Made by a program: the position numbers and the translations under genes
Assembly (NCBI GenBank): GCA_009838525.1
Contig: VXRJ01000027.1
Span: 30,954 to 90,968, forward strand
From: Acidobacteriota bacterium
Lineage (GTDB): Bacteria; Acidobacteriota; Vicinamibacteria; Vicinamibacterales; UBA8438
Reading direction: 5' to 3'
Length of the DNA stretch: 60,015 nucleotides
The notes under the pieces: model-generated
What the model was told of the DNA's origin: nothing
Database searches by the model: none
What the model saw: only the letters and a program-made list of their open reading frames with translations
Shown here: positions 1 through 60,015 of the stretch, piece after piece
Numbering within the stretch: position 1 is the first letter of the stretch
How the letters are laid out: each line of letters starts with the position of its first letter

Positions 1-2
1 CG

Positions 3-533
3 CCCCCTTCCCCGTTACTCCGCTGAATGTGGTTCCTGGTCAACCTCCTGGCCGCGCACCGGCCCCCGCCCCCGCCGGACATGCCGGGGCTGCCCGAGAC
101 GGCCGACGACGGCGCGGCGCTTTCGATGCGCGCCGCGATGGAGCAGCACCGGGCGAACCCGGCGTGCGCAAGCTGTCACGCGCAGATGGACCCGCTCGGC
201 TTTGCCCTCGAGAATTTCGACGCCATTGGCCGCTGGCGTGACCGGGGCGAGTCGAACGAACCTATCGACGCGTCCGGCATCCTGCCGGATGGCAGCGCGT
301 TCGAGGGCCCCACCGGCATGCGGGAGGCGCTGTTGCGCGACGAGCGGCGATTCGTCACCACCATCGCCGAAAAGCTGCTCACCTATGCGCTCGGTCGCAA
401 CGTCGAGTCGTTCGACATGCCGGCCGTGCGGGCCATAGTCCGCGACGCCGAGGCGAACGATTACAGTTTCGAGTCGATAGTTGTCGGGATTGCCGAGAGC
501 ATTCCGTTCCAGATGAGGCTGGCACCATCATGA
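3..533 (+). CDS. DUF1592-family exported cytochrome, C-terminal fragment (DUF1588 end + DUF1585)
   Basis: This is the 3' end of a planctomycete/acidobacterial-type DUF1592 protein cut by the left edge of the window. It shows the Pro-rich hinge (PPPPPDMPGLPE), the CASCH heme-like motif followed by MDPLGFALENFD (DUF1588), and a C-terminal DUF1585 block ending in FQMRLAPS. The same order is seen in the complete paralogue at 4825-7293. Upstream codons read P-P-S-P-L-L-R-stop-M-W-F-L, which aligns with S-P-V-L-R-G-K-W-V-L of that paralogue, so a TGA at 24-26 replaces the conserved Gly codon. Either the gene is broken or the contig end carries an error; an ATG at 27 follows the stop. It overlaps the next gene by ATGA, so the pair is translationally coupled. 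The family function is unknown; a periplasmic electron-transfer or oxidative role is inferred from the CxxCH motif. Confidence 0.85.
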
Positions 534-1888
534 TCATCACCCAGAAAGCGCTTCCCCGTCGGACGTTCCTGCGCGGCGTTGGCGCGACCCTCGCGCTGCC
601 GTTCCTCGATGCGATGACACCGGCCGCCTCCGCCCTCGCGCGGCAGGTGACGGCGCCCGTCCGCCGGCTCGGGTTCATCTACGTCCCGAACGGCGTGATT
701 CAGGAGCAGTGGGTGCCGGAGCAGGTCGGACGGGGTTTCGAGTTCTCGCCGATCCTGAGCCCGCTCGAGCCGTTCCGCGATCAGTTGCTGGTTCTGAGCG
801 GCCTCGCGCACCGGCAGGCCGACTCGTTCGGCGACGGCAACGGCGACCATCCGCGCGCCACTGCCGTCTGGCTGAGCGGTGTCCATGCCTGGGAGCGCCG
901 CGGGCGGCAAGGGCCCACCGAGATCAAGCTGGGAGTGACGGCGGATCAGATCGCGGCGCGCGAGTTCGGCAAGGAAACGCCGCTCCCGTCGCTGGAGCTG
1001 GCCCTGGAGCAGCCGTCCGCGATCGCCTGCGACACCGGTGACTGCTTCTATTCCAACACCATCACCTGGCGCAACGAGACGACTCCGCTCGACATGGAGG
1101 CGCATCCGCGCGTCGTCTTCGAGCGGTTGTTCGGGGAGGGCGGAAGCGCTGCCGACCGGTTGGCGGTGATGCGCCAGACGGGCAGCATCCTCGATTCGGT
1201 CACCGCCGAGGTGGCGCGGCTGGAGCGGACGCTCGGCCCGTCCGACCGGAACAAGCTCGATGAGTATCTGGATGCGGTTCGCGATGTCGAGCAGCGGATT
1301 CAGCGCTCCGAGGCGCGCGGTCCCGACGCGTTCGTCGAGCTGCCGGAGCGCCCGGTGGACATCCCGGAGCAGTTCGAGGATCACGCGAAGCTGATGTTCG
1401 ATCTGCAGGTGCTGGCGTTTCAGGCGGACGTCACGCGGGTCTTCACGCTGATGATGGCGCGCGAGGCGAGCCCGCGGCCGTACCCGCAGATTGGCGTTCC
1501 GGATCAGCACCACACCGTGTCACACCACCGGAACGACCCGGAGTACATCGCCAAGAAGGCGAAGATCGACACGTACCACATCACGCTGCTGGCCGACCTC
1601 CTCGGCAAGCTGCGCGAGACGCCGGACGGCGACGGCACCCTGCTCGATCAGTCGATGATCGTCTACGGTGGCGGCATCGGGAACGGCAACCTGCACGAGC
1701 ACACCAACCTGCCGTGCCTCGTGGCGGGCGGTGGGGGCGGACGCCTCAACGGCGGGCGTCACCGCGCCTACGCGGCCGATACGCCGATGTCGAACCTGCT
1801 GCTGACGGTGCTCGACAAGGCGGGAGTGCCGGCGGACAAGCTGGGCGACAGCACGGGCCTGCTGAACACGGCGCCGCTCAGTCTCTAA
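530..1888 (+). CDS. DUF1552 domain protein, Tat-exported partner of DUF1592
   Basis: A 452-residue protein with a twin-arginine signal (PRRTFLRG, Arg10-Arg11, then a hydrophobic stretch ending near ALA) followed by one DUF1552 domain. The ATG overlaps the stop of the preceding DUF1592 fragment (ATGA). A two-cysteine loop (CDTGDC, about residue 165) is followed by SNTITWRNETTP, as in the paralogue at 7290-8621. Near the C-terminus SMIVYGGGIGNGN is followed by LPCLVAGGGG; this resembles the alkaline-phosphatase-like DUF1501 proteins that pair with PSD1 cytochromes in planctomycetes, but that relationship is my inference. Tat export suggests folding, possibly with a metal, before export. The biochemical activity of the family is not established. 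Confidence 0.9.
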   Translation: MIITQKALPRRTFLRGVGATLALPFLDAMTPAASALARQVTAPVRRLGFIYVPNGVIQEQWVPEQVGRGFEFSPILSPLEPFRDQLLVLSGLAHRQADSFGDGNGDHPRATAVWLSGVHAWERRGRQGPTEIKLGVTADQIAAREFGKETPLPSLELALEQPSAIACDTGDCFYSNTITWRNETTPLDMEAHPRVVFERLFGEGGSAADRLAVMRQTGSILDSVTAEVARLERTLGPSDRNKLDEYLDAVRDVEQRIQRSEARGPDAFVELPERPVDIPEQFEDHAKLMFDLQVLAFQADVTRVFTLMMAREASPRPYPQIGVPDQHHTVSHHRNDPEYIAKKAKIDTYHITLLADLLGKLRETPDGDGTLLDQSMIVYGGGIGNGNLHEHTNLPCLVAGGGGGRLNGGRHRAYAADTPMSNLLLTVLDKAGVPADKLGDSTGLLNTAPLSL

Positions 1889-1891
1889 TCG

Positions 1892-3385
1892 TCAGTTGGC
1901 GCCGAGCCGGCGGAGCAGGTCCGCGATCTCCGGACGGCTGGCGCGGAGACCGTTCGATCCGGGAATGGGAAGTTGGCTTTCCGCCAGCGCGAGCGCCGTC
2001 TCACCCCGTTCGTTCGTCGCGTCGAGGCGGGCGCCGTTCGACGCGAGCAGGTCCACTACCGACGCGAAGCCGATCCGAACCGCGTGATGCAGGGCAGTAT
2101 CTCCACGCTCGTCCGACAGATTCACGTCCACGCCCATCTCGAGGACTCTCCTGACGATGTCGAGGGTGAGCTGCTCCAGCTGGTCCGGGTCGATTTCCGG
2201 CGCGTCGACCTGGTTGCGGCGGTTCTCGGCGGCGTTCCGCGTGATGCCCATCGCGGCCTGTAGCGCGGACATCCGGTTGGCCGGCATGACGTGCGGGTCG
2301 GCGCCATGCTCCGCGAGAATGTGCAGGATCTCGGGCTCGCCATAGCGTGCCGCGAGCCAGAACGCGTTCGCGCCGATCCACTGGTGGCGGATGCTGAAAT
2401 CTGCGCTGAAACGCCGGCCCGGCGTCCCATGCTCGACCAGCGCGTCCACTTCGGCGCCGTGGTCCAGGAGCGCCTCGGCCAACGCCGCCTGGCTGCGGAG
2501 AACTGCCGCGTGGAGCGCCGTATAGCCCGCCGCGGCCGCGTTCGGGTCTGCGCCCTCCTCCAGCAGGAAGATGCCGAGGGGACCGTGGCCGCTGTGCGCC
2601 GCGATCACGAGCGCGCTGGTGCCGGCCGCGGCGGTCTCATTAGGGTCCGCTCCCGCCTCGATGAGGACGCGCGCGGTTTCGACATCTCCGCCGCGCGCCG
2701 CGAACAGCAGCGGCGTCGAACCACCGTGGGACATCCGGAAATTGCCGCTGGTGTTGGTATTCCCCGCCGTGTTCTCCAACTGATCCCAGACACGGCTCCG
2801 GGCGGTCAGGTCGGCGCCCGCGTCGAGCAGCAGTTGCGCTACGTCGGCGTGCCCCTGCGCGGCGGCCCACATAAGCGCCGTCTGCTCGCGTTCGCGCTCG
2901 GCGGTGTTCGGGCTGGCCCCCGCGTCGAGCAGCAGGGCGACGGTCTCCGCCGCGCCCGAGCGGGCGGCAATCATCAGCGGCGTCTCACCCATCGCCAGCG
3001 TCAGGTCGGGATTCGCGCCGGCGTCGAGGAGCAGTTCGGTGATGGGGGCGCTACCGTTCTCGGCGGCCAGCCAGAGCGGCGTCGCGTCCAGGTCATTGGC
3101 GGCGTTGGGGTCGGCGCCCGCGTCAATGAGCAAACGCGCAATGGCGAGATTGTCGCGATGCGTCGCCCAGTGCAACGCACCGGCCCCGTCGCCCTGGCGG
3201 GCGTTGACGTCGGCGCCGGCGTCGATGAGGGCCTTCACGCCCTGCGCGTCGTCCGCACGCGCCGCCTCTACGAGCGCCGGGGCGCCGGGCGTCGGCGCCC
3301 CCGACTGCGCCGCCGCGGCGAGTGGCAGCGCGAGGGGCACGGCGAGCGCCAACATGTAAACAGTCAAGCTGCCGGCTTGTCGCAT
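1892..3385 (-). CDS. exported ankyrin-repeat protein
   Basis: 497 residues: a Sec signal peptide (hydrophobic core MLALAVPLALPLAAAAQ) followed almost entirely by ankyrin repeats, roughly ten or eleven copies of the 33-residue pattern with the A.LLLDAGADPN turn signature. An interruption around residues 325-350 (SADFSIRHQWIGANAFWLAA) breaks the regular spacing. Ankyrin repeats bind proteins; with the signal peptide the likely site is the periplasm. The gene converges on the DUF1552 gene with three bases between the stops, and lies between two DUF1592/DUF1552 modules, so a scaffold role for these proteins is possible but unproven. Its start ATG is chosen because it gives a complete signal peptide. 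Confidence 0.9.
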   Translation of the reverse strand: MRQAGSLTVYMLALAVPLALPLAAAAQSGAPTPGAPALVEAARADDAQGVKALIDAGADVNARQGDGAGALHWATHRDNLAIARLLIDAGADPNAANDLDATPLWLAAENGSAPITELLLDAGANPDLTLAMGETPLMIAARSGAAETVALLLDAGASPNTAEREREQTALMWAAAQGHADVAQLLLDAGADLTARSRVWDQLENTAGNTNTSGNFRMSHGGSTPLLFAARGGDVETARVLIEAGADPNETAAAGTSALVIAAHSGHGPLGIFLLEEGADPNAAAAGYTALHAAVLRSQAALAEALLDHGAEVDALVEHGTPGRRFSADFSIRHQWIGANAFWLAARYGEPEILHILAEHGADPHVMPANRMSALQAAMGITRNAAENRRNQVDAPEIDPDQLEQLTLDIVRRVLEMGVDVNLSDERGDTALHHAVRIGFASVVDLLASNGARLDATNERGETALALAESQLPIPGSNGLRASRPEIADLLRRLGAN

Positions 3386-3400
3386 CTGTTCCTCACAGGG

Positions 3401-3434
3401 CTTCCCGCCCAGCGGTCCTTCCCGCCCGGCGGCG
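3401..3434. repeat. two tandem 17-bp imperfect direct repeats
   Basis: CTTCCCGCCCAGCGGTC at 3401-3417 is followed directly by CTTCCCGCCCGGCGGCG at 3418-3434 (14 of 17 identical). They sit just upstream of the ankyrin gene on its strand. They may be regulatory or simply slipped GC-rich sequence. Confidence 0.4.
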
Positions 3435-3470
3435 AGAGCCCAATCGTACCGCAGGACGCCATCCGAATCT

Positions 3471-3490
3471 ACCCGCCTTATGCGGCGGGT
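3471..3490. promoter_or_regulatory. 7-bp inverted repeat in the ankyrin/fic divergent region
   Basis: ACCCGCC at 3471-3477 and GGCGGGT at 3484-3490 are perfect inverted copies separated by TTATGC. It lies between the divergently transcribed ankyrin gene and fic, so it could be an operator or a leader hairpin. No protein can be assigned. Confidence 0.4.
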
Positions 3491-3533
3491 GGAGCAGCCG
3501 CGCTGGCTGCAGTTGCTGCAAGAGCAATTCCGC

Positions 3534-3570
3534 TTGCAGATTCTCAGACAAATACTATGATGTATTTGTA
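3534..3570 (+). promoter_or_regulatory. putative fic promoter with overlapping palindromic operator
   Basis: TTGCAG (3534-3539), a 16-bp spacer and TATGAT (3556-3561, five of six to consensus) form a plausible sigma-70 promoter. The -10 box is exactly enclosed by a perfect 8-bp inverted repeat, ACAAATAC (3548-3555) and GTATTTGT (3562-3569). The fic ATG is at 3571, where transcription should start, and no Shine-Dalgarno is present, suggesting a leaderless message. The stretch is AT-rich against a GC-rich background. Confidence 0.6.
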
Positions 3571-4749
3571 ATGGTAGATGTCCCGAGGCCGCTGAGAGAG
3601 CTCTATCCCCACCTGCGGTTCTGCCGGCATTGGGAGATCGGTCCGGACGTCCATTATCAACTCGGCCAGTGCAACACCATCATCCGTGCGATCCAGGAAA
3701 CTCCGCTCAGCCCGGATCGCTACCGTGAACTCAAGCAGGTGGCCCTGATCAAGGGTGCGCAGGCGACTACCGCGATCGAGGGCAACACGCTGACCGACCT
3801 CGAGGTGCAGCAGGTGGCAGCGGGTAAATCGTTGCCGCCCAGCAAGGAATACCAGGAAAGGGAGGTTCGCAACGTCCTCGACGCCATGAACAAGATCGTG
3901 CAGGACATTGCTGGCCGGCGGGAGATCCCACGGGTCTCTCCGGCGCTCCTCCGGAACTTCCACCGCCAGATCGGAACCGAGTTGGGCGAGCACTTCGACG
4001 CGGTGCCCGGACAATTCCGAACGGACGAACGGGTTGTCGGTCCGTACCGGTGCCCCCGTGCGGCCGACGTTCCGCAGCTTGTCAACCTACTGTGTCGATG
4101 GCTAAGCGAGGACTTCCCCGCGAACGGGAATGCGCCAGCTTTCTCGGATGCGGTGATTCAGGCGGTCGTAACTCACGTCTACATCGAGTGGATCCATCCC
4201 TTCGGAGACGGAAACGGCCGGACCGGCCGGATGCTGGAGTTCTACCTGCTCCTGCGGGCCGGCAATCCAGACATCGCGTCGCACATCTTGTCCAACTTCT
4301 ACAACCTGACGCGGCCCGAGTACTACCGGCAGATCCACCAGGCATGCATTAGCCGAGACCTCGGGGCGTTCATCGCCTACGCGGTAGAGGGCTATCGCGA
4401 CGGTCTGTTGGAGAGGCTGCACACTATTCAGCAGCATCAGTTCGAGATCGCCTGGCGGACACTCATCCATGATCGCTTCGCCGGGCAGAGTTACCGCAAG
4501 AAGCCCGTGTTCAGACGTCGGCGGGAGCTGATGCTGAACTTTCCGCTGAACAAGACAGTCACGCTCGACGGGCTGCCGATGCTGACTCTCGGCTTGGCGC
4601 GGGAATACGCCAGGCTGACGGAAACTACTCTGCTCCGGGATCTGAGAGTGTTGATCGACATGGATCTGGTCGTCCGGGACGAACCCGGCGGCGGCTATCG
4701 GGCCAACATGGAGTTGTTGCGCCGCCACCTGCCCGCGCGACGGGGGTGA
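3571..4749 (+). CDS. Fic family protein (class II, with C-terminal winged helix)
   Basis: 392 residues. The Fic core motif HPFGDGNGRTGR is complete (residues 209-220; catalytic His209), predicting AMPylation (or related NMP transfer) of a target protein hydroxyl. The N-terminal inhibitory motif TTAIEG (66-71; Glu70) matches [S/T]xxxE[G/N], which makes it an auto-inhibited class II Fic. The last ~80 residues (from NKTVTLDGLPMLTLGL) look like a winged helix-turn-helix, as in SoFic-type proteins. I place the start at ATG 3571, directly after a palindrome; the frame is open further upstream, but that part (CKSNSACRFSDKYYDVFV) has no family character. No antitoxin gene is adjacent. The target is unknown; autoregulation through the winged helix is an inference. 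Confidence 0.9.
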   Translation: MVDVPRPLRELYPHLRFCRHWEIGPDVHYQLGQCNTIIRAIQETPLSPDRYRELKQVALIKGAQATTAIEGNTLTDLEVQQVAAGKSLPPSKEYQEREVRNVLDAMNKIVQDIAGRREIPRVSPALLRNFHRQIGTELGEHFDAVPGQFRTDERVVGPYRCPRAADVPQLVNLLCRWLSEDFPANGNAPAFSDAVIQAVVTHVYIEWIHPFGDGNGRTGRMLEFYLLLRAGNPDIASHILSNFYNLTRPEYYRQIHQACISRDLGAFIAYAVEGYRDGLLERLHTIQQHQFEIAWRTLIHDRFAGQSYRKKPVFRRRRELMLNFPLNKTVTLDGLPMLTLGLAREYARLTETTLLRDLRVLIDMDLVVRDEPGGGYRANMELLRRHLPARRG

Positions 4750-4824
4750 AGCCGCCGAACGAGCACGAACGTGGTATAAGGTGGGGTTGACCCGCAATCC
4801 GGCATCCGAGGAGGCCGACGGACC

Positions 4825-7293
4825 ATGTTTCACGGCGTTCGTGTCCGGTTGATGCCATGCGGCGTGTTGGCGCTTGCCCTCGCCGCGGGGCCGTTCCTCG
4901 CCTCGCCGCCCGCCGCGCTTGCCCAGGAGGCGCCGCCCGAGGCGCAGCTGTTGCAGCAGACGGTCGGACGCTACTGCGTCACGTGCCACAACGACCGGCT
5001 TCGGACGGCGGAGCTTTCGCTGGACGGTGTTGATCTCGCCCAGGTAGGCGCCCACGCGGAGACCTGGGAGAAGGTCATCTCGAAGCTTCGGACCCGGACG
5101 ATGCCGCCGGTCGGCCGGCCGCGCCCCGACATCGAGACATACGACACCCTGGCGGCCTGGCTCGAGTCGGAGGTGGACGCGTACGCCGCGTCCCGCCCCA
5201 GCCCGGGACGGACAGAGGCGTTCCACCGGTTGAACCGGGCCGAGTATGCCAACGCCATCCGCGACCTGCTCGCACTCGACGTGGACGTCGCCGCGCTCCT
5301 TCCCGCCGACAACATCGATCAGTACGGCTTCGACAACATGGCGGATGTGCTGACCGTATCGCCCGCGCTGATGGAACGCTACCTGTCGGCCGCCCGGAAG
5401 ATCGGAAGAACCGCCGTCGGCGAAGTGCCGCTCGGGCCGGCCGTCGAGACCTACAAGGTGCCCATCCTCCTGACCCAGGACGACCGGATGGGAGACGACC
5501 TGCCGTTCGGATCGCGCGGCGGAATCGGCGTTCGGCACCACTTCCCGGCCGATGGCGAGTACGACCTGGAGATTGTCCTGCACCGGAACTATGTCAACTA
5601 CGTCCGCGGCATGGGATCACGTCATCAGCTACAGGTGCGCCTGGACGGTGAACTGGTTCGCACCTTCACGTTCGGGGGCGAGGAACCGGACGTCACGCAG
5701 GCGCCCGCCAGCTACGCCGGCAACCAGTTCGGCGACCCGGAGTGGGAAGAGTACATGCTCTACGCCGACGCCAACATGCGGGTGCGGTTCGAGGCGACGG
5801 CGGGTCCACACGTGGTGAGCGTCTCGTTCGTCCGGCGGTTCACGGAGCCGGAAGGGGTGCTGCAGCCGCGCCAGAGCATATTCGCGGTCGCGGTGAACGA
5901 GATGCGCGACGGCGACGCCGCGGTGGAGTACATGGCGGTCGGCGGGCCGTACGTCAGCACGGGTCCGGGCGATACGCCCAGCCGGCGCGCAATCTTCATC
6001 TGCCGGCCGGACGAGGAGGCGGCGGTGGACGAGGAGGACGCGTGCGCGGAGGAGATCCTCGCGTCCCTGGCGCGGCGCGCGTACCGCCGGCCGATTGACA
6101 CGGCCGACCTGTCCACGCTGATGGACTTCTACCGCTCCGGGCGCGACGACGGCAGCTTCGACGCCGGCATTCAGCTTGCCCTCGAGCGGCTGCTCATTTC
6201 TCCCGACTTCCTCTTCCGCGTCGAGCGCGATCCGGTGGACGCCGAGCCCGGGACGGTTTACGCGCTGAACGATCTGGAGATTGCTTCGCGCCTGTCGTAC
6301 TTCCTCTGGTCGAGCGGCCCGGACGATGTCCTGCTCGACCTGGCCGCGCAGGGTGGACTGAACGATCCGGAGGTGTTGGCCGACCAGGCTCGCCGCATGC
6401 TGGCCGACCCGAAGGCGGCGGCCTTCGTGCGCAACTTCGCCGGGCAGTGGCTCTATCTCCGCAACCTGCGGGGCGTCGTACCGGACGCGAAGATATTCCC
6501 GGAGTTCGACGAGAACCTGCGCGACGCATTCCTTCAGGAGACCGAGCTGTTCGTCGAGAGCCTGGTGCGCGAGGACACCAGCGTGCTCGATCTACTCGGC
6601 GCCGACTACACCTTTGTCAACGAGCGGCTTGCTCGGCACTACGGCATACCGGGGATCTACGGCAGCCACTTCCGGCGGGTCGCGCTCGCCCCGGAGGTGG
6701 CCGAGCTGCGTGGCGGTATCTTCGGTCACGGCAGCCTGCTGACCGTGACCTCGTATCCGAACCGCACCTCGCCAGTGCTGCGCGGCAAATGGGTGCTCAC
6801 CAACATTCTCGGAACGCCGCCGCCGCCACCACCCGCCGATGTGCCGGACCTTCCGGACCGGGGCGAGGACGGCCGCGCCGCGACCGTGCGGGATCGGCTG
6901 GCCGTCCACCGTGAGAGCCCCGCCTGCTCGGTCTGCCACGCGCCGATGGATCCACTCGGGCTGGCGCTGGAGAACTACGACGCGGTCGGCACGTGGCGGA
7001 CGACTGGAGAGGCGGAACTACCGATAGATGCATCGGGCCAGCTGCCGGACGGTACCGCCTTCGACGGGCCGATCGGGCTGCGGTCGCTGCTGCTGGAGCG
7101 GAGGGAGCAGTTCGTCGGGACGCTGACGGAGAAGTTGCTGGCGTATGCGCTGGGGCGGGCCCCGGAGTACTACGACCGGCCGACGATTCGGGCGATCGGC
7201 CGGGCGGCGGCTTCCAGTGGCTACCGGTGGTCGGATATCATTGTCGGCATCGTACAGAGCACGCCGTTCCGGATGCGGAGGGCAGAGTCATGA
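4825..7293 (+). CDS. DUF1592 multi-domain exported cytochrome (DUF1587-1595-1592-1588-1585)
   Basis: 822 residues, complete. A Sec signal peptide ending near AALAQ is followed by a cytochrome-like CVTCH motif (about residues 51-55), DUF1587 (about 125-190, FHRLNRAEYANAIRDLL), a beta-rich insert (about 205-350), DUF1595 (about 415-475), DUF1592 (about 480-610, EIASRLSYFLWSSGPDD), DUF1588 with the hinge TPPPPPPADVP and a second CxxCH (CSVCH, about 701-705), and C-terminal DUF1585. A strong ribosome site GAGGAGG (4808-4814) lies 10 bases before the ATG. The product should be a periplasmic c-type cytochrome; substrate and partner are not known. It overlaps the next gene by ATGA, as in the module at the left edge. 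Confidence 0.93.
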   Translation: MFHGVRVRLMPCGVLALALAAGPFLASPPAALAQEAPPEAQLLQQTVGRYCVTCHNDRLRTAELSLDGVDLAQVGAHAETWEKVISKLRTRTMPPVGRPRPDIETYDTLAAWLESEVDAYAASRPSPGRTEAFHRLNRAEYANAIRDLLALDVDVAALLPADNIDQYGFDNMADVLTVSPALMERYLSAARKIGRTAVGEVPLGPAVETYKVPILLTQDDRMGDDLPFGSRGGIGVRHHFPADGEYDLEIVLHRNYVNYVRGMGSRHQLQVRLDGELVRTFTFGGEEPDVTQAPASYAGNQFGDPEWEEYMLYADANMRVRFEATAGPHVVSVSFVRRFTEPEGVLQPRQSIFAVAVNEMRDGDAAVEYMAVGGPYVSTGPGDTPSRRAIFICRPDEEAAVDEEDACAEEILASLARRAYRRPIDTADLSTLMDFYRSGRDDGSFDAGIQLALERLLISPDFLFRVERDPVDAEPGTVYALNDLEIASRLSYFLWSSGPDDVLLDLAAQGGLNDPEVLADQARRMLADPKAAAFVRNFAGQWLYLRNLRGVVPDAKIFPEFDENLRDAFLQETELFVESLVREDTSVLDLLGADYTFVNERLARHYGIPGIYGSHFRRVALAPEVAELRGGIFGHGSLLTVTSYPNRTSPVLRGKWVLTNILGTPPPPPPADVPDLPDRGEDGRAATVRDRLAVHRESPACSVCHAPMDPLGLALENYDAVGTWRTTGEAELPIDASGQLPDGTAFDGPIGLRSLLLERREQFVGTLTEKLLAYALGRAPEYYDRPTIRAIGRAAASSGYRWSDIIVGIVQSTPFRMRRAES

Positions 7294-8621
7294 TGATCAC
7301 CAGGAAGGCGATTCCACGCCGCACCGTCCTGCGCGGCCTTGGCGCGTCGGTCGCGTTGCCGTTGCTCGACGGCATGGTTCCCGCATTTGCGGCGATCCGC
7401 CGAACCGCGGCGGCGCCGGTCAAGCGCTACGGCGTCGTCTACGTTCCGAACGGCATGATGATGCCCCACTGGACGCCCAAGACCGAGGGAGCCGGGTTCG
7501 AGTTCCCGACCATCATGCAGCCGCTTGAGCCGTTCCGCCGGTACGTGCAGGTGCTTTCCGGCATGCATGGTGTCGAGAGCGAAGGGCCGCACGCCCGCTC
7601 GTCGACGCGCTTCCTGACCGGGGTGCCGTCCAAGCAGGACGATGGGTCGAACCTGTTGGCGGCGGTTTCCGCCGATCAGCTCGCGGGCCGCGTGCTCGGG
7701 CAGGAAACGCAGCTCGCCACGCTGGAGCTGGCGATCGACGGCCGCGACTTCGCCGGTTCGTGCGACGACGGCTTTTCGTGCGCCTACACCAATACCGTCG
7801 CCTGGGCGAACGAGACGACACCGCTCCCGATGGAGAACAACCCGCGGGTCGTCTTCGAGCGTCTCTTCGGCGACACCGGCACCACCAACCCGGAGATCCG
7901 CAGGGCCCGGCTGAAGAAGGACGCCAGCCTGCTTGATTCAGTCACCGAGCGGGCCGCCGATCTGTCGCGCGAACTCGGAGCTGGCGACCGGGCGAAGCTG
8001 GGGCAGTACCTCGATGCGGTCCGCGATATCGAGCGCCGGATCCAGATGGCCGAGGCACAGAGCGATCGCGAGCTTCCCGTGGTCGATCAGCCGTCGGGAA
8101 TTCCGTCGACGTTCGGCGAGCACGTGGAGCTGATGTTCGACCTGCAGGCGCTCGCGTGGGAAACCGACCTGACGCGCGTGACCACCTTCATGCTGGGCCG
8201 CGAGATCACCGGCCGCACCTACGCCGAGATTGGCGTGCCGGATGCACACCATCCGATCTCGCACCATCAGAAGGACCCGGCGAAGTTGGCGAAGCTGACG
8301 AAGATCAACCAGTACCACGTGCAGCTCTTCGCGCACTTCCTGGAGCGGTTGGCGGCAACGCCGGATGGCGACGGGACGCTGCTGGACAACTCGATGATCG
8401 TCTACGGCGCCGGGATGGCCGACAGCAACGCTCACGCTTCCCAGAACCTGCCGATCCTGCTGGCGGGCGGCGGTGCGGGGACGGGCGGTCACCACATCCG
8501 CTATCCGGAGGACACGCCGCTGGCGAACCTGCACGTCAGTCTGCTGGACAAACTGGGCGTGCCGGTTGATTCGCTCGGCCACGCCACCGGCAAGCTGCCG
8601 CTGGATCCGCTGCTGGCGTAA
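7290..8621 (+). CDS. DUF1552 domain protein, Tat-exported partner of DUF1592
   Basis: 443 residues from the ATG that overlaps the preceding stop (ATGA); a second ATG follows immediately. The Tat signal is PRRTVLRG (Arg10-Arg11). The body is a single DUF1552 domain, clearly paralogous to 530-1888: PVKRYGVVYVPNGMM, the cysteine loop CDDGFSC, ANETTPLPMENNPRVVFERLFG, and SMIVYGAGMADSN followed by LLAGGG. Export through Tat while its cytochrome partner goes through Sec implies assembly in the periplasm. The function is not established. A GC-rich hairpin of a dispersed family follows the stop. Confidence 0.92.
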   Translation: MMITRKAIPRRTVLRGLGASVALPLLDGMVPAFAAIRRTAAAPVKRYGVVYVPNGMMMPHWTPKTEGAGFEFPTIMQPLEPFRRYVQVLSGMHGVESEGPHARSSTRFLTGVPSKQDDGSNLLAAVSADQLAGRVLGQETQLATLELAIDGRDFAGSCDDGFSCAYTNTVAWANETTPLPMENNPRVVFERLFGDTGTTNPEIRRARLKKDASLLDSVTERAADLSRELGAGDRAKLGQYLDAVRDIERRIQMAEAQSDRELPVVDQPSGIPSTFGEHVELMFDLQALAWETDLTRVTTFMLGREITGRTYAEIGVPDAHHPISHHQKDPAKLAKLTKINQYHVQLFAHFLERLAATPDGDGTLLDNSMIVYGAGMADSNAHASQNLPILLAGGGAGTGGHHIRYPEDTPLANLHVSLLDKLGVPVDSLGHATGKLPLDPLLA

Positions 8622-8627
8622 GTGGCG

Positions 8628-8647
8628 CGCCGGCGTCCACGCCGGCA
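8628..8647. repeat. REP-like palindromic element, copy 1
   Basis: CGCCGGCGTCCACGCCGGCA forms a 7-bp stem (8629-8635 with 8640-8646) closing a TCCA loop and is followed by GGATT. It is seven bases after a stop codon between convergent genes. A near-identical element with a compensatory G-C to C-G change is at 59866-59885, and a related one at 48811-48828. Confidence 0.6.
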
Positions 8648-8689
8648 GGATTCGCGAGCCCGCCCCGCGGGCGGCAGGCCGTCGTTCTG

Positions 8690-11446
8690 CTACCGCAGGG
8701 TCGCCAGTTCGCTTGCGCTGACCGGCTCCGCCGGCCCGTGGAAGATCGCGTTGAATAGCAGCTTGAACGTCCCGCGCGTCTGCGTGCGGAACGCGATCTG
8801 GCTTCCCATCGTCACCGCGGCGCCCCGCCCGACCCGGAACGCGACGACGTTCGCCTGGTTGCGGAGGAACTCGTCGCCGAGCAGCCAACCGCTCGCCACC
8901 ATGTCATCGTCGTCCGGATAGCGCGAGATCACTTCGGCGTCGACATCGAAGCTGGGCAGCAGGCGATACGCCTGATCGAAACGGAAGAAGACCGGCCAGT
9001 CGTCCGGCATCCCGTAGCCGACCGGATGCCGCGGATTGTGCTCCTGCTTGAGCAGCGTGCCGGGCGAATAGAAGAGTGAGGTCGGATCGACGATCCGGTC
9101 GCGCAGCGCGGTGGCGAGCGACGCGGGGCTGCGGAAGACGTCGCGCAATCGTTCGTCCGCTTCTTGCGCCGTGACCCGCGGCGGGCGCCGAACGTTCGAA
9201 CGGATCGGGGCGCGGCGCGTGCTCCCCATCGGCAGCACCGGCTCGATCGGCAGGTCGAGCAATTCACGCGCCGTCTCTACGGACGACCCCAGCGCGACGA
9301 GTGTGCCGCCGTCCTCGACCCACTGCCGGAGCCGGCGCCAGCCGTCGCGCCCGATGCCGTACGCCCAGCGCCATCTCTCATCGTGACGCCGCGGATTGAG
9401 GCCGTTCACGATCCGGGCGCGGCTCGTGCCGGCCGGGAGAACGATGACGTCGTACTTCTCCTCGAGGTCGCCGTCGAAGTCGACCGACGAAACGACCGCA
9501 TGGTCGAGTTCGTACTTCTCGAAGAGCCACATCATCCAACCGCCCGGCATGTTGTTCGCGGCGCGCCAGAGGCCGACGCGGGTGGGCTCGCGCAGCCGGT
9601 GGCCGTCGACCGGCGGCGCCACGTCGAGTCCTGCCACCACGAGGCCCGTCTCCTCCGCCGTCCGTTCCAGTACCGATGCCGCTTCCCGCGTAGGCGGCAC
9701 CAGCCACGTGCCGGGAGGATGATCGCGACCGGCCACCTCGAACCATTCGGCGGCGCGGTAGATGGGAACCCCTGCCGCCTGCAGCCGCGCCGCCGCCAGG
9801 AACCCGGCGTTCGAACCGGGCGGCATCGCGTAGCCCCACGCCGGCGTCGGAGGCATCGGCATCCGGCGCGGCTCGATGGTCTCCAGACGTTCAAGGTCGG
9901 CCCGGACCGGCTCGTCGATCCGGTCGACATCGACACCCATCAACAGGCCGAGCGTGTGCGCCGTGACATCGTACGGCGGGATCGGCGGACCGCCGTCGTA
10001 ATAACGCAGATCGGGGTAGACCTGCCGCTCCAACATGGTCTTCGCGAACGCCCCGTACGGCTGCGCCAGGTCGATCACCCAGGAGCCGGCCGGGTAGCGC
10101 TCGCCGCCGGCGCTGAACGGCGCCCGCGCGCGATCGATCTCGACTTCGCCAAAGTGCAGGATCTCGAGCAGCTCGTAGGCCGCGAACGGGTCGCGCTGAT
10201 CGGCCGGGACGACGAAGGCGTACGGCGCTTCGTCGCGGTTCACCCAGTCGACATGGACGCGGTGGAAGTTCTCCATCCAGCGCGTGCGGTACTTCGCCAT
10301 GTGTTCCAGCGCGGCGTAGACAACGATCTCGCTGTACTCGACGATGTCACCCAGGCGCCACACCGCCGAGTCGTACGGCGTGGGGAAATTGGTCCTGACC
10401 TGCTGTGGTCCGAGCGGCCGGTTCGGGCCCGCCGGGTTGACGTAGGGATCGGCCAGGTTGGCGCTCGCGATCTCGGTCAGGATGCGCGGCTGCCCGTGGT
10501 ACACCATGTACTGTCGCGCTGGCGTCCAGAGGTCGTACTGGTCGCTGTTGATGACCCCTTTCTTGCCGGCCGCGGTGAGCGCCGCGGTCATCGCGCGGCC
10601 GATCTGCGCCTGCCCCTCCAGGAGGAGCGGGTGGATGTTCGGATCGTGCGGGTCGCGGAACGGCGGAACGAAGATCCTCGCGCCGCGGCTGCTCATCTGG
10701 TGCATGTCGTGCGTGATCTGCGGCTTGAAGTCGCGGTGAATGTCGATGGCGAGCCGCGTTTCCTTCTGCGTGAACATGAACCAGTCACGGTTGTCGTCAT
10801 GACCCGTGTAGCGGTGATACAGGTCCGGATAGACCCGGTTGTAGCCAGTGCCCTTGGTGTCGTACCAGTGGTCGATCACCAGCAACTGGCCGTCCGGGTT
10901 CTGCGACGGCACCAGCAGCACCACGGCGTTGTCGAGAATCTCCCGTATTTCCGGTGATTCCTCGGTAGCCAGACGGTGCGCAATGTTGATAATCACCTGC
11001 CCGGTCCCCACCTCGGTGGAGTGAATCGTGGCGAAGAGGAAATAGAAGGGAACTCCCTCGCGGGTTAGGGCGCGGGCCTCCTCCTCCGTCAGACCGCGCG
11101 GGTCGGCGAGCTGGTGGTTGATCGCGATGAGCCGGTCGAGCCGGTCCAGATTCTCTCTGGCGCTGATGGTGACGAGGACGTACGGGTTGCCGTTGGTTGT
11201 CGTGCCGCGCGGTGTGTAGGTGACGCGGTCGGAGCGACCGGCCAGGTGTTGCAGGTACTCGAGAACCCGCGGATACCGCGCCAGCTCACCGTCCGTCCCA
11301 ATCTCGAAGCCGAAGAACTCCGCCGGCGGCGTGATGCCGTAGCCGGACGCCGGCGCCTGCGCAGACGCCAGCCCCGTGGCGGCAACGAGCAGCCATGTGG
11401 CGGCGGCGAGCGTGACGCTGGCCCGGAAGTTGCGCGTGTGGTGCAC
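8690..11446 (-). CDS. exported M14-family zinc carboxypeptidase with C-terminal GATase-like domain
   Basis: About 918 residues. A signal peptide (TLAAATWLLVAATGLASAQA) precedes an M14 peptidase domain: HSTEVG (about residues 142-147) supplies the first zinc His and Glu, and IDIHRDFKPQITHDMHQM (about 225-245) the third ligand region. The frame runs through to a second half with YDVIVLPAGTSRARIV and WVEDGGTLVALGSSVE, which looks like a class-I-glutamine-amidotransferase-like fold (about 655-745). Much longer than classical carboxypeptidases (~300-400) but typical of acidobacterial secreted M14 proteins. I prefer GTG 11446 because GGGAGG lies seven bases upstream; an in-frame GTG at 11479 would add 11 residues. 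Likely role: periplasmic peptide or cell-wall peptide degradation. Confidence 0.9.
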   Translation of the reverse strand: MHHTRNFRASVTLAAATWLLVAATGLASAQAPASGYGITPPAEFFGFEIGTDGELARYPRVLEYLQHLAGRSDRVTYTPRGTTTNGNPYVLVTISARENLDRLDRLIAINHQLADPRGLTEEEARALTREGVPFYFLFATIHSTEVGTGQVIINIAHRLATEESPEIREILDNAVVLLVPSQNPDGQLLVIDHWYDTKGTGYNRVYPDLYHRYTGHDDNRDWFMFTQKETRLAIDIHRDFKPQITHDMHQMSSRGARIFVPPFRDPHDPNIHPLLLEGQAQIGRAMTAALTAAGKKGVINSDQYDLWTPARQYMVYHGQPRILTEIASANLADPYVNPAGPNRPLGPQQVRTNFPTPYDSAVWRLGDIVEYSEIVVYAALEHMAKYRTRWMENFHRVHVDWVNRDEAPYAFVVPADQRDPFAAYELLEILHFGEVEIDRARAPFSAGGERYPAGSWVIDLAQPYGAFAKTMLERQVYPDLRYYDGGPPIPPYDVTAHTLGLLMGVDVDRIDEPVRADLERLETIEPRRMPMPPTPAWGYAMPPGSNAGFLAAARLQAAGVPIYRAAEWFEVAGRDHPPGTWLVPPTREAASVLERTAEETGLVVAGLDVAPPVDGHRLREPTRVGLWRAANNMPGGWMMWLFEKYELDHAVVSSVDFDGDLEEKYDVIVLPAGTSRARIVNGLNPRRHDERWRWAYGIGRDGWRRLRQWVEDGGTLVALGSSVETARELLDLPIEPVLPMGSTRRAPIRSNVRRPPRVTAQEADERLRDVFRSPASLATALRDRIVDPTSLFYSPGTLLKQEHNPRHPVGYGMPDDWPVFFRFDQAYRLLPSFDVDAEVISRYPDDDDMVASGWLLGDEFLRNQANVVAFRVGRGAAVTMGSQIAFRTQTRGTFKLLFNAIFHGPAEPVSASELATLR

Positions 11447-11541
11447 GAACGGCCTCCCGTGGTTTCGGAGCCTCGACACAGGCCTAAAAGGCGCAGAATA
11501 TCACGCGCCACGCCCTCCTATATGCTTGAGGCGGAGACGCC

Positions 11542-12921
11542 ATGACGAGACGCCCCATGTTCACCTCATTGTGCCTCGCGGCAGTATTCCACTTGCTCGC
11601 CCCGGCCGCGGAAGCGCAGGACGCGTCCGACGTGCGGCACCGGGTCCCTGCCGAGTTCATGAGCTACCTCGGCGCCGACTGGCTGGAACGGGCCGAGCGC
11701 GTTGACGAGGAACAGCCTGAACGCGTGCTCGACGCCATGGAGCTCCGCGCGGGCGACGTGGTGGCGGACGTCGGTTGCGGCTCCGGCTACTACGCTCGCC
11801 GGATTGCACGGCGCGTACAGCCGGGGGGCAGGGTCTACTGCGAGGACATTCAACCGGAGATGCTCGAGATAATGCGCGAGCGGGCGGCCGACGAGGGCGT
11901 TACCGGCATTGAGCCGGTGCTCGGTACGCCCACCGATCCGCGGCTGCCGGCCGGTGCGATCGACTGGGCGGTTATCGCCGACGTCTACCATGAGATGTCC
12001 GAGCCGGAGCCGATGCTCGCCGGCATCCGCGATGCGCTTGCCCCCGGCGGACGCGTGGCCCTGCTGGAGTACCGCGTCGAGGACGGCAGCGGCGACAATA
12101 TAAAGGCCGACCACACGATGTCGGTTCGACAGGTTCTCGCCGAATGGCAGGCGGCGGGCTTCGAGCTGGTGGAGCTGCACGACTTCCTGCCGAGCCAGCA
12201 TCTCTTCTTCTTCCGGGCGGCGGCGGGCGCGGCCGGGAGTTGCGCCGGCGTCTCCGCCAGCGACGTGACGGCGGCGGCAGGGTCCGCTGTCGTCGACTGC
12301 GACCTGTTCGACGCGATCGACGCCGGGCTGGTCGAGGTGGATCCGCGAGGCGCAGGCCGCGAGGCGGTCAACCTGCGCATCCGCCGGACGGGCGGCGGGC
12401 GACTCGTCGTCACGTCGCCCGTGGCCACGTTGCTGGAGGCGGACGGAGCCCGCGACATGATCACCCGCCGTGACGGCTGGATCGTCCTGCGCGACGACGG
12501 CTGGCACGACTGGACATTGCGCGCCGTCGGCCGACAGCGCGACCGCGAGCCGCCCGGCCCGGACGAGCCCCTTCGCCTCCAACCGCCGTCGGCGATTCCC
12601 CGCCTCGCCTCGGTACTCGGCGAGGTGCAGGTCGGCACGTACACGGTCGCCAATTCGCCGACGCTCTATCCGCCCCGGACCCACGTCGTGGAACAGGCGG
12701 CGGTCTGGATCGCGGACGGCGACGCCGACTACGGCTCGATGGAAGAGGCTATTGCCGGCCCGCGCATTCCGCCGCAGTACGCAGCGGCGTTCGCGCTTGT
12801 CTTTCTGGACCGGGCCGGGATCGACGTCACGCGACGGCGGGTCTGGTCCGACCGGGCGCGGATCTTCGACCGGTTGCGCGATCAGGGCCTGAACGTCTGG
12901 TACCAGTTGAAAACGCGATGA
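11542..12921 (+). CDS. exported class I SAM-dependent methyltransferase-like protein, two domains
   Basis: 459 residues. The N-terminus has a Sec signal (LCLAAVFHLLAPAAEAQ). Residues about 45-230 form a class I methyltransferase domain with the SAM motif VADVGCGSGYYARR (about 74-87) and an acidic-loop motif YCEDIQPEML. The second half (about 235-459) has duplicated beta-rich character and is not a domain I recognise. A signal peptide on a SAM-dependent fold is odd because SAM is not expected in the periplasm; either the protein acts before export, or the fold has another job. It overlaps the following quinoprotein gene by ATGA, so the two are made together. The substrate is unknown. Confidence 0.85.
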   Translation: MTRRPMFTSLCLAAVFHLLAPAAEAQDASDVRHRVPAEFMSYLGADWLERAERVDEEQPERVLDAMELRAGDVVADVGCGSGYYARRIARRVQPGGRVYCEDIQPEMLEIMRERAADEGVTGIEPVLGTPTDPRLPAGAIDWAVIADVYHEMSEPEPMLAGIRDALAPGGRVALLEYRVEDGSGDNIKADHTMSVRQVLAEWQAAGFELVELHDFLPSQHLFFFRAAAGAAGSCAGVSASDVTAAAGSAVVDCDLFDAIDAGLVEVDPRGAGREAVNLRIRRTGGGRLVVTSPVATLLEADGARDMITRRDGWIVLRDDGWHDWTLRAVGRQRDREPPGPDEPLRLQPPSAIPRLASVLGEVQVGTYTVANSPTLYPPRTHVVEQAAVWIADGDADYGSMEEAIAGPRIPPQYAAAFALVFLDRAGIDVTRRRVWSDRARIFDRLRDQGLNVWYQLKTR

Positions 12922-14957
12922 GCACGAGGGCGCTGGCGGCGTGGCTGACGGCGGGGTGCCTCACGGTCGTACCGGCGGTCGCGCAGCAGGGAGCCGAAGA
13001 CGGCGAGTGGCGTTCGTACGCCGCCGATGCCTGGGGAACCAAGTACGCGCCCGTCGATCAGGTCACGGCGGAGAACTTCGACGACCTGCAGCTCGCCTGG
13101 CGGTGGCGAAGTGCCGACACGCACCTGCCGCACGAAGACGAACACGGCATCTCGCTGGTTCCCGCGGCGACGCTGTTCGATCGACTGGAGGCCGCCAATC
13201 CCGATCTGTGGCAGACGCGCCCCACGATCTCGCGCCTTTCCGCTACGCCCCTGATGGTGTATGGTGTCCTCTATCTCGCCACGCCGCTGTATCAGGCCGC
13301 TGCGATAGACGCGCGGACCGGCGAAACGCTCTGGATCCACAATCCGCGGGTCTACGAAGCGGGCAGCCCGCCGCTGCCGATGCCTTGGAATCACCGGGGC
13401 GTCGCGTACTGGACGGATCCGGCGACCGGCGCGGCGCGGATCATCTGGGGGACAGGCGACGGCTATCTGACGGCCGTGGATGCCCGGACCGGCATTCTGG
13501 CGTCCGATTTCGGTGACGGCGGCCGAGTCAGCCTCGAGGCGGGGATTCCGCGGGCGCGCGAGAACCCGAGCCGTCTGCCGCCGCCATCGCGGTCGCCGCC
13601 GCTGGTGGTGGGCGACACCATCATCGTCGGATCGTCCGTCCACGACTACCTGACGATGAAGGAGAACGCGCCCGGCTTCGCGCGCGCCTACGACGCGCGG
13701 ACGGGCCGGCATCTCTGGGACTTCCACACCGTCCCGCAGAGCACGGACGAGTACGGCGCGGACACCTGGGCCGACGAGGCGTGGCGCTACTCGGGCAACA
13801 CGAACATCTGGGGAAACATCACCGCGGACCCGGAGTTGGGATATGTCTACCTCGCGAGCAGCACGCCCACATCCGACTATTACGGTGGCCACCGCGTCGG
13901 CGACAACCTGTTCGCCGAGAGCATCATCTGCGTCGACATCGCGACCGGACAGCGCATCTGGCACTACCAGCTCGTGCATCACGGGGTCTGGGACTACGAC
14001 AATCCGACCGGGCCGAACCTGATTGACGTGACGGTGGATGGCCGCGCGATAAGGGGAGTGGCGCAGGTGACGAAGCAAGGCTTCGTCTACGCCTTCGACC
14101 GCGTGACGGGCGAGCCGATCTGGCCGATCGAGGAACGTCCGGTGGCTACCGATACCGATCTGGATGGTGAAGTGCTGGCGCCGACCCAGCCGTTTCCGTC
14201 GAAGCCGCCGCCCTTCGAGTACCAGGGGGTTGCGATTGACGACCTGATCGACTTCACGCCGGAAGTGCGAGAGATGGCGGTGGAGGCGGTGGCGGGGTTC
14301 CGGCTCGGACCGCTCTACACGCCCCTTTCGCTCCGCGGGACGATCTTCCGGCCCCCCGCCGGGGGCGGCGCGAGCTGGTCGGGCGCGGCAGTCGATCCGG
14401 AGACCGGCGTCCTGTACGTCCCGTCGACCAACGGCCACTCGGTAATGCGCTTCCGCGAGCCGGCCCCTGGCGAGAACTCGACGCTCCGGTACATCCTGAG
14501 CCGCGGCGATGCGCCTTTTCTGGACGGCGGTAATCCGCAGCGAACGCCGCGGATGCCGCAAGGCCTGCCGCTCTGGAAGCCGCCGTATTCCCGCATGACG
14601 GCAGTCGACATGAACGCGGGCGAGCATCTGTGGATGGCCCCGCTGGGAGATGGCGACCGCTACCGAAACCATCCACTGCTGCGCCACCTTGATCTTCCGC
14701 CGCTCGGCGGAGACCACAGCCGAAGCGGGCCGTTGCTGACCCGGACGCTATTGGTGCACGCGCTGACGGCCGGTGGCACCCGCGACGGCCCGCGCCTCGT
14801 GGCCTATGACAAGGCGACTGGGGCGGCGCTCGCCTGGGTGGATCTGCCGGGCGGCGCCATCGGAACACCGATGACCTACCTGCTCGACGGGCGGCAGTAT
14901 ATTGCACTCACCGTGGGTGGCGAGTCGCCCTCGCTAGTCGCCTATCGCCTTCCCTGA
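12918..14957 (+). CDS. PQQ-dependent dehydrogenase (quinoprotein, membrane-GDH-like propeller)
   Basis: 679 residues: signal peptide, then an eight-bladed quinoprotein propeller. Family hallmarks include NTNIWGNITADPELGYVYL, HHGVWDYDNPTGPNLIDV and, at the end, GTPMTYLLDGRQYIALTVGG, as in the glucose/quinate dehydrogenase group, but without the N-terminal membrane helices of Gcd and without a fused heme c domain. It should oxidise a sugar or alcohol in the periplasm using PQQ and pass electrons to a separate acceptor. No PQQ biosynthesis gene is in the window. It is translationally coupled to the methyltransferase-like gene upstream (ATGA) and followed after about 60 bases by the double CMD protein. 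Substrate cannot be read from the sequence. Confidence 0.9.
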   Translation: MSTRALAAWLTAGCLTVVPAVAQQGAEDGEWRSYAADAWGTKYAPVDQVTAENFDDLQLAWRWRSADTHLPHEDEHGISLVPAATLFDRLEAANPDLWQTRPTISRLSATPLMVYGVLYLATPLYQAAAIDARTGETLWIHNPRVYEAGSPPLPMPWNHRGVAYWTDPATGAARIIWGTGDGYLTAVDARTGILASDFGDGGRVSLEAGIPRARENPSRLPPPSRSPPLVVGDTIIVGSSVHDYLTMKENAPGFARAYDARTGRHLWDFHTVPQSTDEYGADTWADEAWRYSGNTNIWGNITADPELGYVYLASSTPTSDYYGGHRVGDNLFAESIICVDIATGQRIWHYQLVHHGVWDYDNPTGPNLIDVTVDGRAIRGVAQVTKQGFVYAFDRVTGEPIWPIEERPVATDTDLDGEVLAPTQPFPSKPPPFEYQGVAIDDLIDFTPEVREMAVEAVAGFRLGPLYTPLSLRGTIFRPPAGGGASWSGAAVDPETGVLYVPSTNGHSVMRFREPAPGENSTLRYILSRGDAPFLDGGNPQRTPRMPQGLPLWKPPYSRMTAVDMNAGEHLWMAPLGDGDRYRNHPLLRHLDLPPLGGDHSRSGPLLTRTLLVHALTAGGTRDGPRLVAYDKATGAALAWVDLPGGAIGTPMTYLLDGRQYIALTVGGESPSLVAYRLP

Positions 14958-15017
14958 GTCAGGGCCGCCGTGTCGCATGTAGACTGGGCAGGCACACCGT
15001 CGCCGAGGGAAGTCATC

Positions 15018-15836
15018 ATGACGCTACAGAGGCCACGCCTGTTGATGCCGTTCGCGATTGTCGCCGTTGCCCTGATGGCGGGGAGCTTCTCCGCGTGCGC
15101 CGCCGGGACCGAGTCGGCGGGAGCGGCGCAGGAAGGCGACGTCGTTCCGGCGCAGCCCGTCGACCGGCTCGCCGCCTCGCCCTATATGCGCACGCTGGCG
15201 GACTCGCCGATCTACGACGAGATCTGGGAGCGTCCGCAACTCTCGAAGCGCGACCGGAGCATGATTACGATCGCCGTGTTGCAGGCGCTGGGCCGTGACA
15301 CGGCGCTCCGGATCCACCTCGGGCGCGGCCTCGACCATGGCCTGACGCCGGAGGAACTCTCCGAGATCATCCTGCACGTCAGCTTCTACACGGGCTGGCC
15401 GTCCGGCGTGGACGCGTCGCTTGCGGCCATCGATGTGTTCGCGGAGAGGGGCATCACCCTGGGCGAGCTAACCGGTGCGCCGCCGATGCCGGAGGTCGAA
15501 ACCCCGGCCGGGCTGAGCGACGCTTACGCCGCGGTGCCTCGCCTGGGCGCTCTCCGAAACAGCCTCCTCTACGGCGACGTCTGGGAGCGGCCGTTGCTTT
15601 CGAAGCGCGACCGGAGCCTGATCACAGTAGCCGTCAATCAGTCGCGGTACTTCACGAACGAACTCCGCCTGCACATCGACCGTGCGCTGGATCAGAACGG
15701 CGTTACGCCGCAGGAGCTCTCGGAGGTTGTCCTCCACATCACGTTCTACGCCGGTTGGCCTCCCGCCGTGAACGCGGGGCGCCTGCTGACCGAAGCGCTC
15801 AGGAGCCGTGGAATCGACCTCGCCGAGCTGGAATAG
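15018..15836 (+). CDS. carboxymuconolactone decarboxylase-fold protein, two tandem domains, exported
   Basis: 272 residues from ATG 15018 (an upstream GTG at 14970 would spoil the signal). The leader MTLQRPRLLMPFAIVAVALM ends in FSAC, a weak lipobox, so it may be a lipoprotein. Two CMD domains follow: LSKRDRSMITIAVLQALGRD...EELSEIILHVSFYTGWP and the close copy LSKRDRSLITVAVNQSRYFT...QELSEVVLHITFYAGWPPAVNA. Neither contains the CxxC of AhpD-type peroxidases, so this is the CMD rather than the AhpD type. The tandem copies imply a one-chain version of the usual oligomer. It lies between two quinoprotein genes on the same strand; a role in oxidising aromatic or lactone substrates is possible but unproven. 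Confidence 0.88.
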   Translation: MTLQRPRLLMPFAIVAVALMAGSFSACAAGTESAGAAQEGDVVPAQPVDRLAASPYMRTLADSPIYDEIWERPQLSKRDRSMITIAVLQALGRDTALRIHLGRGLDHGLTPEELSEIILHVSFYTGWPSGVDASLAAIDVFAERGITLGELTGAPPMPEVETPAGLSDAYAAVPRLGALRNSLLYGDVWERPLLSKRDRSLITVAVNQSRYFTNELRLHIDRALDQNGVTPQELSEVVLHITFYAGWPPAVNAGRLLTEALRSRGIDLAELE

Positions 15837-15929
15837 GCCACCGCGTCGACGCGCAGGCCGTGCCGCAACTATCGTGCCGCGCGTGTATGCTTCGCGCGAC
15901 ACCCGGGTGAGCTTCGAGGAGGACGAGAA

Positions 15930-17378
15930 GTGAGACGTCATTGGCAGACACCCCGCTCCGGCGCGGGAATCGCAACGTTCGGACTAATCGTGCTTGGAGC
16001 CGTCGCGCTGTCGGCGGCGGAGAACTGGCCCGCGTTTCGGGGCGGGGACGCGTTGTCGGTGGCGGACGACGACCCGCGGCTGCCCATTACCTGGAGCACG
16101 ACGGAGAACGTTGTCTGGAAGACGCCCATCGACGGGCTCGGGTGGTCTTCGCCCGTTGTGTGGGGCGACCTCATCTTCCTGACGACGGTGGTCAGCGATG
16201 GCGACGAAGAGGAGCCGCGCATGGGCCTCTACTTTCCCTACGGCTCGCCCCAGCACATGCCAGGTGGCCGCTTTCCCGATCCGCAACCGGGCGATCTGTT
16301 GGAGCGCTCGCCGGCGGCGCATCACTGGCTCGTGGTGGCGGTCGACTTCGAGAGCGGGGACGTCGTCTGGACGACGGAGGTGCACGCCGGACCGCCGTTG
16401 TTCGACCGGCACCTGAAGAACACCTACGCGTCATCGACGCCGGTGACCGACGGCGAACGGGTCTACGTCTACTTCGGCAACGTCGGCGTCTATGCCCTCG
16501 ACATGGACGGCCGCGTCGTCTGGGAGCGGCCGTTCGAGCCGGCGGAGACCCGGCTCGGCTGGGGACCGGCCGCCTCGCCGGTGCTGTACGACGACACGCT
16601 CTTCGTCGTGAACGACAACGACGAGGAGTCGTTCGTCGTGGCGCTTAATTCCGCGACCGGTGAGGAACGGTGGTACGTCGCGCGCGACGAGGGAACCAAC
16701 TGGTCGACGCCGTACATCTGGGAGCACGACGGGCGGACGGAGTTGATCACGACCGGCAGCGACCAGGTCCGGTCGTACGACCTCGACGGCAACGAGTTGT
16801 GGCGCTTCCGCGGCATGAACTCCATCACGATCCCGCAGCCGTTCAGTGCGCACGGATTGCTGTACGTCACGTCGGGCTACGTCGGCGACCAGGTGCGGCC
16901 GGTCTACGCCATCCGACCCGGCGCCACGGGGGACATCACGCTGGCGGACGGCGAGAACAGCAGCGATGCGGTGGCCTGGTACGACGACAGCGCCGGACCG
17001 TATCACCCGACACCCCTCGTCTACGGCGACCACTACATCACGCTGCACGACCGCGGATTCTTCACCGTGCACGATGCCCTCACCGGGGAAGAGCGTTACT
17101 TCACCGAGCAGCAGGTCCAGACCCAGGAAGTGCGGCGCCGTATTGCGCCGGGCGCCACCGGCTTCACCGCGTCGCCCTGGGCCTACAACGGGATGGTCTT
17201 CGCGCTGAGCGAGGATGGCGACACCTTCGTGATGGATGCGAATGACCAGTTCCGCGTCGTCGCCACGAATGCGCTCGAGGAAGTGGCGATGTCGACACCC
17301 GCCATCGTTCGGGGCAGCCTCTTGATCCGCACCCGATCCCACCTCTGGCGGTTCACGGACCAGTCCCGCTCGCAGTAG
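15930..17378 (+). CDS. exported PQQ-like beta-propeller protein
   Basis: 482 residues starting at GTG 15930, preceded by GAGGAGGA at a good distance. A signal peptide (FGLIVLGAVALSAAENWP) leads into a WPAFRGGD start typical of acidobacterial and planctomycete PQQ-like repeat proteins. Several W-motif blades follow (VVWKTPIDGLGWSSPVVWGD, GDVVWTTEVHAG, GRVVWERPFEPAE, NELWRFRGMNS). The catalytic dehydrogenase signatures of the neighbour at 12918 are absent, so it is better called a propeller of unknown function (BamB-like fold) than an enzyme. It ends the rightward gene run 11542-17378 and converges on menC. Confidence 0.87.
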   Translation: MRRHWQTPRSGAGIATFGLIVLGAVALSAAENWPAFRGGDALSVADDDPRLPITWSTTENVVWKTPIDGLGWSSPVVWGDLIFLTTVVSDGDEEEPRMGLYFPYGSPQHMPGGRFPDPQPGDLLERSPAAHHWLVVAVDFESGDVVWTTEVHAGPPLFDRHLKNTYASSTPVTDGERVYVYFGNVGVYALDMDGRVVWERPFEPAETRLGWGPAASPVLYDDTLFVVNDNDEESFVVALNSATGEERWYVARDEGTNWSTPYIWEHDGRTELITTGSDQVRSYDLDGNELWRFRGMNSITIPQPFSAHGLLYVTSGYVGDQVRPVYAIRPGATGDITLADGENSSDAVAWYDDSAGPYHPTPLVYGDHYITLHDRGFFTVHDALTGEERYFTEQQVQTQEVRRRIAPGATGFTASPWAYNGMVFALSEDGDTFVMDANDQFRVVATNALEEVAMSTPAIVRGSLLIRTRSHLWRFTDQSRSQ

Positions 17379-17397
17379 AGCGAAACCCCGCCACGGT

Positions 17398-17411
17398 GCG
17401 GGCGCACCCGC
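17398..17411. terminator. short GC hairpin between convergent genes
   Basis: GCGGG (17398-17402) pairs with CCCGC (17407-17411) around a CGCA loop, inside the 46 bases that separate the convergent propeller and menC genes. There is no U-tract, so factor-independent termination is doubtful. Confidence 0.35.
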
Positions 17412-17424
17412 CGGCGCCGGCAGA

Positions 17425-18558
17425 TCAGCGGTTTGCGGCGAGGGTTCGGCTACGAACCGTCAGGTTGTCGATCCGGTCGACGTTGACGGCCACTCCCAGG
17501 CCCGTAGCGTCGAGCGGCACCGTCACGCGGCCCGCCGCGTCCATAGTCCACTCGGGCGTGACGATGTCCTCCGTCCAGTAGCGCGCGCTCGGGCTCAGGT
17601 CGCCCGGCATGAGGAAGTGGGGAAGCGAGGCGAGCGCGACGTTGTGCGCCCGCCCGATCCCGCTTTCCAGCATGCCGCCGCACCATACGGGAACGCCCTG
17701 TCGCCGGCAGAGATCATGAATCGCCTTCGCCTGGGAGAAGCCGCCGACGCGGCCCGGCTTGATGTTGACGATTCGTCCGGCGGCGAGGGCGAGCATGTCT
17801 TCGGCGGCCGCGGCGTGGGGTATCGATTCGTCCAGACAGATTGGCGTGGAGAGGCGATCCTGCAACTGTGCGTGACGCCGGAGATCGTCCTGCGCGAGGG
17901 GCTGTTCGATCATCAACAGACCGAAGGCGTCGAGGTCGGCCAAGTGGTCCGCATGGGCCAGCGTGTACGCGCTGTTGGCATCCGCCATCAGCGGTGCGGC
18001 CGCACCGAGCTCTTCGCGGACGGCGCCGATGTACTCGATGTCCGCGCCCGGCCGGATCTTGACCTTGATGCGGCGGTAACCCTCCTCGAGGGCGGCGCGT
18101 GCCCGGTCGACCAGAGCCGCCGGCGATTCCTGAATCCCGATCGAGATGCCGGTGGCGATGGTCGACTGCGTGCCGCCCAGGAGGCGCGCGAGACTGACGC
18201 CCTCGCGTTCCGCCCACAGTGCCCAGACGCCCATCTCTATTGCCGCCTTTGCCATCGGGTGGCCGCGGAACGCCCGCCGCAACGTTTCGTCGAGCATTCT
18301 CGGGTGGGCGATCCCGGTCCCGAGAACGCGCGGGGCGATCCAGTCGCGGATCGCGAGCCACGCGGTGTCGATCGTCTCCGCGGAGTAGTTGGGACGTTCG
18401 CCCGCGACGCACTCGCTCCAGGCGGTCGTTCCGTCACGGTCTTCCAGCGTCAGCAGAAGGATGCGCCGCTCGATGGTCCGTCCGGACGAGATCTCGAACG
18501 GTTCGCGTAGCGGCATCCGGATCTCGCGGAGCGTGATCCGCGACAGGCTGATACTCAT
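17425..18558 (-). CDS. menC: o-succinylbenzoate synthase / N-succinylamino acid racemase (enolase superfamily)
   Basis: 377 residues of the muconate-lactonizing subgroup of the enolase superfamily. All catalytic positions are present: Lys165-x-Lys167 in RRIKVKI, metal ligands Asp193 (MADANSAY), Glu218 (MIEQPL) and Asp243 (LDESI), and Lys267 in NIKPGRVGG. The sequence matches the NSAR/OSBS family rather than E. coli-type MenC. No other menaquinone gene is nearby. Its start ATG overlaps the stop of the upstream GNAT gene (ATGA), the pairing known from the Geobacillus pathway that converts D- to L-amino acids through N-succinyl intermediates. Racemase use is therefore at least as likely as menaquinone synthesis. 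The symbol follows family convention. Confidence 0.9.
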   Translation of the reverse strand: MSISLSRITLREIRMPLREPFEISSGRTIERRILLLTLEDRDGTTAWSECVAGERPNYSAETIDTAWLAIRDWIAPRVLGTGIAHPRMLDETLRRAFRGHPMAKAAIEMGVWALWAEREGVSLARLLGGTQSTIATGISIGIQESPAALVDRARAALEEGYRRIKVKIRPGADIEYIGAVREELGAAAPLMADANSAYTLAHADHLADLDAFGLLMIEQPLAQDDLRRHAQLQDRLSTPICLDESIPHAAAAEDMLALAAGRIVNIKPGRVGGFSQAKAIHDLCRRQGVPVWCGGMLESGIGRAHNVALASLPHFLMPGDLSPSARYWTEDIVTPEWTMDAAGRVTVPLDATGLGVAVNVDRIDNLTVRSRTLAANR

Positions 18559-19343
18559 CGTTCGGAGGTGACGAGGTACCAGGAATCTCCCGGCGCGGGA
18601 CGATAGGTCAGGCCGGCGACCCGATAGCCGTGCGTGAGGTACCAGCCGAACGCCCGGCGGTGCGTTCCTTGCCACGCTCGGGCACGCTCGGGATCGGTCG
18701 ACTTGAGCGCGTCGATATCGGCCGGGACGGCGATGCGCACCGTTGGATCGTCGGGGAGTCCCGCGCCGTCGTCGAACGTGACGTCGACGACGGGATTCTC
18801 GTCGCCGGTCCCGCCACCGGCCCGACCGGACGTCGTCTTCTCGTCGAGCTCCCATTCGACGACGAAGCGGTCGGTTTCCAGGCCGGCATGGAGCGTGCTG
18901 CGCGTATCGCCGTACATGTTGGGAACGTACTCCACGGCACGCGCGCCGAGGCCGTTCAGATTCAGGTTGGCGTTCCGGGCGACGAGCGGATCGTACGTCC
19001 AGTGCATGCGCCGGACGCCCTGTGCAAGCAACAGGTCGCGTTGGAACAGCTTGAGCCGCTTTCCGATGCCGCGGCCCCGCGCTTCCGGACGAACCGCCAG
19101 CATGTCGGACCAGTGGACGGGTCCGCCGCCGTCGAAACCGGTAATGCCGAAGACGAAGCCGACGAGGCGCCCGTCCGGATCGAATGCACCCGCCGAGACG
19201 CCGCCCACCCGCTGCGACACCATCAGGATGGTTGCCGGCACCACGTCGACGAAGTCGTCTCCCCACACGTCGCGCTGCAGCGCAACGCACGCCGCGTAGT
19301 CCTCCCGGGACTCGAACCGGCGGAACGTCAGGCTGTCAACCAT
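18555..19343 (-). CDS. GNAT acyltransferase (COG3375 type), likely N-succinyltransferase partner
   Basis: 262 residues. The acyl-CoA pyrophosphate loop is ARGRGIGKRL (about 88-97) and the family signature MHWTYDPLVARNANLNLNGL (about 113-132) is intact, placing it with the large GNAT proteins of the COG3375 group. It is the first gene of a two-gene unit with the OSBS/NSAR gene, whose ATG overlaps its stop. In the published NSAR pathway a GNAT enzyme succinylates D-amino acids from succinyl-CoA; I infer the same acyl transfer here from context. A desuccinylase is not seen in the window. It diverges from the amidohydrolase gene across about 50 bases. Confidence 0.88.
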   Translation of the reverse strand: MVDSLTFRRFESREDYAACVALQRDVWGDDFVDVVPATILMVSQRVGGVSAGAFDPDGRLVGFVFGITGFDGGGPVHWSDMLAVRPEARGRGIGKRLKLFQRDLLLAQGVRRMHWTYDPLVARNANLNLNGLGARAVEYVPNMYGDTRSTLHAGLETDRFVVEWELDEKTTSGRAGGGTGDENPVVDVTFDDGAGLPDDPTVRIAVPADIDALKSTDPERARAWQGTHRRAFGWYLTHGYRVAGLTYRPAPGDSWYLVTSER

Positions 19344-19395
19344 CTCTCGATCGTGCAGAATGGCGCGTTTCGGCTACATGCTACGATGCCCGGCC

Positions 19396-22300
19396 ATGCG
19401 GATGACCCGATTCACCGCCGGTCTGGCGGGTGGCGCGGCGGCGCTGGCGGTCGGGACGGCGACACTCCTGAGCCAGGCGGAAGACGACCTGCCGCTGAAA
19501 CCAACGCGCGTCTTCTCACTGGACACCGACGAGGGCACCTGGATCTCGGTCGATGTGAGTCCCGATGGGGAGACGATTGTCTTCGATCTGCTGGGCGACC
19601 TGTACACGCTTCCCTTCGCGGGAGGCGATGCCACCCCGCTGACGAGCGGCCTGGCGTGGGATAGCCAGCCCCGCTACAGCCCGGATGGCGAGCGCGTCGT
19701 CTTCGTTTCCGACCGGGATGGGGCGGAGAACCTCTGGCTGATCGAGGTGGCGACGAGGCGGACGAGGCAGGTGACCAACGCGGACGCCAACAGTTACGAG
19801 TCGCCAGACTGGTTGCCGGACGGAGACTACGTCATCGCCGCCACCGCATCGCATGCGGCGGCGCGCGGCGATGCGCGCAATCCGAAGCTCTGGATGTGGC
19901 ACGTCGACGGCGGTACCGGCGTGCAGTTGATTAGGGAACCGGGTTCGCGGCGGATAACCGGGCCGGTCGCCGAGCCGGACGGCCGGCGCATCTGGTACGC
20001 GCAACGCACCCGCCTCTGGCAGTACAACGCGATACTCCCGCAGTACCAGCTTGCCTACTACGACCGGGTGACTGGCGAGCAGTACACGCGGAGTGCGCGC
20101 TACGGTTCGGCGTTTCGCCCGACGATCTCGCCCGATGGCGAATGGCTCGTCTACGGGACGCGGCACGAGGATGCGACCGGGCTCCGGCTTCGCCATCTGG
20201 CGACCGGCGACGAACGGTGGCTCGCCTATCCCGTAACCCGCGACGATCAGGAGTCGGTGGCGAGCAGTGATGTTCTGCCCGGCATGTCGTTCACGCCGGA
20301 TTCCTCGGAGCTGGTCGTCTCGTACGGCGGCGGGATCTGGCGCGTGCCGATCGCGAAGGGGGCCGAGCCGGTACCGGTCCCGTTCCGCGTCCGGGCCGAC
20401 CTGGAGCTCGGTCCGGAGCTTGCGTTCCGGTACGACGTGGACGACAGCCCGACCTTGATGGCGCGGCAGATCCGCGACGCCGTGCCGTCGCCCGACGGTT
20501 CGCGGCTGGCGTTCGCCGCGTTCGACCGGCTCTGGATCCGTCCGCTGCCGGAAGGCGAGGCGCGGCGCCTGACCGACCTCGAGCTCGTCGAAGCGCAGCC
20601 GGCCTGGTCGCCCGACGGCGCCTGGGTGGCATTCGTTACCTGGTCGCCCGATGGCGGCCACGTCTACAAGGTACGCGCCGACGGCAGCTCGCCGGCCGTG
20701 CGGCTGACGACGGTGCCCGCCATCTTCCAGCAGCCGGCCTGGTCGCCCGACGGCGAGCGCCTCGTCGCCATCCACGGACCGGCTCGCGTCTTCCGTGAGT
20801 CGGCGCGTTCGTTCGCGGCCGGGGCCAACCAGAACATCATTGCCCTGCCTGCGGACGGCGGCGAGTGGACGCTGGTCTCTCCGGCGGACGGCCGGCGGGC
20901 GCCGCATGTCGTGCCGTCCGACCCCGATCGGATCTATCTCCACCATAGCGATGAAGGCCTGGTGTCAATCCGGTGGGACGGCACCGACGAAGAGGCGCAC
21001 CTGAAAGTAACCGGCCCGACGCCCCCCGGACTGTCGGAGCCCTCCGAGGCATCCGTGATTCTGATGTCGCCGGCCGGCGACCGGGCGCTCGCGCAGGTCA
21101 ATCACGATCTATATGTCGTCGCCGTGCCGATGGTGGGAGGCGACGCTCCGACGGTTTCCGTCGCCAATCCCCGGCGGGCGAGCGTGCCGGCGCGGAAGCT
21201 GACGGACGTAGGGGGGCAGTTCCCGGCCTGGGACGCCACCGGCGCGCGCGTCCACTGGTCGATAGGTCCGGCGCACTTCATATACGACCTGGGTGCGGCG
21301 GAGGCGGCCGAGCGCGCCACGCCGGCCGCGACCGCCAATGAAACGAATGCCGACGGTGATGCTGACGGCGCGGAAACCGATGCCGATGACGTCGACGCGG
21401 ACGTCGACGAGGACGCCGAAGCTGAAGCGGCCGCCACGCCGGGCTACGAACCGGTGGAGATCCGCGTCGACGTCGAGGCGGCCCGCGACCTGCCGGATGG
21501 CTACGGCGTTCTCCGCGGCGCCCGCGTGATCACGATGGAAGGAAACGAGGTAGTCGAGAACGCCGACCTGGTGGTGCAGGGCCACCGCATCCTGGCCCTC
21601 GGCCGGCGCGGCACCGTCGAGTTTCCCGACTTCGCTCGGATCTTCGACCTCTCCGGGACGACGATCGTGCCCGGCTTCGTCGATACGCACGCTCACCTTC
21701 GCCCCAGTTTCGGTGTCCACAAGGTGCAGCCGTGGGCGTACCTTGCCAGCCTCGCGTACGGCGTCACGACGACGAGGGATCCGCAGACCGGCACGACCGA
21801 CGTCCTTACCTACGGCGATCTGGTGGAGACGGGGGACATCGTCGGGCCGCGGATCTACTCGACCGGCCCCGGCGTTTTCAGTGCGGAGGACATCGAGGAC
21901 CTCGATCACGCGCGCAACGTCCTGCGCCGCTACAGCGACTACTACGACACGAAGACGATCAAGATGTACATGTCGGGCAACCGCCAGCAGCGGCAGTGGA
22001 TAGTCATGGCGGCAAGGGAGCAGGAGCTGCTGCCGACCACGGAAGGCGCCCTCGACATGAAGTACGACCTTGAGATGATCGTGGACGGCTACCCGGGGCT
22101 GGAACACTCGTTCCCCATCTTCCCGCTCTACCGCGACGTCGTGCAGCTCACCGCCCACACTCGCGTCGCGTACACGCCGACGCTCCTGGTTTCGTACGGC
22201 GGCCCGTTCGGTGAGAACTGGTTCTTTACGCGTGAGAACCCGCACGACGATCCGAAGCTGCAGCGCTTCACTCCCCACAGCGAGCTCGACCGCCTGACAC

Positions 22301-22776
22301 GCCGCCGCGGTCAGGGTGTAGACGCCGGGCCGGGCGGCTGGTTCCGCGACGAGGAGTACGTCTTCCGCCAGCATGCCGAGGGACTGAAGGCGATCGTCGA
22401 GGCGGGTGGCCTCGCCGGTGTCGGCAGCCATGGCCAGCTTCAGGGGCTCGGCTACCACTGGGAGCTGTGGGCGGTGCAGTCCGGCGGGCTCTCGGAGCAC
22501 GACGCGCTTCGCGTCGCAACGATTCTGGGGGCGGAGTCGATTGGGCTGGGTGACGATCTCGGGTCCATCGCGCCGGGGAAGCTCGCCGACCTCGTCGTGC
22601 TCGAAGGAAATCCGCTCGACGACATCCGGGAGTCGTCGCGCATCCGCTACGTCATGAAGAACGGCCGCCTCTACGACGGGGATACGCTCGACGAACGCTG
22701 GCCACGCGAGCGTCCTCTGCCGAAGCCGACATGGGTAGAGGAAGCCCCAGTAGATCTCCCTGCCGGTATCCGCTGA
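19396..22776 (+). CDS. exported beta-propeller + amidohydrolase fusion
   Basis: About 1126 residues from ATG 19396 (ATG 19402 is equally possible). After a signal segment (LAGGAAALAVGTATLLSQA), residues about 30-625 form a TolB/DPP-N-like propeller with repeated SPDGE.V.F blades. An acidic linker of about 45 residues rich in Asp, Ala and Glu (DNA about 21310-21435) leads into an amidohydrolase domain: HxH in VDTHAHLRPSFG (about 762-773) and the C-terminal GLGDDLGSIAPGKLADLVVL. Fusions of this layout are recurrent in acidobacteria and bacteroidetes. The role is probably periplasmic hydrolysis of a cyclic amide, peptide or similar compound, with the propeller as a gate; the substrate is unknown. 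The strongly acidic linker could bind cations. Confidence 0.9.
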   Translation: MRMTRFTAGLAGGAAALAVGTATLLSQAEDDLPLKPTRVFSLDTDEGTWISVDVSPDGETIVFDLLGDLYTLPFAGGDATPLTSGLAWDSQPRYSPDGERVVFVSDRDGAENLWLIEVATRRTRQVTNADANSYESPDWLPDGDYVIAATASHAAARGDARNPKLWMWHVDGGTGVQLIREPGSRRITGPVAEPDGRRIWYAQRTRLWQYNAILPQYQLAYYDRVTGEQYTRSARYGSAFRPTISPDGEWLVYGTRHEDATGLRLRHLATGDERWLAYPVTRDDQESVASSDVLPGMSFTPDSSELVVSYGGGIWRVPIAKGAEPVPVPFRVRADLELGPELAFRYDVDDSPTLMARQIRDAVPSPDGSRLAFAAFDRLWIRPLPEGEARRLTDLELVEAQPAWSPDGAWVAFVTWSPDGGHVYKVRADGSSPAVRLTTVPAIFQQPAWSPDGERLVAIHGPARVFRESARSFAAGANQNIIALPADGGEWTLVSPADGRRAPHVVPSDPDRIYLHHSDEGLVSIRWDGTDEEAHLKVTGPTPPGLSEPSEASVILMSPAGDRALAQVNHDLYVVAVPMVGGDAPTVSVANPRRASVPARKLTDVGGQFPAWDATGARVHWSIGPAHFIYDLGAAEAAERATPAATANETNADGDADGAETDADDVDADVDEDAEAEAAATPGYEPVEIRVDVEAARDLPDGYGVLRGARVITMEGNEVVENADLVVQGHRILALGRRGTVEFPDFARIFDLSGTTIVPGFVDTHAHLRPSFGVHKVQPWAYLASLAYGVTTTRDPQTGTTDVLTYGDLVETGDIVGPRIYSTGPGVFSAEDIEDLDHARNVLRRYSDYYDTKTIKMYMSGNRQQRQWIVMAAREQELLPTTEGALDMKYDLEMIVDGYPGLEHSFPIFPLYRDVVQLTAHTRVAYTPTLLVSYGGPFGENWFFTRENPHDDPKLQRFTPHSELDRLTRRRGQGVDAGPGGWFRDEEYVFRQHAEGLKAIVEAGGLAGVGSHGQLQGLGYHWELWAVQSGGLSEHDALRVATILGAESIGLGDDLGSIAPGKLADLVVLEGNPLDDIRESSRIRYVMKNGRLYDGDTLDERWPRERPLPKPTWVEEAPVDLPAGIR

Positions 22777-22824
22777 GCCGGTTTTCCCTTTCTCCGCGCA
22801 CTTCCGGGTAGCGCTGGCAATCGG

Positions 22825-22868
22825 CGCCGACTGGTGCGGGCGTTCGCGCCGACCGGTGTCGGCGTTCG
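22825..22868. repeat. two tandem 22-bp direct repeats upstream of an exported protein gene
   Basis: Copies at 22825-22846 and 22847-22868 are head-to-tail and identical at 19 of 22 bases (start CGCCGAC, end GGCGTTCG). The second contains a 7-bp inverted repeat, CGCCGAC (22847-22853) and GTCGGCG (22858-22864). They end 17 bases before the ATG at 22886 and may be a tandem operator. Confidence 0.5.
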
Positions 22869-22885
22869 CGGGGAAATATGACACC

Positions 22886-23788
22886 ATGGAAGTCATGGCC
22901 GTGACGGCACATGGAGGGCCTGTCCGCTGGTGGGGCGCGTTGATATTCCTGCTCGCCCTGGCCGGCGTAGCGCCTACCGGCTGGTCCCGCGCCGCGGCGA
23001 TGGAGGCGGACCTGCACACGGAGACGATCGTCGCCTGGGAACACTACATCGCTCTGACCGAAGCGCGCATTGATGCCGAGCTGGCGCTGGAGGGGGACGA
23101 GCGGTTCCTGGCGCAGGACTTCCGCGACGACGCGGCCGAGGCGCGCCGTGCCCTGCTGACGGGCGCGGTACGCATCGACCGTCTGCAGACACGCGATGCG
23201 GACGGCGATCAGCCTGATGTTCCGAAAGGGGCAATCCACCATTGGCTCGGCCGAGTGCTGGTTCCCGGCGTCACCCTCGATCAGTTGATGCACGCGGTCA
23301 TGGGCGCCGTCCCGCCGCACGAGCTGCAGCCGGACGTGCTCGAGTCGCGCATCCTCGAGCAGGAAGGGAACAGCCGGCGCGTGTTTCTGCGGCTCCGGCG
23401 CGAGGCGATGTTCACGGTCCACTACCACACCGAGCACGATGTCCTCTTCACCCGTCGTGGTGACGGCAGGTGGTCGAGCCTCAGCGTCGCGACGCGCATC
23501 GCGGAACTGGAGGACGCCGAGACGGCCGACGAGCGGGAGAAGCCAATCGGCAACGATCGGGGCTTCCTCTGGCGACTCAATTCGTACTGGCGCTATCAGC
23601 AGGTGGACGAGGGCGTGATCGTCGAGTGCGAGTCGGTCAGCCTGAGCCGATCGGTTCCCGCGATGCTCCGATGGATGATCGGTCCCATCATCAACCGGAC
23701 GGCGCGTGAAACATTGACGGCGACCCTCACTTCGATGTCGGACGTGCTGCAGGAGCGCGCGCCGCTGGAACTGCCGGCCGCCGAATAG
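22886..23788 (+). CDS. exported protein of unknown function, possibly SRPBCC/START-like
   Basis: 300 residues. The N-terminus (VRWWGALIFLLALAGVAPTG) is a signal peptide or anchor. The mature part has the alternating helix-strand texture of a START/SRPBCC-like lipid-binding fold: MFTVHYHTEHDVLF, WRLNSYWRYQQVDEGVIVEC, and a long C-terminal helix with IGPIINRTARETL. I recognise no catalytic motif. ATG 22886 is used; 22895 would also keep the leader. A tandem repeat lies just upstream. It faces the kinase gene with only 30 bases between stops. The fold assignment is tentative. Confidence 0.75.
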   Translation: MEVMAVTAHGGPVRWWGALIFLLALAGVAPTGWSRAAAMEADLHTETIVAWEHYIALTEARIDAELALEGDERFLAQDFRDDAAEARRALLTGAVRIDRLQTRDADGDQPDVPKGAIHHWLGRVLVPGVTLDQLMHAVMGAVPPHELQPDVLESRILEQEGNSRRVFLRLRREAMFTVHYHTEHDVLFTRRGDGRWSSLSVATRIAELEDAETADEREKPIGNDRGFLWRLNSYWRYQQVDEGVIVECESVSLSRSVPAMLRWMIGPIINRTARETLTATLTSMSDVLQERAPLELPAAE

Positions 23789-23818
23789 CCGCGGCCCGAC
23801 CGGCGACCAGACGCCGGA

Positions 23819-25384
23819 TCAATCGGAGGGGAACGCGGCGCGCTCCGTCGTCGGTTCGATCACGCGCGAACTCAACACACTGGAGATCGCGAGCGCGATC
23901 AGCAGCGCCGCCCAGCGCGGATACCCTGGCGCGATGCCCGCTGCGGTGCCGAGCGTGAGCAGAGCGAACGCGCTGTCCGCCAGCCGCTTCCATACTGCCG
24001 ACCGCCGGCGCTGCTCGGCCAGTTGAGCTGGGTAGACCCGTGAGGTGAACCAGAGGTGCAGGCGGAGATTGATGGCGACGAACACTATCGCGACGGCCGC
24101 CATGAAGACGAGCAGTCCCCATCCGTCCGGCACCCATTCGCGTGCGCGCCACATCGGGTAGAGAGCCAAACCGTACACGGCGGTTACCGCCACCTGGTGA
24201 AATTGCCACCACCACCGGGCTGACCGGAGGGTGGGCTTGGGGTCGGGCGCGGGTAGCTTCGGCGCCTGGGCCTGCGCCTCCGCCTGGGCCTGCGCGGGCG
24301 ACACCGCGCCCTCCAGGGCGGCTACCAGATCGTCCGTCGCGGCGTAGCGGTCGCCCGGCGTCTTCGCCAGGCAGGTCATGACGATACGCGCCAGCGCCCT
24401 CGGGCAATCGGGCCGCTCCGGGTCGATGGCCGGGGGCTCGTGCTCCAGAATGCGTGCGATGGTCGAACTTCCGTCCGACCCCAGAAACGGGTGGTTTCCT
24501 GTCAACAGTTCGTATAACACGACGCCGAACGAAAACTGGTCGGCCCGGGGACTGGCCGGTTCGCCCCGCAGGATCTCGGGCGCGACGTAACCCGGTGTGC
24601 CGGGCGGTTCGCCGGGGCGGGTGAGCCGTTCGCCCTCGTTCGTCTCGACCCAGGCGATGCCGAAGTCGACCACTTTCGTTTGGCCGTCCGGCAGATGCAT
24701 GACGTTCTCCGGCTTCAGGTCGCGGTGAACTACCCCTCCCGCGTGCGCCGCCGCCAGCGCGCGGGCAATCGCGCGCGCGATCGCGAGGACGTCATCGATC
24801 GACAGTAGCGCGTCTCGGTCGCGCAGCGTGTCGCGCAACGTCCGGCCCGGGACGTACTCGTACACGAGATACAGGTGGCGTTCGAACTCCTCCAGCGCGT
24901 AGACGGTGGCAATCCCGGGATGCGACAGCGCCGCGGCGGACGTCGCCTCCCGGCGGAGCCGCGCGCGCAGGACCGCATCGTCGCCGAATGCCGGCGGCAG
25001 GGCCTTGATGGCGACGAGGCGTCCAAGGCGGGTGTCGAAGCCGCGATAGACGACGCCCATGCCGCCGCGACCGAGCAGGCCGGTCACTTCGTATGGTCCG
25101 AGGCTCTGACCGATCAGCGGGTCGTCGGCGCCGGCCACATCCTGCATGCCCGGCGCGTCATGCGCACTCCCCTCGTCGTGCCGCAACAGGCCGGGGTCCG
25201 CCTCCAGGGCGGGGCGGTCGACGACGCTGGGCTTGGCGTGGGCGTCGAGCAGCGACTGCACTTCTTCGCGTAGCGCTCCGTCGCCGCCGCACGCCTCGTC
25301 GAGGTAGGCGTCGCGTGCCTGCGGCTCCTGATCCAACGCGGCGTGGAACAGGTTGTTGATTCTCCGCCAGCGCTCAACATCCAT
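23819..25384 (-). CDS. membrane Ser/Thr protein kinase with multi-pass C-terminus
   Basis: 521 residues. A helical N-terminal segment (1-85, DVERWRRINNLFHAALD), typical of kinases paired with TIGR02999 sigma factors, precedes a complete kinase domain (98-350): GRGGMG loop (105-110), Lys127, HRDLKPEN (220-227), DFG (240-242) and APE (268-270). A repetitive Ala-Gln-Pro linker leads to three or four membrane helices in the last 120 residues. Kinases of this group usually have one helix and then an extracellular sensor; here the chain ends with the membrane part. The start ATG 25384 lies 11 bases inside the sigma gene, so the two are translated together. It probably phosphorylates the sigma factor or a partner. 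Confidence 0.92.
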   Translation of the reverse strand: MDVERWRRINNLFHAALDQEPQARDAYLDEACGGDGALREEVQSLLDAHAKPSVVDRPALEADPGLLRHDEGSAHDAPGMQDVAGADDPLIGQSLGPYEVTGLLGRGGMGVVYRGFDTRLGRLVAIKALPPAFGDDAVLRARLRREATSAAALSHPGIATVYALEEFERHLYLVYEYVPGRTLRDTLRDRDALLSIDDVLAIARAIARALAAAHAGGVVHRDLKPENVMHLPDGQTKVVDFGIAWVETNEGERLTRPGEPPGTPGYVAPEILRGEPASPRADQFSFGVVLYELLTGNHPFLGSDGSSTIARILEHEPPAIDPERPDCPRALARIVMTCLAKTPGDRYAATDDLVAALEGAVSPAQAQAEAQAQAPKLPAPDPKPTLRSARWWWQFHQVAVTAVYGLALYPMWRAREWVPDGWGLLVFMAAVAIVFVAINLRLHLWFTSRVYPAQLAEQRRRSAVWKRLADSAFALLTLGTAAGIAPGYPRWAALLIALAISSVLSSRVIEPTTERAAFPSD

Positions 25385-25967
25385 CGGCCTGGTCTCGGCT
25401 GATCTCGCGCTGCAGCCACGCCCGAGCAACGGTCCAGTGCCGCTTGACCGTTGCCGGCGAAATACTCAGCGCCTCGGCGCATTCTTCGATCGTCAGGCCG
25501 CCGAAGAACCGGAGTTCCACCAGCTTTGCCTGCTCCGAGTCCAGATGCGCGAGGCGCTGGAGCGCGTCGTCCACTGCCAGCAGATCGACGGTCCGGGCAT
25601 TCCCGGCGAGGAGCCCCTCGTCCAGCGTCACCTGCGCCGCCCCGCCACCCCGCTTCATCGCCCCGCGCGCCCGCGCCGCCTCGATCAGAATCTGCCGCAT
25701 CGCCCGCGCGGCGATGCCCACTACCTGCGCGCGGGACTGCCATTCCTGCTTCCGGTCCTTCTGCAATCTGAGGTACGCCTCGTTTACCAGCGCGGTCGGC
25801 TGCAACGTGACGGCGCGCCGCTCCTGGCGCAGGTAGCCCCGCGCCAGCCGGCGCAACTCGTCGTAAACCAGCGGAACCAGTTCATCCAGCCCCGAGCCGT
25901 CACCCCGGCCCTCTCGGGCGGTGATTCCGTCGATCCGGCGGGTTGGTGAATCGCTGTGGGAAGGCAT
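25374..25967 (-). CDS. ECF RNA polymerase sigma factor, TIGR02999 type
   Basis: 197 residues with region 2 (about 25-95, including LQPTALVNEAYLRL), the family-specific block AARAMRQILIEAARARGAMK, and region 4 HTH (LTIEECAEALSISPATVKRHW, about 155-175). This matches the Sigma70_ECF/TIGR02999 group found with Ser/Thr kinases in acidobacteria and planctomycetes. No anti-sigma factor is encoded; the co-translated kinase (11-base overlap) is the likely controller. Its promoter must lie in the ~70 bases shared with the divergent aldolase gene, but no clear ECF autoregulatory box is visible. Confidence 0.92.
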   Translation of the reverse strand: MPSHSDSPTRRIDGITAREGRGDGSGLDELVPLVYDELRRLARGYLRQERRAVTLQPTALVNEAYLRLQKDRKQEWQSRAQVVGIAARAMRQILIEAARARGAMKRGGGAAQVTLDEGLLAGNARTVDLLAVDDALQRLAHLDSEQAKLVELRFFGGLTIEECAEALSISPATVKRHWTVARAWLQREISRDQADGC

Positions 25968-26038
25968 GGAAACCGTGGGATTCTACTATCGGCGCTACGC
26001 AGTCGATGCGCTATCATGCCGGCAGGAGGGGACAGACC

Positions 26039-27007
26039 ATGCGCAAGCAGACCCGATTCGGACTAACGCTCGTCGCCGCCGGACTCGTCGCCGTTGTCGC
26101 GTTCGCCAGCCTTCCGGCCGCCCAGTCGGGCGACACCTATGTCCCAAAGCGCATCAACAAGGTGATCGAGCTGTTCGAACAGGATCAGCCCGTCTACTAC
26201 ACGCAGGTAAACGGGGGAGGTTACGAAGAGGGCAAGGAGCTGGCCCATACCTGGGCTGACTACATCACCTACAACATGGAGCACAGTCCCTTCAACATGG
26301 ACAACCTCCGCGCCTTCATGCAGGGGCTCGTCGATGGTGGCCCGACGAAGAGCGGCCACCGGACACCGACGGTTGTCGCGGTCCTGCCGTTCGGCGGCAT
26401 CAACGAGCAGGTGATGTGGGGCAACTACTGGATGGTCGAGCAGGTCCTCGGTTCGGGCGTGCATGGCGTGCTGCTTGCCCACGCGCGCACCCCGGAGGTG
26501 GTTCGGGTTCTGGTGCAGTCGTCGCGTTATCCCCACGCGCTGGCCGCCGCCGGCACCGGCGAGGGTCTGCGCGGCAATGGCGGCCAGGGTTTTGCCGCCC
26601 GCATCTGGGGCGTCTCCAACGCTGAGTACCAGCGCCTGGCGGATCCTTGGCCGCTCAACCCGAACGGCGAGATTCTGGTCGGCCTGAAGATCGAGGATCG
26701 CCACGCCCTGGAGAACTCCGAGGCGAGCGTGAGCGTGCCCGGCGTCGGGTTCGCAGAGTGGGGGCCCGGCGACATGTCCATGTCGTACAACGTGAACCGG
26801 GGCGGCGCGGCGATGCCGAGTGTGCTCACCGACGCGCGAGCCCGCGTGTTCGAGGCGACACGCCAGGCCGGCATCCCGTTCCTCAACTCGATGAACGGCG
26901 ACAACATCATCGCGATGCTCGACGAGGGCGTGATGATTGGCTCCAACCCGGGAGCGGACGCCGCCGACCGGGGGAGACGGCACACCAACCGCACGATGCC
27001 TTGGTAA
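26039..27007 (+). CDS. HpcH/HpaI aldolase family protein, exported
   Basis: 322 residues. ATG 26039 follows AGGAGG (26024-26029) at ideal distance. A signal-like leader (FGLTLVAAGLVAVVAFASLP) precedes a HpcH/HpaI (citrate-lyase beta-like) fold with GVHGVLLAHARTPEVVRVLV, EILVGLKIEDRHALEN (metal-binding Glu region) and GPGDMSMS, as in 2-keto-3-deoxy acid aldolases. Cytoplasmic members retro-aldol cleave 2-keto-4-hydroxy acids to pyruvate and an aldehyde with Mg or Mn. An exported version is unusual but such proteins are common in acidobacterial genomes. Substrate unknown. Divergent from the ECF/kinase unit. Confidence 0.85.
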   Translation: MRKQTRFGLTLVAAGLVAVVAFASLPAAQSGDTYVPKRINKVIELFEQDQPVYYTQVNGGGYEEGKELAHTWADYITYNMEHSPFNMDNLRAFMQGLVDGGPTKSGHRTPTVVAVLPFGGINEQVMWGNYWMVEQVLGSGVHGVLLAHARTPEVVRVLVQSSRYPHALAAAGTGEGLRGNGGQGFAARIWGVSNAEYQRLADPWPLNPNGEILVGLKIEDRHALENSEASVSVPGVGFAEWGPGDMSMSYNVNRGGAAMPSVLTDARARVFEATRQAGIPFLNSMNGDNIIAMLDEGVMIGSNPGADAADRGRRHTNRTMPW

Positions 27008-27198
27008 GGGCTCGAACGTTCTCCCGTCGTGCGCACTGAGGCCTCGCCGTCCGGACGGTAGGCGTCTCAGCATCCTTTCGGCAAACCGAAGCTACGTGTG
27101 TTCCCTGGCAGCCAGTGATGAATGCGCGGGGCTCAACACAGGCCGCTGGTCCGTACGGAGGTTTATTATATGAGTGTATAACAGTCATATTTTCTTAC

Positions 27199-27227
27199 TT
27201 GACAGAAGGCATATACCGTGCGATCAT
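27199..27227 (+). promoter_or_regulatory. putative hsp20 promoter
   Basis: A consensus -35 TTGACA (27199-27204) is followed after 17 bases by GATCAT (27222-27227; four of six). It lies in an AT-rich island (27160-27215) that also holds an inverted repeat TTATA...TATAA (27166-27181). No CIRCE element is present. Confidence 0.45.
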
Positions 27228-27247
27228 CGTCTCGACATCGAAAACCA

Positions 27248-27266
27248 AGCCGGGATGGACCCGGCT
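27248..27266 (+). promoter_or_regulatory. hairpin in hsp20 leader
   Basis: AGCCGGG (27248-27254) and CCCGGCT (27260-27266) form a perfect 7-bp stem with a 5-base loop, eight bases upstream of the GAGGAGGAG ribosome site (27275-27283). It could influence hsp20 translation; it does not itself cover the ribosome site. Confidence 0.4.
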
Positions 27267-27287
27267 GAATGGACGAGGAGGAGAAAG

Positions 27288-27746
27288 ATGTTGAGCATGA
27301 CTCGCTGGAACCCGTTCGTTGAACTGAACAGCCTGCATCGCGAGATGGACCGTGTGTTCGGGCGCTTCGTTGCCGACGAGGAGCCGGACGTTGGGAGGTC
27401 TCAGTGGGTGCCGGCTACCGAGATCAGCGCCGGCCAGGATGGCTGGACGCTGCGGATGGCGCTGCCAGGGATCGACCCGAACGCGGTCCAGGTCGACCTC
27501 CACGGGAGTACCCTGACGATCACGGGGGAGCGTACCCGTTCGGAGGGGGACGGGCAGCGCACGTCCGAGTTCCACTACGGCCGCTTCGAGCGGTCGTTCA
27601 CGCTGCCGGCCAACGTCGATGCGGAGAGTGTGAGCGCGGACTTCACGCACGGGATGCTGGCGCTGACGCTTCCGTTGGCGGAGGCCGCGAAGCCGCGGCG
27701 GATCTCGATCAACGGCGCTGCGGAAAAGACGGTCGACGCCGCCTGA
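27288..27746 (+). CDS. Hsp20/alpha-crystallin small heat-shock protein
   Basis: 152 residues: short N-terminal arm (MTRWNPFVELNSLHREMDRVFG), an alpha-crystallin domain (about 40-135) with GWTLRMALPGIDPNAVQVDL and GMLALTLPLAEAAKPRRISI, and a short tail. It is an ATP-independent holdase that binds unfolding proteins in the cytoplasm. GAGGAGGAG lies five bases before ATG 27288; ATG 27297 is an alternative. An AT-rich promoter region and a leader hairpin precede it, and a strong hairpin follows the stop. Confidence 0.95.
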   Translation: MLSMTRWNPFVELNSLHREMDRVFGRFVADEEPDVGRSQWVPATEISAGQDGWTLRMALPGIDPNAVQVDLHGSTLTITGERTRSEGDGQRTSEFHYGRFERSFTLPANVDAESVSADFTHGMLALTLPLAEAAKPRRISINGAAEKTVDAA

Positions 27747-27793
27747 TGGCGCAGACAGCCGCCTGCGCGCCGCGTCGGGACGCAAGGGTCGGC

Positions 27794-27835
27794 GGGGGAA
27801 CGGGGTGGGCCTCGCGCGCGCCGTCCCGTTCCCCC
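27794..27835. terminator. strong hairpin, bidirectional terminator candidate
   Basis: GGGGGAACGGG (27794-27804) pairs perfectly over 11 bases with CCCGTTCCCCC (27825-27835). It lies between the convergent hsp20 and small charged protein genes. There is no U-tract on either strand, so it may stop transcription with a factor or protect 3' ends. Confidence 0.6.
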
Positions 27836-27884
27836 AGCGCAATCCCGAGGGGGAGTCGGACGCACGCGGTGACGGGCCGCTGCC

Positions 27885-28145
27885 CTACTTTGCTTTGGCG
27901 GCTGCCTTCTCGGCCTCTTCCGCGGCGCGCTTTTCTTCTTCGAAGAACTCGCGTTGCCAGTCCGGCATTTCCTGAGGACCGGGGACCATGCCCTCGAGGT
28001 CCGGATCGCGGTCGGCGGGACGCGGCGCCGCTTCCTGCCGGCGCAGTTTGGCTTCGGCTCGCCGCTCGGCCTTCATGCGCGCCTTTTCCTGCCTGGCGCG
28101 TTCCCGCTGTCGCTTCGTCTGGGTGGGACGACCTCTGTTTGCCAT
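27885..28145 (-). CDS. small highly charged protein
   Basis: 86 residues. The N-terminal half is strongly basic (MANRGRPTQTKRQRERARQE and more Lys/Arg), a central PDLEGMVPGPQEMPDWQREF segment follows, and the tail is Glu/Ala/Lys coiled-coil-like. An AGGAGG site directly precedes the ATG, so it is expressed. The basic part could contact RNA or ribosomes, but no known domain is evident. It is the last gene of the leftward run after the GMC genes or has its own promoter within the 90-base gap. Confidence 0.75.
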   Translation of the reverse strand: MANRGRPTQTKRQRERARQEKARMKAERRAEAKLRRQEAAPRPADRDPDLEGMVPGPQEMPDWQREFFEEEKRAAEEAEKAAAKAK

Positions 28146-28234
28146 ATGCCTCCTTCGAAGCCGGAAAAGGGGCGGGCGCGCGCAGCGCCCAAACTGGGAC
28201 TCTCAGTTTACCAGAGAGCCGGAAGCGCGGTGTG

Positions 28235-28852
28235 TCAGAGGCCGAGTTCGTCCGCGCGACGGTTGACGAAGGCAATCGTCTCGGCGGGCGTTTCGTACGC
28301 GCTGAGCGCCCGGTTGCCCCGGTACCCGATATCGGCAATGCCGATCGGGGACGTGTAGTACGCGTCGACCGTCATCCGGCGGATCCAATCGAAGAAGCGG
28401 ACGCCGTCGCGCCACCCGCGCGGCGTATCGCCGCGCTCGGCCGCCACCAGCCGATCCAGCAAGCCGGTCTGCTGGGACGCATCTGCCTCGATGAACGTCC
28501 CACCGTGGTCGTCGCGCATTTGTTCGTCGATCCAGGCCAGGCCTTCAGCGTAGATCGTGAGAAGTCGCTCGTTCTGACTGCAAAGAAGGTCGATGAACTC
28601 CGGCGCTCCGGCATCGACGCCATTCCCTCCGCCAGCATCCGCCGGGACGATCAACTCAGCCAGCCGCATCACGGTCCCGTACTGGTGAGCGTCAAGCGCC
28701 TGGGGCGTGTACCCGCCGGGCTGTGCGCGCGCCTCGCCGGCTAGACCGTGCACGACCCGTGCGGCTTCGAGGTTGAACGCGCCGGCGCCCGCCGCAGTGA
28801 AGGCGAGCGCCAATTGCCGCAGGACGTCGCGTCGCGTCGGCTTGTCGCCCAC
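28235..28852 (-). CDS. gluconate 2-dehydrogenase subunit 3-like protein, Tat-exported
   Basis: 205 residues from GTG 28852, four bases after the GMC stop; an ATG at 28882 would overlap that gene. The Tat signal PTRRDVLRQLALAF is near the start. The rest is the helical subunit-3 fold (LAELIVPADAGGGNGVDAGAPEFIDLL, ...WRDGVRFFDWIRRMTVDAYYTSPIG). In characterised dehydrogenases the small Tat subunit carries the flavoprotein across the membrane. The order GMC then subunit 3 fits this. No cytochrome c subunit follows. Confidence 0.88.
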   Translation of the reverse strand: MGDKPTRRDVLRQLALAFTAAGAGAFNLEAARVVHGLAGEARAQPGGYTPQALDAHQYGTVMRLAELIVPADAGGGNGVDAGAPEFIDLLCSQNERLLTIYAEGLAWIDEQMRDDHGGTFIEADASQQTGLLDRLVAAERGDTPRGWRDGVRFFDWIRRMTVDAYYTSPIGIADIGYRGNRALSAYETPAETIAFVNRRADELGL

Positions 28853-28856
28853 CCCT

Positions 28857-30569
28857 CTAAATCTCCCCGCTCCGCATCGCATCGGCCAGATAGTCGGACG
28901 CCCTCCAGGTGAGTGCGTTGATCGTCAACGTCGGGTTCTTGTCCGGGTTGCTGACGAAGCTGCCGGCGTCGCAGACAAAGAGGTTGGGCACATCATGAGC
29001 CTGGCAGAAGCTGTTGAGCGCCGAAGTTTGACGGTTGTCGCCCATCCGTACCGTGCCTACCTCGTGGATGATGCTGCCGCCGATCGAGATTCCTGCCGCG
29101 TCCCGCTGCCCCGGTGGGTTGGGCTCGCCCCCCATCAGGTGGAACAACTCGGCAAACGTCTCGCGCATGTGCCGCGCCTGCCGCCGCTCGTAGTCGCTCC
29201 ACTGGAAGTGGAAACGGAGCACCGGAATCCCCCAGCGGTCCACCACGTCGGGGTCGGGCTCGCACCAGCTCCGCTCGTTGGGGATCATTTCGCCGCGGCC
29301 GGCGAACGACAGAGTTGTTCCGTAATCGCGGCGCGCCTCCTCCTTGATCGCCACGCCGTAGCCGCCGCGCCGGGCCGCACCGCCGAAGGCGCCGACGCCG
29401 GGCATCTGATAGCCGCCTCCGATCTCGATGTGATAGCCCCGCGGGAACCCGAGCGCCTCCTGCGTTTCCCAGCCCCACCACGGCATGTAGAGATGTGCGC
29501 CGCCGGCGCCGTCGCTGTTGTACCGGGGCATTCCCTCCAGCGCCGGAACGTGGCCGCTGATGTCGAAGCCGACCGTGTCCATCAGATAGCGGCCGACCAC
29601 GCCCGAGCCGTTGGCGACGCCGTCCCGATGCTCCGCGGTCTTGGAGTTGAGCAGCAGCCGGGCCGATTCGCAGGCGCTCGCGGCAACCACCAGGACGCGG
29701 CAGCGGATCCTCCGCTCTTCCCCTGTTCGCTTGTCGATGTAGAGGACACCGTCGACTTTGCCGTCGGGTGCAGTCGTGACTGCGCGTGCCATGGCGAGAT
29801 CGATCACCGTCAGGCGCCCGGTCTCCATCGCGGGGAAGATCTGGGTCTGGCTGGCGGAGTAGTTCGAGCCGCTCAGGCAGCCGCGCCCGCACTGCCCGCA
29901 GTAGTGGCAGGCCGGACGTCCGTTGATGGGCCGCGTGATCACCGCGCGCCGGTTCGGTATGCACGGAATGCGCATGCGCTGGCTGGCGCGCTGAATCAAC
30001 AGTTCGTGTGCCTTCGGCGGCGGTGGCTCGTGGAACACCCCATCCGGTGCGCTTCGAATCCCCTCATGGCTGCCGACGACGCCGATGAACGCCTCGGCGC
30101 GATCGTAGTACGGAGCCAGATCCTCGTACCGGATCGGCCAGTTCCAGCCCAGCCCATCACGGTCGCGCGGGAAGAAGTCGTAGTCGGAGAAACGGAACGA
30201 CATCCGCCCGTAGTGGTTGGTCCGGCCGCCGACGATTCGGGAACGGAACCACCAGAAGTCGTCGGTGTCGTTGGCGACGGTGTAGGGCTCGCCGTCGAGT
30301 TCCCAGCCGCCGCTCGTGGTGGTGAAGAAACCGAACGACTTCCCCTCGCCGAAGTAGGCTGCGCCTCCTTCCTCGGCGCCACGGTGGCCGTAGTCGTACG
30401 GCCAGTGGTGTTCCTTGAACTCTGCCTGGGGATCGAGCATCGGCCCCGCTTCGAGGAGCGTGACGCGGATGCCGGCGCGGGTCAGAACGTGCGCCGCGGT
30501 CGCGCCACCGGCGCCGGAGCCGATGACGACGACGTCATGGATTTCAGTGCGTGGTTGAATGGCGGCCAT
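28857..30569 (-). CDS. GMC family FAD oxidoreductase (gluconate dehydrogenase large subunit type)
   Basis: 570 residues. FAD-binding GSGAGG (about 18-23) opens the protein; a cysteine-rich patch CHYCGQCGRGCLSG (about 222-235) resembles the iron-sulfur-like motif of fructose/gluconate dehydrogenases; the C-terminal GMC domain ends NPTLTINALTWRASDYLADAM. There is no signal peptide, so export is expected by association with the Tat subunit encoded downstream. It oxidises an alcohol or sugar and passes electrons to a quinone or cytochrome acceptor that is not encoded here. Substrate unknown. Confidence 0.92.
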   Translation of the reverse strand: MAAIQPRTEIHDVVVIGSGAGGATAAHVLTRAGIRVTLLEAGPMLDPQAEFKEHHWPYDYGHRGAEEGGAAYFGEGKSFGFFTTTSGGWELDGEPYTVANDTDDFWWFRSRIVGGRTNHYGRMSFRFSDYDFFPRDRDGLGWNWPIRYEDLAPYYDRAEAFIGVVGSHEGIRSAPDGVFHEPPPPKAHELLIQRASQRMRIPCIPNRRAVITRPINGRPACHYCGQCGRGCLSGSNYSASQTQIFPAMETGRLTVIDLAMARAVTTAPDGKVDGVLYIDKRTGEERRIRCRVLVVAASACESARLLLNSKTAEHRDGVANGSGVVGRYLMDTVGFDISGHVPALEGMPRYNSDGAGGAHLYMPWWGWETQEALGFPRGYHIEIGGGYQMPGVGAFGGAARRGGYGVAIKEEARRDYGTTLSFAGRGEMIPNERSWCEPDPDVVDRWGIPVLRFHFQWSDYERRQARHMRETFAELFHLMGGEPNPPGQRDAAGISIGGSIIHEVGTVRMGDNRQTSALNSFCQAHDVPNLFVCDAGSFVSNPDKNPTLTINALTWRASDYLADAMRSGEI

Positions 30570-30614
30570 CGTCGTTCGATTCTACGACTGACGACGTCCG
30601 CACGCGCGGCCGGC

Positions 30615-30926
30615 TTACCAGCGAGGTTCGCGGCGGCCGCCGCGGAAGTCTTCACCCGGCGGAGCTGCGGGCCGCGGCTCACGAGGACGTGCCTCGTTGA
30701 CAGTCAACCGCCTACCCTGAAACTCGTTCTGATCGAGCTGTTCAATCGCCTTCGTTGCGTCGGCCTGGTTCGCCATTTCGACGAATGCGAAACCGCGCGG
30801 TCTCCCGGTCGCGCGGTCATTCACGATGTAGACCGACTGAATCGCCCCGAACTGGCCGAACAGTTCGCGAAGGTCGTCCTCGCCTGCCGAGAATGGAATG
30901 TTTCCGACGTACAAACGCTGACCCAT
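30615..30926 (-). CDS. RRM-type RNA-binding protein
   Basis: 103 residues: one RNA recognition motif with RNP2 LYVGNI (5-10) and RNP1 RGFAFVEM (44-51), then a short Arg/Gly/Pro tail (DFRGGRREPRW). Bacterial single-RRM proteins of this length bind single-stranded RNA and are often induced by cold. An AAGGAG site precedes the ATG. The preceding 230 bases are non-coding and include CACGTGACGTGAC direct repeats on its strand. It is followed after 45 bases by the GMC gene but is functionally unrelated. Confidence 0.95.
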   Translation of the reverse strand: MGQRLYVGNIPFSAGEDDLRELFGQFGAIQSVYIVNDRATGRPRGFAFVEMANQADATKAIEQLDQNEFQGRRLTVNEARPREPRPAAPPGEDFRGGRREPRW

Positions 30927-31158
30927 CCGTCACTCCTTGCCTTGACCTGTGTCACGTCACGTGGTTACCGGTATCGGGAAGCGCATCGCCGCGGGATCAG
31001 CCGAAGAAGGGAAGGCGAACTCGATGGGTCTCGTCTGCTCTCGATCTCGGTTGAAGCGAGCGGTCGCAACCGTCGTCCGACTCAGCCTACTCCCTGTTGG
31101 GGGAGAAAGCAACGGCCCCGTTGCCATCCGGAAGGCAAGAGGTTACGCTGCTGGCACG

Positions 31159-31578
31159 ATGCAAGGATCCGGCCGGACCTGTCGGAACGTCCCCGGCAGG
31201 TCCGGCAGCGCGGCCCGCCGTCTGGTTTCGGCCGCCATAGCCCTCCTGCTCGTTCCGGCTTTTCTCGGCACGCGCGCGACCGCGGTGCAAGTGGACATAA
31301 CCGGCACCTGGGACTTCGTCGTCGAACTGGACATCGGTGGCGGCGAGCCGGTCTTCGTCTTCGAGCAGGACGGTGAAGAGTTGACCGGCACCTACCAGGG
31401 TACGTTCGGCACGGCGGATGTCACCGGCACCGTAACCGGGAACCGGATCGAGTTTCGCTTCGGCGGCGAGGCGGCCCGGGCGGTCTACGTCGGGACGGTA
31501 GACGGTGACACGATGCAAGGGACCTGCGATTACGGCGGCGTCGGCGAAGGAACCTGGGAAGCGAAACGCCGTCCGTAA
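31159..31578 (+). CDS. small secreted beta-sheet protein of unknown function
   Basis: 139 residues from ATG 31159 (no family-like sequence lies upstream in frame). Signal peptide with core LVSAAIALLLVPAFLGTRATA. The mature part is a short run of beta hairpins: ITGTWDFVVELDIGGGEPVF, FEQDGEELTGTYQGTFGTAD, TGTVTGNRIEFRF. This GTW..L.G pattern recurs in exported acidobacterial proteins, often attached to other domains. A lipocalin-like or adhesive fold is possible. No partner is evident. Confidence 0.65.
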   Translation: MQGSGRTCRNVPGRSGSAARRLVSAAIALLLVPAFLGTRATAVQVDITGTWDFVVELDIGGGEPVFVFEQDGEELTGTYQGTFGTADVTGTVTGNRIEFRFGGEAARAVYVGTVDGDTMQGTCDYGGVGEGTWEAKRRP

Positions 31579-31631
31579 CGCAGCAGTCAAGCGGTAGCGA
31601 GACTTCCAACACGTTCGCCAGGGCGCGCGCG

Positions 31632-32117
31632 TCAGGTTGCCGGGCCCAGGCCCACGGCGCGCCGCCAGGCGGCGATCTGCCCCAGGTGACTCGCTTCGTG
31701 CGACGTCATCAGGAACGCGGCGAAGTCACCAATAGTCGGGAAGCGTGTCCGGATCTTTTCGTTCGGAAACGGCTGCTCGAAGACCGATGGATCGGCGCCG
31801 GCGGCCGCCTGCGCCGCGAGTTCGTGCTGCGCCGTCAACTGCGCCAGTATCTCCTCCTTCGACGGATAGTCGGCCGCGTCGCTGCTCGGCGTGCCGCCGG
31901 TCGGAAAGTGATCGTTCCACCCGTCGGGCAACGTTGAGTCAGCGCCCAGCGTTACCGCCAGGTGGTGCGCAACGAAGGCGAGGTGTCCAAGCGTCCAGGC
32001 GGGGTGGTTTACCACCCCCTCCGCCTGCTGCACCATCTGCGCGTCGGACAGATCGGCGACGAGCGTCCGGGCGCGATCGAGATTGAACTGGTAGACGAAG
32101 AGGAGGTGCTGAATCAT
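31632..32117 (-). CDS. DinB-like putative metal-dependent protein
   Basis: 161 residues of the four-helix DinB/YfiT fold. Metal-ligand histidines are in TLGHLAFVAHHLA (about 42-54) and SHEASHLGQIAAWRRA (about 139-154). The fold is used by metal-dependent thiol-S-transferases and stress proteins; the reaction here is unknown. Start ATG 32117 is chosen; the frame is open farther upstream but would run into the next gene. It diverges from the MDR gene by about 40 bases. Confidence 0.88.
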   Translation of the reverse strand: MIQHLLFVYQFNLDRARTLVADLSDAQMVQQAEGVVNHPAWTLGHLAFVAHHLAVTLGADSTLPDGWNDHFPTGGTPSSDAADYPSKEEILAQLTAQHELAAQAAAGADPSVFEQPFPNEKIRTRFPTIGDFAAFLMTSHEASHLGQIAAWRRAVGLGPAT

Positions 32118-32155
32118 CGGCGCAGTATACTGCCCGACCGACTCAAGCCACGCCG

Positions 32156-33190
32156 ATGACTTCAATCGTCAACCGCCAGGTATGTCTTGCCGCCCATCCG
32201 AGCGGATTCCCGCGCGAGTCGGATTTCCGCGTCGCCGACGGCCCGGTCCCGGAACCGGGCGCCGGCCAGATGCTGTGCAGGACGATCTATCTGTCGCTCG
32301 ATCCGTACATGCGCGGCCGGATGAACCCGGGACCGTCATACGCCCCCGGGGTAGGGCTCGGGGAGGTCATGGTGGGAGGAACCGTTTCACAAGTGGTTCA
32401 CTCCAACCTCGACGGCTACGTGCCGGGCGACATCGTCCTGAACGGGAACGGCTGGCAGCAGTTCGGGCTCTCGGACGGCACCGGGGTGCGGAAGCTCGAC
32501 CCGGCCGCGGCGCCGACCTCGACCGCGCTCGGCGTCCTCGGAATGCCCGGCATGACGGCGTACGTCGGTCTGCTCGACCACGGCAGGCCGCGGCCGGGGG
32601 AAACGGTTGTGGTTTCGGCCGCTTCCGGTGCGGTCGGCGCGGTCGTGGGGCAGATCGCGCGAATCAGGGGATGCCGCGTCGTTGGTATCGCGGGCGCGCA
32701 GGAGAAATGCGAGTACGTCGTCAACGAACTCGGTTTCGACGCGTGCGTGAGTCACCGGGGCGATGACCTGTCCGGTGCGTTGCGGGCGGCATGTCCCGAC
32801 GGTATCGACGTCTACTTCGAGAACGTCGGGGGCAAGGTGTTCGAAGCGGTGTTGCCGCTGCTCAATACGTTTGCGCGTGTCCCCGTCTGCGGCCGGATCG
32901 CCAACTACAACCTGTCGGCTCCACCCCCCGGTCCGGATGGCGTCCCCAAGCTGATGGGGCTGACGCTGGTTCGCCGGATTACTTTCCGGGGGTTCATTGT
33001 TTTCGACCACCGCGATCGCGAGCCGGACTTCCTGCGCGACGTCTCCGGTTGGTTGCGCGAGGGGCGGATTCGCTACCGTGAGGACATTGTCGACGGGATT
33101 GACCACGCGATAAACGCCTTCCTCGGTCTGCTTGAAGGCAAGAACTTCGGCAAGCTGCTGGTTCGGGTGGCCGAAGACCCGACGCGGTAG
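32156..33190 (+). CDS. NADP-dependent medium-chain reductase (LTB4 dehydrogenase/CurA type)
   Basis: 344 residues. Zinc-free MDR family: N-terminal RQVCLAAHPSGFPRESDFRV, LDPYMRGRMN (CurA/prostaglandin reductase signature), nucleotide-binding SAASGAVGAVVGQIARIRG (about 158-176), YFENVGGKVFEAVLPLLN, and the closing NFGKLLVRV. Members reduce the double bond of alpha,beta-unsaturated aldehydes or ketones with NADPH in the cytoplasm. The exact substrate cannot be told. The carrier gene follows after 25 bases. Confidence 0.93.
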   Translation: MTSIVNRQVCLAAHPSGFPRESDFRVADGPVPEPGAGQMLCRTIYLSLDPYMRGRMNPGPSYAPGVGLGEVMVGGTVSQVVHSNLDGYVPGDIVLNGNGWQQFGLSDGTGVRKLDPAAAPTSTALGVLGMPGMTAYVGLLDHGRPRPGETVVVSAASGAVGAVVGQIARIRGCRVVGIAGAQEKCEYVVNELGFDACVSHRGDDLSGALRAACPDGIDVYFENVGGKVFEAVLPLLNTFARVPVCGRIANYNLSAPPPGPDGVPKLMGLTLVRRITFRGFIVFDHRDREPDFLRDVSGWLREGRIRYREDIVDGIDHAINAFLGLLEGKNFGKLLVRVAEDPTR

Positions 33191-33215
33191 GTCCAGCACA
33201 CCACGGGCTGCTAGG

Positions 33216-34568
33216 GTGCGCCGGTTTCCCGATTCCCTCGTCCTGATACTTGCCCTCATCCTGCTGGCCCAGGTGGCGGGTTGGGTCCTTCCGGCGGGGG
33301 AGTTCGAACGCGAGGGCCAGCGGGTTGTCGCGGGCACCTACCATGCGGTCGAGGCCGAGCCCCTCCCGCCCCTCGCGTTCCTGACGTCGATTCCGGCGGG
33401 GCTGGGCGCGGCGCAGGAGATCATCTTCTTCGTCTTCCTGGTGGGTGGCGTGATCGGAGTCGTCCGCGCGACCGGCGCCATCGACGCGGCGATCGGCGCG
33501 GCGATTGTCCGGCTCGGCGGGCGGCCGGCGTGGCTGATAGGCGGTGCGGTCGGCCTGTTTGCCCTCGGCTCTTCCACCATCGGGATGGCCGAGGAGTACA
33601 TGCCGTTCGTCCCGATCCTGGTGACGATGTGCCTGGCCCTTCGACTGGACGCGATAGTTGCGGTTGGCATCATCTACGTCGGCGCCGGAGTCGGCTATGC
33701 CTGCGCCGCTTTCAATCCGTTCACCGTATTGATCGCGCAGGACATAGCTGGAGTGACGCTCACGTCGGGGCAAGCCCCGCGCTGGGCGCTCCTGCTGGTC
33801 TGCGGCGCGGTCGGCGTCCATCACATCATGCGCTACGCCGCGCGCGTCCGGGCGGAACCGGCGGCCAGCCTGGTGCGAGGGGTCGACTATTCCGACGGTT
33901 TCGCGCTACCGGAAGATCAGCGCTTCACGGCGCGTCGCCGGGCGGTGCTCGCGATACTCGCCGGCGGTATCGGGCTCTTCGTCTGGGGCGTGGCGGCGCG
34001 CGGCTGGTATCTCACGGAACTCTCCGCGGTTTTTCTGGCCATCGGCCTGATCTGCGCGGCGGTCGCCGGTGTCGCGCCGAATCGTGCGGCGCGTGCGTTT
34101 CTTGGTGGCGCGTCCGAAATGACGGCAACCGCACTCCTGATCGGTTTCGCACGCACCATTGAAGTGGTGCTGTCCGACGCGCGCGTAATCGACACCATCG
34201 TCTACGGGTTGGCGGAGCCGCTCGCCGCCCTCCCGTCGCACGCCGCCGCACTCGGCATGCTGGCTGTCCAGACGACGGCAAACTTCTTCATTCCGTCCGG
34301 CTCGGGCCAGGCCTACGTGACCATGCCGATCATGGCGCCGCTCGCCGATCTGACCGGCGTGACGCGGCAGACGGCGGTCCTGGCATTCCAGTTCGGTGAC
34401 GGTTTCACCAACATGCTGATTCCGACCAATGCGCTGCTGATGGGAATGCTCGCCCTTGGCCGGATCCCGTACCAGCGCTGGCTCGCGTTCGTGGCGCCGC
34501 TGCTCGTCAAGCTCTATCTGGTTGCCGCCGTCGCGCTCGTCGTGGCGGTTCAGTTCGGCTACGACTAG
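33216..34568 (+). CDS. YfcC/DcuC-type anion carrier (PF03606-like)
   Basis: 450 residues with about 12 membrane helices, starting at GTG 33216 (VRRFPDSLVLILALILL). Family features: WVLPAGEFER, AAFNPFTVLIAQDIAG (hairpin loop), and NFFIPSGSGQAYVTMPIM near the end. This matches C4-dicarboxylate/basic amino acid carriers of the YfcC/ArcD-like group in the inner membrane. The substrate is not predictable; the neighbours (MDR reductase before, TlpA-like after) do not settle it. Confidence 0.88.
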   Translation: MRRFPDSLVLILALILLAQVAGWVLPAGEFEREGQRVVAGTYHAVEAEPLPPLAFLTSIPAGLGAAQEIIFFVFLVGGVIGVVRATGAIDAAIGAAIVRLGGRPAWLIGGAVGLFALGSSTIGMAEEYMPFVPILVTMCLALRLDAIVAVGIIYVGAGVGYACAAFNPFTVLIAQDIAGVTLTSGQAPRWALLLVCGAVGVHHIMRYAARVRAEPAASLVRGVDYSDGFALPEDQRFTARRRAVLAILAGGIGLFVWGVAARGWYLTELSAVFLAIGLICAAVAGVAPNRAARAFLGGASEMTATALLIGFARTIEVVLSDARVIDTIVYGLAEPLAALPSHAAALGMLAVQTTANFFIPSGSGQAYVTMPIMAPLADLTGVTRQTAVLAFQFGDGFTNMLIPTNALLMGMLALGRIPYQRWLAFVAPLLVKLYLVAAVALVVAVQFGYD

Positions 34569-34649
34569 TCTGGCTACAATGAGAGCGTCTGCCGGCGTTC
34601 CCACGTCGGTGGGCGTCAATCAGAGTCGGCCATCTATATAGAGGAAGCC

Positions 34650-35510
34650 ATGCCGAACCACGCTCTCCGCGTCGACCGCCCTCGCGCCGCCGTCTCGATG
34701 CTTGCCCTGCTCGCGCTCGTAGCGGCGTGCGCGGGACCGAGCGGCGATCCTTCCGCACCGGCCGGGACGGCCTCCGGCGAGCCGCCCGCGCTCTTCGAAG
34801 CGCCGCCCGAGGTGACGCTCCAGTTCGTCGACACACCGGCTCCGGTTCCCGACCTGGTGATGGAAACGCTCGACGGCGAGACTATTTCCCTGGCCGATCA
34901 GCGGGGTAAGGCGGTGCTGGTCAACTTCTGGGCAACCTGGTGCGGGCCCTGCCGGGAGGAGGTGCCGTACCTTGTGCAACTGGCCGCCCGCTATCCCGAT
35001 CACCTGACCGTAATCGGCGTCTCGGAAGACGCGGGCGGCGCCGGTGTCGTCAAGGCGTTTGCCTCGCAGTACGGCGTCAACTATCCGCTCGTGATGTCGA
35101 CACCGGAGATCAAGCGGGCGTTTCCTGGTGTCTTCGCGCTGCCCACGTCGTTCATCGTGGATACCGAGGGGCAGATCGTGCAGACCCACGTCGGCCTGGT
35201 GAGTCCCGTGCTGCTGGAGCAGGAGGCGCGCTATCTGACGTCCCTGCCGAATCAGGCAACCGTTGAGTTCGTTGAACCGAACACACAGATCCTCCTGGCG
35301 AACGCGGCACAGGCGACGGAGATTCCCGGGGTCGACCTGTCAGTCCTGAGTCCTGCCCAGAAAGAGGAGGCGCTCCGCCGGCTGAACAGCGACGGCTGTC
35401 CGTGCGGTTGCCAGTTGACGCTGGCTCAGTGCCGGATCAACGACGCGGCGTGCGACATCTCGCCGCCGATCGTAGAGCGGGTAATCGCGGAGATCGCCGG
35501 CGCGAATTGA
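34650..35510 (+). CDS. TlpA-like thioredoxin lipoprotein with Cys-rich C-terminal tail
   Basis: 286 residues. Lipobox LVAAC (23-27) anchors it on the periplasmic side. A TlpA/ResA thioredoxin domain (about 62-215) carries WCGPC (97-101) and the cis-Pro region ALPTSFIVD. After about residue 235 comes an extra module, SPAQKEEALRRLNSDGCPCG, with Cys250, 252, 254, 261 and 268 (CPCGC-x6-C-x6-C), which is not part of standard TlpA proteins. Five clustered cysteines suggest metal (copper?) binding or a thiol relay with WCGPC. A ribosome site GAGGA precedes the ATG. A lone gene; it converges on the RND pump gene. Confidence 0.9.
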   Translation: MPNHALRVDRPRAAVSMLALLALVAACAGPSGDPSAPAGTASGEPPALFEAPPEVTLQFVDTPAPVPDLVMETLDGETISLADQRGKAVLVNFWATWCGPCREEVPYLVQLAARYPDHLTVIGVSEDAGGAGVVKAFASQYGVNYPLVMSTPEIKRAFPGVFALPTSFIVDTEGQIVQTHVGLVSPVLLEQEARYLTSLPNQATVEFVEPNTQILLANAAQATEIPGVDLSVLSPAQKEEALRRLNSDGCPCGCQLTLAQCRINDAACDISPPIVERVIAEIAGAN

Positions 35511-35580
35511 CTCTCGCTCCGGGCGCCCGCTCCGGCTGCCGTGAGCTTCCCCGGCGATTCCTGACCGATTCCCGCCGCGC

Positions 35581-38500
35581 TCAGGAAGATGTCCTGGCGA
35601 TGGGTGCGGCGACGCCATCCGCGGAGAGCGGCAGATCGGCCTGCTCGGTCACCACGGAGGCGCCGCGCCCGGACATCCATCGCAGCCCCCGCTGGATGTC
35701 GTCGAGGATGAGATAGGCGGTCGGCACCAGGATCAGCGTGATGAAAGTCGCGAACAGCACGCCGAACGCGAGGGAGACAGCCATCGGCACGAGGAAAGCC
35801 GCCTGCATGCTCCGTTCGAGCATCAATGGCGCCAGGCCGAAGAATGTCGTCAGCGACGTTAGCAGGATGGGTCGGAAACGGTTGCTGCCCGCTTCGCGGA
35901 TCGCGAGCTTGAGGCCGGTGGAGTCGAACTCGTCGCGGTCCGGCTGGGCGCCACCCGCCTTGCGAACGCGCCGGCCCACGTCGGCGTGCACGGCTCGCGC
36001 GCGGTTGATGAAATCGACCATGACCAGGCTGTCGTTGACGACCACCCCGGTCAGGGCGACGAGGCCGAACATCGACATCATCGTGACGTCGAGCCGCATA
36101 ATCATGTGTCCCCAGATGGCGCCCACCAGCCCGAACGGGATGGCTCCCATGATGATGAGCGGTTGCACGTAGGAACGGAGCGGCACCGCAAGCAGGGCGA
36201 AGATCATCAGCAGCGCGAGGACGAACCCGCGCTGCAGGCCGGAAACGGCGTCCACCTGTTCGGCTTGAGCGCCCTCGAACGTGTAGAAAACCCCCGGGTA
36301 ATCGCGGAGCAGTTCCGGGAGAATACGATTGTCCAGATCAGCAATGACTGCGTTCGCGGAGGTGACCGCCGGATCGACCGAGGCGGTGACGTTCACAGCG
36401 CGGTTCCGGTCGACGCGCTTGATCGATGCGAAGCCGCGGCCCGGCTCAACTTGGGCAACCTGGCTGAACGGTACCTCGCCGCCGTTGGGCGTTCGAATCC
36501 GCATGTTCTCCAGGTCTCCGAGTGACCTTCGTTCGTCCCTCGGATAACGCACCATGACGCGGATGTCGTCTCGTCCCCGCTGTATCCGCTGCGCTTCCTC
36601 CCCGTAGAAGGCCTGCCGGACCTGCCGGCCGAGATCCTGCAGCGTCAGACCGAGAGTTTCCGCCGCCGGCCTGATGCCGAGTTGCATCTCTTCCTTCCCG
36701 GCGCGGAAGGAGTCCGAGATCTCGTACACGCCGGTGTACTCGGCCAGCCGGCCCTTGACCGCTTCCGCCGCGGCGCGCAGGCGGTCGACATCCGGCCCGG
36801 CGAGCTGGACATCAACGTCGTCACCCGGAGTCATCAGGGACATGGAGAAATTGAGGTCGACGGCTTCCGGGATCGCTCCTGTGGCGTCCCGCCACATGCC
36901 ACCGAGTTGTTCGCTCGTGTACGAACGGGTCTCAGCAGGAGCGAGTTCGATAGTCACCTCACCCAGGTTTGACGCACTCACGCTCTGTACCGGGCCGAGT
37001 GGCCCGGGACCGCGTGCCGCCATCGGCTGATCGCCGATCGACGTGGACACGTGGCGGAAGTAGTCCATTCCGGTTTCCTGCAGGAGTCGCGCGCGGAGCC
37101 GCGCGGCGCCGTCCTCCATCTTCTCTACCGCCTGCGAGGTGACATCGGCCGGGGTGCCCTGCGGCATCGTCACCGACGCCGCCATGAAGTCGGCTTCGAT
37201 CGACGGGAAGAACTGGAAGTTGGTCCATCCGCCGACGACCATCCCGCCGGTCAGGATCAGAGTGCCCACCCCGGTGGCGGCGGTGACGTAGCGCCACTTG
37301 AGGGCCGTCTCCAGGAGCGGCTGGTAGACGTTCCGGATGAACGACTTCAGCCCGTTCGCGAACACCTGCTGGAACGAGTGCCAAGCGCCCGAACGACGCC
37401 GTTTGGACACGTGCGATAGATGAGCCGGGAGGATCCCCAGCGACTCCACGAGCGAGAAAAGCAGGCATGGGACGACAATGAGCGGAATGACCCGGAAGAT
37501 CTTCCCCATCATGCCCGGGACGAACATCAGCGGCATGAACGCCGCTACTGTCGTCAGCACCGCGAAGACGACCGGTTTCGCAATCTCTCGCGCGCCTTCG
37601 ATGGACCCCCGAAGGCCATCCCCATGGTTCTCCTGGTGCCGGAAGATGTTCTCGCCGACGATGATGGCGTCGTCCACCACGATCCCGAGGACGAGGATGA
37701 AGGCAAATAGCGAGATGACGTTCACCGTCACGTCGAACCCCGGCATGAGTGCGATGGCGCCCAGGAACGAGATCGGAATGCCCAGGCTCACCCAAAACGC
37801 GAGGCGGAACTGCAGGAAGAGCGCAAGTACTACGAATACCAGCACGAACCCGGTCGCGCCGTTGCGCAGCATCAGCACGAGACGGTCATTGAGCACTTCG
37901 GCCTGGTCCTGCCAGATCACCATCGAAACGCCGGTGGGCAGTTGGGCCTGCTTGTCCTCCACGTAGCGCGTGACGTCCTCCGCGATGTCCAGCGCGCTTT
38001 GATCTCCAGTCCGGAAGACCGACACCATGACCGTTGGGGCCCGATCGAACCGGGCGAACTGATCCGTTTCCTCGAACCCGTCAATCACGTTTGCCACATC
38101 GCCAAGACGCAGGCGGCTGCCGTCCGGACGCGTCCACAGGACCAGATCCTCATACTCGTTGCCGCGGTAGGCCTGACCGATCGTCCGCAGCAGGATTTCG
38201 CCACCGTCGGTGCGAACGGAGCCGCCCGGGAGATCGAGCGACGATCGCCGCACCGCGTCCGCCACCTGGTCGAACGTCATGCCGTGCCGGCGCAGGGCCA
38301 CTTCGGAGACTTCGATCGAGATCTCGTAAGGCGGCGCGCTGACCAGGTCGACCTGCGTAATGCTGGGCAGGGCCGACAACTCGTCCCGAACCTCCTCGCC
38401 GACCCCTTTGAGGGCGAAGATGTCCATCTGGCCGGCGATGGAGATGTCCACCACCTGGTTGCGCGCCAGCAACTCGCGGATGATTGGCTCTTCGGTCTCG

Positions 38501-38865
38501 AGCGGAAACGTCGTGATCGCGTCGACGTTGTTCTTGACCTCGTCGACCACCCGGCGGGAGTCGGCGCCGAGCTCGAGCTCGACGATGACCGACGCGCTGC
38601 CCTCGGAGGCGGTCGACACAATCTGCTTGATGCCGTCGATGCCCTGAATCGCCTCCTCGATCCGAAGTACGACCCCTTCCTCCACCTCTTCCGGGGCGGC
38701 TCCGAGGTAGGGCACCTGTATGCTGATGCGGTCGAGGTCCACTTCCGGAAAAACCTCTTCCGTAACCGCGGTAGTGGCGATAAGGCCGCTCGTGATGATG
38801 AAGACCATCATCAGATTGGCGGCGACGGGGTTTCGGGCGAACCAGGCGATTCCGCCGCTCTTCAT
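35581..38865 (-). CDS. RND efflux pump, inner-membrane permease (HAE1/AcrB-type)
   Basis: 1094 residues, full length, with twelve membrane helices and two large periplasmic loops. The proton-relay aspartates in helix 4 are present (LGIVVDDAIIVGEN), as are AGKEEMQLGIRPAAETL in the porter domain and PFGLVGAIWGHMIM near helix 10. It forms the trimeric pump of a tripartite system that exports hydrophobic or amphiphilic compounds. Its ATG overlaps the adaptor stop (ATGA). It is the last gene of the tetR-tolC-adaptor-pump operon. Substrates unknown. Confidence 0.95.
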   Translation of the reverse strand: MKSGGIAWFARNPVAANLMMVFIITSGLIATTAVTEEVFPEVDLDRISIQVPYLGAAPEEVEEGVVLRIEEAIQGIDGIKQIVSTASEGSASVIVELELGADSRRVVDEVKNNVDAITTFPLETEEPIIRELLARNQVVDISIAGQMDIFALKGVGEEVRDELSALPSITQVDLVSAPPYEISIEVSEVALRRHGMTFDQVADAVRRSSLDLPGGSVRTDGGEILLRTIGQAYRGNEYEDLVLWTRPDGSRLRLGDVANVIDGFEETDQFARFDRAPTVMVSVFRTGDQSALDIAEDVTRYVEDKQAQLPTGVSMVIWQDQAEVLNDRLVLMLRNGATGFVLVFVVLALFLQFRLAFWVSLGIPISFLGAIALMPGFDVTVNVISLFAFILVLGIVVDDAIIVGENIFRHQENHGDGLRGSIEGAREIAKPVVFAVLTTVAAFMPLMFVPGMMGKIFRVIPLIVVPCLLFSLVESLGILPAHLSHVSKRRRSGAWHSFQQVFANGLKSFIRNVYQPLLETALKWRYVTAATGVGTLILTGGMVVGGWTNFQFFPSIEADFMAASVTMPQGTPADVTSQAVEKMEDGAARLRARLLQETGMDYFRHVSTSIGDQPMAARGPGPLGPVQSVSASNLGEVTIELAPAETRSYTSEQLGGMWRDATGAIPEAVDLNFSMSLMTPGDDVDVQLAGPDVDRLRAAAEAVKGRLAEYTGVYEISDSFRAGKEEMQLGIRPAAETLGLTLQDLGRQVRQAFYGEEAQRIQRGRDDIRVMVRYPRDERRSLGDLENMRIRTPNGGEVPFSQVAQVEPGRGFASIKRVDRNRAVNVTASVDPAVTSANAVIADLDNRILPELLRDYPGVFYTFEGAQAEQVDAVSGLQRGFVLALLMIFALLAVPLRSYVQPLIIMGAIPFGLVGAIWGHMIMRLDVTMMSMFGLVALTGVVVNDSLVMVDFINRARAVHADVGRRVRKAGGAQPDRDEFDSTGLKLAIREAGSNRFRPILLTSLTTFFGLAPLMLERSMQAAFLVPMAVSLAFGVLFATFITLILVPTAYLILDDIQRGLRWMSGRGASVVTEQADLPLSADGVAAPIARTSS

Positions 38866-40877
38866 GCCTGCCCCCCATCCCGACGCGGAGCGGCGGCATC
38901 CGCGCCTCCGCCGCTGGCCCGCCCCGCCTCGCTGGCTAGCGCGTCTCGCACGCTGTCGGCCATCGCGTCCGCGACGCGCTCCTGAAGATCGGCCAGTGCC
39001 TCAACCGTGCCGTCGACCTTGACGGCCGAGATGACCGCGCCGTTACGCGCGTCGGTCAGTCGCGCCGTCACGCGGAGCATGGACCCGATGCGCTGGATGC
39101 CGCCACCAACCACCCACATCGCGTCGTCGCCACCCGCGATCACCCCGACCCCGGGCAGCGCCGCGAGTCGCGCCGTCACCGCCTCCGTGATGACGACACC
39201 GAGGTCCACGTCCAGTCCCGCCTCTCGACCCGAGCTCAGGTCATCGAACGGCAACACCGAGAGCGCGCTGATCGATGCTGCGGCCCGCCGCCGGTCTCGC
39301 GCCGTGTCCCTTGGCGCAGCAGGAACAGTCTCCGCGCGGGCCGCCACCTCTCCCGGGTCGACGGACCGATCAACGGACGGAGCTTCTCGTGCGGATGCGG
39401 ATGCCCGTTCGTTCCTCGCTGGACGGCCGTTTGCTCCGGCCGGCGGGGTCTCATCCAGGATCGCTTCCAGCCATTGCGGCAGTGCCTCAACGCGGGCTGA
39501 TTCCTGGTCGGATCCTTCGGCCGGGGCGGCCGGGGCGGCCGGGGCCGCCGCGGGAGCAGCCGTCGGCGCCGCAGCGCCGGTTGCGGGTTCCGCGCGGTCC
39601 GGAGCCGTGACGGCGGCGGGCGCGGCCCCGTCGGCCGGAGGGTCAGCACTGGAAGCCGGTCGCGCGTCCATCGCCGCTCCGTTCCTTCGCGCAAGCAGGG
39701 CGGGATCCGCAGCGGCAAGCTGCACCAGCATTCCGTCGGTCGGCGCGTCGAGCGGTGAGACTACGACGAGTTCACCCGCCACCAGTCCAGTTTCCACAAT
39801 CGCCGATTCCGCCGAGGTTCGGAGCACGTCGACGGTGCGGAACTCGAGCCGGTCGTCAGGCGTGACCACCAGCATCCGGTCACGGCCGCGCAGGGCCTCG
39901 CGCGGAAGCACGGCAACGCCGCGGGCCGTGCGCCCGCTGATCTCGGCCTCCACGTACATACCGACCGCAAGCGGGGGGCGGTCCGGATTCGCGCCCTGGG
40001 CGTACGGATCCGCGACCTCGGCGACGGCGTGGACCATGCGGCTCACCGAGTCGATCTCGCTTTCGGTGCGGACGATGCGCCCGTTCCACGAGTGTGTCTG
40101 GCCAGCGAACGTCGCGCGCAGGGTCACCTGCGGCTGCGCCTGCTGTTCGACGCCGCGATACGACAGTGGAAGGTCGAGATAAGCGAGCTCGTCATCGGGA
40201 AGCGGCAGCCGGATTTCCGCAAAATCGACCGCATAGACGGTGGCGACCGAGTCGCCCCTCCGAACGTACTGGCCGATATCGACGTTCTTGGCTCGCATGC
40301 GGCCGGCATACGGCGCAATAATCTCGGCCCGCTGGAGATCGCGTACGGCTCGCTCGACACCCGCTTCCGCCGCCGCCACGGCCGCGCGTGCGTCATCGAG
40401 CTGCGGCTTGCGCAACGCCAGTTCGCGCGGGTCGCCACGGCCGAGCGTTTCCCATTCCCTCTGCGCCACCTCCGCCTCGGCCTCTTCTTCGGCAAGGCGA
40501 AGACGTGCCTGCGCGAGTTGCGACCGTGCGCTGACGAGCTGCTGTTCGTAGTCGAACGGGTCGATCCGAACGAGCACGTCATCCGCTTCGAAGAACCCGC
40601 CCTCGACGAAGGAAGGCGCGACCCAGATCACGCGGCCGTCGATCTCGGAAACGAGCTGGCTCTCGGTACGTGGCCGGACCGTTCCCTGGCTCATGACGGT
40701 AAGCGGCGCGTCGGTCAGGGCGACCTCGTGGACGCGAACGCCCGGCGGCGTCACCACTGGCGCCAGTGTTTCCACCGGAGGCCGATTCCAGTACATCGTG
40801 AGCGCGATGAAGCCGGCCGCGGCAAGGATGATCAGCGGCAGCAGGGCCTGGAGGATGCGAAGGTGTAGGCGTTTCAT
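38862..40877 (-). CDS. RND periplasmic adaptor fused to a TolB/FlgO-like C-terminal domain
   Basis: 671 residues, against about 350-420 for normal adaptors. Residues 1-390 are a typical membrane-fusion protein: anchor helix (LLPLIILAAAGFIALTMYW), lipoyl halves (GTVRPRTESQLVSEIDGRV and AEIIAPYAGRMRAKNVDIGQ), a coiled-coil hairpin between them, beta-barrel, and membrane-proximal domain. Then comes a Pro/Ala-rich linker of about 140 residues, and residues about 535-655 form a compact domain with SISALSVLPFDDLSSGREAG, VVGGGIQRIGSMLRVTARL and TDARNGAVISAVKVDG. This is the pattern of the TolB-N/FlgO-like domain (COG5616-type). I know of no adaptor with this fusion. Overlaps tolC and pump genes by ATGA on both sides. 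Confidence 0.9.
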   Translation of the reverse strand: MKRLHLRILQALLPLIILAAAGFIALTMYWNRPPVETLAPVVTPPGVRVHEVALTDAPLTVMSQGTVRPRTESQLVSEIDGRVIWVAPSFVEGGFFEADDVLVRIDPFDYEQQLVSARSQLAQARLRLAEEEAEAEVAQREWETLGRGDPRELALRKPQLDDARAAVAAAEAGVERAVRDLQRAEIIAPYAGRMRAKNVDIGQYVRRGDSVATVYAVDFAEIRLPLPDDELAYLDLPLSYRGVEQQAQPQVTLRATFAGQTHSWNGRIVRTESEIDSVSRMVHAVAEVADPYAQGANPDRPPLAVGMYVEAEISGRTARGVAVLPREALRGRDRMLVVTPDDRLEFRTVDVLRTSAESAIVETGLVAGELVVVSPLDAPTDGMLVQLAAADPALLARRNGAAMDARPASSADPPADGAAPAAVTAPDRAEPATGAAAPTAAPAAAPAAPAAPAEGSDQESARVEALPQWLEAILDETPPAGANGRPARNERASASAREAPSVDRSVDPGEVAARAETVPAAPRDTARDRRRAAASISALSVLPFDDLSSGREAGLDVDLGVVITEAVTARLAALPGVGVIAGGDDAMWVVGGGIQRIGSMLRVTARLTDARNGAVISAVKVDGTVEALADLQERVADAMADSVRDALASEAGRASGGGADAAAPRRDGGQA

Positions 40878-42370
40878 GGGGCTATTCCATTCGATGCCGT
40901 TTCCGGCTCACTGGTGGTGCTGTCGCCGCGGCTGGCGATGGTGACCGGCGCCTCGAGTTGCTCGAAGCCGCCGCCGAGGGCCAGGTAGAGATCCACACGG
41001 TTTTCCAGGCGGAGGCGCTGGGCCGCGATGTGTTCCGACTCCGCCTGAAAGGCCGACCGCTGCGAGTCCAGGACGGTGATGTAGGTGTCGAGACCGGCCC
41101 GGTACCGTTCGTCGGCAAGGCGTTCCGCGGCGCGGGACTGCTCGACGGAGGTCGCGAGGTGGGTGACGCGGTCCGCCAGGTACTCCTCGGCCGCGAGCGC
41201 GGTCTCCACTTCGCTGTACGCCGTAAGTGCCGTGTTGACGTAGTTCGCGAGCACTTCGGCCACCTGTGCCTCAGCACGGTCGATGTCCACGCGCAACCGG
41301 CCGCCCTGCCAGAGTGGCGCGACGACGTTCGCCACGATGCCCCAGACGCCGAAATCGCCGTTCAGGAGGGAAAGCAGCGAGTTTGTGGCGGTGCCGGTGT
41401 TTGCGGTCAGGCTGATGCCGGGAAGGAGTTGACGCCGCGCCACATGCAGCCGGGCCTCGGAAGCGGCCACCTGCCGTTCGGCGGCGGCGAGGTCGGGACG
41501 CCTCGCCACCAGGTCCGCTGGTACGCCGCCCGGCACCGGCGGCGGCATCGCGGGCAGTTCCGACGGCGGCGTGATGTCCCCCGACGCATACCGGGCGAGC
41601 AGGAGGTCGAGCTGGCGCAGCGAGGCATCGAGCTGCCGCCGCCGCTCCGCGAGTTGCGCTTCGGCGTTCGATAGGTTGAGCAGGGCCAGCCGGAGATCCA
41701 GGGCGGGACGTACGCCCGCCTCGAAACGTTGCTGAACGACGTCGACCGACTCGCGGAAGCTGTCGACGGTTGCCTCTGACAGCAGTACCTGCTGGCGTGC
41801 CTCCGCGATCGCGAACCAGGTCTTGGCAGTCTGACCCGCGAGCGACAGCTGGGCGCCGCGCAGATCGGCGCCGACGCGCTGCAGGTCGGCGAGGGCCGCC
41901 TGCTCGGAAGTGCGAAGGCGACCCCAGAGATCGACTTCCCAGACCGTGTCGAGGGAGATTCCGTGGTTCGTGAAGACGGTGCTCAGGACGCGATCCCCAG
42001 CTCCCGGGATTGGGAACCCGATGAAGTTCTGCTTCCGGCGGATGCCGCTGTATGAAGCTTGCAGGCTGGGGTTCAGTGCGCTCGCTGCCGCGCGGGCGTC
42101 CGCCGCGGCTATCTCGAGGCGCGCGGCCGCCGCTTGCAGGTCCAGATTGCGAGTGAGCGCATTGTGGATCGCTTGTGAGAGTTCTTCGTCGCTGAACGCC
42201 GTCCACCAGTCGGGCGCCACCTGGCCGGCCGGGATCTCGCCGGCGGTCCAGTCGTCGGGCAGGCTCACGCTTATCTCCGGTCGTTCGACCGGAGGCGCGG
42301 TGATGGCGCACCCCGCCGCGAGCGTTGCGGCCGCAAACAGGAAGAGCCGTAGCGCCGTTCGGATCATCAT
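40874..42370 (-). CDS. TolC-family outer membrane efflux lipoprotein (NodT type)
   Basis: 498 residues. Lipobox LAAGC (Cys21) gives an outer-membrane lipoprotein. Two OEP repeats follow, with WWTAFSDEELSQAIHNAL, LDLQAAAARLEIAAADARAA, AARRPDLAAAERQV-like (VARRPDLAAAERQVAASEA) and ERYRAGLDTYITVLDSQR. It is the outer-membrane channel for the RND pump. Start ATG 42370 overlaps the TetR stop (ATGA) and its stop overlaps the adaptor ATG. ATG 42367 is possible. Confidence 0.94.
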   Translation of the reverse strand: MMIRTALRLFLFAAATLAAGCAITAPPVERPEISVSLPDDWTAGEIPAGQVAPDWWTAFSDEELSQAIHNALTRNLDLQAAAARLEIAAADARAAASALNPSLQASYSGIRRKQNFIGFPIPGAGDRVLSTVFTNHGISLDTVWEVDLWGRLRTSEQAALADLQRVGADLRGAQLSLAGQTAKTWFAIAEARQQVLLSEATVDSFRESVDVVQQRFEAGVRPALDLRLALLNLSNAEAQLAERRRQLDASLRQLDLLLARYASGDITPPSELPAMPPPVPGGVPADLVARRPDLAAAERQVAASEARLHVARRQLLPGISLTANTGTATNSLLSLLNGDFGVWGIVANVVAPLWQGGRLRVDIDRAEAQVAEVLANYVNTALTAYSEVETALAAEEYLADRVTHLATSVEQSRAAERLADERYRAGLDTYITVLDSQRSAFQAESEHIAAQRLRLENRVDLYLALGGGFEQLEAPVTIASRGDSTTSEPETASNGIAP

Positions 42371-43035
42371 CGCCTCGCACCCGCGCCGGCAACCACCCGG
42401 GCCGGCGCCGCGGCATGGGAAGACGCCGCCGTCATGCCGGCGGCGGTGTACCGGACGAGCGACTCGAGCACGTTCTCGGGAACGTGCCCGGCGTCTTCCC
42501 GCCCGATGAGCATCGGCCCCCACGACATCGTGAACGACATGGAGCCGATCATGAAGAGCATCCGCCAGTTCACGTCGGGATGGTCGGGCAGCGCGTGCTG
42601 GAGGGCCGCCTGAAAACGCTGGCGGACCTCATCGAACTGTTCCACCAGCATCGCGCGGAAGGCCTCGTTCGTCTCGGCGTGAATCCGCCCCACCAGGCGG
42701 AGGAACGACACCTGCGCGTCGGCGCTCCATGCGCGCTGCCGCTCGAAAGGTGGCAACAGGAACGCGCGCACCACTTCTTCGATTGGCGGCGGGTCTTCTC
42801 CCGCGCGTGCATTCACGGCGTCCAGCATCGCGAGGCGCTCCCTATTGATTGGCCGGAACCGCCGCTCGAGCACCGCCTCCAGCAACGCCTCCTTGGATCC
42901 GAAGTGGTAGTTCACCGAGGCGACGTTGACGCCCGCCCCGGCGGTGATGTCGCGAAGCGACGTCGAGGCGAAGCCCCGCTCGCCGAACAGTCGCTCCGCC
43001 GCGTCCAGGATCCGTTCCTTGGTGCCGGTTGCCAT
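42367..43035 (-). CDS. TetR/AcrR-family repressor of the efflux operon
   Basis: 222 residues. N-terminal TetR HTH: RILDAAERLFGERGFASTSL followed by TAGAGVNVASVNYHFGSKEA. The C-terminal part (LLPPFERQRAWSADAQVSFLRLVGR ... SMSFTMSW) is like the CerR/TetR_C_36 type. It is the first gene of the operon, so it most likely represses itself and the pump genes. A near-palindrome with AAACAGTTGTTT overlaps its own start codon (43034-43058), the likely operator. Confidence 0.94.
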   Translation of the reverse strand: MATGTKERILDAAERLFGERGFASTSLRDITAGAGVNVASVNYHFGSKEALLEAVLERRFRPINRERLAMLDAVNARAGEDPPPIEEVVRAFLLPPFERQRAWSADAQVSFLRLVGRIHAETNEAFRAMLVEQFDEVRQRFQAALQHALPDHPDVNWRMLFMIGSMSFTMSWGPMLIGREDAGHVPENVLESLVRYTAAGMTAASSHAAAPARVVAGAGARR

Positions 43036-43058
43036 GATTAAACAGTTGTTTCAATCAT
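43034..43058. promoter_or_regulatory. putative TetR operator overlapping the tetR start codon
   Basis: AAACAGTTGTTT (43040-43051) is a 10-of-12 palindrome, flanked by ATGATT (43034-43039) and AATCAT (43053-43058), themselves inverted copies. On the tetR strand the core reads GAAACAACTGTTTA, similar to GAAAC-N4-GTTTC sites of PsrA-like TetR regulators. Binding here would cover the ATG of tetR. Confidence 0.55.
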
Positions 43059-43249
43059 ACGTTGGAGTCGCGGGGAAGTTCAACCCCGTATTTGGAGAGC
43101 TCGTGGTCCTGTCTGGGCGATGGCCCGCGGGAATTTTCTCGCCAAGTAGTTACCGGACACTGGACAATCCGGCACCAGTCTCTATAAGTTGTTGAAAAAA
43201 AGTGAGTTATGGGAGAGCCGCCGGAGTCTAGAAAACTTGGTGCCGGGGC
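43059..43249. other. non-coding stretch in the tetR / Mo-hydroxylase divergent region
   Basis: Within the 312-base gap between divergent tetR and the Mo-hydroxylase operon, these bases hold no gene I can support. They include the AT-rich run TTGTTGAAAAAAAGTG (about 43185-43200), without a hairpin before it, and probably part of the tetR promoter. The two flanking regulatory elements are listed separately. Confidence 0.5.
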
Positions 43250-43278
43250 TTGGCATCGACGTTGTCTGGTGATACACT
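43250..43278 (+). promoter_or_regulatory. putative promoter of the Mo-hydroxylase operon
   Basis: TTGGCA (43250-43255; five of six to -35) and TACACT (43273-43278; four of six to -10) are separated by an ideal 17 bases. Transcription would start near 43285 and give a leader of about 62 bases before ATG 43348. Confidence 0.45.
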
Positions 43279-43313
43279 CACCACCTCGGGAGGACTTTCT
43301 CCCGCTGGTTCCA

Positions 43314-43330
43314 GGCGCGATGGTCGCGCC
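43314..43330 (+). promoter_or_regulatory. leader hairpin next to the ribosome site of the Mo-hydroxylase operon
   Basis: GGCGCGA (43314-43320) and TCGCGCC (43324-43330) form a perfect 7-bp stem with a TGG loop. The AGGAGG ribosome site (43335-43340) begins four bases later. A post-transcriptional role is possible. Confidence 0.4.
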
Positions 43331-43347
43331 ACTGAGGAGGTCGTCTC

Positions 43348-44004
43348 ATGGGAGACGCGGCTCACACGCACATGAGTAGTGAGGAGTGCCAGGCCCAACA
43401 GCCGGGCGTCTCGCGACGGGGCTTTATCAAGGGCGTTATCGCGACCGGCGCAAGCGTGTCGGCGTCCGGCTACGTCCTGCGGAACAACGGCATTGTGCTG
43501 GCGCAGGCGCCGGGCGCGGTCGAGCGGCTCGTGACGCTCAACGTCAACGGGCAGCAGCGGCGCGTCGACGTCATGCCGCAGGAAACGCTGGCGATGACAC
43601 TGCGCTACAAGCTGGGGCTCACCGGCACGAAGATCGGTTGCGACCGTGCCGAGTGCGGCGCCTGCACCGTTCTGGTCGATGGGGTCCCGCAGTACTCCTG
43701 CTCGACGCTTACTCATCAGGTGCGCGGGCGCGAGGTTCTGACGATCGAGGGCCTCGAGAGCGCCGATGGGACGCTGCACCCGGTGCAGCAGGCGGTGGTC
43801 GACTTGCAGGGCTTCCAGTGTGCGTTCTGCATGTCGGGGTTCGTGATGAACATGGTCGCGCTCACCGAGGAGAACCCGAACGCTACGCGTGGCGAGGCGG
43901 CCCACCACCTGGCCGGCAACATCTGCCGGTGCATCGACTACAACAAGATCCTCAACGTCGCAGAGAAGGCGTGCGAGTACACGCGTAACGGGATGAGGAG
44001 CTGA
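43348..44004 (+). CDS. periplasmic Mo-hydroxylase [2Fe-2S] subunit, Tat-exported
   Basis: 218 residues. Tat motif SRRGFIK (22-28) heads a leader ending near AQA. The plant-type [2Fe-2S] cluster uses Cys98, 103, 106, 118 and the second cluster Cys158, 161, 193, 195 (CAFC and CRC). This is the small subunit of the xanthine oxidase family, most like PaoA or isoquinoline-1-oxidoreductase. It carries the only Tat signal among the three subunits, so it should bring the folded complex across the membrane. AGGAGG precedes ATG 43348. The Moco subunit gene follows after two bases. Confidence 0.94.
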   Translation: MGDAAHTHMSSEECQAQQPGVSRRGFIKGVIATGASVSASGYVLRNNGIVLAQAPGAVERLVTLNVNGQQRRVDVMPQETLAMTLRYKLGLTGTKIGCDRAECGACTVLVDGVPQYSCSTLTHQVRGREVLTIEGLESADGTLHPVQQAVVDLQGFQCAFCMSGFVMNMVALTEENPNATRGEAAHHLAGNICRCIDYNKILNVAEKACEYTRNGMRS

Positions 44005-44006
44005 CG

Positions 44007-46433
44007 ATGGCTGACTTCAAGCTGATCGGCAAGAACTACACGACGCCCGACATTCTCGCCAAGGTGACGGGACGGGCGAAGTACGCGGAGGATTTCCGTG
44101 CGGAGGGGATGGTCTTCGCGAAGCTGCTCCTCAGCCCGATGCCGCATGCGCGGGTCCGGCGGATGGACACCAGCGCGGCGCTGGCGATGCCGGGAGTCGA
44201 GGGCATCCTGACGGCCGACGACCTCGAGCCGGCGGAAGCTCCTCAGGAGGCGGGTCTCACCAACGAGCCGCTCTATGAGGGCGAGCCGATTCTCGCTGTT
44301 GCGGCGGTCGACGAGGAGACCGCGGCCGAGGCTATCGAAGCGATCGACATCGACTTCGAGCCGCTGCCGTTCGTTCTCGATCCGCTCGAGAGCCTGCGGC
44401 CGGGCGGTCCGAACGCGCGCCTCGACGGCAACACGATGGTGGGTCGCGACCTGTCGACCATCAAGTGGGACAACGTCGACTGGAGCGAGATCGACCGTGG
44501 CATCCTGCCGACCAACGGCGAGATGACCGACGAGTGGCAGGTGGGCGACGTGGAGGCGGGCTTCGCGGCGTCGGACCTGGTGCTTGACGAAACGGTCTTC
44601 TCGGCGTCGCTGTCGCACCAGCCGCTCGAGACCCGGACGGCGATGGCCTACTGGCAGAACGGCAAGTGCTACATGCACGCCTCGACCCAGAGCACCGCCC
44701 GGACCGAGGCCGGCATGGCTCGCTGGATAGGCGTCGACCCGACCGATCTGGTGCTCCTCACCGAGTACTGTGGCGGGGGCTTCGGCAGCAAGATCGCCGC
44801 GTCGATTCAGTCGCGGATCCCGGCGCTGCTGTCCCGCAAGATCGGCAAGCCCGTCATGATGCGGGTGACGCGGCAGGAAGAGAACTTCTTCGGTCGCGCG
44901 CGACCGGGTATCCAGTGCCGCGCCAAGTTCGGTTTCCGGAGCGACGGCAGGATCCTGGCGATGGATCTGGCCCTCGTTCAGGATGGCGGTCCCTACGGGC
45001 GTTCGGGCGACTACATGTCATGCGCCGATCAGGCGTCGCTCATGTATATGCCGGAGCACGCGCGGGTTCGCGGCATCACCGTCTACACCAACACGCCGCC
45101 ACGCGGGGCGCAACGGGCGCCGGGCGGTGTGCAGGCGGTGGCGATGTATGCCCCGATCGTCGACAAGGCGGCCCGGCAACTCGGTGTGGACCGGCTCGAC
45201 ATCATCGAGTTGAACGCGCCGGAGGGCCAGGCCCTGTTCGGGCGTCCGCGGCAGGGACAGCAGAGCAACGTCTCGGGCGCCTTCCCGAAGGAGGCCATCC
45301 AGAAGGCTCGCACCGAGTTCGACTGGGCAGGCATGATGGCGCGGAGCGGTCAGCGCAACGGCACCAAGGTGACCGGCATCGGTGCGGCCATCAGTTCCTA
45401 CTCGGCCGGCACATCGGGTGTCGACGGCCTGCTGGTCATCCGTCCCGACGGGATGGTGGAGATTCATACCGGCGTCGGCAACCTCGGCACCGAGTCGTTC
45501 TCCGACACGTCGCGCGCCGCGATGGAGGCGCTCGACACGCCGTGGGAGCAGGCCGAAGTGGTCTGGGGCGACACCAGTAAGCACCTTCCCTGGAGCGCCA
45601 TTCAGGGTGGCAGCCAGACGACCCATGGCCATACCAGGTCGAACTGGGCCGCCGGCCTCGAGGCGAAGAAGCGCCTCCAGGAGATTGCGGCAGACCGGTT
45701 CGGCGGATCGCCCGACAGCTTCGAGGTGTCGGACGGCCGCGTCTACCGGCGTGGCAACCGGGGTCAGGGGATGACCTTCGCCCAGGCGTCCGAGCGCGCC
45801 ATCGAAATGGGTGGCGTCTATGACGGCTCGGTTCTGCCGGAGGACCTCAACGAGATGACCACCCGGTCCGCAACTGGGCTGCAGGGGCAGGGTCTCGTGG
45901 TTGCCGCCAAGGACAACTTCGAGACCGGCGGCCGGAACATCTCCTTCTGCATCGGCTTCGCCGAGGTCGAGGTGGACATCGAGACCGGGGCGGTGGAGTT
46001 GAAGGACTACAAGGTGGCCTCGGACGCCGGGACCATCCTGCATCCGCAGAACTTCGGCGGCCAGGTGCACGGTGGTGGCATCCAGGGCTTCGGCGTGGCC
46101 CTTGGACAGAAGTGGGTCATGGACCCGCAGTGGGGGCTGCACGTCGCCAAGCGGTTCTACTCGAACCGTCCGCCGACGATTCTGGATTCTCCACACGATT
46201 CGGAGATGGGGTGGCTCAATGCCGACGAGCCGGATCCGTTCTCCCCGATCGGGGCGAAGGGTATCGGTGAGGCGCCCGTCGGCGCCGGCACCGGCGCGGT
46301 GCTGAACGCCATTTCGGATGCCCTGGGTGGCGATGTAGATTTCAATCGCTCGCCGATCATGCGCGACATGATCCTCACGAAGCTCAATCCTGAGCTGACC
46401 GAGGCCCACAACAAGCTGACGACGCACGTGTAG
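44007..46433 (+). CDS. Mo-hydroxylase molybdopterin subunit (xanthine oxidase family)
   Basis: 808 residues. N-terminal hammerhead domain (KVTGRAKYAEDFRAEGMVFA) and two Moco-binding domains: CGGGFGSKIAASIQ, NTPPRGAQRAPGG, and the catalytic-Glu loop KGIGEAPVGAGTGAV near the C-terminus. It hydroxylates an aldehyde or an aromatic heterocycle with water as oxygen source. No signal peptide is present; export with the FeS subunit is expected. Substrate cannot be told from the motif alone. It lies between the FeS and FAD subunit genes; the order FeS-Moco-FAD differs from E. coli paoABC. Confidence 0.95.
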   Translation: MADFKLIGKNYTTPDILAKVTGRAKYAEDFRAEGMVFAKLLLSPMPHARVRRMDTSAALAMPGVEGILTADDLEPAEAPQEAGLTNEPLYEGEPILAVAAVDEETAAEAIEAIDIDFEPLPFVLDPLESLRPGGPNARLDGNTMVGRDLSTIKWDNVDWSEIDRGILPTNGEMTDEWQVGDVEAGFAASDLVLDETVFSASLSHQPLETRTAMAYWQNGKCYMHASTQSTARTEAGMARWIGVDPTDLVLLTEYCGGGFGSKIAASIQSRIPALLSRKIGKPVMMRVTRQEENFFGRARPGIQCRAKFGFRSDGRILAMDLALVQDGGPYGRSGDYMSCADQASLMYMPEHARVRGITVYTNTPPRGAQRAPGGVQAVAMYAPIVDKAARQLGVDRLDIIELNAPEGQALFGRPRQGQQSNVSGAFPKEAIQKARTEFDWAGMMARSGQRNGTKVTGIGAAISSYSAGTSGVDGLLVIRPDGMVEIHTGVGNLGTESFSDTSRAAMEALDTPWEQAEVVWGDTSKHLPWSAIQGGSQTTHGHTRSNWAAGLEAKKRLQEIAADRFGGSPDSFEVSDGRVYRRGNRGQGMTFAQASERAIEMGGVYDGSVLPEDLNEMTTRSATGLQGQGLVVAAKDNFETGGRNISFCIGFAEVEVDIETGAVELKDYKVASDAGTILHPQNFGGQVHGGGIQGFGVALGQKWVMDPQWGLHVAKRFYSNRPPTILDSPHDSEMGWLNADEPDPFSPIGAKGIGEAPVGAGTGAVLNAISDALGGDVDFNRSPIMRDMILTKLNPELTEAHNKLTTHV

Positions 46434-46469
46434 CGCCGAACTGGAACATCTGGAGAGGGAGAAGATCCA

Positions 46470-47471
46470 ATGGCCGTGATTCGCGACAAGATGCCGGCAT
46501 TCCAGCTCTTCCAGCCTGCCAGCACGGAAGAGGCGCTGGGGGTGCTCGATCAGTATGGAGCCGAGGCGTGGGTGCTTGCAGGTGGACTCGACACCTGGGA
46601 CTGGCTCAAGGACCGCGTCAAGAAGCCGGCGGCGGTGGTGGACCTGGGCGGCGTCGAGTCGCTGCGGGAGATCCGCTCCACCGGTGACGGACTTGAAATC
46701 GGGGCAATGGCCACGTTGCGCGAGGTCATTCGGCACCCCGAGGTGGCGAGTCAGTACAGCATGCTGGCCGACTCGGCGTCGCAGGCCGCGTCGCCCCAGA
46801 TTCAGAATCAGGGGACGATCGGCGGCAACGTTGTCCAGGACACTCGTTGCTGGTACTACCGTGACGGGTGGAGCTGTTACCGAGCTGGCGGCAACATCTG
46901 CTATGCCGACACACCGACTGCCATGAATCGCGAGCATGCGATCCTGGGCGCGAGCCGGTGCGTCGCCGTCAACCCCTCGGACACCGCGCCCGTGCTGGTG
47001 GCGCTCGACGCCGAGATGGTGGTGCGCAACAGCGGCGGCGAGCGGGTCATCCCGGCGCAGGACTTCTTCATCGGTCCAGCCGTCGACATCATGCGGATGA
47101 CCGCGCTGCAACCGGGCGATATTCTGACGTCCATCCGGATCCCGTCGACCTTCGCGGGTGCGAGCTTCTATTTCGAGAAGGCGCGCGACCGGGCGGTCTG
47201 GGACTTCCCGCTGGCAAACGTCGCGTCGGCGGCGAGAGTCAGCAACGGAACGATCGAGGACATCCGCATAGTTGCCAACGGCGTCGCACCGTATCCCGTC
47301 CGCTTCATCGCCGCGGAGAACGCGGTGCGTGGACAGCAGGTGAGCGAAGCGACGGCGTCGCGTGCCGGCGAGATCGCCATCAACGGGGTTCGTCCGCTGG
47401 CGCACAACGGCTACAAGGTGACGCTGCTGCGCAACCTCGTCGTGCGGTCAGTCCGAGGCGTCGAGGCGTAG
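46470..47471 (+). CDS. Mo-hydroxylase FAD subunit with likely [4Fe-4S] insert
   Basis: 333 residues. FAD-binding PCMH fold (WVLAGGLDTWDWLKDRV, QIQNQGTIGGNVVQDTR) and CO-dehydrogenase flavoprotein C-terminal domain. After GGNVVQDTR come Cys127, 136, 144 and 164, matching the extra iron-sulfur loop of PaoB (YagS) in E. coli, where a [4Fe-4S] cluster sits close to FAD. This points to the PaoABC-type aldehyde oxidoreductase branch. Its stop directly abuts the ATG of the cytochrome b gene. Confidence 0.93.
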   Translation: MAVIRDKMPAFQLFQPASTEEALGVLDQYGAEAWVLAGGLDTWDWLKDRVKKPAAVVDLGGVESLREIRSTGDGLEIGAMATLREVIRHPEVASQYSMLADSASQAASPQIQNQGTIGGNVVQDTRCWYYRDGWSCYRAGGNICYADTPTAMNREHAILGASRCVAVNPSDTAPVLVALDAEMVVRNSGGERVIPAQDFFIGPAVDIMRMTALQPGDILTSIRIPSTFAGASFYFEKARDRAVWDFPLANVASAARVSNGTIEDIRIVANGVAPYPVRFIAAENAVRGQQVSEATASRAGEIAINGVRPLAHNGYKVTLLRNLVVRSVRGVEA

Positions 47472-48311
47472 ATGCAGTTGTTTCAGTGGGGTACCAACCC
47501 CTGGGGCCAGGAGATCCTGATCAGGGTCTCCTGGGACCTGCTCTATCTCTCCTTCTGGCTCGGCGTCGCATTCTGCGTTTTTCACGTCGCCTACGCGGCT
47601 GTATGGCTGCCGAAACTCGCCCGCGCGAACGGTGGCGATGCGGGTGGTAGCGCGGGAGGCGGAGCCGTACCGGCCCAGATCGAGCGGCACACGCTCGCTG
47701 CGAGGCTGTTTCACTGGATCATGGCGGTCGCGATGCTCGTGCTGCTCGTCACGGGTTTCTTCCCGATTGTCGGCATTCAGTTCCCTTGGGTCACGATCCA
47801 TTGGATTGCCGGCGTCGTCCTGACGATCTCGATCCTCTACCACATCATCCATTCGACGTTCTTTCTGGACTTCTGGTCGATCTGGCTGTTGCCGGCTGAC
47901 CTGCAGGAAGCGATCGCCCGGGTGAAGCGGCAGTTGGGGCAGGATGCGGGACCGGTACCGAAGCACGGCAAGTACCCGCTCGATCACAAGCTGTATCACA
48001 CTGCGGTCATGCTGGCGGGTTTCGCCGTGATAGCGACCGGGCTTGTCATGATGTTCCGGATCGAGAACCCGCTGGTGGCGCACAACGCGTACCTGTTGGC
48101 TGAAGAGACCTGGGGGCTGATGTACGTGCTCCACGGTCTGGGTGCCGTGCTGTTCGTGATGCTGACGATCACGCACATCTACTTCGCGGTCCGACCTGAC
48201 AAGCTGTGGCTTACGAAGGCCATGATCTTCGGCTCGGTCGATCGTGAGAACTATTTGTCGCACCACGATCCCGACCGCTGGGTCGTGTCGCGGGACTCGT
48301 CCAAGAGTTGA
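47472..48311 (+). CDS. membrane cytochrome b (formate dehydrogenase gamma/b561-like)
   Basis: 279 residues with five predicted helices: one at the N-terminus (LLYLSFWLGVAFCVFHVAYA), and four in a cytochrome b domain with His-bearing segments LAARLFHWIMAVAML, VTIHWIAGVVLTISILYHII, LYHTAVMLAGFAVIATGLVM and FVMLTITHIYFAV. It is immediately adjacent to the FAD subunit gene (no gap), so it should be the membrane anchor and quinone-linked electron acceptor for the periplasmic Mo-hydroxylase. Known PaoABC enzymes lack such a subunit. Confidence 0.9.
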   Translation: MQLFQWGTNPWGQEILIRVSWDLLYLSFWLGVAFCVFHVAYAAVWLPKLARANGGDAGGSAGGGAVPAQIERHTLAARLFHWIMAVAMLVLLVTGFFPIVGIQFPWVTIHWIAGVVLTISILYHIIHSTFFLDFWSIWLLPADLQEAIARVKRQLGQDAGPVPKHGKYPLDHKLYHTAVMLAGFAVIATGLVMMFRIENPLVAHNAYLLAEETWGLMYVLHGLGAVLFVMLTITHIYFAVRPDKLWLTKAMIFGSVDRENYLSHHDPDRWVVSRDSSKS

Positions 48312-48799
48312 GCGCCGTTACCCTCAAGGCGCTCGTCGACGTCGTCGAAGAAAGCTACGAGTTCTGTCTTGCGTACGCGGCCCGCGGAGTCACTCCGCAG
48401 ATGGCCAAGGCCGGCGACACGCAGGTACGCAGGCAGCTACAGCAGTTGGCGGAAGCCCTTCCGCAACTGAGCGACGCCTTTCTGAACCTGGCGGGCGAAC
48501 GGGACGAGTCGCGCCGGGGAGATTACCGGCGATTCATCGAGGTGCTTCGGCGCGACGCGGAATCGGCGCGAGCTGCGGTCGACCTCGTGCTGGCGCAGCC
48601 CGGCATTACGTCACAGATGGTCGATAACCTGAACGGCATGATTCACGTTCGGGCGTTGCTGACCGACGTATTCCTCGTGGACGAGATGCTCCGTCCGGAC
48701 GCGCCACAGGCGCCGCACGTGCAGCCTGAGCCTGCGCCTGGAGTTCCGGCTGACGTTCCGCCACCGCCCGATCGATCCACAGAGCCGCAGCAGACCTAG
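48308..48799 (+). CDS. helical protein of unknown function at the end of the Mo-hydroxylase operon
   Basis: 163 residues, starting at TTG 48308, which overlaps the cytochrome b stop (TTGA). Residues 1-130 are predicted helical (LKALVDVVEESYEFCLAYAA, RRFIEVLRRDAESARAAVDL); the last 30 are Pro-rich. No signal peptide or cofactor motif. Translational coupling suggests a role in assembling or maturing the complex, but I cannot assign it. It is not an XdhC/PaoD homologue by motif. Confidence 0.75.
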   Translation: MSAVTLKALVDVVEESYEFCLAYAARGVTPQMAKAGDTQVRRQLQQLAEALPQLSDAFLNLAGERDESRRGDYRRFIEVLRRDAESARAAVDLVLAQPGITSQMVDNLNGMIHVRALLTDVFLVDEMLRPDAPQAPHVQPEPAPGVPADVPPPPDRSTEPQQT

Positions 48800-48810
48800 C
48801 TGCGGTGGTG

Positions 48811-48828
48811 GCCGGCGCGCATGCCGGC
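48811..48828. repeat. REP-like palindromic element, copy 2
   Basis: GCCGGC (48811-48816), GCGCAT loop, GCCGGC (48823-48828), followed by GACCGCAGGATT. The hairpin and the GCAGGATT tail relate it to copy 1 at 8628, though the loop differs. It starts 12 bases after a stop codon. Confidence 0.45.
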
Positions 48829-48841
48829 GACCGCAGGATTG

Positions 48842-49582
48842 ATGGATCTCACAGGGAAGGCCGCGCTCCTCACCGGCGGCCGGCGTATGGGAGTGGCGCT
48901 CGCTGCGTGCCTCGCGACCGCTGGCGTCGATGTGGCCTTCTCGTACCGACGATCTCGCGAAGAAGCGGATCAGGCCGCGGAGGCAGTGCGGCAGAAGGGC
49001 CGGAAGGGAATCGCTCTGGAAGCAGACCTTTCCGCTCCATCGGCTGCGGCCACGCTGGTGAATCGGTCCGCCGCCGCTTTGGGTCGCCTGGACATAGTGG
49101 TCCACCTTGCCTCCACGTACCGTCATACGCCGTTCGACGAGTTGGGTGACGACGACTGGTCCAAGGCGCTCGACATCGACCTCACGGCCGCATTCCGCCT
49201 GGCGCGGGCCGCGGTGCCGCACCTTCGCGCGGCGGGCGGCGGGCGGATCGTCACCGTCTCCGACTGGACTGCGGCTAGCGGCCGGCCCCGATACGCGGGC
49301 TACCTGCCCTACTATGTCGCCAAACGTGGCGTCATCGCCCTGACCGAAGCGCTGGCGCTGGAACTCGCAGGAGACAGGATCCTCGTGAATGCGGTCGCTC
49401 CGGGTCCGTTGCTTCCTCCGGAAGAACTGGATGCCGAAGAGGTGGCGGCGGTTGAGGCGGCTACGCCGCTCGGCCGTTGGGGAGGGCCTGAGGCGCTGGC
49501 CAGCACGGTGCTCGACCTCATCCGATCCGACTTCGTTACGGGTGAGACGGTCCGCGTCGATGGTGGCCGGCATGTTCGGTAG
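48842..49582 (+). CDS. SDR-family oxidoreductase
   Basis: 246 residues from ATG 48842 (ATG 48821 sits inside the hairpin repeat and lacks a ribosome site). The nucleotide motif is TGGRRMG (pteridine-reductase-like spacing), the catalytic Ser is in TVSDWTAA, and YYVAK supplies Tyr and Lys. The usual NNAG is replaced by LAST. The C-terminal GETVRVDGGRHV is intact. It is a cytoplasmic NAD(P)-dependent reductase of unknown substrate. Confidence 0.92.
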   Translation: MDLTGKAALLTGGRRMGVALAACLATAGVDVAFSYRRSREEADQAAEAVRQKGRKGIALEADLSAPSAAATLVNRSAAALGRLDIVVHLASTYRHTPFDELGDDDWSKALDIDLTAAFRLARAAVPHLRAAGGGRIVTVSDWTAASGRPRYAGYLPYYVAKRGVIALTEALALELAGDRILVNAVAPGPLLPPEELDAEEVAAVEAATPLGRWGGPEALASTVLDLIRSDFVTGETVRVDGGRHVR

Positions 49583-49647
49583 CGTGCCCGAAACGACCTC
49601 CGGCTTTCGCATTGCAATGGGTGTATCCGCTGTGTTAGCGTAGGCAT

Positions 49648-49663
49648 GTTAGTAGTCACTAAC
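49648..49663. promoter_or_regulatory. operator-like inverted repeat upstream of the third DUF1592 gene
   Basis: GTTAGT (49648-49653), AGTC, ACTAAC (49658-49663): a perfect 6-bp inverted repeat. It lies 75 bases upstream of ATG 49739 in the only AT-rich part of this gap. The regulator is unknown. Confidence 0.45.
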
Positions 49664-49738
49664 TTATGGGCGCCGCCGCTGGCGGCCCCTGGCTGCACCG
49701 GTCGACCGGCACACGGAGCGTGGCAGGGGACTAAGACG

Positions 49739-52150
49739 ATGCTCAACATGCGTGCCATCGCGGTGGCAGCGCTGGCGCTCGTTCCGGCGTTGGCGTCCGC
49801 CCAGCCCATCGAAGCCGATGTCAGGGCGCTGGTCCAGGGATCCTGCATCGCCTGCCACGGTGCGCGCACCGTAACGCCCCTCAACTTCGAAGAAATCGAC
49901 TTCGATCTGACGAACCGCGAGACCCACCGCAAGTGGGAGCGGGTCTTCGAGCGGGTCGAGGCGGGCGAGATGCCGCCGCGAGGCGCTCCGCGCCCGGATC
50001 CCGCGATCGCGGAGAAGGCGCTTGACGCGTTGCGCGGCGGTCTCGTCGGCGCCAGTCTCGCCGCCCGCGGTCCGCAACGGACACCGTTGCGGCGGCTGAC
50101 GCGGCTCGAGTACGCCTACACCCTGCAAGACCTGTTGGGGATCGATGAAGACGTCGCCCGCGACCTGGGACAGATGCTGCCGGCCGAGGCGGATTCCGGG
50201 GGATTCGATACGGTGGCGGCCAATCAGACCATGTCGTCGCTGCATGTGCGGAGCTATCTCGACGCGGCCGACCGCGCCCTTGATGCGGCGCTCCAGGTCG
50301 GGCCGCGCCCGGTGTCCGAGACCCGCCGGATCGACTACGCGGCCTCCGAGTACCTTCACATGATCAGCTCCGGCAAGTTCCTGGGCGCGGGGATCGTGAA
50401 GAAGCTCGATGACGCGTACGTCGCGTTCTACGACACCGGGTCCACTTATACGCTGCACAGCGCCAGCGAGGGCTATGGGGTGCCGTCTCCGGGCCGGTAC
50501 CGCGTCACGCTGGATGCGTATGCGTACCAGGCCAGCACGCCGGTCACGCTTACCGTGTACCGCGGCAAGATGGCAGGGATTACGGCGTCGCTGGACAACC
50601 TGATCGGTGTCTTCGATCTGCTCGATGAAGCGGGTCGTACCATCATCCTGGAGACGTTCATGCGCCCGGGCGAGTTGATCGCGCCGTCGGTGGCGGAACT
50701 GCTTCCCCCGGTCGACGCTCCCCCTCCCAATCACTTCGCGCCGGATCAGAACGTCGACAACTGGATGGGCGAAGGGATCGCGCTCAGGTCTCTGACGATC
50801 GAGGGGCCGCTTTTTGACACTTGGCCGCCGGAGAGCACGAGGCAACTCTTGACGGGTGTCGACTTTGATGACACAGGCGAAATACGGCTGACGAAGGAGC
50901 CGTACGAGCACGTCAAGGACATCGTGGCGCGTTTCGCGCCGCTAGCGTTCCGCCGGCCGCTGGTCGAGGGCGAGCTGGAGGCCTACGCGGGGCTGGCCAA
51001 GCCGTTCCTCGGCGATGGCCAGCCGTTCAGCGAGGCGATACGGGTACCGCTTCGCGCCGTCCTGTCCGCACCGCCGTTTCTCTTCCACGCGAGTAGCGCG
51101 GGAGGCCTGGACGCCTTCGCTCTGGCGACCCGGCTCTCGTACTTCCTCTGGCGGAGCATGCCGGATGCCGAGCTAACGGATCTGGCGCATGCAGACCGGC
51201 TGACCGATCCGGCGGTGCTGTCGGCGCAGGTCGACCGGATGCTGGACGACCCGAAGAGCCAGCGCTTCGTAACCGACTACGCCGGCCAGGCGCTGCGCCT
51301 CTACGAGATCCGGCAGACGAGCCCGGACGCGAGCCTGTACCCGGAGTACGACGATCGTCTCGGGCAGGCGATGCGCCTGGAGACCGAGCTCTTCCTGCAG
51401 GAACTGGTCGCCGGGAATCTCGGGGTCGATCACCTGGTCGACTCCGACTTCACTTTCGTGAACCGCCGCCTCGCGGAGCACTACGGTATCGAAGGCGTGA
51501 CGGGACAGTACATGCGAAGGGTGGAGTTGCCGGCCGACAGCCCGCGTGGCGGAATTCTCACGCAGGCGAGCATTCACAAGATCACCGCCAACGGCACGAC
51601 GACCTCCCCGGTCCCGCGCGGCAACTACGTCCTGGCGAACCTGCTCGGAACACCTGCGCCGCCACCACCCGCCGATGTCGGCTCACTCGAGCCGGACACT
51701 CGCGGCACGACGACCATCCGCGAGCAGTTGACGGCGCATCGCGCCAACCCCGTCTGTGCGAGTTGCCACCGGTCCATAGATCCGCCCGGTTTTGCGCTCG
51801 AGTCGTTCGATCCGATCGGTGGATTTCGCAACAACTACCGGGTTTCCGGCGGTACGGGAAGGTTCGGTGGTTTCGCCGAGGGCCCAGCCGTCGACACGAC
51901 CGGAGTGACGCCCCAAGGCGACCGCTTCGACGGAATCGTGGAGTACAAGCAGATCCTGCTCGAGCAGGAACTTGATAAAGTGGCCCGGCACTTTGCGTCC
52001 CAGTTGCTGATCTTCTCGACGGGTGCGGAGATTGAGTTCGCGGACAGGGATGCAGTGGATCAGATCGTCGCCCGTCTTCGCGATCAGGGATATCCGATCC
52101 GGAGCATGATTCACGAGGTCGTCGGGAGCGACCTCTTCAGGAGACAGTAG
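49739..52150 (+). CDS. DUF1592 multi-domain exported cytochrome, third copy
   Basis: 803 residues from ATG 49739 (ATG 49646 in the same frame lies inside a palindrome and would lengthen the leader). Signal peptide IAVAALALVPALASA, heme motif CIACH (36-40), DUF1587 (LRRLTRLEYAYTLQDLLGID), DUF1595, DUF1592 (ATRLSYFLWRSMPDAE), DUF1588 with TPAPPPPADVGSLE and CASCHRSIDPPG, then DUF1585. Compared with the copy at 4825 it has an insertion of about 20 residues after FALESFDPIG (RVSGGTGRFGGFAEGPAVDT) and a different mid-region. Followed after two bases by its DUF1552 partner. Confidence 0.92.
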   Translation: MLNMRAIAVAALALVPALASAQPIEADVRALVQGSCIACHGARTVTPLNFEEIDFDLTNRETHRKWERVFERVEAGEMPPRGAPRPDPAIAEKALDALRGGLVGASLAARGPQRTPLRRLTRLEYAYTLQDLLGIDEDVARDLGQMLPAEADSGGFDTVAANQTMSSLHVRSYLDAADRALDAALQVGPRPVSETRRIDYAASEYLHMISSGKFLGAGIVKKLDDAYVAFYDTGSTYTLHSASEGYGVPSPGRYRVTLDAYAYQASTPVTLTVYRGKMAGITASLDNLIGVFDLLDEAGRTIILETFMRPGELIAPSVAELLPPVDAPPPNHFAPDQNVDNWMGEGIALRSLTIEGPLFDTWPPESTRQLLTGVDFDDTGEIRLTKEPYEHVKDIVARFAPLAFRRPLVEGELEAYAGLAKPFLGDGQPFSEAIRVPLRAVLSAPPFLFHASSAGGLDAFALATRLSYFLWRSMPDAELTDLAHADRLTDPAVLSAQVDRMLDDPKSQRFVTDYAGQALRLYEIRQTSPDASLYPEYDDRLGQAMRLETELFLQELVAGNLGVDHLVDSDFTFVNRRLAEHYGIEGVTGQYMRRVELPADSPRGGILTQASIHKITANGTTTSPVPRGNYVLANLLGTPAPPPPADVGSLEPDTRGTTTIREQLTAHRANPVCASCHRSIDPPGFALESFDPIGGFRNNYRVSGGTGRFGGFAEGPAVDTTGVTPQGDRFDGIVEYKQILLEQELDKVARHFASQLLIFSTGAEIEFADRDAVDQIVARLRDQGYPIRSMIHEVVGSDLFRRQ

Positions 52151-52152
52151 CC

Positions 52153-53424
52153 ATGACATTGCCCCGACCGCTCGACCGCCGGACGTTTCTCCGGGCTTCG
52201 GGTGTTGCGCTTGCCCTGCCATGGCTCGAGTCGATGACGCCGGCCCTGGTGCGCGCCTCGGCTACCGCGCCGCCGCGGATGCTGAACATCTGCAACACGC
52301 TCGGCCTGTATTCGTCATCGTGGTTCCCAACCGCGGCGGGTGCCGGTTACGAGGCGACCGAATACCTGTCGCTCATCGATCACCACCGAGAGCAGTACAC
52401 TCTCTTTAGTGGCTTTTCGCACGAAGAGCAGACCGGCCGCCAACCACATAACTCGGAGATCACCTGGCTGACGGCGGCCCGGCGTCCGGGGCTTGATGGG
52501 TTCCGGAACAGCATCTCGGTGGACCAGGTCGCGGCCAACCACCTCGGTTACGTGACGCGGTTCCCCTCCGTCGTGCTCGGCACGGCGACGCCGCAGAGCC
52601 AGTCGTACACCAGCAGTGGAGCGATGGTGCCCGCCGAATCCAGCGCGGCCAGCGTGTTCAAGCAGCTCTTCCTGCAGGGTACGCCGGAGGAAGTGGAACG
52701 CGAGACCCGCAGCCTGAACGCGGGGGCCAGCATTCTCGATCGTCTGCAGTCGCAGACCACGGCGCTGCGGGGACGCGTCAGCTCGACCGATCAGCGGACG
52801 CTTGACGCCTACTTCGACGCTGTACGCACCGCCGAGCAGGAACTGGCTGAGGTGCAGGCCTGGCAGAAGCGGCCGAAGCCCGTGGTGGCGGAGGAACCTC
52901 CCGAGGACCTGCCGAACGCGGCGGACCTGGTAGGCCGTGTCAAGCTGATGTACCGGCTGATTCCCCTTATTCTCGAGACCGACTCGTCGCGCGTCGTGAG
53001 CCTGATGATCCAGGACCACGGCACTGTCCTGAACGTGCCCGGGGTCAGCATCGACCAGCACGGCCTCTCGCACCATGGGCAGGACGAGTCGAAGATTGCC
53101 CAGCTCAAGCTGATCGAGAGGGAACTCGTCTCCGCATTTGGCGAGTTGCTGACCGACTTGCGGAGCCGCACCGGCGCCGACGGCGCCAGCCTGCTCGACT
53201 CGACGATGGTCCTCTTCGGGAGCAATCTCGGTAACGCGAACGCGCATACCGCGAGCGACCTGCCGATCCTCCTTGCCGGAGGCGGTTTCAACCACGGCCA
53301 TCACATCGTCCACGAGGGCGAAGAGAACGCGCCACTCTGCAACCTGTTCGTCACCATGCTCCAGAACATGGGCGTGGAAACCGACGCGTTTGCGCAGAGC
53401 ACCAGCGCCCTGACCTGGTCCTGA
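52153..53424 (+). CDS. DUF1552 domain protein, Tat-exported partner, divergent third copy
   Basis: 423 residues. Tat signal LDRRTFLRASGVALALPWLE (Arg9-Arg10). DUF1552 body with ARPGLDGFRNSISVDQVAAN, DSSRVVSLMIQDHGTVLN and DSTMVLFGSNLGNANAHTAS. Unlike the copies at 530 and 7290 it lacks the two-cysteine loop (here TPQSQSYTSSGAM), so it is a separate subtype matched to the divergent DUF1592 upstream. The gap to that gene is two bases. Function unknown. Confidence 0.92.
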   Translation: MTLPRPLDRRTFLRASGVALALPWLESMTPALVRASATAPPRMLNICNTLGLYSSSWFPTAAGAGYEATEYLSLIDHHREQYTLFSGFSHEEQTGRQPHNSEITWLTAARRPGLDGFRNSISVDQVAANHLGYVTRFPSVVLGTATPQSQSYTSSGAMVPAESSAASVFKQLFLQGTPEEVERETRSLNAGASILDRLQSQTTALRGRVSSTDQRTLDAYFDAVRTAEQELAEVQAWQKRPKPVVAEEPPEDLPNAADLVGRVKLMYRLIPLILETDSSRVVSLMIQDHGTVLNVPGVSIDQHGLSHHGQDESKIAQLKLIERELVSAFGELLTDLRSRTGADGASLLDSTMVLFGSNLGNANAHTASDLPILLAGGGFNHGHHIVHEGEENAPLCNLFVTMLQNMGVETDAFAQSTSALTWS

Positions 53425-53480
53425 TGCTGGGGCGCGTGTGCCGGTCTACCTGTGACGGAACGGACCCGGGAGGCAGCTTG

Positions 53481-54443
53481 ATGCGGCAACAACTCTTGGC
53501 GTTGGCAATCGGTGTGGCGTTGTTCGGGCCCGTAGCCGCGACGGCGCAGGGAGGCGCCGCGGAGCCGCCCGTGACGTCCTGGGGCGATCCGGCTCTGGGA
53601 GGCGTCTGGGACTTCCGCACCATCACGCCTTTGGAGCGCCCCGAGGAACTCGGCGATCAGGAATTCCTGAGCGAGGAAGAGGCGGCGGCCCGGGAGCAGG
53701 AAGCGGCCGAGCGGGATCGGGCGATGGACGAGAAGCCGGCCGAACGAACCGAGGCGGGCGGCTCAGTAGGCGCCTACAACTGGTTCTGGATGGACTTCGG
53801 CACGCAGGTAGTCGAGAGCCGGCGCACGTCGCTCATCGTCGATCCGCCCAATGGCCGCCGGCCCCCGATGACCCCGGAGGCGATCGAGGCGGCGCGCAAC
53901 ACGCCCGCCTGGGGGCAGGAACCGCCGCCCGACACCTACCTCGACCGCAACTCCTTCGACCGATGCATCGGCACGATGGCGCTCCCCATCTACCCGACCG
54001 CGTACAACAACAACGTCCAGATCTTCCAGACCCCCGATCACGTGGCGATGTACGTCGAGATGATGGGATCGATCCGGATTATCCCACTCGATGACCGGCC
54101 TCCGACGGGTATCCGGCAGCCGCTCGGCGATTCGCGCGGCCGCTGGGAGGGCGATACGCTGGTGGTCGAGACGACCAATCTCAGTCGCCGGCTGACCATC
54201 ATTGGCGCCAGTGCGAACGCGCGGAGCCTCGTGGAACGCTTCCGGCGGGTCAGCCCCGACATCCTGGAGTACACGTTCACGATCGACGACCCGACCGTCT
54301 GGACCTCACCTTGGACCGCCGTGCAGACCTTGCGGCCGCTCGACGGGCAGGTGTTCGAGTACGCCTGCCACGAGGGCAACTACGCCATGCCGAACATTTT
54401 GGCCGGCGCCCGCAAGGCCGAGGCGGAAGCGGCGCCTCGCTGA
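53481..54443 (+). CDS. secreted protein of an expanded acidobacterial family, function unknown
   Basis: 320 residues from ATG 53481, just after GGGAGGCAGC. Signal peptide with core LALAIGVALFGPVAATAQ. Family pattern: GVWDFRTITPLERPEEL, a charged helix (EEEAAAREQEAAERDR), GAYNWFWMDFGTQ, SLIVDPPNGRRPPMT, RCIGTMALP, GRWEGDTLVVETTNL, and FEYACHEGNYAMPNIL near the end. Many paralogues with this pattern occur in acidobacteria, but I know of no assigned activity. It follows the third DUF1592/DUF1552 pair on the same strand (56 bases) and may belong to that transcript. Confidence 0.85.
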   Translation: MRQQLLALAIGVALFGPVAATAQGGAAEPPVTSWGDPALGGVWDFRTITPLERPEELGDQEFLSEEEAAAREQEAAERDRAMDEKPAERTEAGGSVGAYNWFWMDFGTQVVESRRTSLIVDPPNGRRPPMTPEAIEAARNTPAWGQEPPPDTYLDRNSFDRCIGTMALPIYPTAYNNNVQIFQTPDHVAMYVEMMGSIRIIPLDDRPPTGIRQPLGDSRGRWEGDTLVVETTNLSRRLTIIGASANARSLVERFRRVSPDILEYTFTIDDPTVWTSPWTAVQTLRPLDGQVFEYACHEGNYAMPNILAGARKAEAEAAPR

Positions 54444-54457
54444 GTCGTCTTCCGTCC

Positions 54458-55324
54458 CTACGGCTTCGGGTGGGCGAGCAGCCATTCGACTGCGAGCCGC
54501 GTGAAGTGGGGCGACAGTTCGGGGATGTGGGCGCCTCCGGCGATCGTCCAGAGCTCGGCCGATCCGCCTGCCTTGCAGCCGCTTGTCCAGCGGGTCACGG
54601 TCGATTCCATCCCGTCGATCGAACGGTCCAGATCGAGCATGGCGACGTCCTCGCCGTTGCTGTCGCAGCCGTTCCGCGCCGCCCAGTTCTCGGCTGATTC
54701 GCGCGCCCCCGGATAGGCCGCCCCCTGGATCTCGCCGCCGTCGTACGCGATCGCGGTGTCCGCGTCGCCATGGATCTGCAGCACGTGGACCGGGTAAGGC
54801 GGGGCCGGACGCTCCTCCGACTGGTCAGCGCCGGCGATGCTGACAATCGCCGCGATGGCCCCCGAGTGGTCGTGCGCCAGGCGATAGGCCATGAAGGCGC
54901 CGTTCGAGTGGCCCATGACGTAGACCCGCTTTGGATCGATCCGGTAGTCGGCCTTCACCTTGTCGATCAGGCCGGAGAGGTACCCGGAGTCGTCCAGCTC
55001 GGGACCGGTCCAGTTGCAGCACGCGGTGGAGGCATCCCAGTAGAGCGGGTTGTTCTGCGCGGGAGAGGGTGTCCCGTCGGGCGCCACCAGGATGAATCCA
55101 TAGTCGTCGGCCAAGTCGCTGAGCCCCATGTACTCGTTCTGAACCGCGCCGGTCCGGCCGTAGGTGTGGAGCAGCACGATGAGGGGCGCAGCAGTATCAC
55201 CGGTGTAGCTGTCGGGAACGGTGACCGGCAGGGCGCCGCGGCCGCCATCGATCGACTGGGCGGCTGCCACGCCGTGACCGGCGGCCAGCGCCAGAACGAG
55301 AACAAAGGGAAGCATGTTGCGCAT
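54458..55324 (-). CDS. secreted esterase/polyhydroxybutyrate depolymerase-like (CE1/LpqC type)
   Basis: 288 residues: signal peptide ending GHGVAAAQ, then an alpha/beta hydrolase with nucleophile Ser140 in GHSNGAF, acid Asp187 or 189 in IHGDADTAI, and His266 in GGAHIPEL. TACCNW (100-105) gives the adjacent cysteines often seen in the LpqC/feruloyl-esterase group. Likely hydrolyses ester bonds of polyesters or plant cell wall feruloyl esters outside the inner membrane. It lies 40 bases downstream of the S9 peptidase gene on the same strand and probably shares its promoter. Confidence 0.9.
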   Translation of the reverse strand: MRNMLPFVLVLALAAGHGVAAAQSIDGGRGALPVTVPDSYTGDTAAPLIVLLHTYGRTGAVQNEYMGLSDLADDYGFILVAPDGTPSPAQNNPLYWDASTACCNWTGPELDDSGYLSGLIDKVKADYRIDPKRVYVMGHSNGAFMAYRLAHDHSGAIAAIVSIAGADQSEERPAPPYPVHVLQIHGDADTAIAYDGGEIQGAAYPGARESAENWAARNGCDSNGEDVAMLDLDRSIDGMESTVTRWTSGCKAGGSAELWTIAGGAHIPELSPHFTRLAVEWLLAHPKP

Positions 55325-55364
55325 CGGGATCTCCTGGTGTCAGTGGGTGCGTGAATGAGTCGGG

Positions 55365-57635
55365 TCAGCGTGACGCCGCGCCGGCATGACCCGGACGCAG
55401 ATGCTCGAGAACGAAGTCGAGCATCAGCTCGCGGCGATGGTGTTCGAGGTCGGCCCCGCCCAGGCGGTGGCGCGACCTTGGGTAGATCATCATCTCGAAC
55501 GGCTTGTTGGCCTGCTGGAGAGCATGAGCGAACTGCAACGTGTTCTGCATGTGGACGTTCTCGTCCATCGAGCCGTGGACCAGGAGCAGCGCGCCGCTGA
55601 GACTGTCCGCCTTGAAGCGGGGTGAGCTGCGCTGGTAGCCCTCCGGGTTGTGCTGCGGCATCCGCATGTAGCGCTCGGTGTAGATGGTGTCGTAGTCGCG
55701 CCAGTCAGTGACCGACCCGCCGGCTATCCCCATTGCCCAGCGGTCGCTGTGGGTGAGGGCGTAACTCACCATGAAGCCGCCGTAACTCCATCCCTCAATG
55801 CCGACGCGCTCCCGATCGACGAAGCCCTGCGCAATCAGCCAGTCGAGTCCGTCTTCCTGGTCCTTCAGCTCCAGTTCGCCGAAGCGCTCATAGACTGGCC
55901 AGGCGGAGACCGCCCCCTTGCCGCTCGCCGTCTGGTTGTCGAGCACCCAGACGACGATGCCGCGCTGGGCCAGCAGTTGCCACCAGAGCGTCTCCCGGCT
56001 CCAGGCGTTCCGGACCCGCTGGACGTGAGGACCACCGTATATGTGCTGGTACACCGGGTACTGCCGGGAAGCATCGAAGTCGGGCGGCTTGATCAGCAAC
56101 CCTTCCATCGCGAAGCCGTCGCGGTTCTCCACCTGCACGAACTCCGGTTCGGGGAGAGCGTAGTCCCGGAGCGCGCGCGCTTCGCGCGCGGCCACGACGC
56201 GCAGCTCCGCGCCGTCCGCTGCCGCGTGGAGCCGTACCTGCGGCGGTGTGTTGATGTCGCTCCAGGTGTCCAGATAGTGGGTGAACCCCGGGCTGAAGGC
56301 GGCGCTGTGCGTGCCCGGCGCCTCGGACAGGCGGCGCAGCCCGGTTCCGTCGAGACCGACGCGGTAGACGTCGAGACCTATCGGGCTCCGTTCGGTGCCC
56401 GAGAAATAGACGATGCCCGCCGTTTCGTCGACCCCATGGACGGCGCGAACCTCCCACTCTCCCCCGGTGACGGTGCTCAGCACCTTGCCGTCGCGGTCCA
56501 GGTGGTAGAGGTGCGCCCAGCCGGTCCGCTCGCTCCGCCAAAGGAATGTGCCGTCGTCGAGCCACCTGGGCGCACCGGTGACGTTCACCCACGCCTCGGA
56601 AGTCTCACGCAGAATGCGCTGAACCGAGCCGTCCAACGGGTGGGCCAGATCGAGATCGAGCCAGGTCTGCTCCCGATTCTGGATCTGGAAAACGACTCGA
56701 CTGCTGTCGGGGGTCCAGCCGACCTCGACAATCAACGGGTCGTCCGTGGCGTAGCGTGCGAGGTCGGCCCAAGTGGTGGCGCCGCCCGCCACGCGAACCA
56801 TGCCGAGGCGGACCGTCGGATTGGTGTCGCCCGCCTTCGGATACTCCCACTCCTCCACCTCCGGCCGGTAAGGGATGTGGTCCAGCACGGTGAAGATCGG
56901 TACGTCGCGGTCGTCGAGTTGAAGGTACGCGAGGCGTGACGAGTCGGGGCTCCACCAATAGCCGCGGAAGTTGCCGCGGCCGTAGATTTCTTCCTGGTAC
57001 ACCCAGTCGAGTTCGCCGTTGCGAACCCGCTCACTCCCGTCGGTGGTCAGCGGAACCTCCCGTTGTCCATCGATGTCGACGACGTTCAGGTTGCCGTCGC
57101 GGACGAACGCGACCAGCGTGCCGTCCGGACTGAACGACACTTCGATCTCGGTCTCCGGCGTCCGTGTCAGACGGCGGACGTCGGAGGTTTCCAGCCGGTA
57201 GTGGTAGAGATCGTCGGCGAAGCTGAACACGAGTGCGGTACGGGTGCCGTTCATCACATGGTTCGCTCGCCGTGCGATGTCGCGCGCGTCGTCGTCGGTC
57301 AGGCCGGGGAGCGAGGCTATCGCCGCTTCGAAAGCTGCAGTGTCGTACAGCGCCTCGCGCGTTCCGCTCAGTGCGTTCACCCGGGCAAGGGGGCTGCCGG
57401 CGCCGCCGGGAGCAGTCCGTTCGACGTAGTGTGCGTCGTCGATCCACGCGCCCCGAGCCGCACTGCCGCCCACGTCGATACGCCCCCCCGGGTCGTACAG
57501 GTCGGCGACGGTGAGCGTTCGTTCCTGTGCACCGGCGGGTGTCGTCCAGGCCGGACCGGAGACGACCGTTGTGGCGAGAATAGCCATTGCCGGAACGGTC
57601 GGGAGAAGTGGTACGGCGGTGATCGGGCGTCTCAT
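55365..57635 (-). CDS. S9B dipeptidyl peptidase IV-like, exported
   Basis: 756 residues from ATG 57635; the longer frame upstream is Arg/Pro-rich and not family-like. Signal segment (AVPLLPTVPAMAILATTVVS), DPP-IV N-terminal propeller (about 60-520, with FVRDGNLNVVDIDGQREVPL), and the S9 catalytic domain: GWSYGG (Ser about 615), GSMDENVH (Asp about 690), SRHRL (His about 722). Releases N-terminal Xaa-Pro dipeptides in the periplasm. Diverges from the M49 gene across 139 bases holding an 18-bp palindrome 12 bases upstream of its ATG. Confidence 0.94.
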   Translation of the reverse strand: MRRPITAVPLLPTVPAMAILATTVVSGPAWTTPAGAQERTLTVADLYDPGGRIDVGGSAARGAWIDDAHYVERTAPGGAGSPLARVNALSGTREALYDTAAFEAAIASLPGLTDDDARDIARRANHVMNGTRTALVFSFADDLYHYRLETSDVRRLTRTPETEIEVSFSPDGTLVAFVRDGNLNVVDIDGQREVPLTTDGSERVRNGELDWVYQEEIYGRGNFRGYWWSPDSSRLAYLQLDDRDVPIFTVLDHIPYRPEVEEWEYPKAGDTNPTVRLGMVRVAGGATTWADLARYATDDPLIVEVGWTPDSSRVVFQIQNREQTWLDLDLAHPLDGSVQRILRETSEAWVNVTGAPRWLDDGTFLWRSERTGWAHLYHLDRDGKVLSTVTGGEWEVRAVHGVDETAGIVYFSGTERSPIGLDVYRVGLDGTGLRRLSEAPGTHSAAFSPGFTHYLDTWSDINTPPQVRLHAAADGAELRVVAAREARALRDYALPEPEFVQVENRDGFAMEGLLIKPPDFDASRQYPVYQHIYGGPHVQRVRNAWSRETLWWQLLAQRGIVVWVLDNQTASGKGAVSAWPVYERFGELELKDQEDGLDWLIAQGFVDRERVGIEGWSYGGFMVSYALTHSDRWAMGIAGGSVTDWRDYDTIYTERYMRMPQHNPEGYQRSSPRFKADSLSGALLLVHGSMDENVHMQNTLQFAHALQQANKPFEMMIYPRSRHRLGGADLEHHRRELMLDFVLEHLRPGHAGAASR

Positions 57636-57647
57636 GGGCTGACCCTT

Positions 57648-57671
57648 CCGGCCCGTACGGGCCGGTATAAT
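57648..57671. promoter_or_regulatory. 18-bp perfect palindrome abutting a TATAAT box, between divergent peptidase genes
   Basis: CCGGCCCGTACGGGCCGG (57648-57665) is a perfect palindrome, directly followed by TATAAT (57666-57671), a consensus -10 on the plus strand about 103 bases before the M49 ATG. In the S9 message the same bases would form a 7-bp hairpin with GUAC loop just before the start codon. Confidence 0.6.
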
Positions 57672-57774
57672 CGCGAAACAGCCGATTCTACAACGGTCGG
57701 CCCCGGCCCCGGAGGCAGAAGTCACAGCCGGGCGGTTTCTGCTCCGGGGTCGTGGGCGAGGCCGGAGGAGTTCG

Positions 57775-59832
57775 ATGATGCGTAACCGTTCCCTCGTCGT
57801 TCCCAGTCTGGTTGTCCTGCCGATCGCCGTTGTCGTGCTCATGTCGGCCTGCGCGACGCCCGGGGAGGAGCCGTCACCGGCGCCAGCCACTACGGACGCC
57901 GCCCCGGCGTCCGACCGGCCGTATCTGCTGGAGCGGATTGACGACGCGGCGATCGCTCAGATCTACGCCGATGGCTTCGAGTCCCTTGACTTGCGCGAGA
58001 AAACGCTCATCTGGCACCTCTACAATGCCGCGCTTGCGGGACGCGACATCTTCTACGACCAGCGCTACGCCCACAACCTCGAGATGCGCGAGGTGCTTGA
58101 GGAGATCCTCACGCACGCGGACGGGGTCGACACAACCACGCTGGACGCGATTCAGCGCTACACGAAGCTCTTCTGGATCAACCAGGGACCGTTCAACAAC
58201 CTGACGGCGCGGAAGTTCCTTCCGGAGACGACGCCGGAGGCGTTCGCCGAGGCGGTGCATGCCGCGGCTTCCGCCGGCGCGGAGTTCCCGGTACAGGATG
58301 GCGAAACACTCGACGCGATGCTCTCTCGGCTCGAGCCCATCATCTTCGATCCCGACGTCGATCCGATCCTGACCAACAAGTCGCCGCGCGCTGGCGAGGA
58401 CATGCTGCTGTCCAGCGCGAACAACCTCCACGCCGGGGTCTCGATGGCCGACCTCGAGGGGTTCGATGAGCGGTACCCGCTGAACTCCCGCCTGGTGAAG
58501 GAAGACGGCCGACTCGTGGAGGAGGTATACCGGATTGATGGCGACGGCCGCTATGCCGACGAACTGCGCGAGGTGGTGCGCCATCTCGAAGCGGCCATAC
58601 CATTCGCGACGGAGCCGATGGCAGCGGCGCTGGAGGCCCTGATCACCTGGTATCGCACGGGAGAGCCGGAGGACCGCAAGGCGTACGACATCGCCTGGGT
58701 GGCCGATCGGGACTCGCCGGTCGACACGATCAACGGCTTCACCGAGGTCTACATGGATGCGCGGGGCGCCAAGGGCGCGTGGGAGGCGCTGGTCTTCTAT
58801 GTCAATCCGGAGCAAGCCGAGACGATTCAGACGCTCGCCGAGCATGCGCAGTGGTTTGAGGATCACATGCCATGGGATCCGCGGTACCGCAAGGAGGGGG
58901 TCCGAGGTATTACCGCGAACGCGATCGACGTCGTCATCGAAATCGGCGACGCCGGACCGATTACGCCGATCGGGATCAACCTGCCCAATGACCAGACGGT
59001 GCGCGAGCAGTACGGCAGCAAGTCGATCTCGCTTTCCAACGTCATCGAGGCATACGACCTGTCGGCGCCGGCCGCCTACCGTGCGGAGTTCACCTGGGAC
59101 GATGCGGAGACCGCGCGGGCCGAGCAGTGGGGAAGCCTCGCGGGCAACATGAACACCAACATGCACGAAGTGATCGGCCACGCCTCCGGGCAGCTTTCGG
59201 AACGGCTTGGCGGCAACGCGCAGCCGTTCCTTCGCGAGCAGTACTCCGCTCTCGAGGAGGCGCGGGCCGACCTGATCGCGCTCTACTTCATTGCCGACCC
59301 GAAGCTGGTGGAGATCGGGATCTTCGACGCCGCCGATCAGCCCGACATCGTGCTGGCCCAGTACGAGGCATATGCGCGCAACGCGATCCTGCAACTCCGG
59401 CGCGTACGCGAGGGCAACCAGCTCGAGCAGGACCACATGCGCAACCGGCAGATGGTCGTCCACTGGCTGATCGACAATACCGGCGCGATCGACGTGCGCC
59501 AGCGAGACGGCAAGACCTACAACGTCGTGACGGACGCCGACGCGTTCCGGGCCGGCGTGGCCGAACTGCTGGCCGAGGTGCAGCGCATCAAGTCGGAAGG
59601 CGACTACGATGCGGCGAGGACGTTGTTCGAGACCTACGGCATCCGGTTCGATCCGGCGCTGCGCGACGAGGTGCTGGAGCGCGTCGCAGAGGTGAATCTA
59701 CCCTCCTACACCGGTTTCGTGATGCCGAAGCTGGAGGCAATCACGGCGGTGGACGGCACGATCACCGACGTCCGGATTTCCTACCCCCAGGACTTCACCC
59801 AGCAGATGCTGGAGTACTCGGGCAAGCGCTGA
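57775..59832 (+). CDS. M49 dipeptidyl peptidase III lipoprotein
   Basis: 685 residues. Lipobox LMSAC (about residues 23-27) anchors it in the envelope. The M49 signature is complete: HEVIGH (464-469) and EEARAD (494-499), giving two His and a Glu as zinc ligands plus the catalytic Glu465. AEQWGSLAGNMNTNMHE precedes it, as in bacterial DPP III. The enzyme removes dipeptides from short peptides; a periplasmic lipoprotein form fits with the divergent S9 dipeptidyl peptidase. GGAGGAG precedes ATG 57775 (a second ATG is adjacent). Confidence 0.95.
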   Translation: MMRNRSLVVPSLVVLPIAVVVLMSACATPGEEPSPAPATTDAAPASDRPYLLERIDDAAIAQIYADGFESLDLREKTLIWHLYNAALAGRDIFYDQRYAHNLEMREVLEEILTHADGVDTTTLDAIQRYTKLFWINQGPFNNLTARKFLPETTPEAFAEAVHAAASAGAEFPVQDGETLDAMLSRLEPIIFDPDVDPILTNKSPRAGEDMLLSSANNLHAGVSMADLEGFDERYPLNSRLVKEDGRLVEEVYRIDGDGRYADELREVVRHLEAAIPFATEPMAAALEALITWYRTGEPEDRKAYDIAWVADRDSPVDTINGFTEVYMDARGAKGAWEALVFYVNPEQAETIQTLAEHAQWFEDHMPWDPRYRKEGVRGITANAIDVVIEIGDAGPITPIGINLPNDQTVREQYGSKSISLSNVIEAYDLSAPAAYRAEFTWDDAETARAEQWGSLAGNMNTNMHEVIGHASGQLSERLGGNAQPFLREQYSALEEARADLIALYFIADPKLVEIGIFDAADQPDIVLAQYEAYARNAILQLRRVREGNQLEQDHMRNRQMVVHWLIDNTGAIDVRQRDGKTYNVVTDADAFRAGVAELLAEVQRIKSEGDYDAARTLFETYGIRFDPALRDEVLERVAEVNLPSYTGFVMPKLEAITAVDGTITDVRISYPQDFTQQMLEYSGKR

Positions 59833-59865
59833 GCGGTGCGCGGGCTGGGTTGCGGCTTGCCGGGG

Positions 59866-59885
59866 CGCCGGCCTCCAGGCCGGCA
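59866..59885. repeat. REP-like palindromic element, copy 3
   Basis: CGCCGGCCTCCAGGCCGGCA: same TCCA loop and stem as copy 1 at 8628, differing only by a C-G for G-C swap at the loop-closing pair, i.e. a compensatory change. It lies 34 bases after the M49 stop and is followed by ATCCTGC. Confidence 0.6.
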
Positions 59886-59910
59886 ATCCTGCTAGCTACC
59901 GCAGCCAGCC

Positions 59911-60015
59911 AGGCGGCGCGCCCGCGCGCCCCGCCGCCGCGCGGATGGGGGCGGTGGCCTCCGCGGGGGGCTGTAGGGACCCCCCCCCGGTCGAGGGCGC
60001 GAGGAGGGGGGGGTT
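59911..60015. other. G/C homopolymer-rich end of the contig
   Basis: The terminal bases are made of runs of G and C (for example nine C at about 59980-59988 and eight G at about 60006-60013) with no gene. The composition differs from all other gaps in the window and looks like a poorly resolved contig end. Confidence 0.6.

Follow-up and report, generated by a model that had tools for sequence, protein, structure and literature searches.

Three gene pairs, in each of which a gene for a DUF1592-type cytochrome lies directly upstream of a DUF1552 gene, were found in a 60,015-nt stretch of DNA (the window) from Acidobacteriota bacterium (UBA8438; GCA_009838525.1, contig VXRJ01000027.1, positions 30,954-90,968, forward strand), and these pairs belong to a much larger genomic set in which most modules include an exported ankyrin-repeat protein. 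We tentatively propose, at a little under even confidence, that the modules form a periplasmic or exported electron-transfer unit that serves to oxidise saccharides, or comparable small organic compounds, in their breakdown.

Table 1. Genes of the three modules, by position in the window.
Feature	Positions	Strand	Support
DUF1592-type cytochrome, module 1, 3' part (PSCyt3 and PSD2; one CxxCH)	27..533	+	PF07627, PF07624
DUF1552 protein, module 1; Tat signal PRRTFLRG; all six conserved His	530..1888	+	PF07586, E 1.5e-95
Exported ankyrin-repeat protein, third component; convergent with module 1	1892..3385	-	PF12796, E 5.1e-73
DUF1592-type cytochrome, predicted dihaem, module 2	4825..7293	+	Pfam; AlphaFold2, pLDDT 85.8, pTM 0.86
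DUF1552 protein, module 2; Tat signal PRRTVLRG; His101 at the putative nucleophile position	7290..8621	+	PF07586, E 2.3e-94; AlphaFold2
DUF1592-type cytochrome, predicted dihaem, module 3, divergent subtype; CIACH and CASCH	49646..52150	+	Pfam
DUF1552 protein, module 3, divergent subtype; Tat signal DRRTFLRA; no ankyrin partner nearby	52153..53424	+	PF07586, E 4.6e-66

The three DUF1552 proteins scored 320.8, 316.9 and 223.9 bits against PF07586 (HXXSHH; curated cut-off 30), and no NCBIfam model was found for the module proteins. The tightly joined order of a Sec-exported followed by a Tat-exported protein, described in an earlier sequence-only reading of this DNA, was seen at all three sites (ATGA junctions at 530 and 7290, and two bases, 52151-52152, ahead of the start at 52153). 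By Pfam, the domain series PSD3-PSD5-PSD4-PSCyt3-PSD2 (DUF1587/1595/1592/1588/1585) is complete and in order in 4825-7293 and 49646-52150, and only the last two of the five domains of the module 1 cytochrome lie within the window (27-533). This gene looks split because the window starts right after ten N's, preceded in the assembly by poly-C/G and placed directly before window position 1; tblastn with a relative (locus L072) located its residues 1-588 upstream of the window in another frame. A frameshift in the gene was considered and rejected in favour of the assembly gap. The ankyrin gene at 1892..3385 is separated from the end of module 1 by 3 bases.

The same reading had counted the module three times, which holds for the window and greatly understates the genome: the 4.29-Mb source genome contains 25 DUF1552 and 27 DUF1592 matches. 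Its claim of strict coupling was borne out, since all 25 DUF1552 genes adjoin a DUF1592 gene (in reversed order in one case), as do DUF1552 genes at 77 of 79 loci from other genomes. The latter count was obtained by tblastn with manual correction (76 of 79 before locus L074 was added, its DUF1552 match being in two pieces) and, with the other tblastn partner counts, replaced the gene-caller counts (cytochrome 70/74, ankyrin 57/73), the caller having failed on lower-GC loci. Solo genes are present though rare: one solo DUF1592 gene, besides one tandem extra DUF1592 copy, in the source genome, a DUF1592 match lacking DUF1552 in genome G018, and two loci (L038, L043) with DUF1552 and no DUF1592 within 5 kb upstream. 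No natural DUF1592-DUF1552 fusion was found among 20 regions, part of which were picked for open frames of 1216-1525 codons; these frames are out-of-frame overlap in high-GC DNA, and two loci (L205, L206) gave no usable gene calls in this search. In 15 sampled relatives of the same family, 15-47 DUF1552 genes were counted per genome, and the rest of the phylum mostly had none. Within one genome the paralogues diversify together (17 trios, Mantel p 0.0002), with r 0.74 for DUF1552-cytochrome, 0.65 for cytochrome-ankyrin and 0.51 for DUF1552-ankyrin; this agreement of paralogue trees may reflect joint inheritance instead of contact.

The upstream protein is, judged from its motifs, a c-type cytochrome with two predicted haems. 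In module 2 it consists of a signal, a cytochrome c-like part (CVTCH, MPP), PSD3, a jelly roll (202-379), PSD5, PSD4, PSCyt3 (CSVCH) and PSD2. The two CxxCH motifs previously ascribed to every copy were present in both complete window genes, the second motif of module 1 falling outside the window, and among 97 related sequences 84 had two and 13 had one, many of the 13 probably having been cut at the N-terminus by the gene caller. Where aligned in these 97 sequences, the rest being gaps, the first CxxCH was kept in 86 of 86 and the second in 95 of 95; Met93 of the MPP motif, a candidate axial ligand, was kept in 92 of 93 aligned. Fold matches to the model were confined to the jelly roll, which is CBM35/36-like at the edge of significance (Z 8.1), in a search that barely probed the helical haem domains.

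The downstream protein had been described as Tat-type, which agrees with an N-terminal twin-arginine motif in 91 of 96 DUF1552 proteins, and its proposed phosphatase fold and kinship to DUF1501 were both upheld. In its AlphaFold2 model (module 2; pLDDT 78.8, pTM 0.83), DUF1552 has an alkaline-phosphatase-superfamily fold (Foldseek E 2.0e-5; VIA Z 17.6, rmsd 3.5 A, 249 aligned), ENPP and sulfatases being among the matches; the overall fold is shared with sulfatases and NPPs, with Z of 16-17.6 across some 240-280 residues. By profile comparison DUF1552 is homologous to DUF1501 (against 23 DUF1501 sequences, hhalign 94.9% and E 4.5e-8 across 363 columns; no more than 64.9% across 83 columns when 8 sequences were used). 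Searches of solved-structure sequences with single sequences and profiles returned no significant homologue for either DUF1552 or the DUF1592 protein.

Such a fold raises the possibility that DUF1552 has remained a hydrolase (phosphatase, sulfatase or phosphodiesterase) acting through a His nucleophile or metal-bound water, the cytochrome only binding substrate or being redox-regulated. The clear superfamily fold with its ENPP and sulfatase matches speaks for this, as do several potentially metal-binding Asp and His residues that are conserved and the sulfatase genes found near PSCyt genes in Verrucomicrobia (PMC5615132); we nevertheless judge it unlikely. When DUF1552 and sulfatase profiles were aligned directly, the result did not reach significance (0.5% and 2.7%), and the active site was therefore placed by an indirect route, via DUF1501. 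In the two-step profile alignment the sulfatase Cys aligns with a His in DUF1501, whose His161 in turn aligns with DUF1552 His101, and the sulfatase SDNG aligns with GEFG in DUF1501, so that the sulfatase Asp-Asn pair is not kept. The nucleophile motif was aligned when haem-partnered DUF1501 alignments were compared with sulfatases; it was not aligned between all 23 DUF1501 sequences and 3 sulfatases. On this indirect placement DUF1552, unlike sulfatases, has in place of a Ser, Thr or formylglycine-Cys nucleophile a His that is almost invariant over 97 sequences, which makes ordinary ester hydrolysis unlikely. Many conserved Asp and His in DUF1552 are candidate metal ligands. Counting against the electron-transfer proposal, the relatives in Pseudoalteromonas, Sphingobium and Planctomyces have lost the HXXSHH motif, though H101, D129, D366 and H382 are retained in all of them. 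Hydrolysis would also leave the obligate haem partner unexplained, and only 8 PF00884 matches were found in the source genome against 25 DUF1552.

Electron transfer in oxidative saccharide catabolism is pointed to by a fusion and by neighbouring genes in relatives. In Pseudoalteromonas sp. Bsw20308 a single 2157-residue protein combines CBM26 (three stretches), a glucose/sorbosone dehydrogenase domain and a cytochrome c domain with the whole PSD3-PSD5-PSD4-PSCyt3-PSD2 block, and a DUF1552 gene follows 16 bases downstream. Downstream of the pair lie cytochrome c' and cytochrome b561 in Sphingobium and a 3-keto-disaccharide hydrolase in Planctomyces, and the PQQ dehydrogenase type is the commonest Pfam family among other module neighbours in the source genome, though with only 10 of 107. 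Against a saccharide substrate, the other neighbours in the window include peptidases (M14, DPP IV, M49) and not sugar enzymes. Related domains are those of CAZy X132/X183 (C. japonicus Cbp2D; T. turnerae TERTU_2913, TERTU_3803), in which, according to passages of two reports, CxxCH domains with DUF1587, itself placed at the X132 domain, occur beside carbohydrate-binding modules, and TERTU_3803 has a PQQ-dehydrogenase-like pair of domains (PMC8981238, PMC10916295); DUF1587 and CxxCH are likewise both present in DUF1592-type proteins. The X132/X183 proteins differ in being multi-modular and cellulose-associated, and those passages mention neither a DUF1552 nor an ankyrin partner. Cbp2D of C. 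japonicus, in which DUF1587 is combined with cytochrome domains, plays an important part when the bacterium grows on insoluble cellulose (PMC8981238, PMC12542752), and the X183 domains of T. turnerae did not feed an LPMO (PMC10916295), which counts against electron transfer.

An exported ankyrin-repeat protein adjoins 18 of the 25 modules in the source genome, which speaks against the view of the module as a coupled pair only. Ankyrin loci lay within 7.5 kb of a DUF1552 gene in 20 of 22 cases there (loci grouped by hand from 107 rows, with own-genome positions rounded), and in a relative the figure was 31 of 37. Four divergent modules, module 3 among them, are without an ankyrin partner of their own, which counts against the proposed unit. 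Among 73 ankyrin proteins one common full-length repeat pattern was seen. The cytochrome/DUF1552/ankyrin trio recurs in Acidobacteriota, Gemmatimonadota, Gammaproteobacteria and Alphaproteobacteria, including an overlapping operon on a soil Novosphingobium plasmid.

In Pseudomonas, catalase has the support of the periplasmic protein AnkB, and this serves as the model for a reading in which the modules have an assembly or protective role and are not catabolic, with DUF1552 and the ankyrin protein acting as chaperones or as haem or metal handlers for the cytochrome. The adjoining ankyrin genes fit this, and literature naming both periplasmic ankyrin and catalase exists. We give it a slim chance, because a shared chaperone role would hardly account for 25 diverged copies that each have a DUF1552 of their own, because for 19 of the 25 the nearest copy is found in a different genome and not among the sister copies, suggesting that their functions are old and have been maintained separately, and because of the dehydrogenase fusion in Pseudoalteromonas. 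It is very improbable that the modules mainly result from duplication, within particular lineages, of a trait of the cell surface or of symbiosis, with the ankyrin proteins as host-contact factors and the redox genes hitch-hiking: in our sample a strong expansion is seen in one family alone and sponge-symbiont literature names ankyrin and eukaryotic-like together, but the soil plasmid operon, the trio in Gemmatimonadota and Gammaproteobacteria and the single repeat pattern of the 73 proteins all argue against it.

For the electron-transfer unit preferred here, electrons would pass from a substrate dehydrogenase, which is in the same chain in one organism, to the DUF1592-type protein with its two putative c-type haems and carbohydrate-binding-like jelly roll, and from there to the respiratory chain. 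The Tat-exported DUF1552 protein would be the dedicated partner of the cytochrome, its hydrolytic nucleophile replaced by His, and its His-rich pocket would probably hold a metal and either bind the substrate for oxidation or form a redox site. We infer a complex of these proteins, already proposed for the pair, as a stoichiometric one, in the sequence-only reading, in which the exported ankyrin protein most likely would hold the partners together or help to load haem or metal. Each of the many diverged copies would probably serve a different substrate or donor.

Part of this arrangement has precedents. PSCyt2 and PSCyt3 genes usually adjoin each of two families of unknown function (PMC5615132), which we infer to be DUF1501 and DUF1552; the PSCyt3/DUF1592-DUF1552 pair is thus already in print (2017), without a function, and our open-literature search agrees with the earlier statement that no activity is established for either family. 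The pairs of Planctomycetota and Verrucomicrobia have the same domain set and neighbour family; unlike them, the present modules number 25 in the source genome and as many as 47 in a relative, and mostly have an ankyrin partner, which the main text of that paper does not mention (PMC5615132). In PSD1/PSCyt2-DUF1501 and DUF1800-DUF1501 pairs, too, a Tat-exported protein of the alkaline-phosphatase fold lies downstream of a large exported protein. The proposed parallel with PSD1-cytochrome/DUF1501 pairs survives on the DUF1501 side; on the cytochrome side no homology was detected between the DUF1592 protein and either upstream partner of DUF1501 (hhalign 1.5% for PSD1 and 4.5% for DUF1800), the PSD1-type cytochrome having only CxxCH in common with it and CxxCH occurring in 0 of 10 proteins grouped by eye as DUF1800-like. 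A wider possibility, which we regard as doubtful, is that DUF1552 and DUF1501 form a superfamily branch that lacks ester hydrolysis and was turned into a metal-dependent redox partner of haem proteins, the DUF1552 branch being ankyrin-scaffolded and, in one Acidobacteriota family, multiplied within each genome to dozens of copies that are each specific for a substrate. If true, a phosphatase fold would have become an oxidoreductase, and the modules would be the oxidative equivalent of polysaccharide utilisation loci.

The large families DUF1552 and DUF1501, like that of the planctomycete cytochromes, have no known function, and up to 47 DUF1552 genes occur per genome in the relatives sampled. 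A phosphatase fold that appears to lack the usual nucleophile, accompanied in four bacterial groups by an ankyrin protein and a predicted dihaem protein, together with the dehydrogenase/starch-binding fusion, suggests a concrete and testable function. A missing partner may explain why the CAZy X132/X183 redox domains showed little activity when studied alone, and ankyrin genes, which are often taken to indicate symbiosis, can be components of a redox module.

Three pairs of a DUF1592-type dihaem cytochrome gene and a DUF1552 gene (modules) had been claimed for the window by the sequence-only reading, and PF07586 and PSD-domain matches identified all three (see table). The cytochrome partner comprises PSD3, PSD5, PSD4, PSCyt3 and PSD2 (DUF1587, 1595, 1592, 1588 and 1585, respectively), of which just the two C-terminal domains are visible in the window for module 1. 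Junctions were as that reading described (ATGA in modules 1 and 2, two bases in module 3), and two CxxCH motifs were present in both complete window cytochromes, the module 1 gene being cut. In the assembly of the source genome, the window start is preceded by ten N's, themselves preceded by poly-C/G, and the 5' portion of the module 1 cytochrome gene was found upstream of the window in a different frame. A biological frameshift was rejected, as the ten N's and poly-C/G at the break favour an assembly gap, which is most simply what the broken gene represents. Similar residues flank this break (contig C27), so two paralogous copies may be joined.

Features of the window and their positions
Feature	Position	Context	Basis
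Cytochrome, module 1 (partial)	27-533		
DUF1552 (PF07586), module 1	530-1888	directly downstream of cytochrome gene	Pfam
Ankyrin-repeat protein	1892-3385		
Fic/DOC family protein	3571-4749	between modules 1 and 2	
Cytochrome, module 2	4825-7293		
DUF1552 (PF07586), module 2	7290-8621	directly downstream of cytochrome gene	Pfam
Peptidase M14	8690-11446	beside module 2	
Molybdenum hydroxylase operon, then cytochrome b561-type membrane protein, then 163-residue protein without Pfam match	43348-48799		
Cytochrome, module 3	49646-52150		
DUF1552 (PF07586), module 3	52153-53424	directly downstream of cytochrome gene	Pfam
Exported protein without any Pfam match	53424-54443		
Peptidase DPP IV/S9	55365-57587	beside module 3	
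Peptidase M49	57775-59832	beside module 3	

A count of three understates the genome, a 96.85% complete assembly of 4.29 Mb in 38 contigs with 25 DUF1552 and 27 PSD4/DUF1592 matches. The proposed pairing held for every DUF1552 gene, with a same-strand DUF1592 neighbour in 25/25, located upstream in 24/25 (the exception is on contig C33) and overlapping by four bases at the junction in 15/25; a solo DUF1592 gene at C38:103718 has no adjoining DUF1552. The reversed module (L109 on C33, 6363-12565) consists of DUF1552 followed by two tandem DUF1592 cytochrome genes. Named genomes (Vicinamibacteria, further Acidobacteriota, Gemmatimonadota, Gammaproteobacteria and a small number of others) supplied 79 loci, of which 77 retained strict pairing, with the cytochrome gene directly upstream (76 from a systematic count plus L074, added from a second look at its matches). 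Pairing failed in L038 and L043, which had no cytochrome gene in the 5 kb of upstream sequence examined and are genuine exceptions. In a related genome (G061), several short genes lie between DUF1552 and a partial cytochrome gene (L204, 1960-7500), apparently a decaying module.

Across a phylum sample of 60 genomes, DUF1552 was found in 8, DUF1592 in 9 (those 8 plus G018) and neither in 51. All 16 genomes examined from the organism's own family (its own and 15 others) carry 15 to 47 copies, versus 0 to 13 in 10 genomes from other families of the same order, and high copy number is therefore chiefly an expansion within one family. Since 19/25 copies are nearer to a copy in another genome than to a sister copy (partial sample, 90 others), they are mostly old and retained. 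Between-module distances within one genome correlated for DUF1552 and cytochrome (r 0.96, 24 pairs) and, over 17 modules with an ankyrin gene (trios), for DUF1552-cytochrome, DUF1552-ankyrin and cytochrome-ankyrin (r 0.74, 0.51 and 0.65; Mantel p 0.0002). This agreement fits co-inheritance of the module proteins, which may or may not be in contact.

The third partner, an exported ankyrin-repeat protein gene, directly adjoins 18 of the 25 modules, on the module strand in 14 of these 18, at distances of -1 to 113 bases. Three more modules have an ankyrin gene at most five genes away, which in two of them (including window module 2) is the one adjoining a neighbouring module; a divergent subtype, including window module 3, has no ankyrin gene of its own. 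A whole-genome Ank_2 search gave roughly 22 loci after manual grouping, and 20 of them were no more than 7.5 kb from a DUF1552 gene. The zones so defined occupy 7.9% of the sequence (binomial p 1.6e-20, loci treated as independent despite duplication). For G061, where matches had an E limit of 1e-8 and scoring covered 150 of the 201 candidates, 31/37 ankyrin loci were near DUF1552 (area 9.3%, p 1.3e-26, again treating duplicated loci as independent). Where named loci had room on both sides, an ankyrin gene lay beside the module in 51 of 57, and one full-length repeat pattern is common to 73 module ankyrin proteins. In Novosphingobium sp. KACC 22771 all three trio genes form an operon with overlapping reading frames. 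An N-terminal hydrophobic stretch was found in 20/20 of the source genome's own ankyrin copies examined; the score used was crude, and 49% of the remaining window proteins pass it too.

DUF1552 was modelled with AlphaFold2 (40 sequences, pLDDT 78.8, pTM 0.83), and the earlier guess of an alkaline phosphatase (AP)-like fold is borne out by this prediction, the best matches listed in a fold search all belonging to the AP superfamily. The best Foldseek match (E 2.0e-5) was a CgsB entry, which from its code we take to be a carrageenan sulfatase; VIA comparison with ENPP4 gave Z 17.6, 3.5 A over 249 residues. Kinship to DUF1501 was confirmed by profile homology (94.9%, E 4.5e-8, 363 columns), and haem-partnered DUF1501 in turn matched five sulfatases (93.0%, E 3.4e-7). 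Through these alignments the sulfatase formylglycine cysteine (CxPxR..LLTG) corresponds to His161 of DUF1501 and H101 of DUF1552 (module 2 numbering), nine residues ahead of Thr in a TG common to all three, and GEFG on the DUF1501 side aligns with sulfatase SDNG; the aligned positions were read against the catalytic residues of sulfatases. Among 97 DUF1552 proteins, D129, D216, D293 and D366 were kept in 97/97, and histidines in nearly as many (H101 95, H321 96, H325 97, H326 95, H382 96, H402 93); the histidines may form a metal site. Seven plasmid DUF1552 proteins (six divergent) retain H101, D129, D366 and H382, and HXXSHH is retained in just the seventh, a close relative; window module 3 has Pro in the H101 column, with His adjacent. 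The source genome also contains eight DUF1501 genes (L133-L140); by visual assignment, five follow PSD1-type proteins and three follow DUF1800-like ones, which makes two additional sets pairing an AP-fold protein with a large exported partner.

The AlphaFold2 model of the module 2 cytochrome was good (pLDDT 85.8), with a jelly roll at residues 202-379 nearest to CBM35/CBM36 (Z 8.1, 104 aligned, a level where chance is possible). Over 97 cytochrome sequences, the first CxxCH was conserved in 86/86 aligned, the second in 95/95 and Met93 of MPP in 92/93.

The 107 non-ankyrin module neighbours in the genome are mixed, the PQQ beta-propeller dehydrogenase type being commonest (10/107); Fic proteins account for 2/107. 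The window's molybdenum hydroxylase operon encodes 2Fe-2S (with a Tat-like signal), molybdopterin and FAD subunits, and its gene group stops about 850 bases upstream of module 3. The Pfam-unmatched exported protein following module 3 belongs to a family of which 8 different members in this genome lie no more than seven genes from a module, with a shared motif resembling TPDGQPDLQGVW. In plasmid records from elsewhere, Sphingobium herbicidovorans carries DUF1592, DUF1552, cytochrome c' and cytochrome b561 consecutively, with a TonB receptor and AraC regulator close by (similarly in two further Sphingobium and one Novosphingobium), and Planctomyces sp. SH-PL62 carries DUF1587, DUF1592, DUF1552 and a 3-keto-disaccharide hydrolase. 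On a Pseudoalteromonas sp. Bsw20308 plasmid (L219, 375-8199), one 2157-residue protein with four CxxCH combines CBM26 (three stretches; starch-binding), a glucose/sorbosone dehydrogenase domain, cytochrome c and the entire PSD block, with DUF1552 16 bases downstream. This fusion is the best single clue to sugar oxidation as the electron source, from which electrons would pass to the haem domains accompanied by DUF1552.

The DUF1592/DUF1552 pair is of a known kind with unknown function, and the trio and its expansion are a new variation on it. PMC5615132 describes the pairing in Verrucomicrobia, calls its function unknown and, in its main text, makes no mention of ankyrin; PMC8981238, PMC10916295 and PMC12542752 describe Cbp2D-type redox proteins with DUF1587, X183 and X132 ("DUF1687" in the PMC10916295 legend was taken as DUF1587), and passages of PMC2754498 and PMC7789669 only list the domains. 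No report linking ankyrin to these modules was found in the literature searched. The ankyrin partner, the copy number and the dehydrogenase fusion extend the sequence-only reading. Most ankyrin genes of this genome and G061 sit in redox modules, so in this lineage counting ankyrin proteins as an indicator of symbiosis may be misleading.

Follow-up and report, generated by a model that had tools for sequence, protein, structure and literature searches.

An RND efflux adaptor with a C-terminal TolB-N/FlgO-like domain in one family of Acidobacteriota

The stretch of DNA analysed here (the window) comprises 60,015 nucleotides of an Acidobacteriota bacterium and contains a compact operon on the minus strand with the gene order TetR, OprM-like channel, adaptor and RND pump. 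The first gene (42367..43035) encodes a TetR-family regulator with TetR_N and TetR_C_30 domains. It is followed by a TolC/OprM-like outer-membrane channel with the N-terminal lipobox LAAGC (40874..42370; OEP 159 bits, TIGR01845 311 bits), the periplasmic adaptor (38862..40877) and a pump of the AcrB family with 1094 amino acids (35581..38865; Pfam ACR_tran 544 bits), all on the minus strand. The stop codon of the channel gene overlaps the start of the adaptor gene, whose own stop overlaps the start of the pump gene in the sequence ATGA. The adaptor gene, read from 40877 to 38862, begins with ATG and forms a single uninterrupted open reading frame of 671 codons. Beside the efflux operon, at 43348-46433, the translations indicate a probable 2Fe-2S subunit and a molybdopterin-type oxidoreductase.

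The 671-residue product is an RND periplasmic adaptor by its score with the RND adaptor model TIGR01730 (130.2 bits at residues 47-386, cut-off 94.9), by its core architecture and by its operon with pump and channel. In the full-length AlphaFold model, the core (residues 1-390; 39708..40877, minus strand), which also matches HlyD_3, is that of a normal adaptor, with a membrane helix at residues 2-30, an alpha-hairpin at 108-182, and the beta regions of the barrel and membrane-proximal parts modelled at high confidence. Core fold, membrane anchor and operon are shared with AcrA, MexA and MdtA. In contrast to these, and to plain orthologues of 394-434 amino acids that end shortly after the core, the window protein continues for ca. 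250-280 residues at its C-terminus and ends in an additional domain. The first-pass annotation had described an adaptor about 250 residues longer than normal with a Pro/Ala linker of about 140 residues, and both statements are borne out.

The linker (residues 391-534; 39276..39707, minus strand) has ca. 144 residues, of which 46% are proline or alanine, and is predicted to be disordered, with pLDDT values below 50 at residues 406-468 and 475-534. It includes a conserved short motif, PQWLEAIL (residues 467-474; 39456..39479, minus strand), with a predicted short helix at 469-473. The same motif type, PxWLxxLL, is found in genera g1, g2 and g9 and in the adaptor on contig L009, while in the remaining genera the linker carries the motif DPSxSRxEQIAAIRRQLAxL, sometimes in 2-3 repeats (as in L011 and L070). 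These short conserved motifs look like docking helices. In the genome G005 the linker is reduced to just 38 residues.

C-terminal to the linker, the full-length model is well folded at about residues 535-655 (38913..39275, minus strand). The motif VLPFDDLSSG, together with VVGGGIQRIGSMLRVTARLTD and ALADLQERVADAMADSV, had led to the proposal of a TolB-N/FlgO-like domain, and all three were located at about residues 541-640. The window domain itself (residues 536-671) gave no Pfam match at E values up to 10 and no direct match in NCBIfam or among PDB sequences; its identity therefore rests on its orthologues and on the fold. Orthologous domains exceed the Pfam cut-offs: those of L015 score 27.1 with TolB_N (cut-off 22.4) and 24.6 with FlgO (cut-off 22.6), that of L011 scores 26.8 with TolB_N, and that of L020 reaches 31.1 with FlgO. 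A search of the organism's own genome with the window domain returned paralogues at E values of 8e-14 to 7e-5, and five paralogous domains each pass the curated cut-off of TolB_N or FlgO. A seventh match in this genome (L007), to an ATPase-like protein, was rejected as a chance hit. The domain profile, which was built including the window domain, scores 121 bits on the window protein, and twelve positions are invariant (V12, F15, G63, G64, Q66, G69, R73, T75, R77, K91, D93 and G94).

Structure models, built on 11-15 sequences, agree with this identity. The domain-only AlphaFold model, based on 11 homologous domains, has a pLDDT of 88.6 and a pTM of 0.82 and shows the element order beta-alpha-beta-beta-beta-beta-alpha. 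With Foldseek it matches TolB (3.6e-6), PelC (5.7e-6) and LpoB (2.6e-5), as well as GNA1162, FlgT and CsgG, and VIA-align gave Z scores of 12.7 with FlgT (128 residues, rmsd 4.2), 11.8 with TolB (105 residues, rmsd 2.8), 11.1 with CsgG (114 residues, rmsd 3.0), 10.8 with PelC (105 residues, rmsd 2.9) and 10.4 with TraT. Hence, judged from the models and the profiles of its orthologues, the predicted domain belongs to the TolB-N/FlgO/LpoB fold superfamily; the first-pass annotation had allowed that structural similarity to TolB-N/FlgO might be lacking, and the fold matches. The N-terminal domain of TolB, FlgO, FlgT, PelC and CsgG thus share the fold, TolB_N and FlgO also by sequence profile via the orthologues. 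The resemblance ends with the domain: in the full-length model no beta-propeller follows it as it does in TolB, and whereas FlgO is an outer-membrane flagellar lipoprotein, the window protein has no lipobox and is a TM-anchored adaptor encoded in a pump operon.

Within the organism's family, an orthologue of the adaptor was found in 24 of 28 genomes. Wherever the 3' end of the gene could be read, which was the case in 17 of these genomes, the adaptor is fused (17/17); the family's other genes are cut by contig ends. Fifteen of the 17 carry two tandem domains, and two, the window gene and G005, carry one. Among the Acidobacteria MAGs in which a scan of named genomes found the same adaptor, L011, L012, L013, L015 and L020 have the domain in two tandem copies. 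In the domain tree the window domain groups with the second domains, which makes it most likely that the window adaptor has lost domain 1. Orthologues from the other families of the order and from ca. 20 families of the phylum have 39-59% identity, and all those examined are plain, except for the AMIN cases described below; of the other phylum matches, the open-frame length was read. The larger group appears to be Vicinamibacterales. Open frames of more than 500 amino acids in other families were, the AMIN cases excepted, traced to 5' overextension. Most plain orthologues outside the family sit in the same TetR-channel-adaptor-pump operon, and the flanks of plain adaptors that were read contain no separate FlgO-domain gene that might have been the donor of the fusion. 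In the genomes sampled, most of them metagenome-assembled, the fusion is a trait of one family.

As the contigs of many MAGs break off within the linker or the domains of the fused-adaptor gene, draft genomes probably under-report the fusion. The same adaptor, with 70% identity and the start of the extra domain, is encoded on a 4.2-kb contig (L009) that was binned as Pseudomonadales, a case of mis-binning or transfer. The first-pass annotation knew of no described example, and likewise we found no published description of an RND adaptor with a TolB/FlgO-domain tail in the open-access literature.

The origin of the domain was addressed by its other hosts. In the window's genome it is found at the N-terminus of five secreted CBM9/DUF5916-like proteins (L002-L006), a label assigned from sequence with no profile match behind it. 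Related genomes contain many more copies, and the window's genome also encodes a separate protein with TolB_N and a propeller-like part (L112). In other families of the order, the same domain occurs in kinase-TPR and winged-helix-TPR proteins that, judged from their translations, are apparently cytoplasmic. The expectation that such a domain is usually attached to regulators and TPR proteins hence holds for these other families; in the organism's own, the CBM9/DUF5916 host is commoner. A tree of 48 domains places those of all adaptors in a single group (support 94/83) beside the CBM9/DUF5916 domains; as the tree is unrooted, the direction of transfer is inferred. The donor of the fusion looks more like the secreted CBM9/DUF5916 proteins, and a single domain capture followed by one or more tandem duplications is the likely course. 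Between close relatives, a simple counting method gave dN/dS ratios of 0.10-0.19 in the adaptor core, of 0.07-0.43 in the domains and of 0.33-0.61 in the linker. These values indicate purifying selection on the domains and a linker that appears mostly unconstrained, its two short motifs excepted.

A separate gene in G007 (L031 from base 541, G007:C220) encodes a membrane anchor, a linker with the motif DPSxSRxEQIAAIRRQLAxL and two domains, with no adaptor core. Such a protein lends support to the idea that the linker and the domains work together as one module in the periplasm, from an anchor in the inner membrane.

A second fusion was found in family f54 of the same phylum, where in 7 of 23 species (L103, L104, L127-L133) the same adaptor is extended at this position by an AMIN domain (Pfam 25-26 bits, cut-off 20.5) that follows a Pro-rich linker. 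AMIN, known from proteins such as AmiC and PilQ, is a different domain and has been described as peptidoglycan-binding (PMC10653833). The f54 fusion thus parallels that of the window and arose independently at the corresponding end of this adaptor. That two unrelated periplasmic domains occupy one position suggests a common type of task, and the described peptidoglycan binding of AMIN points to the wall as its place. The AMIN fusion would favour a contact of the TolB-N/FlgO-like domain with the wall or envelope over cargo sensing.

Taken together, we propose that the operon encodes a standard tripartite RND pump whose adaptor carries a flexible periplasmic tether, which would attach the hub of adaptor and channel to the wall, to a partner bound there or to the outer membrane; we consider this reading to have an even chance of being correct. 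The tether would consist of the long disordered linker, leaving the adaptor at its membrane-proximal end, and the domains with the TolB-N/FlgO/LpoB fold, one in the window protein and two in most relatives. AcrA-type pumps contain six adaptors, and a hexamer of the fused adaptor would display 6-12 domains on flexible arms. By a rough estimate, a disordered chain of 140 residues spans ca. 10 nm on average and up to ca. 50 nm when fully extended; from the membrane-proximal end the arms may thus reach the peptidoglycan and, if extended, the outer membrane. There, the domains may bind a fixed component of the envelope, such as peptidoglycan, an outer-membrane protein or a protein of wall synthesis, and so keep the complex of adaptor and channel fixed across the wall. 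The tether is supported by the AMIN fusion, the stand-alone version in G007, the conservation throughout the family and the layout of LpoB, an activator of the wall synthase PBP1B in which a disordered linker likewise precedes a globular TolB-N-like domain in the periplasm (PMC7267771). LpoB differs in being an outer-membrane lipoprotein with no pump part, while the window protein has an N-terminal TM helix and no lipobox.

Some observations do not fit the tether well. Its fold family has many functions, among them TolA binding, PBP activation and the formation of secretion rings, so that the fold does not give the function, and the presence of the same domain in the apparently cytoplasmic TPR proteins shows that it is not intrinsically a wall binder. 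A linker as short as that of G005 is also not what one would expect of a tether of fixed reach. The way in which tripartite pumps cross the peptidoglycan layer and are positioned in it is poorly understood. As two families carry different envelope-type domains, TolB-N/FlgO and AMIN, on the same adaptor, and plain orthologues can serve as controls, deletion and domain swaps offer a direct test of what a tie to the envelope brings to an adaptor.

Other roles of the domain were considered. In one of them, the domains of a pump, 6 or 12 in number, would encircle the outer-membrane channel as a ring or collar, as PelC, CsgG and FlgT do in their machines. The high Z scores with these ring-formers and with TraT agree with this, as does the arithmetic, since two domains on each of six adaptors would give twelve, and PelC assembles as a ring of twelve subunits (PMC12141448). 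However, the window gene and G005 encode one domain only, and ring formation is not known for TolB-N and LpoB, whose fold is the same, which leaves a ring rather unlikely. In a second alternative, the domain would act like LpoB, whose partner is the UB2H domain of PBP1B; it would bind and activate a synthase or a hydrolase of peptidoglycan and thereby allow the pump to be assembled across the wall. While the common layout of linker and domain (PMC7267771) and the Foldseek match to LpoB are in line with such a recruiter, LpoB sits on the outer membrane and the window module on the inner one, and we regard it as unlikely.

A sensor of cargo would have a precedent in SilB of Cupriavidus metallidurans, an RND adaptor that is likewise extended by a further domain at its C-terminus (PMC4446572), and several pumps of one clade coexist in the genomes studied here. 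The domain of SilB is, however, a CusF-like metal chaperone, whereas that of the window protein has a TolB-N-like fold on a long disordered linker. Its invariant residues look structural and are largely common to non-adaptor homologues, and AMIN, the alternative in f54, is no ligand binder; sensing is hence quite improbable. That the domain is a passenger, gained once and kept with no function in efflux, would agree with the poorly conserved linker sequence and the lost domain 1 of the window gene. As purifying selection acts on the domains, which every readable member of the family has retained, and as AMIN was independently fused at the same place, this is very unlikely. A frameshift or an assembly error joining two genes, which the first-pass annotation had raised as a caveat, has virtually no probability left: MAG contigs do often break in the linker, but nothing was found in its favour, and the fusion recurs in 17 independent genomes and runs in a continuous frame in many, including the three-contig genome G003.

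The number of pumps relative to adaptors bears on the partners of the tethered adaptor. The window's genome encodes four RND pumps of this clade, with 100, 80, 68 and 67% identity to the window pump, and a single adaptor of this family. For two of these pumps (L119, L120) no adaptor or channel lies within about 6-7 kb, and a third (L121) is back to back with the adaptor of another pump. By one score threshold, eight further genomes of the family have 1-7 clade pumps each, and in each of the six plain-adaptor genomes tested the count is exactly one. Family genomes usually have several close pumps but one fused adaptor, a hint that this adaptor may serve more than one pump, and the fixed hub may then be common to several same-clade pumps of the genome. 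A tentative extension of the tether would be a wall-anchored efflux hub, in which TolB-N/FlgO domains (AMIN in the other family) would anchor one adaptor and its channel to the wall or outer membrane, and several adaptor-less RND pumps would share this pair and dock in turn; we consider this possible but doubtful. In G003, the fused adaptor and the channel are encoded apart from the pump gene (L122), which is sited elsewhere in the genome.
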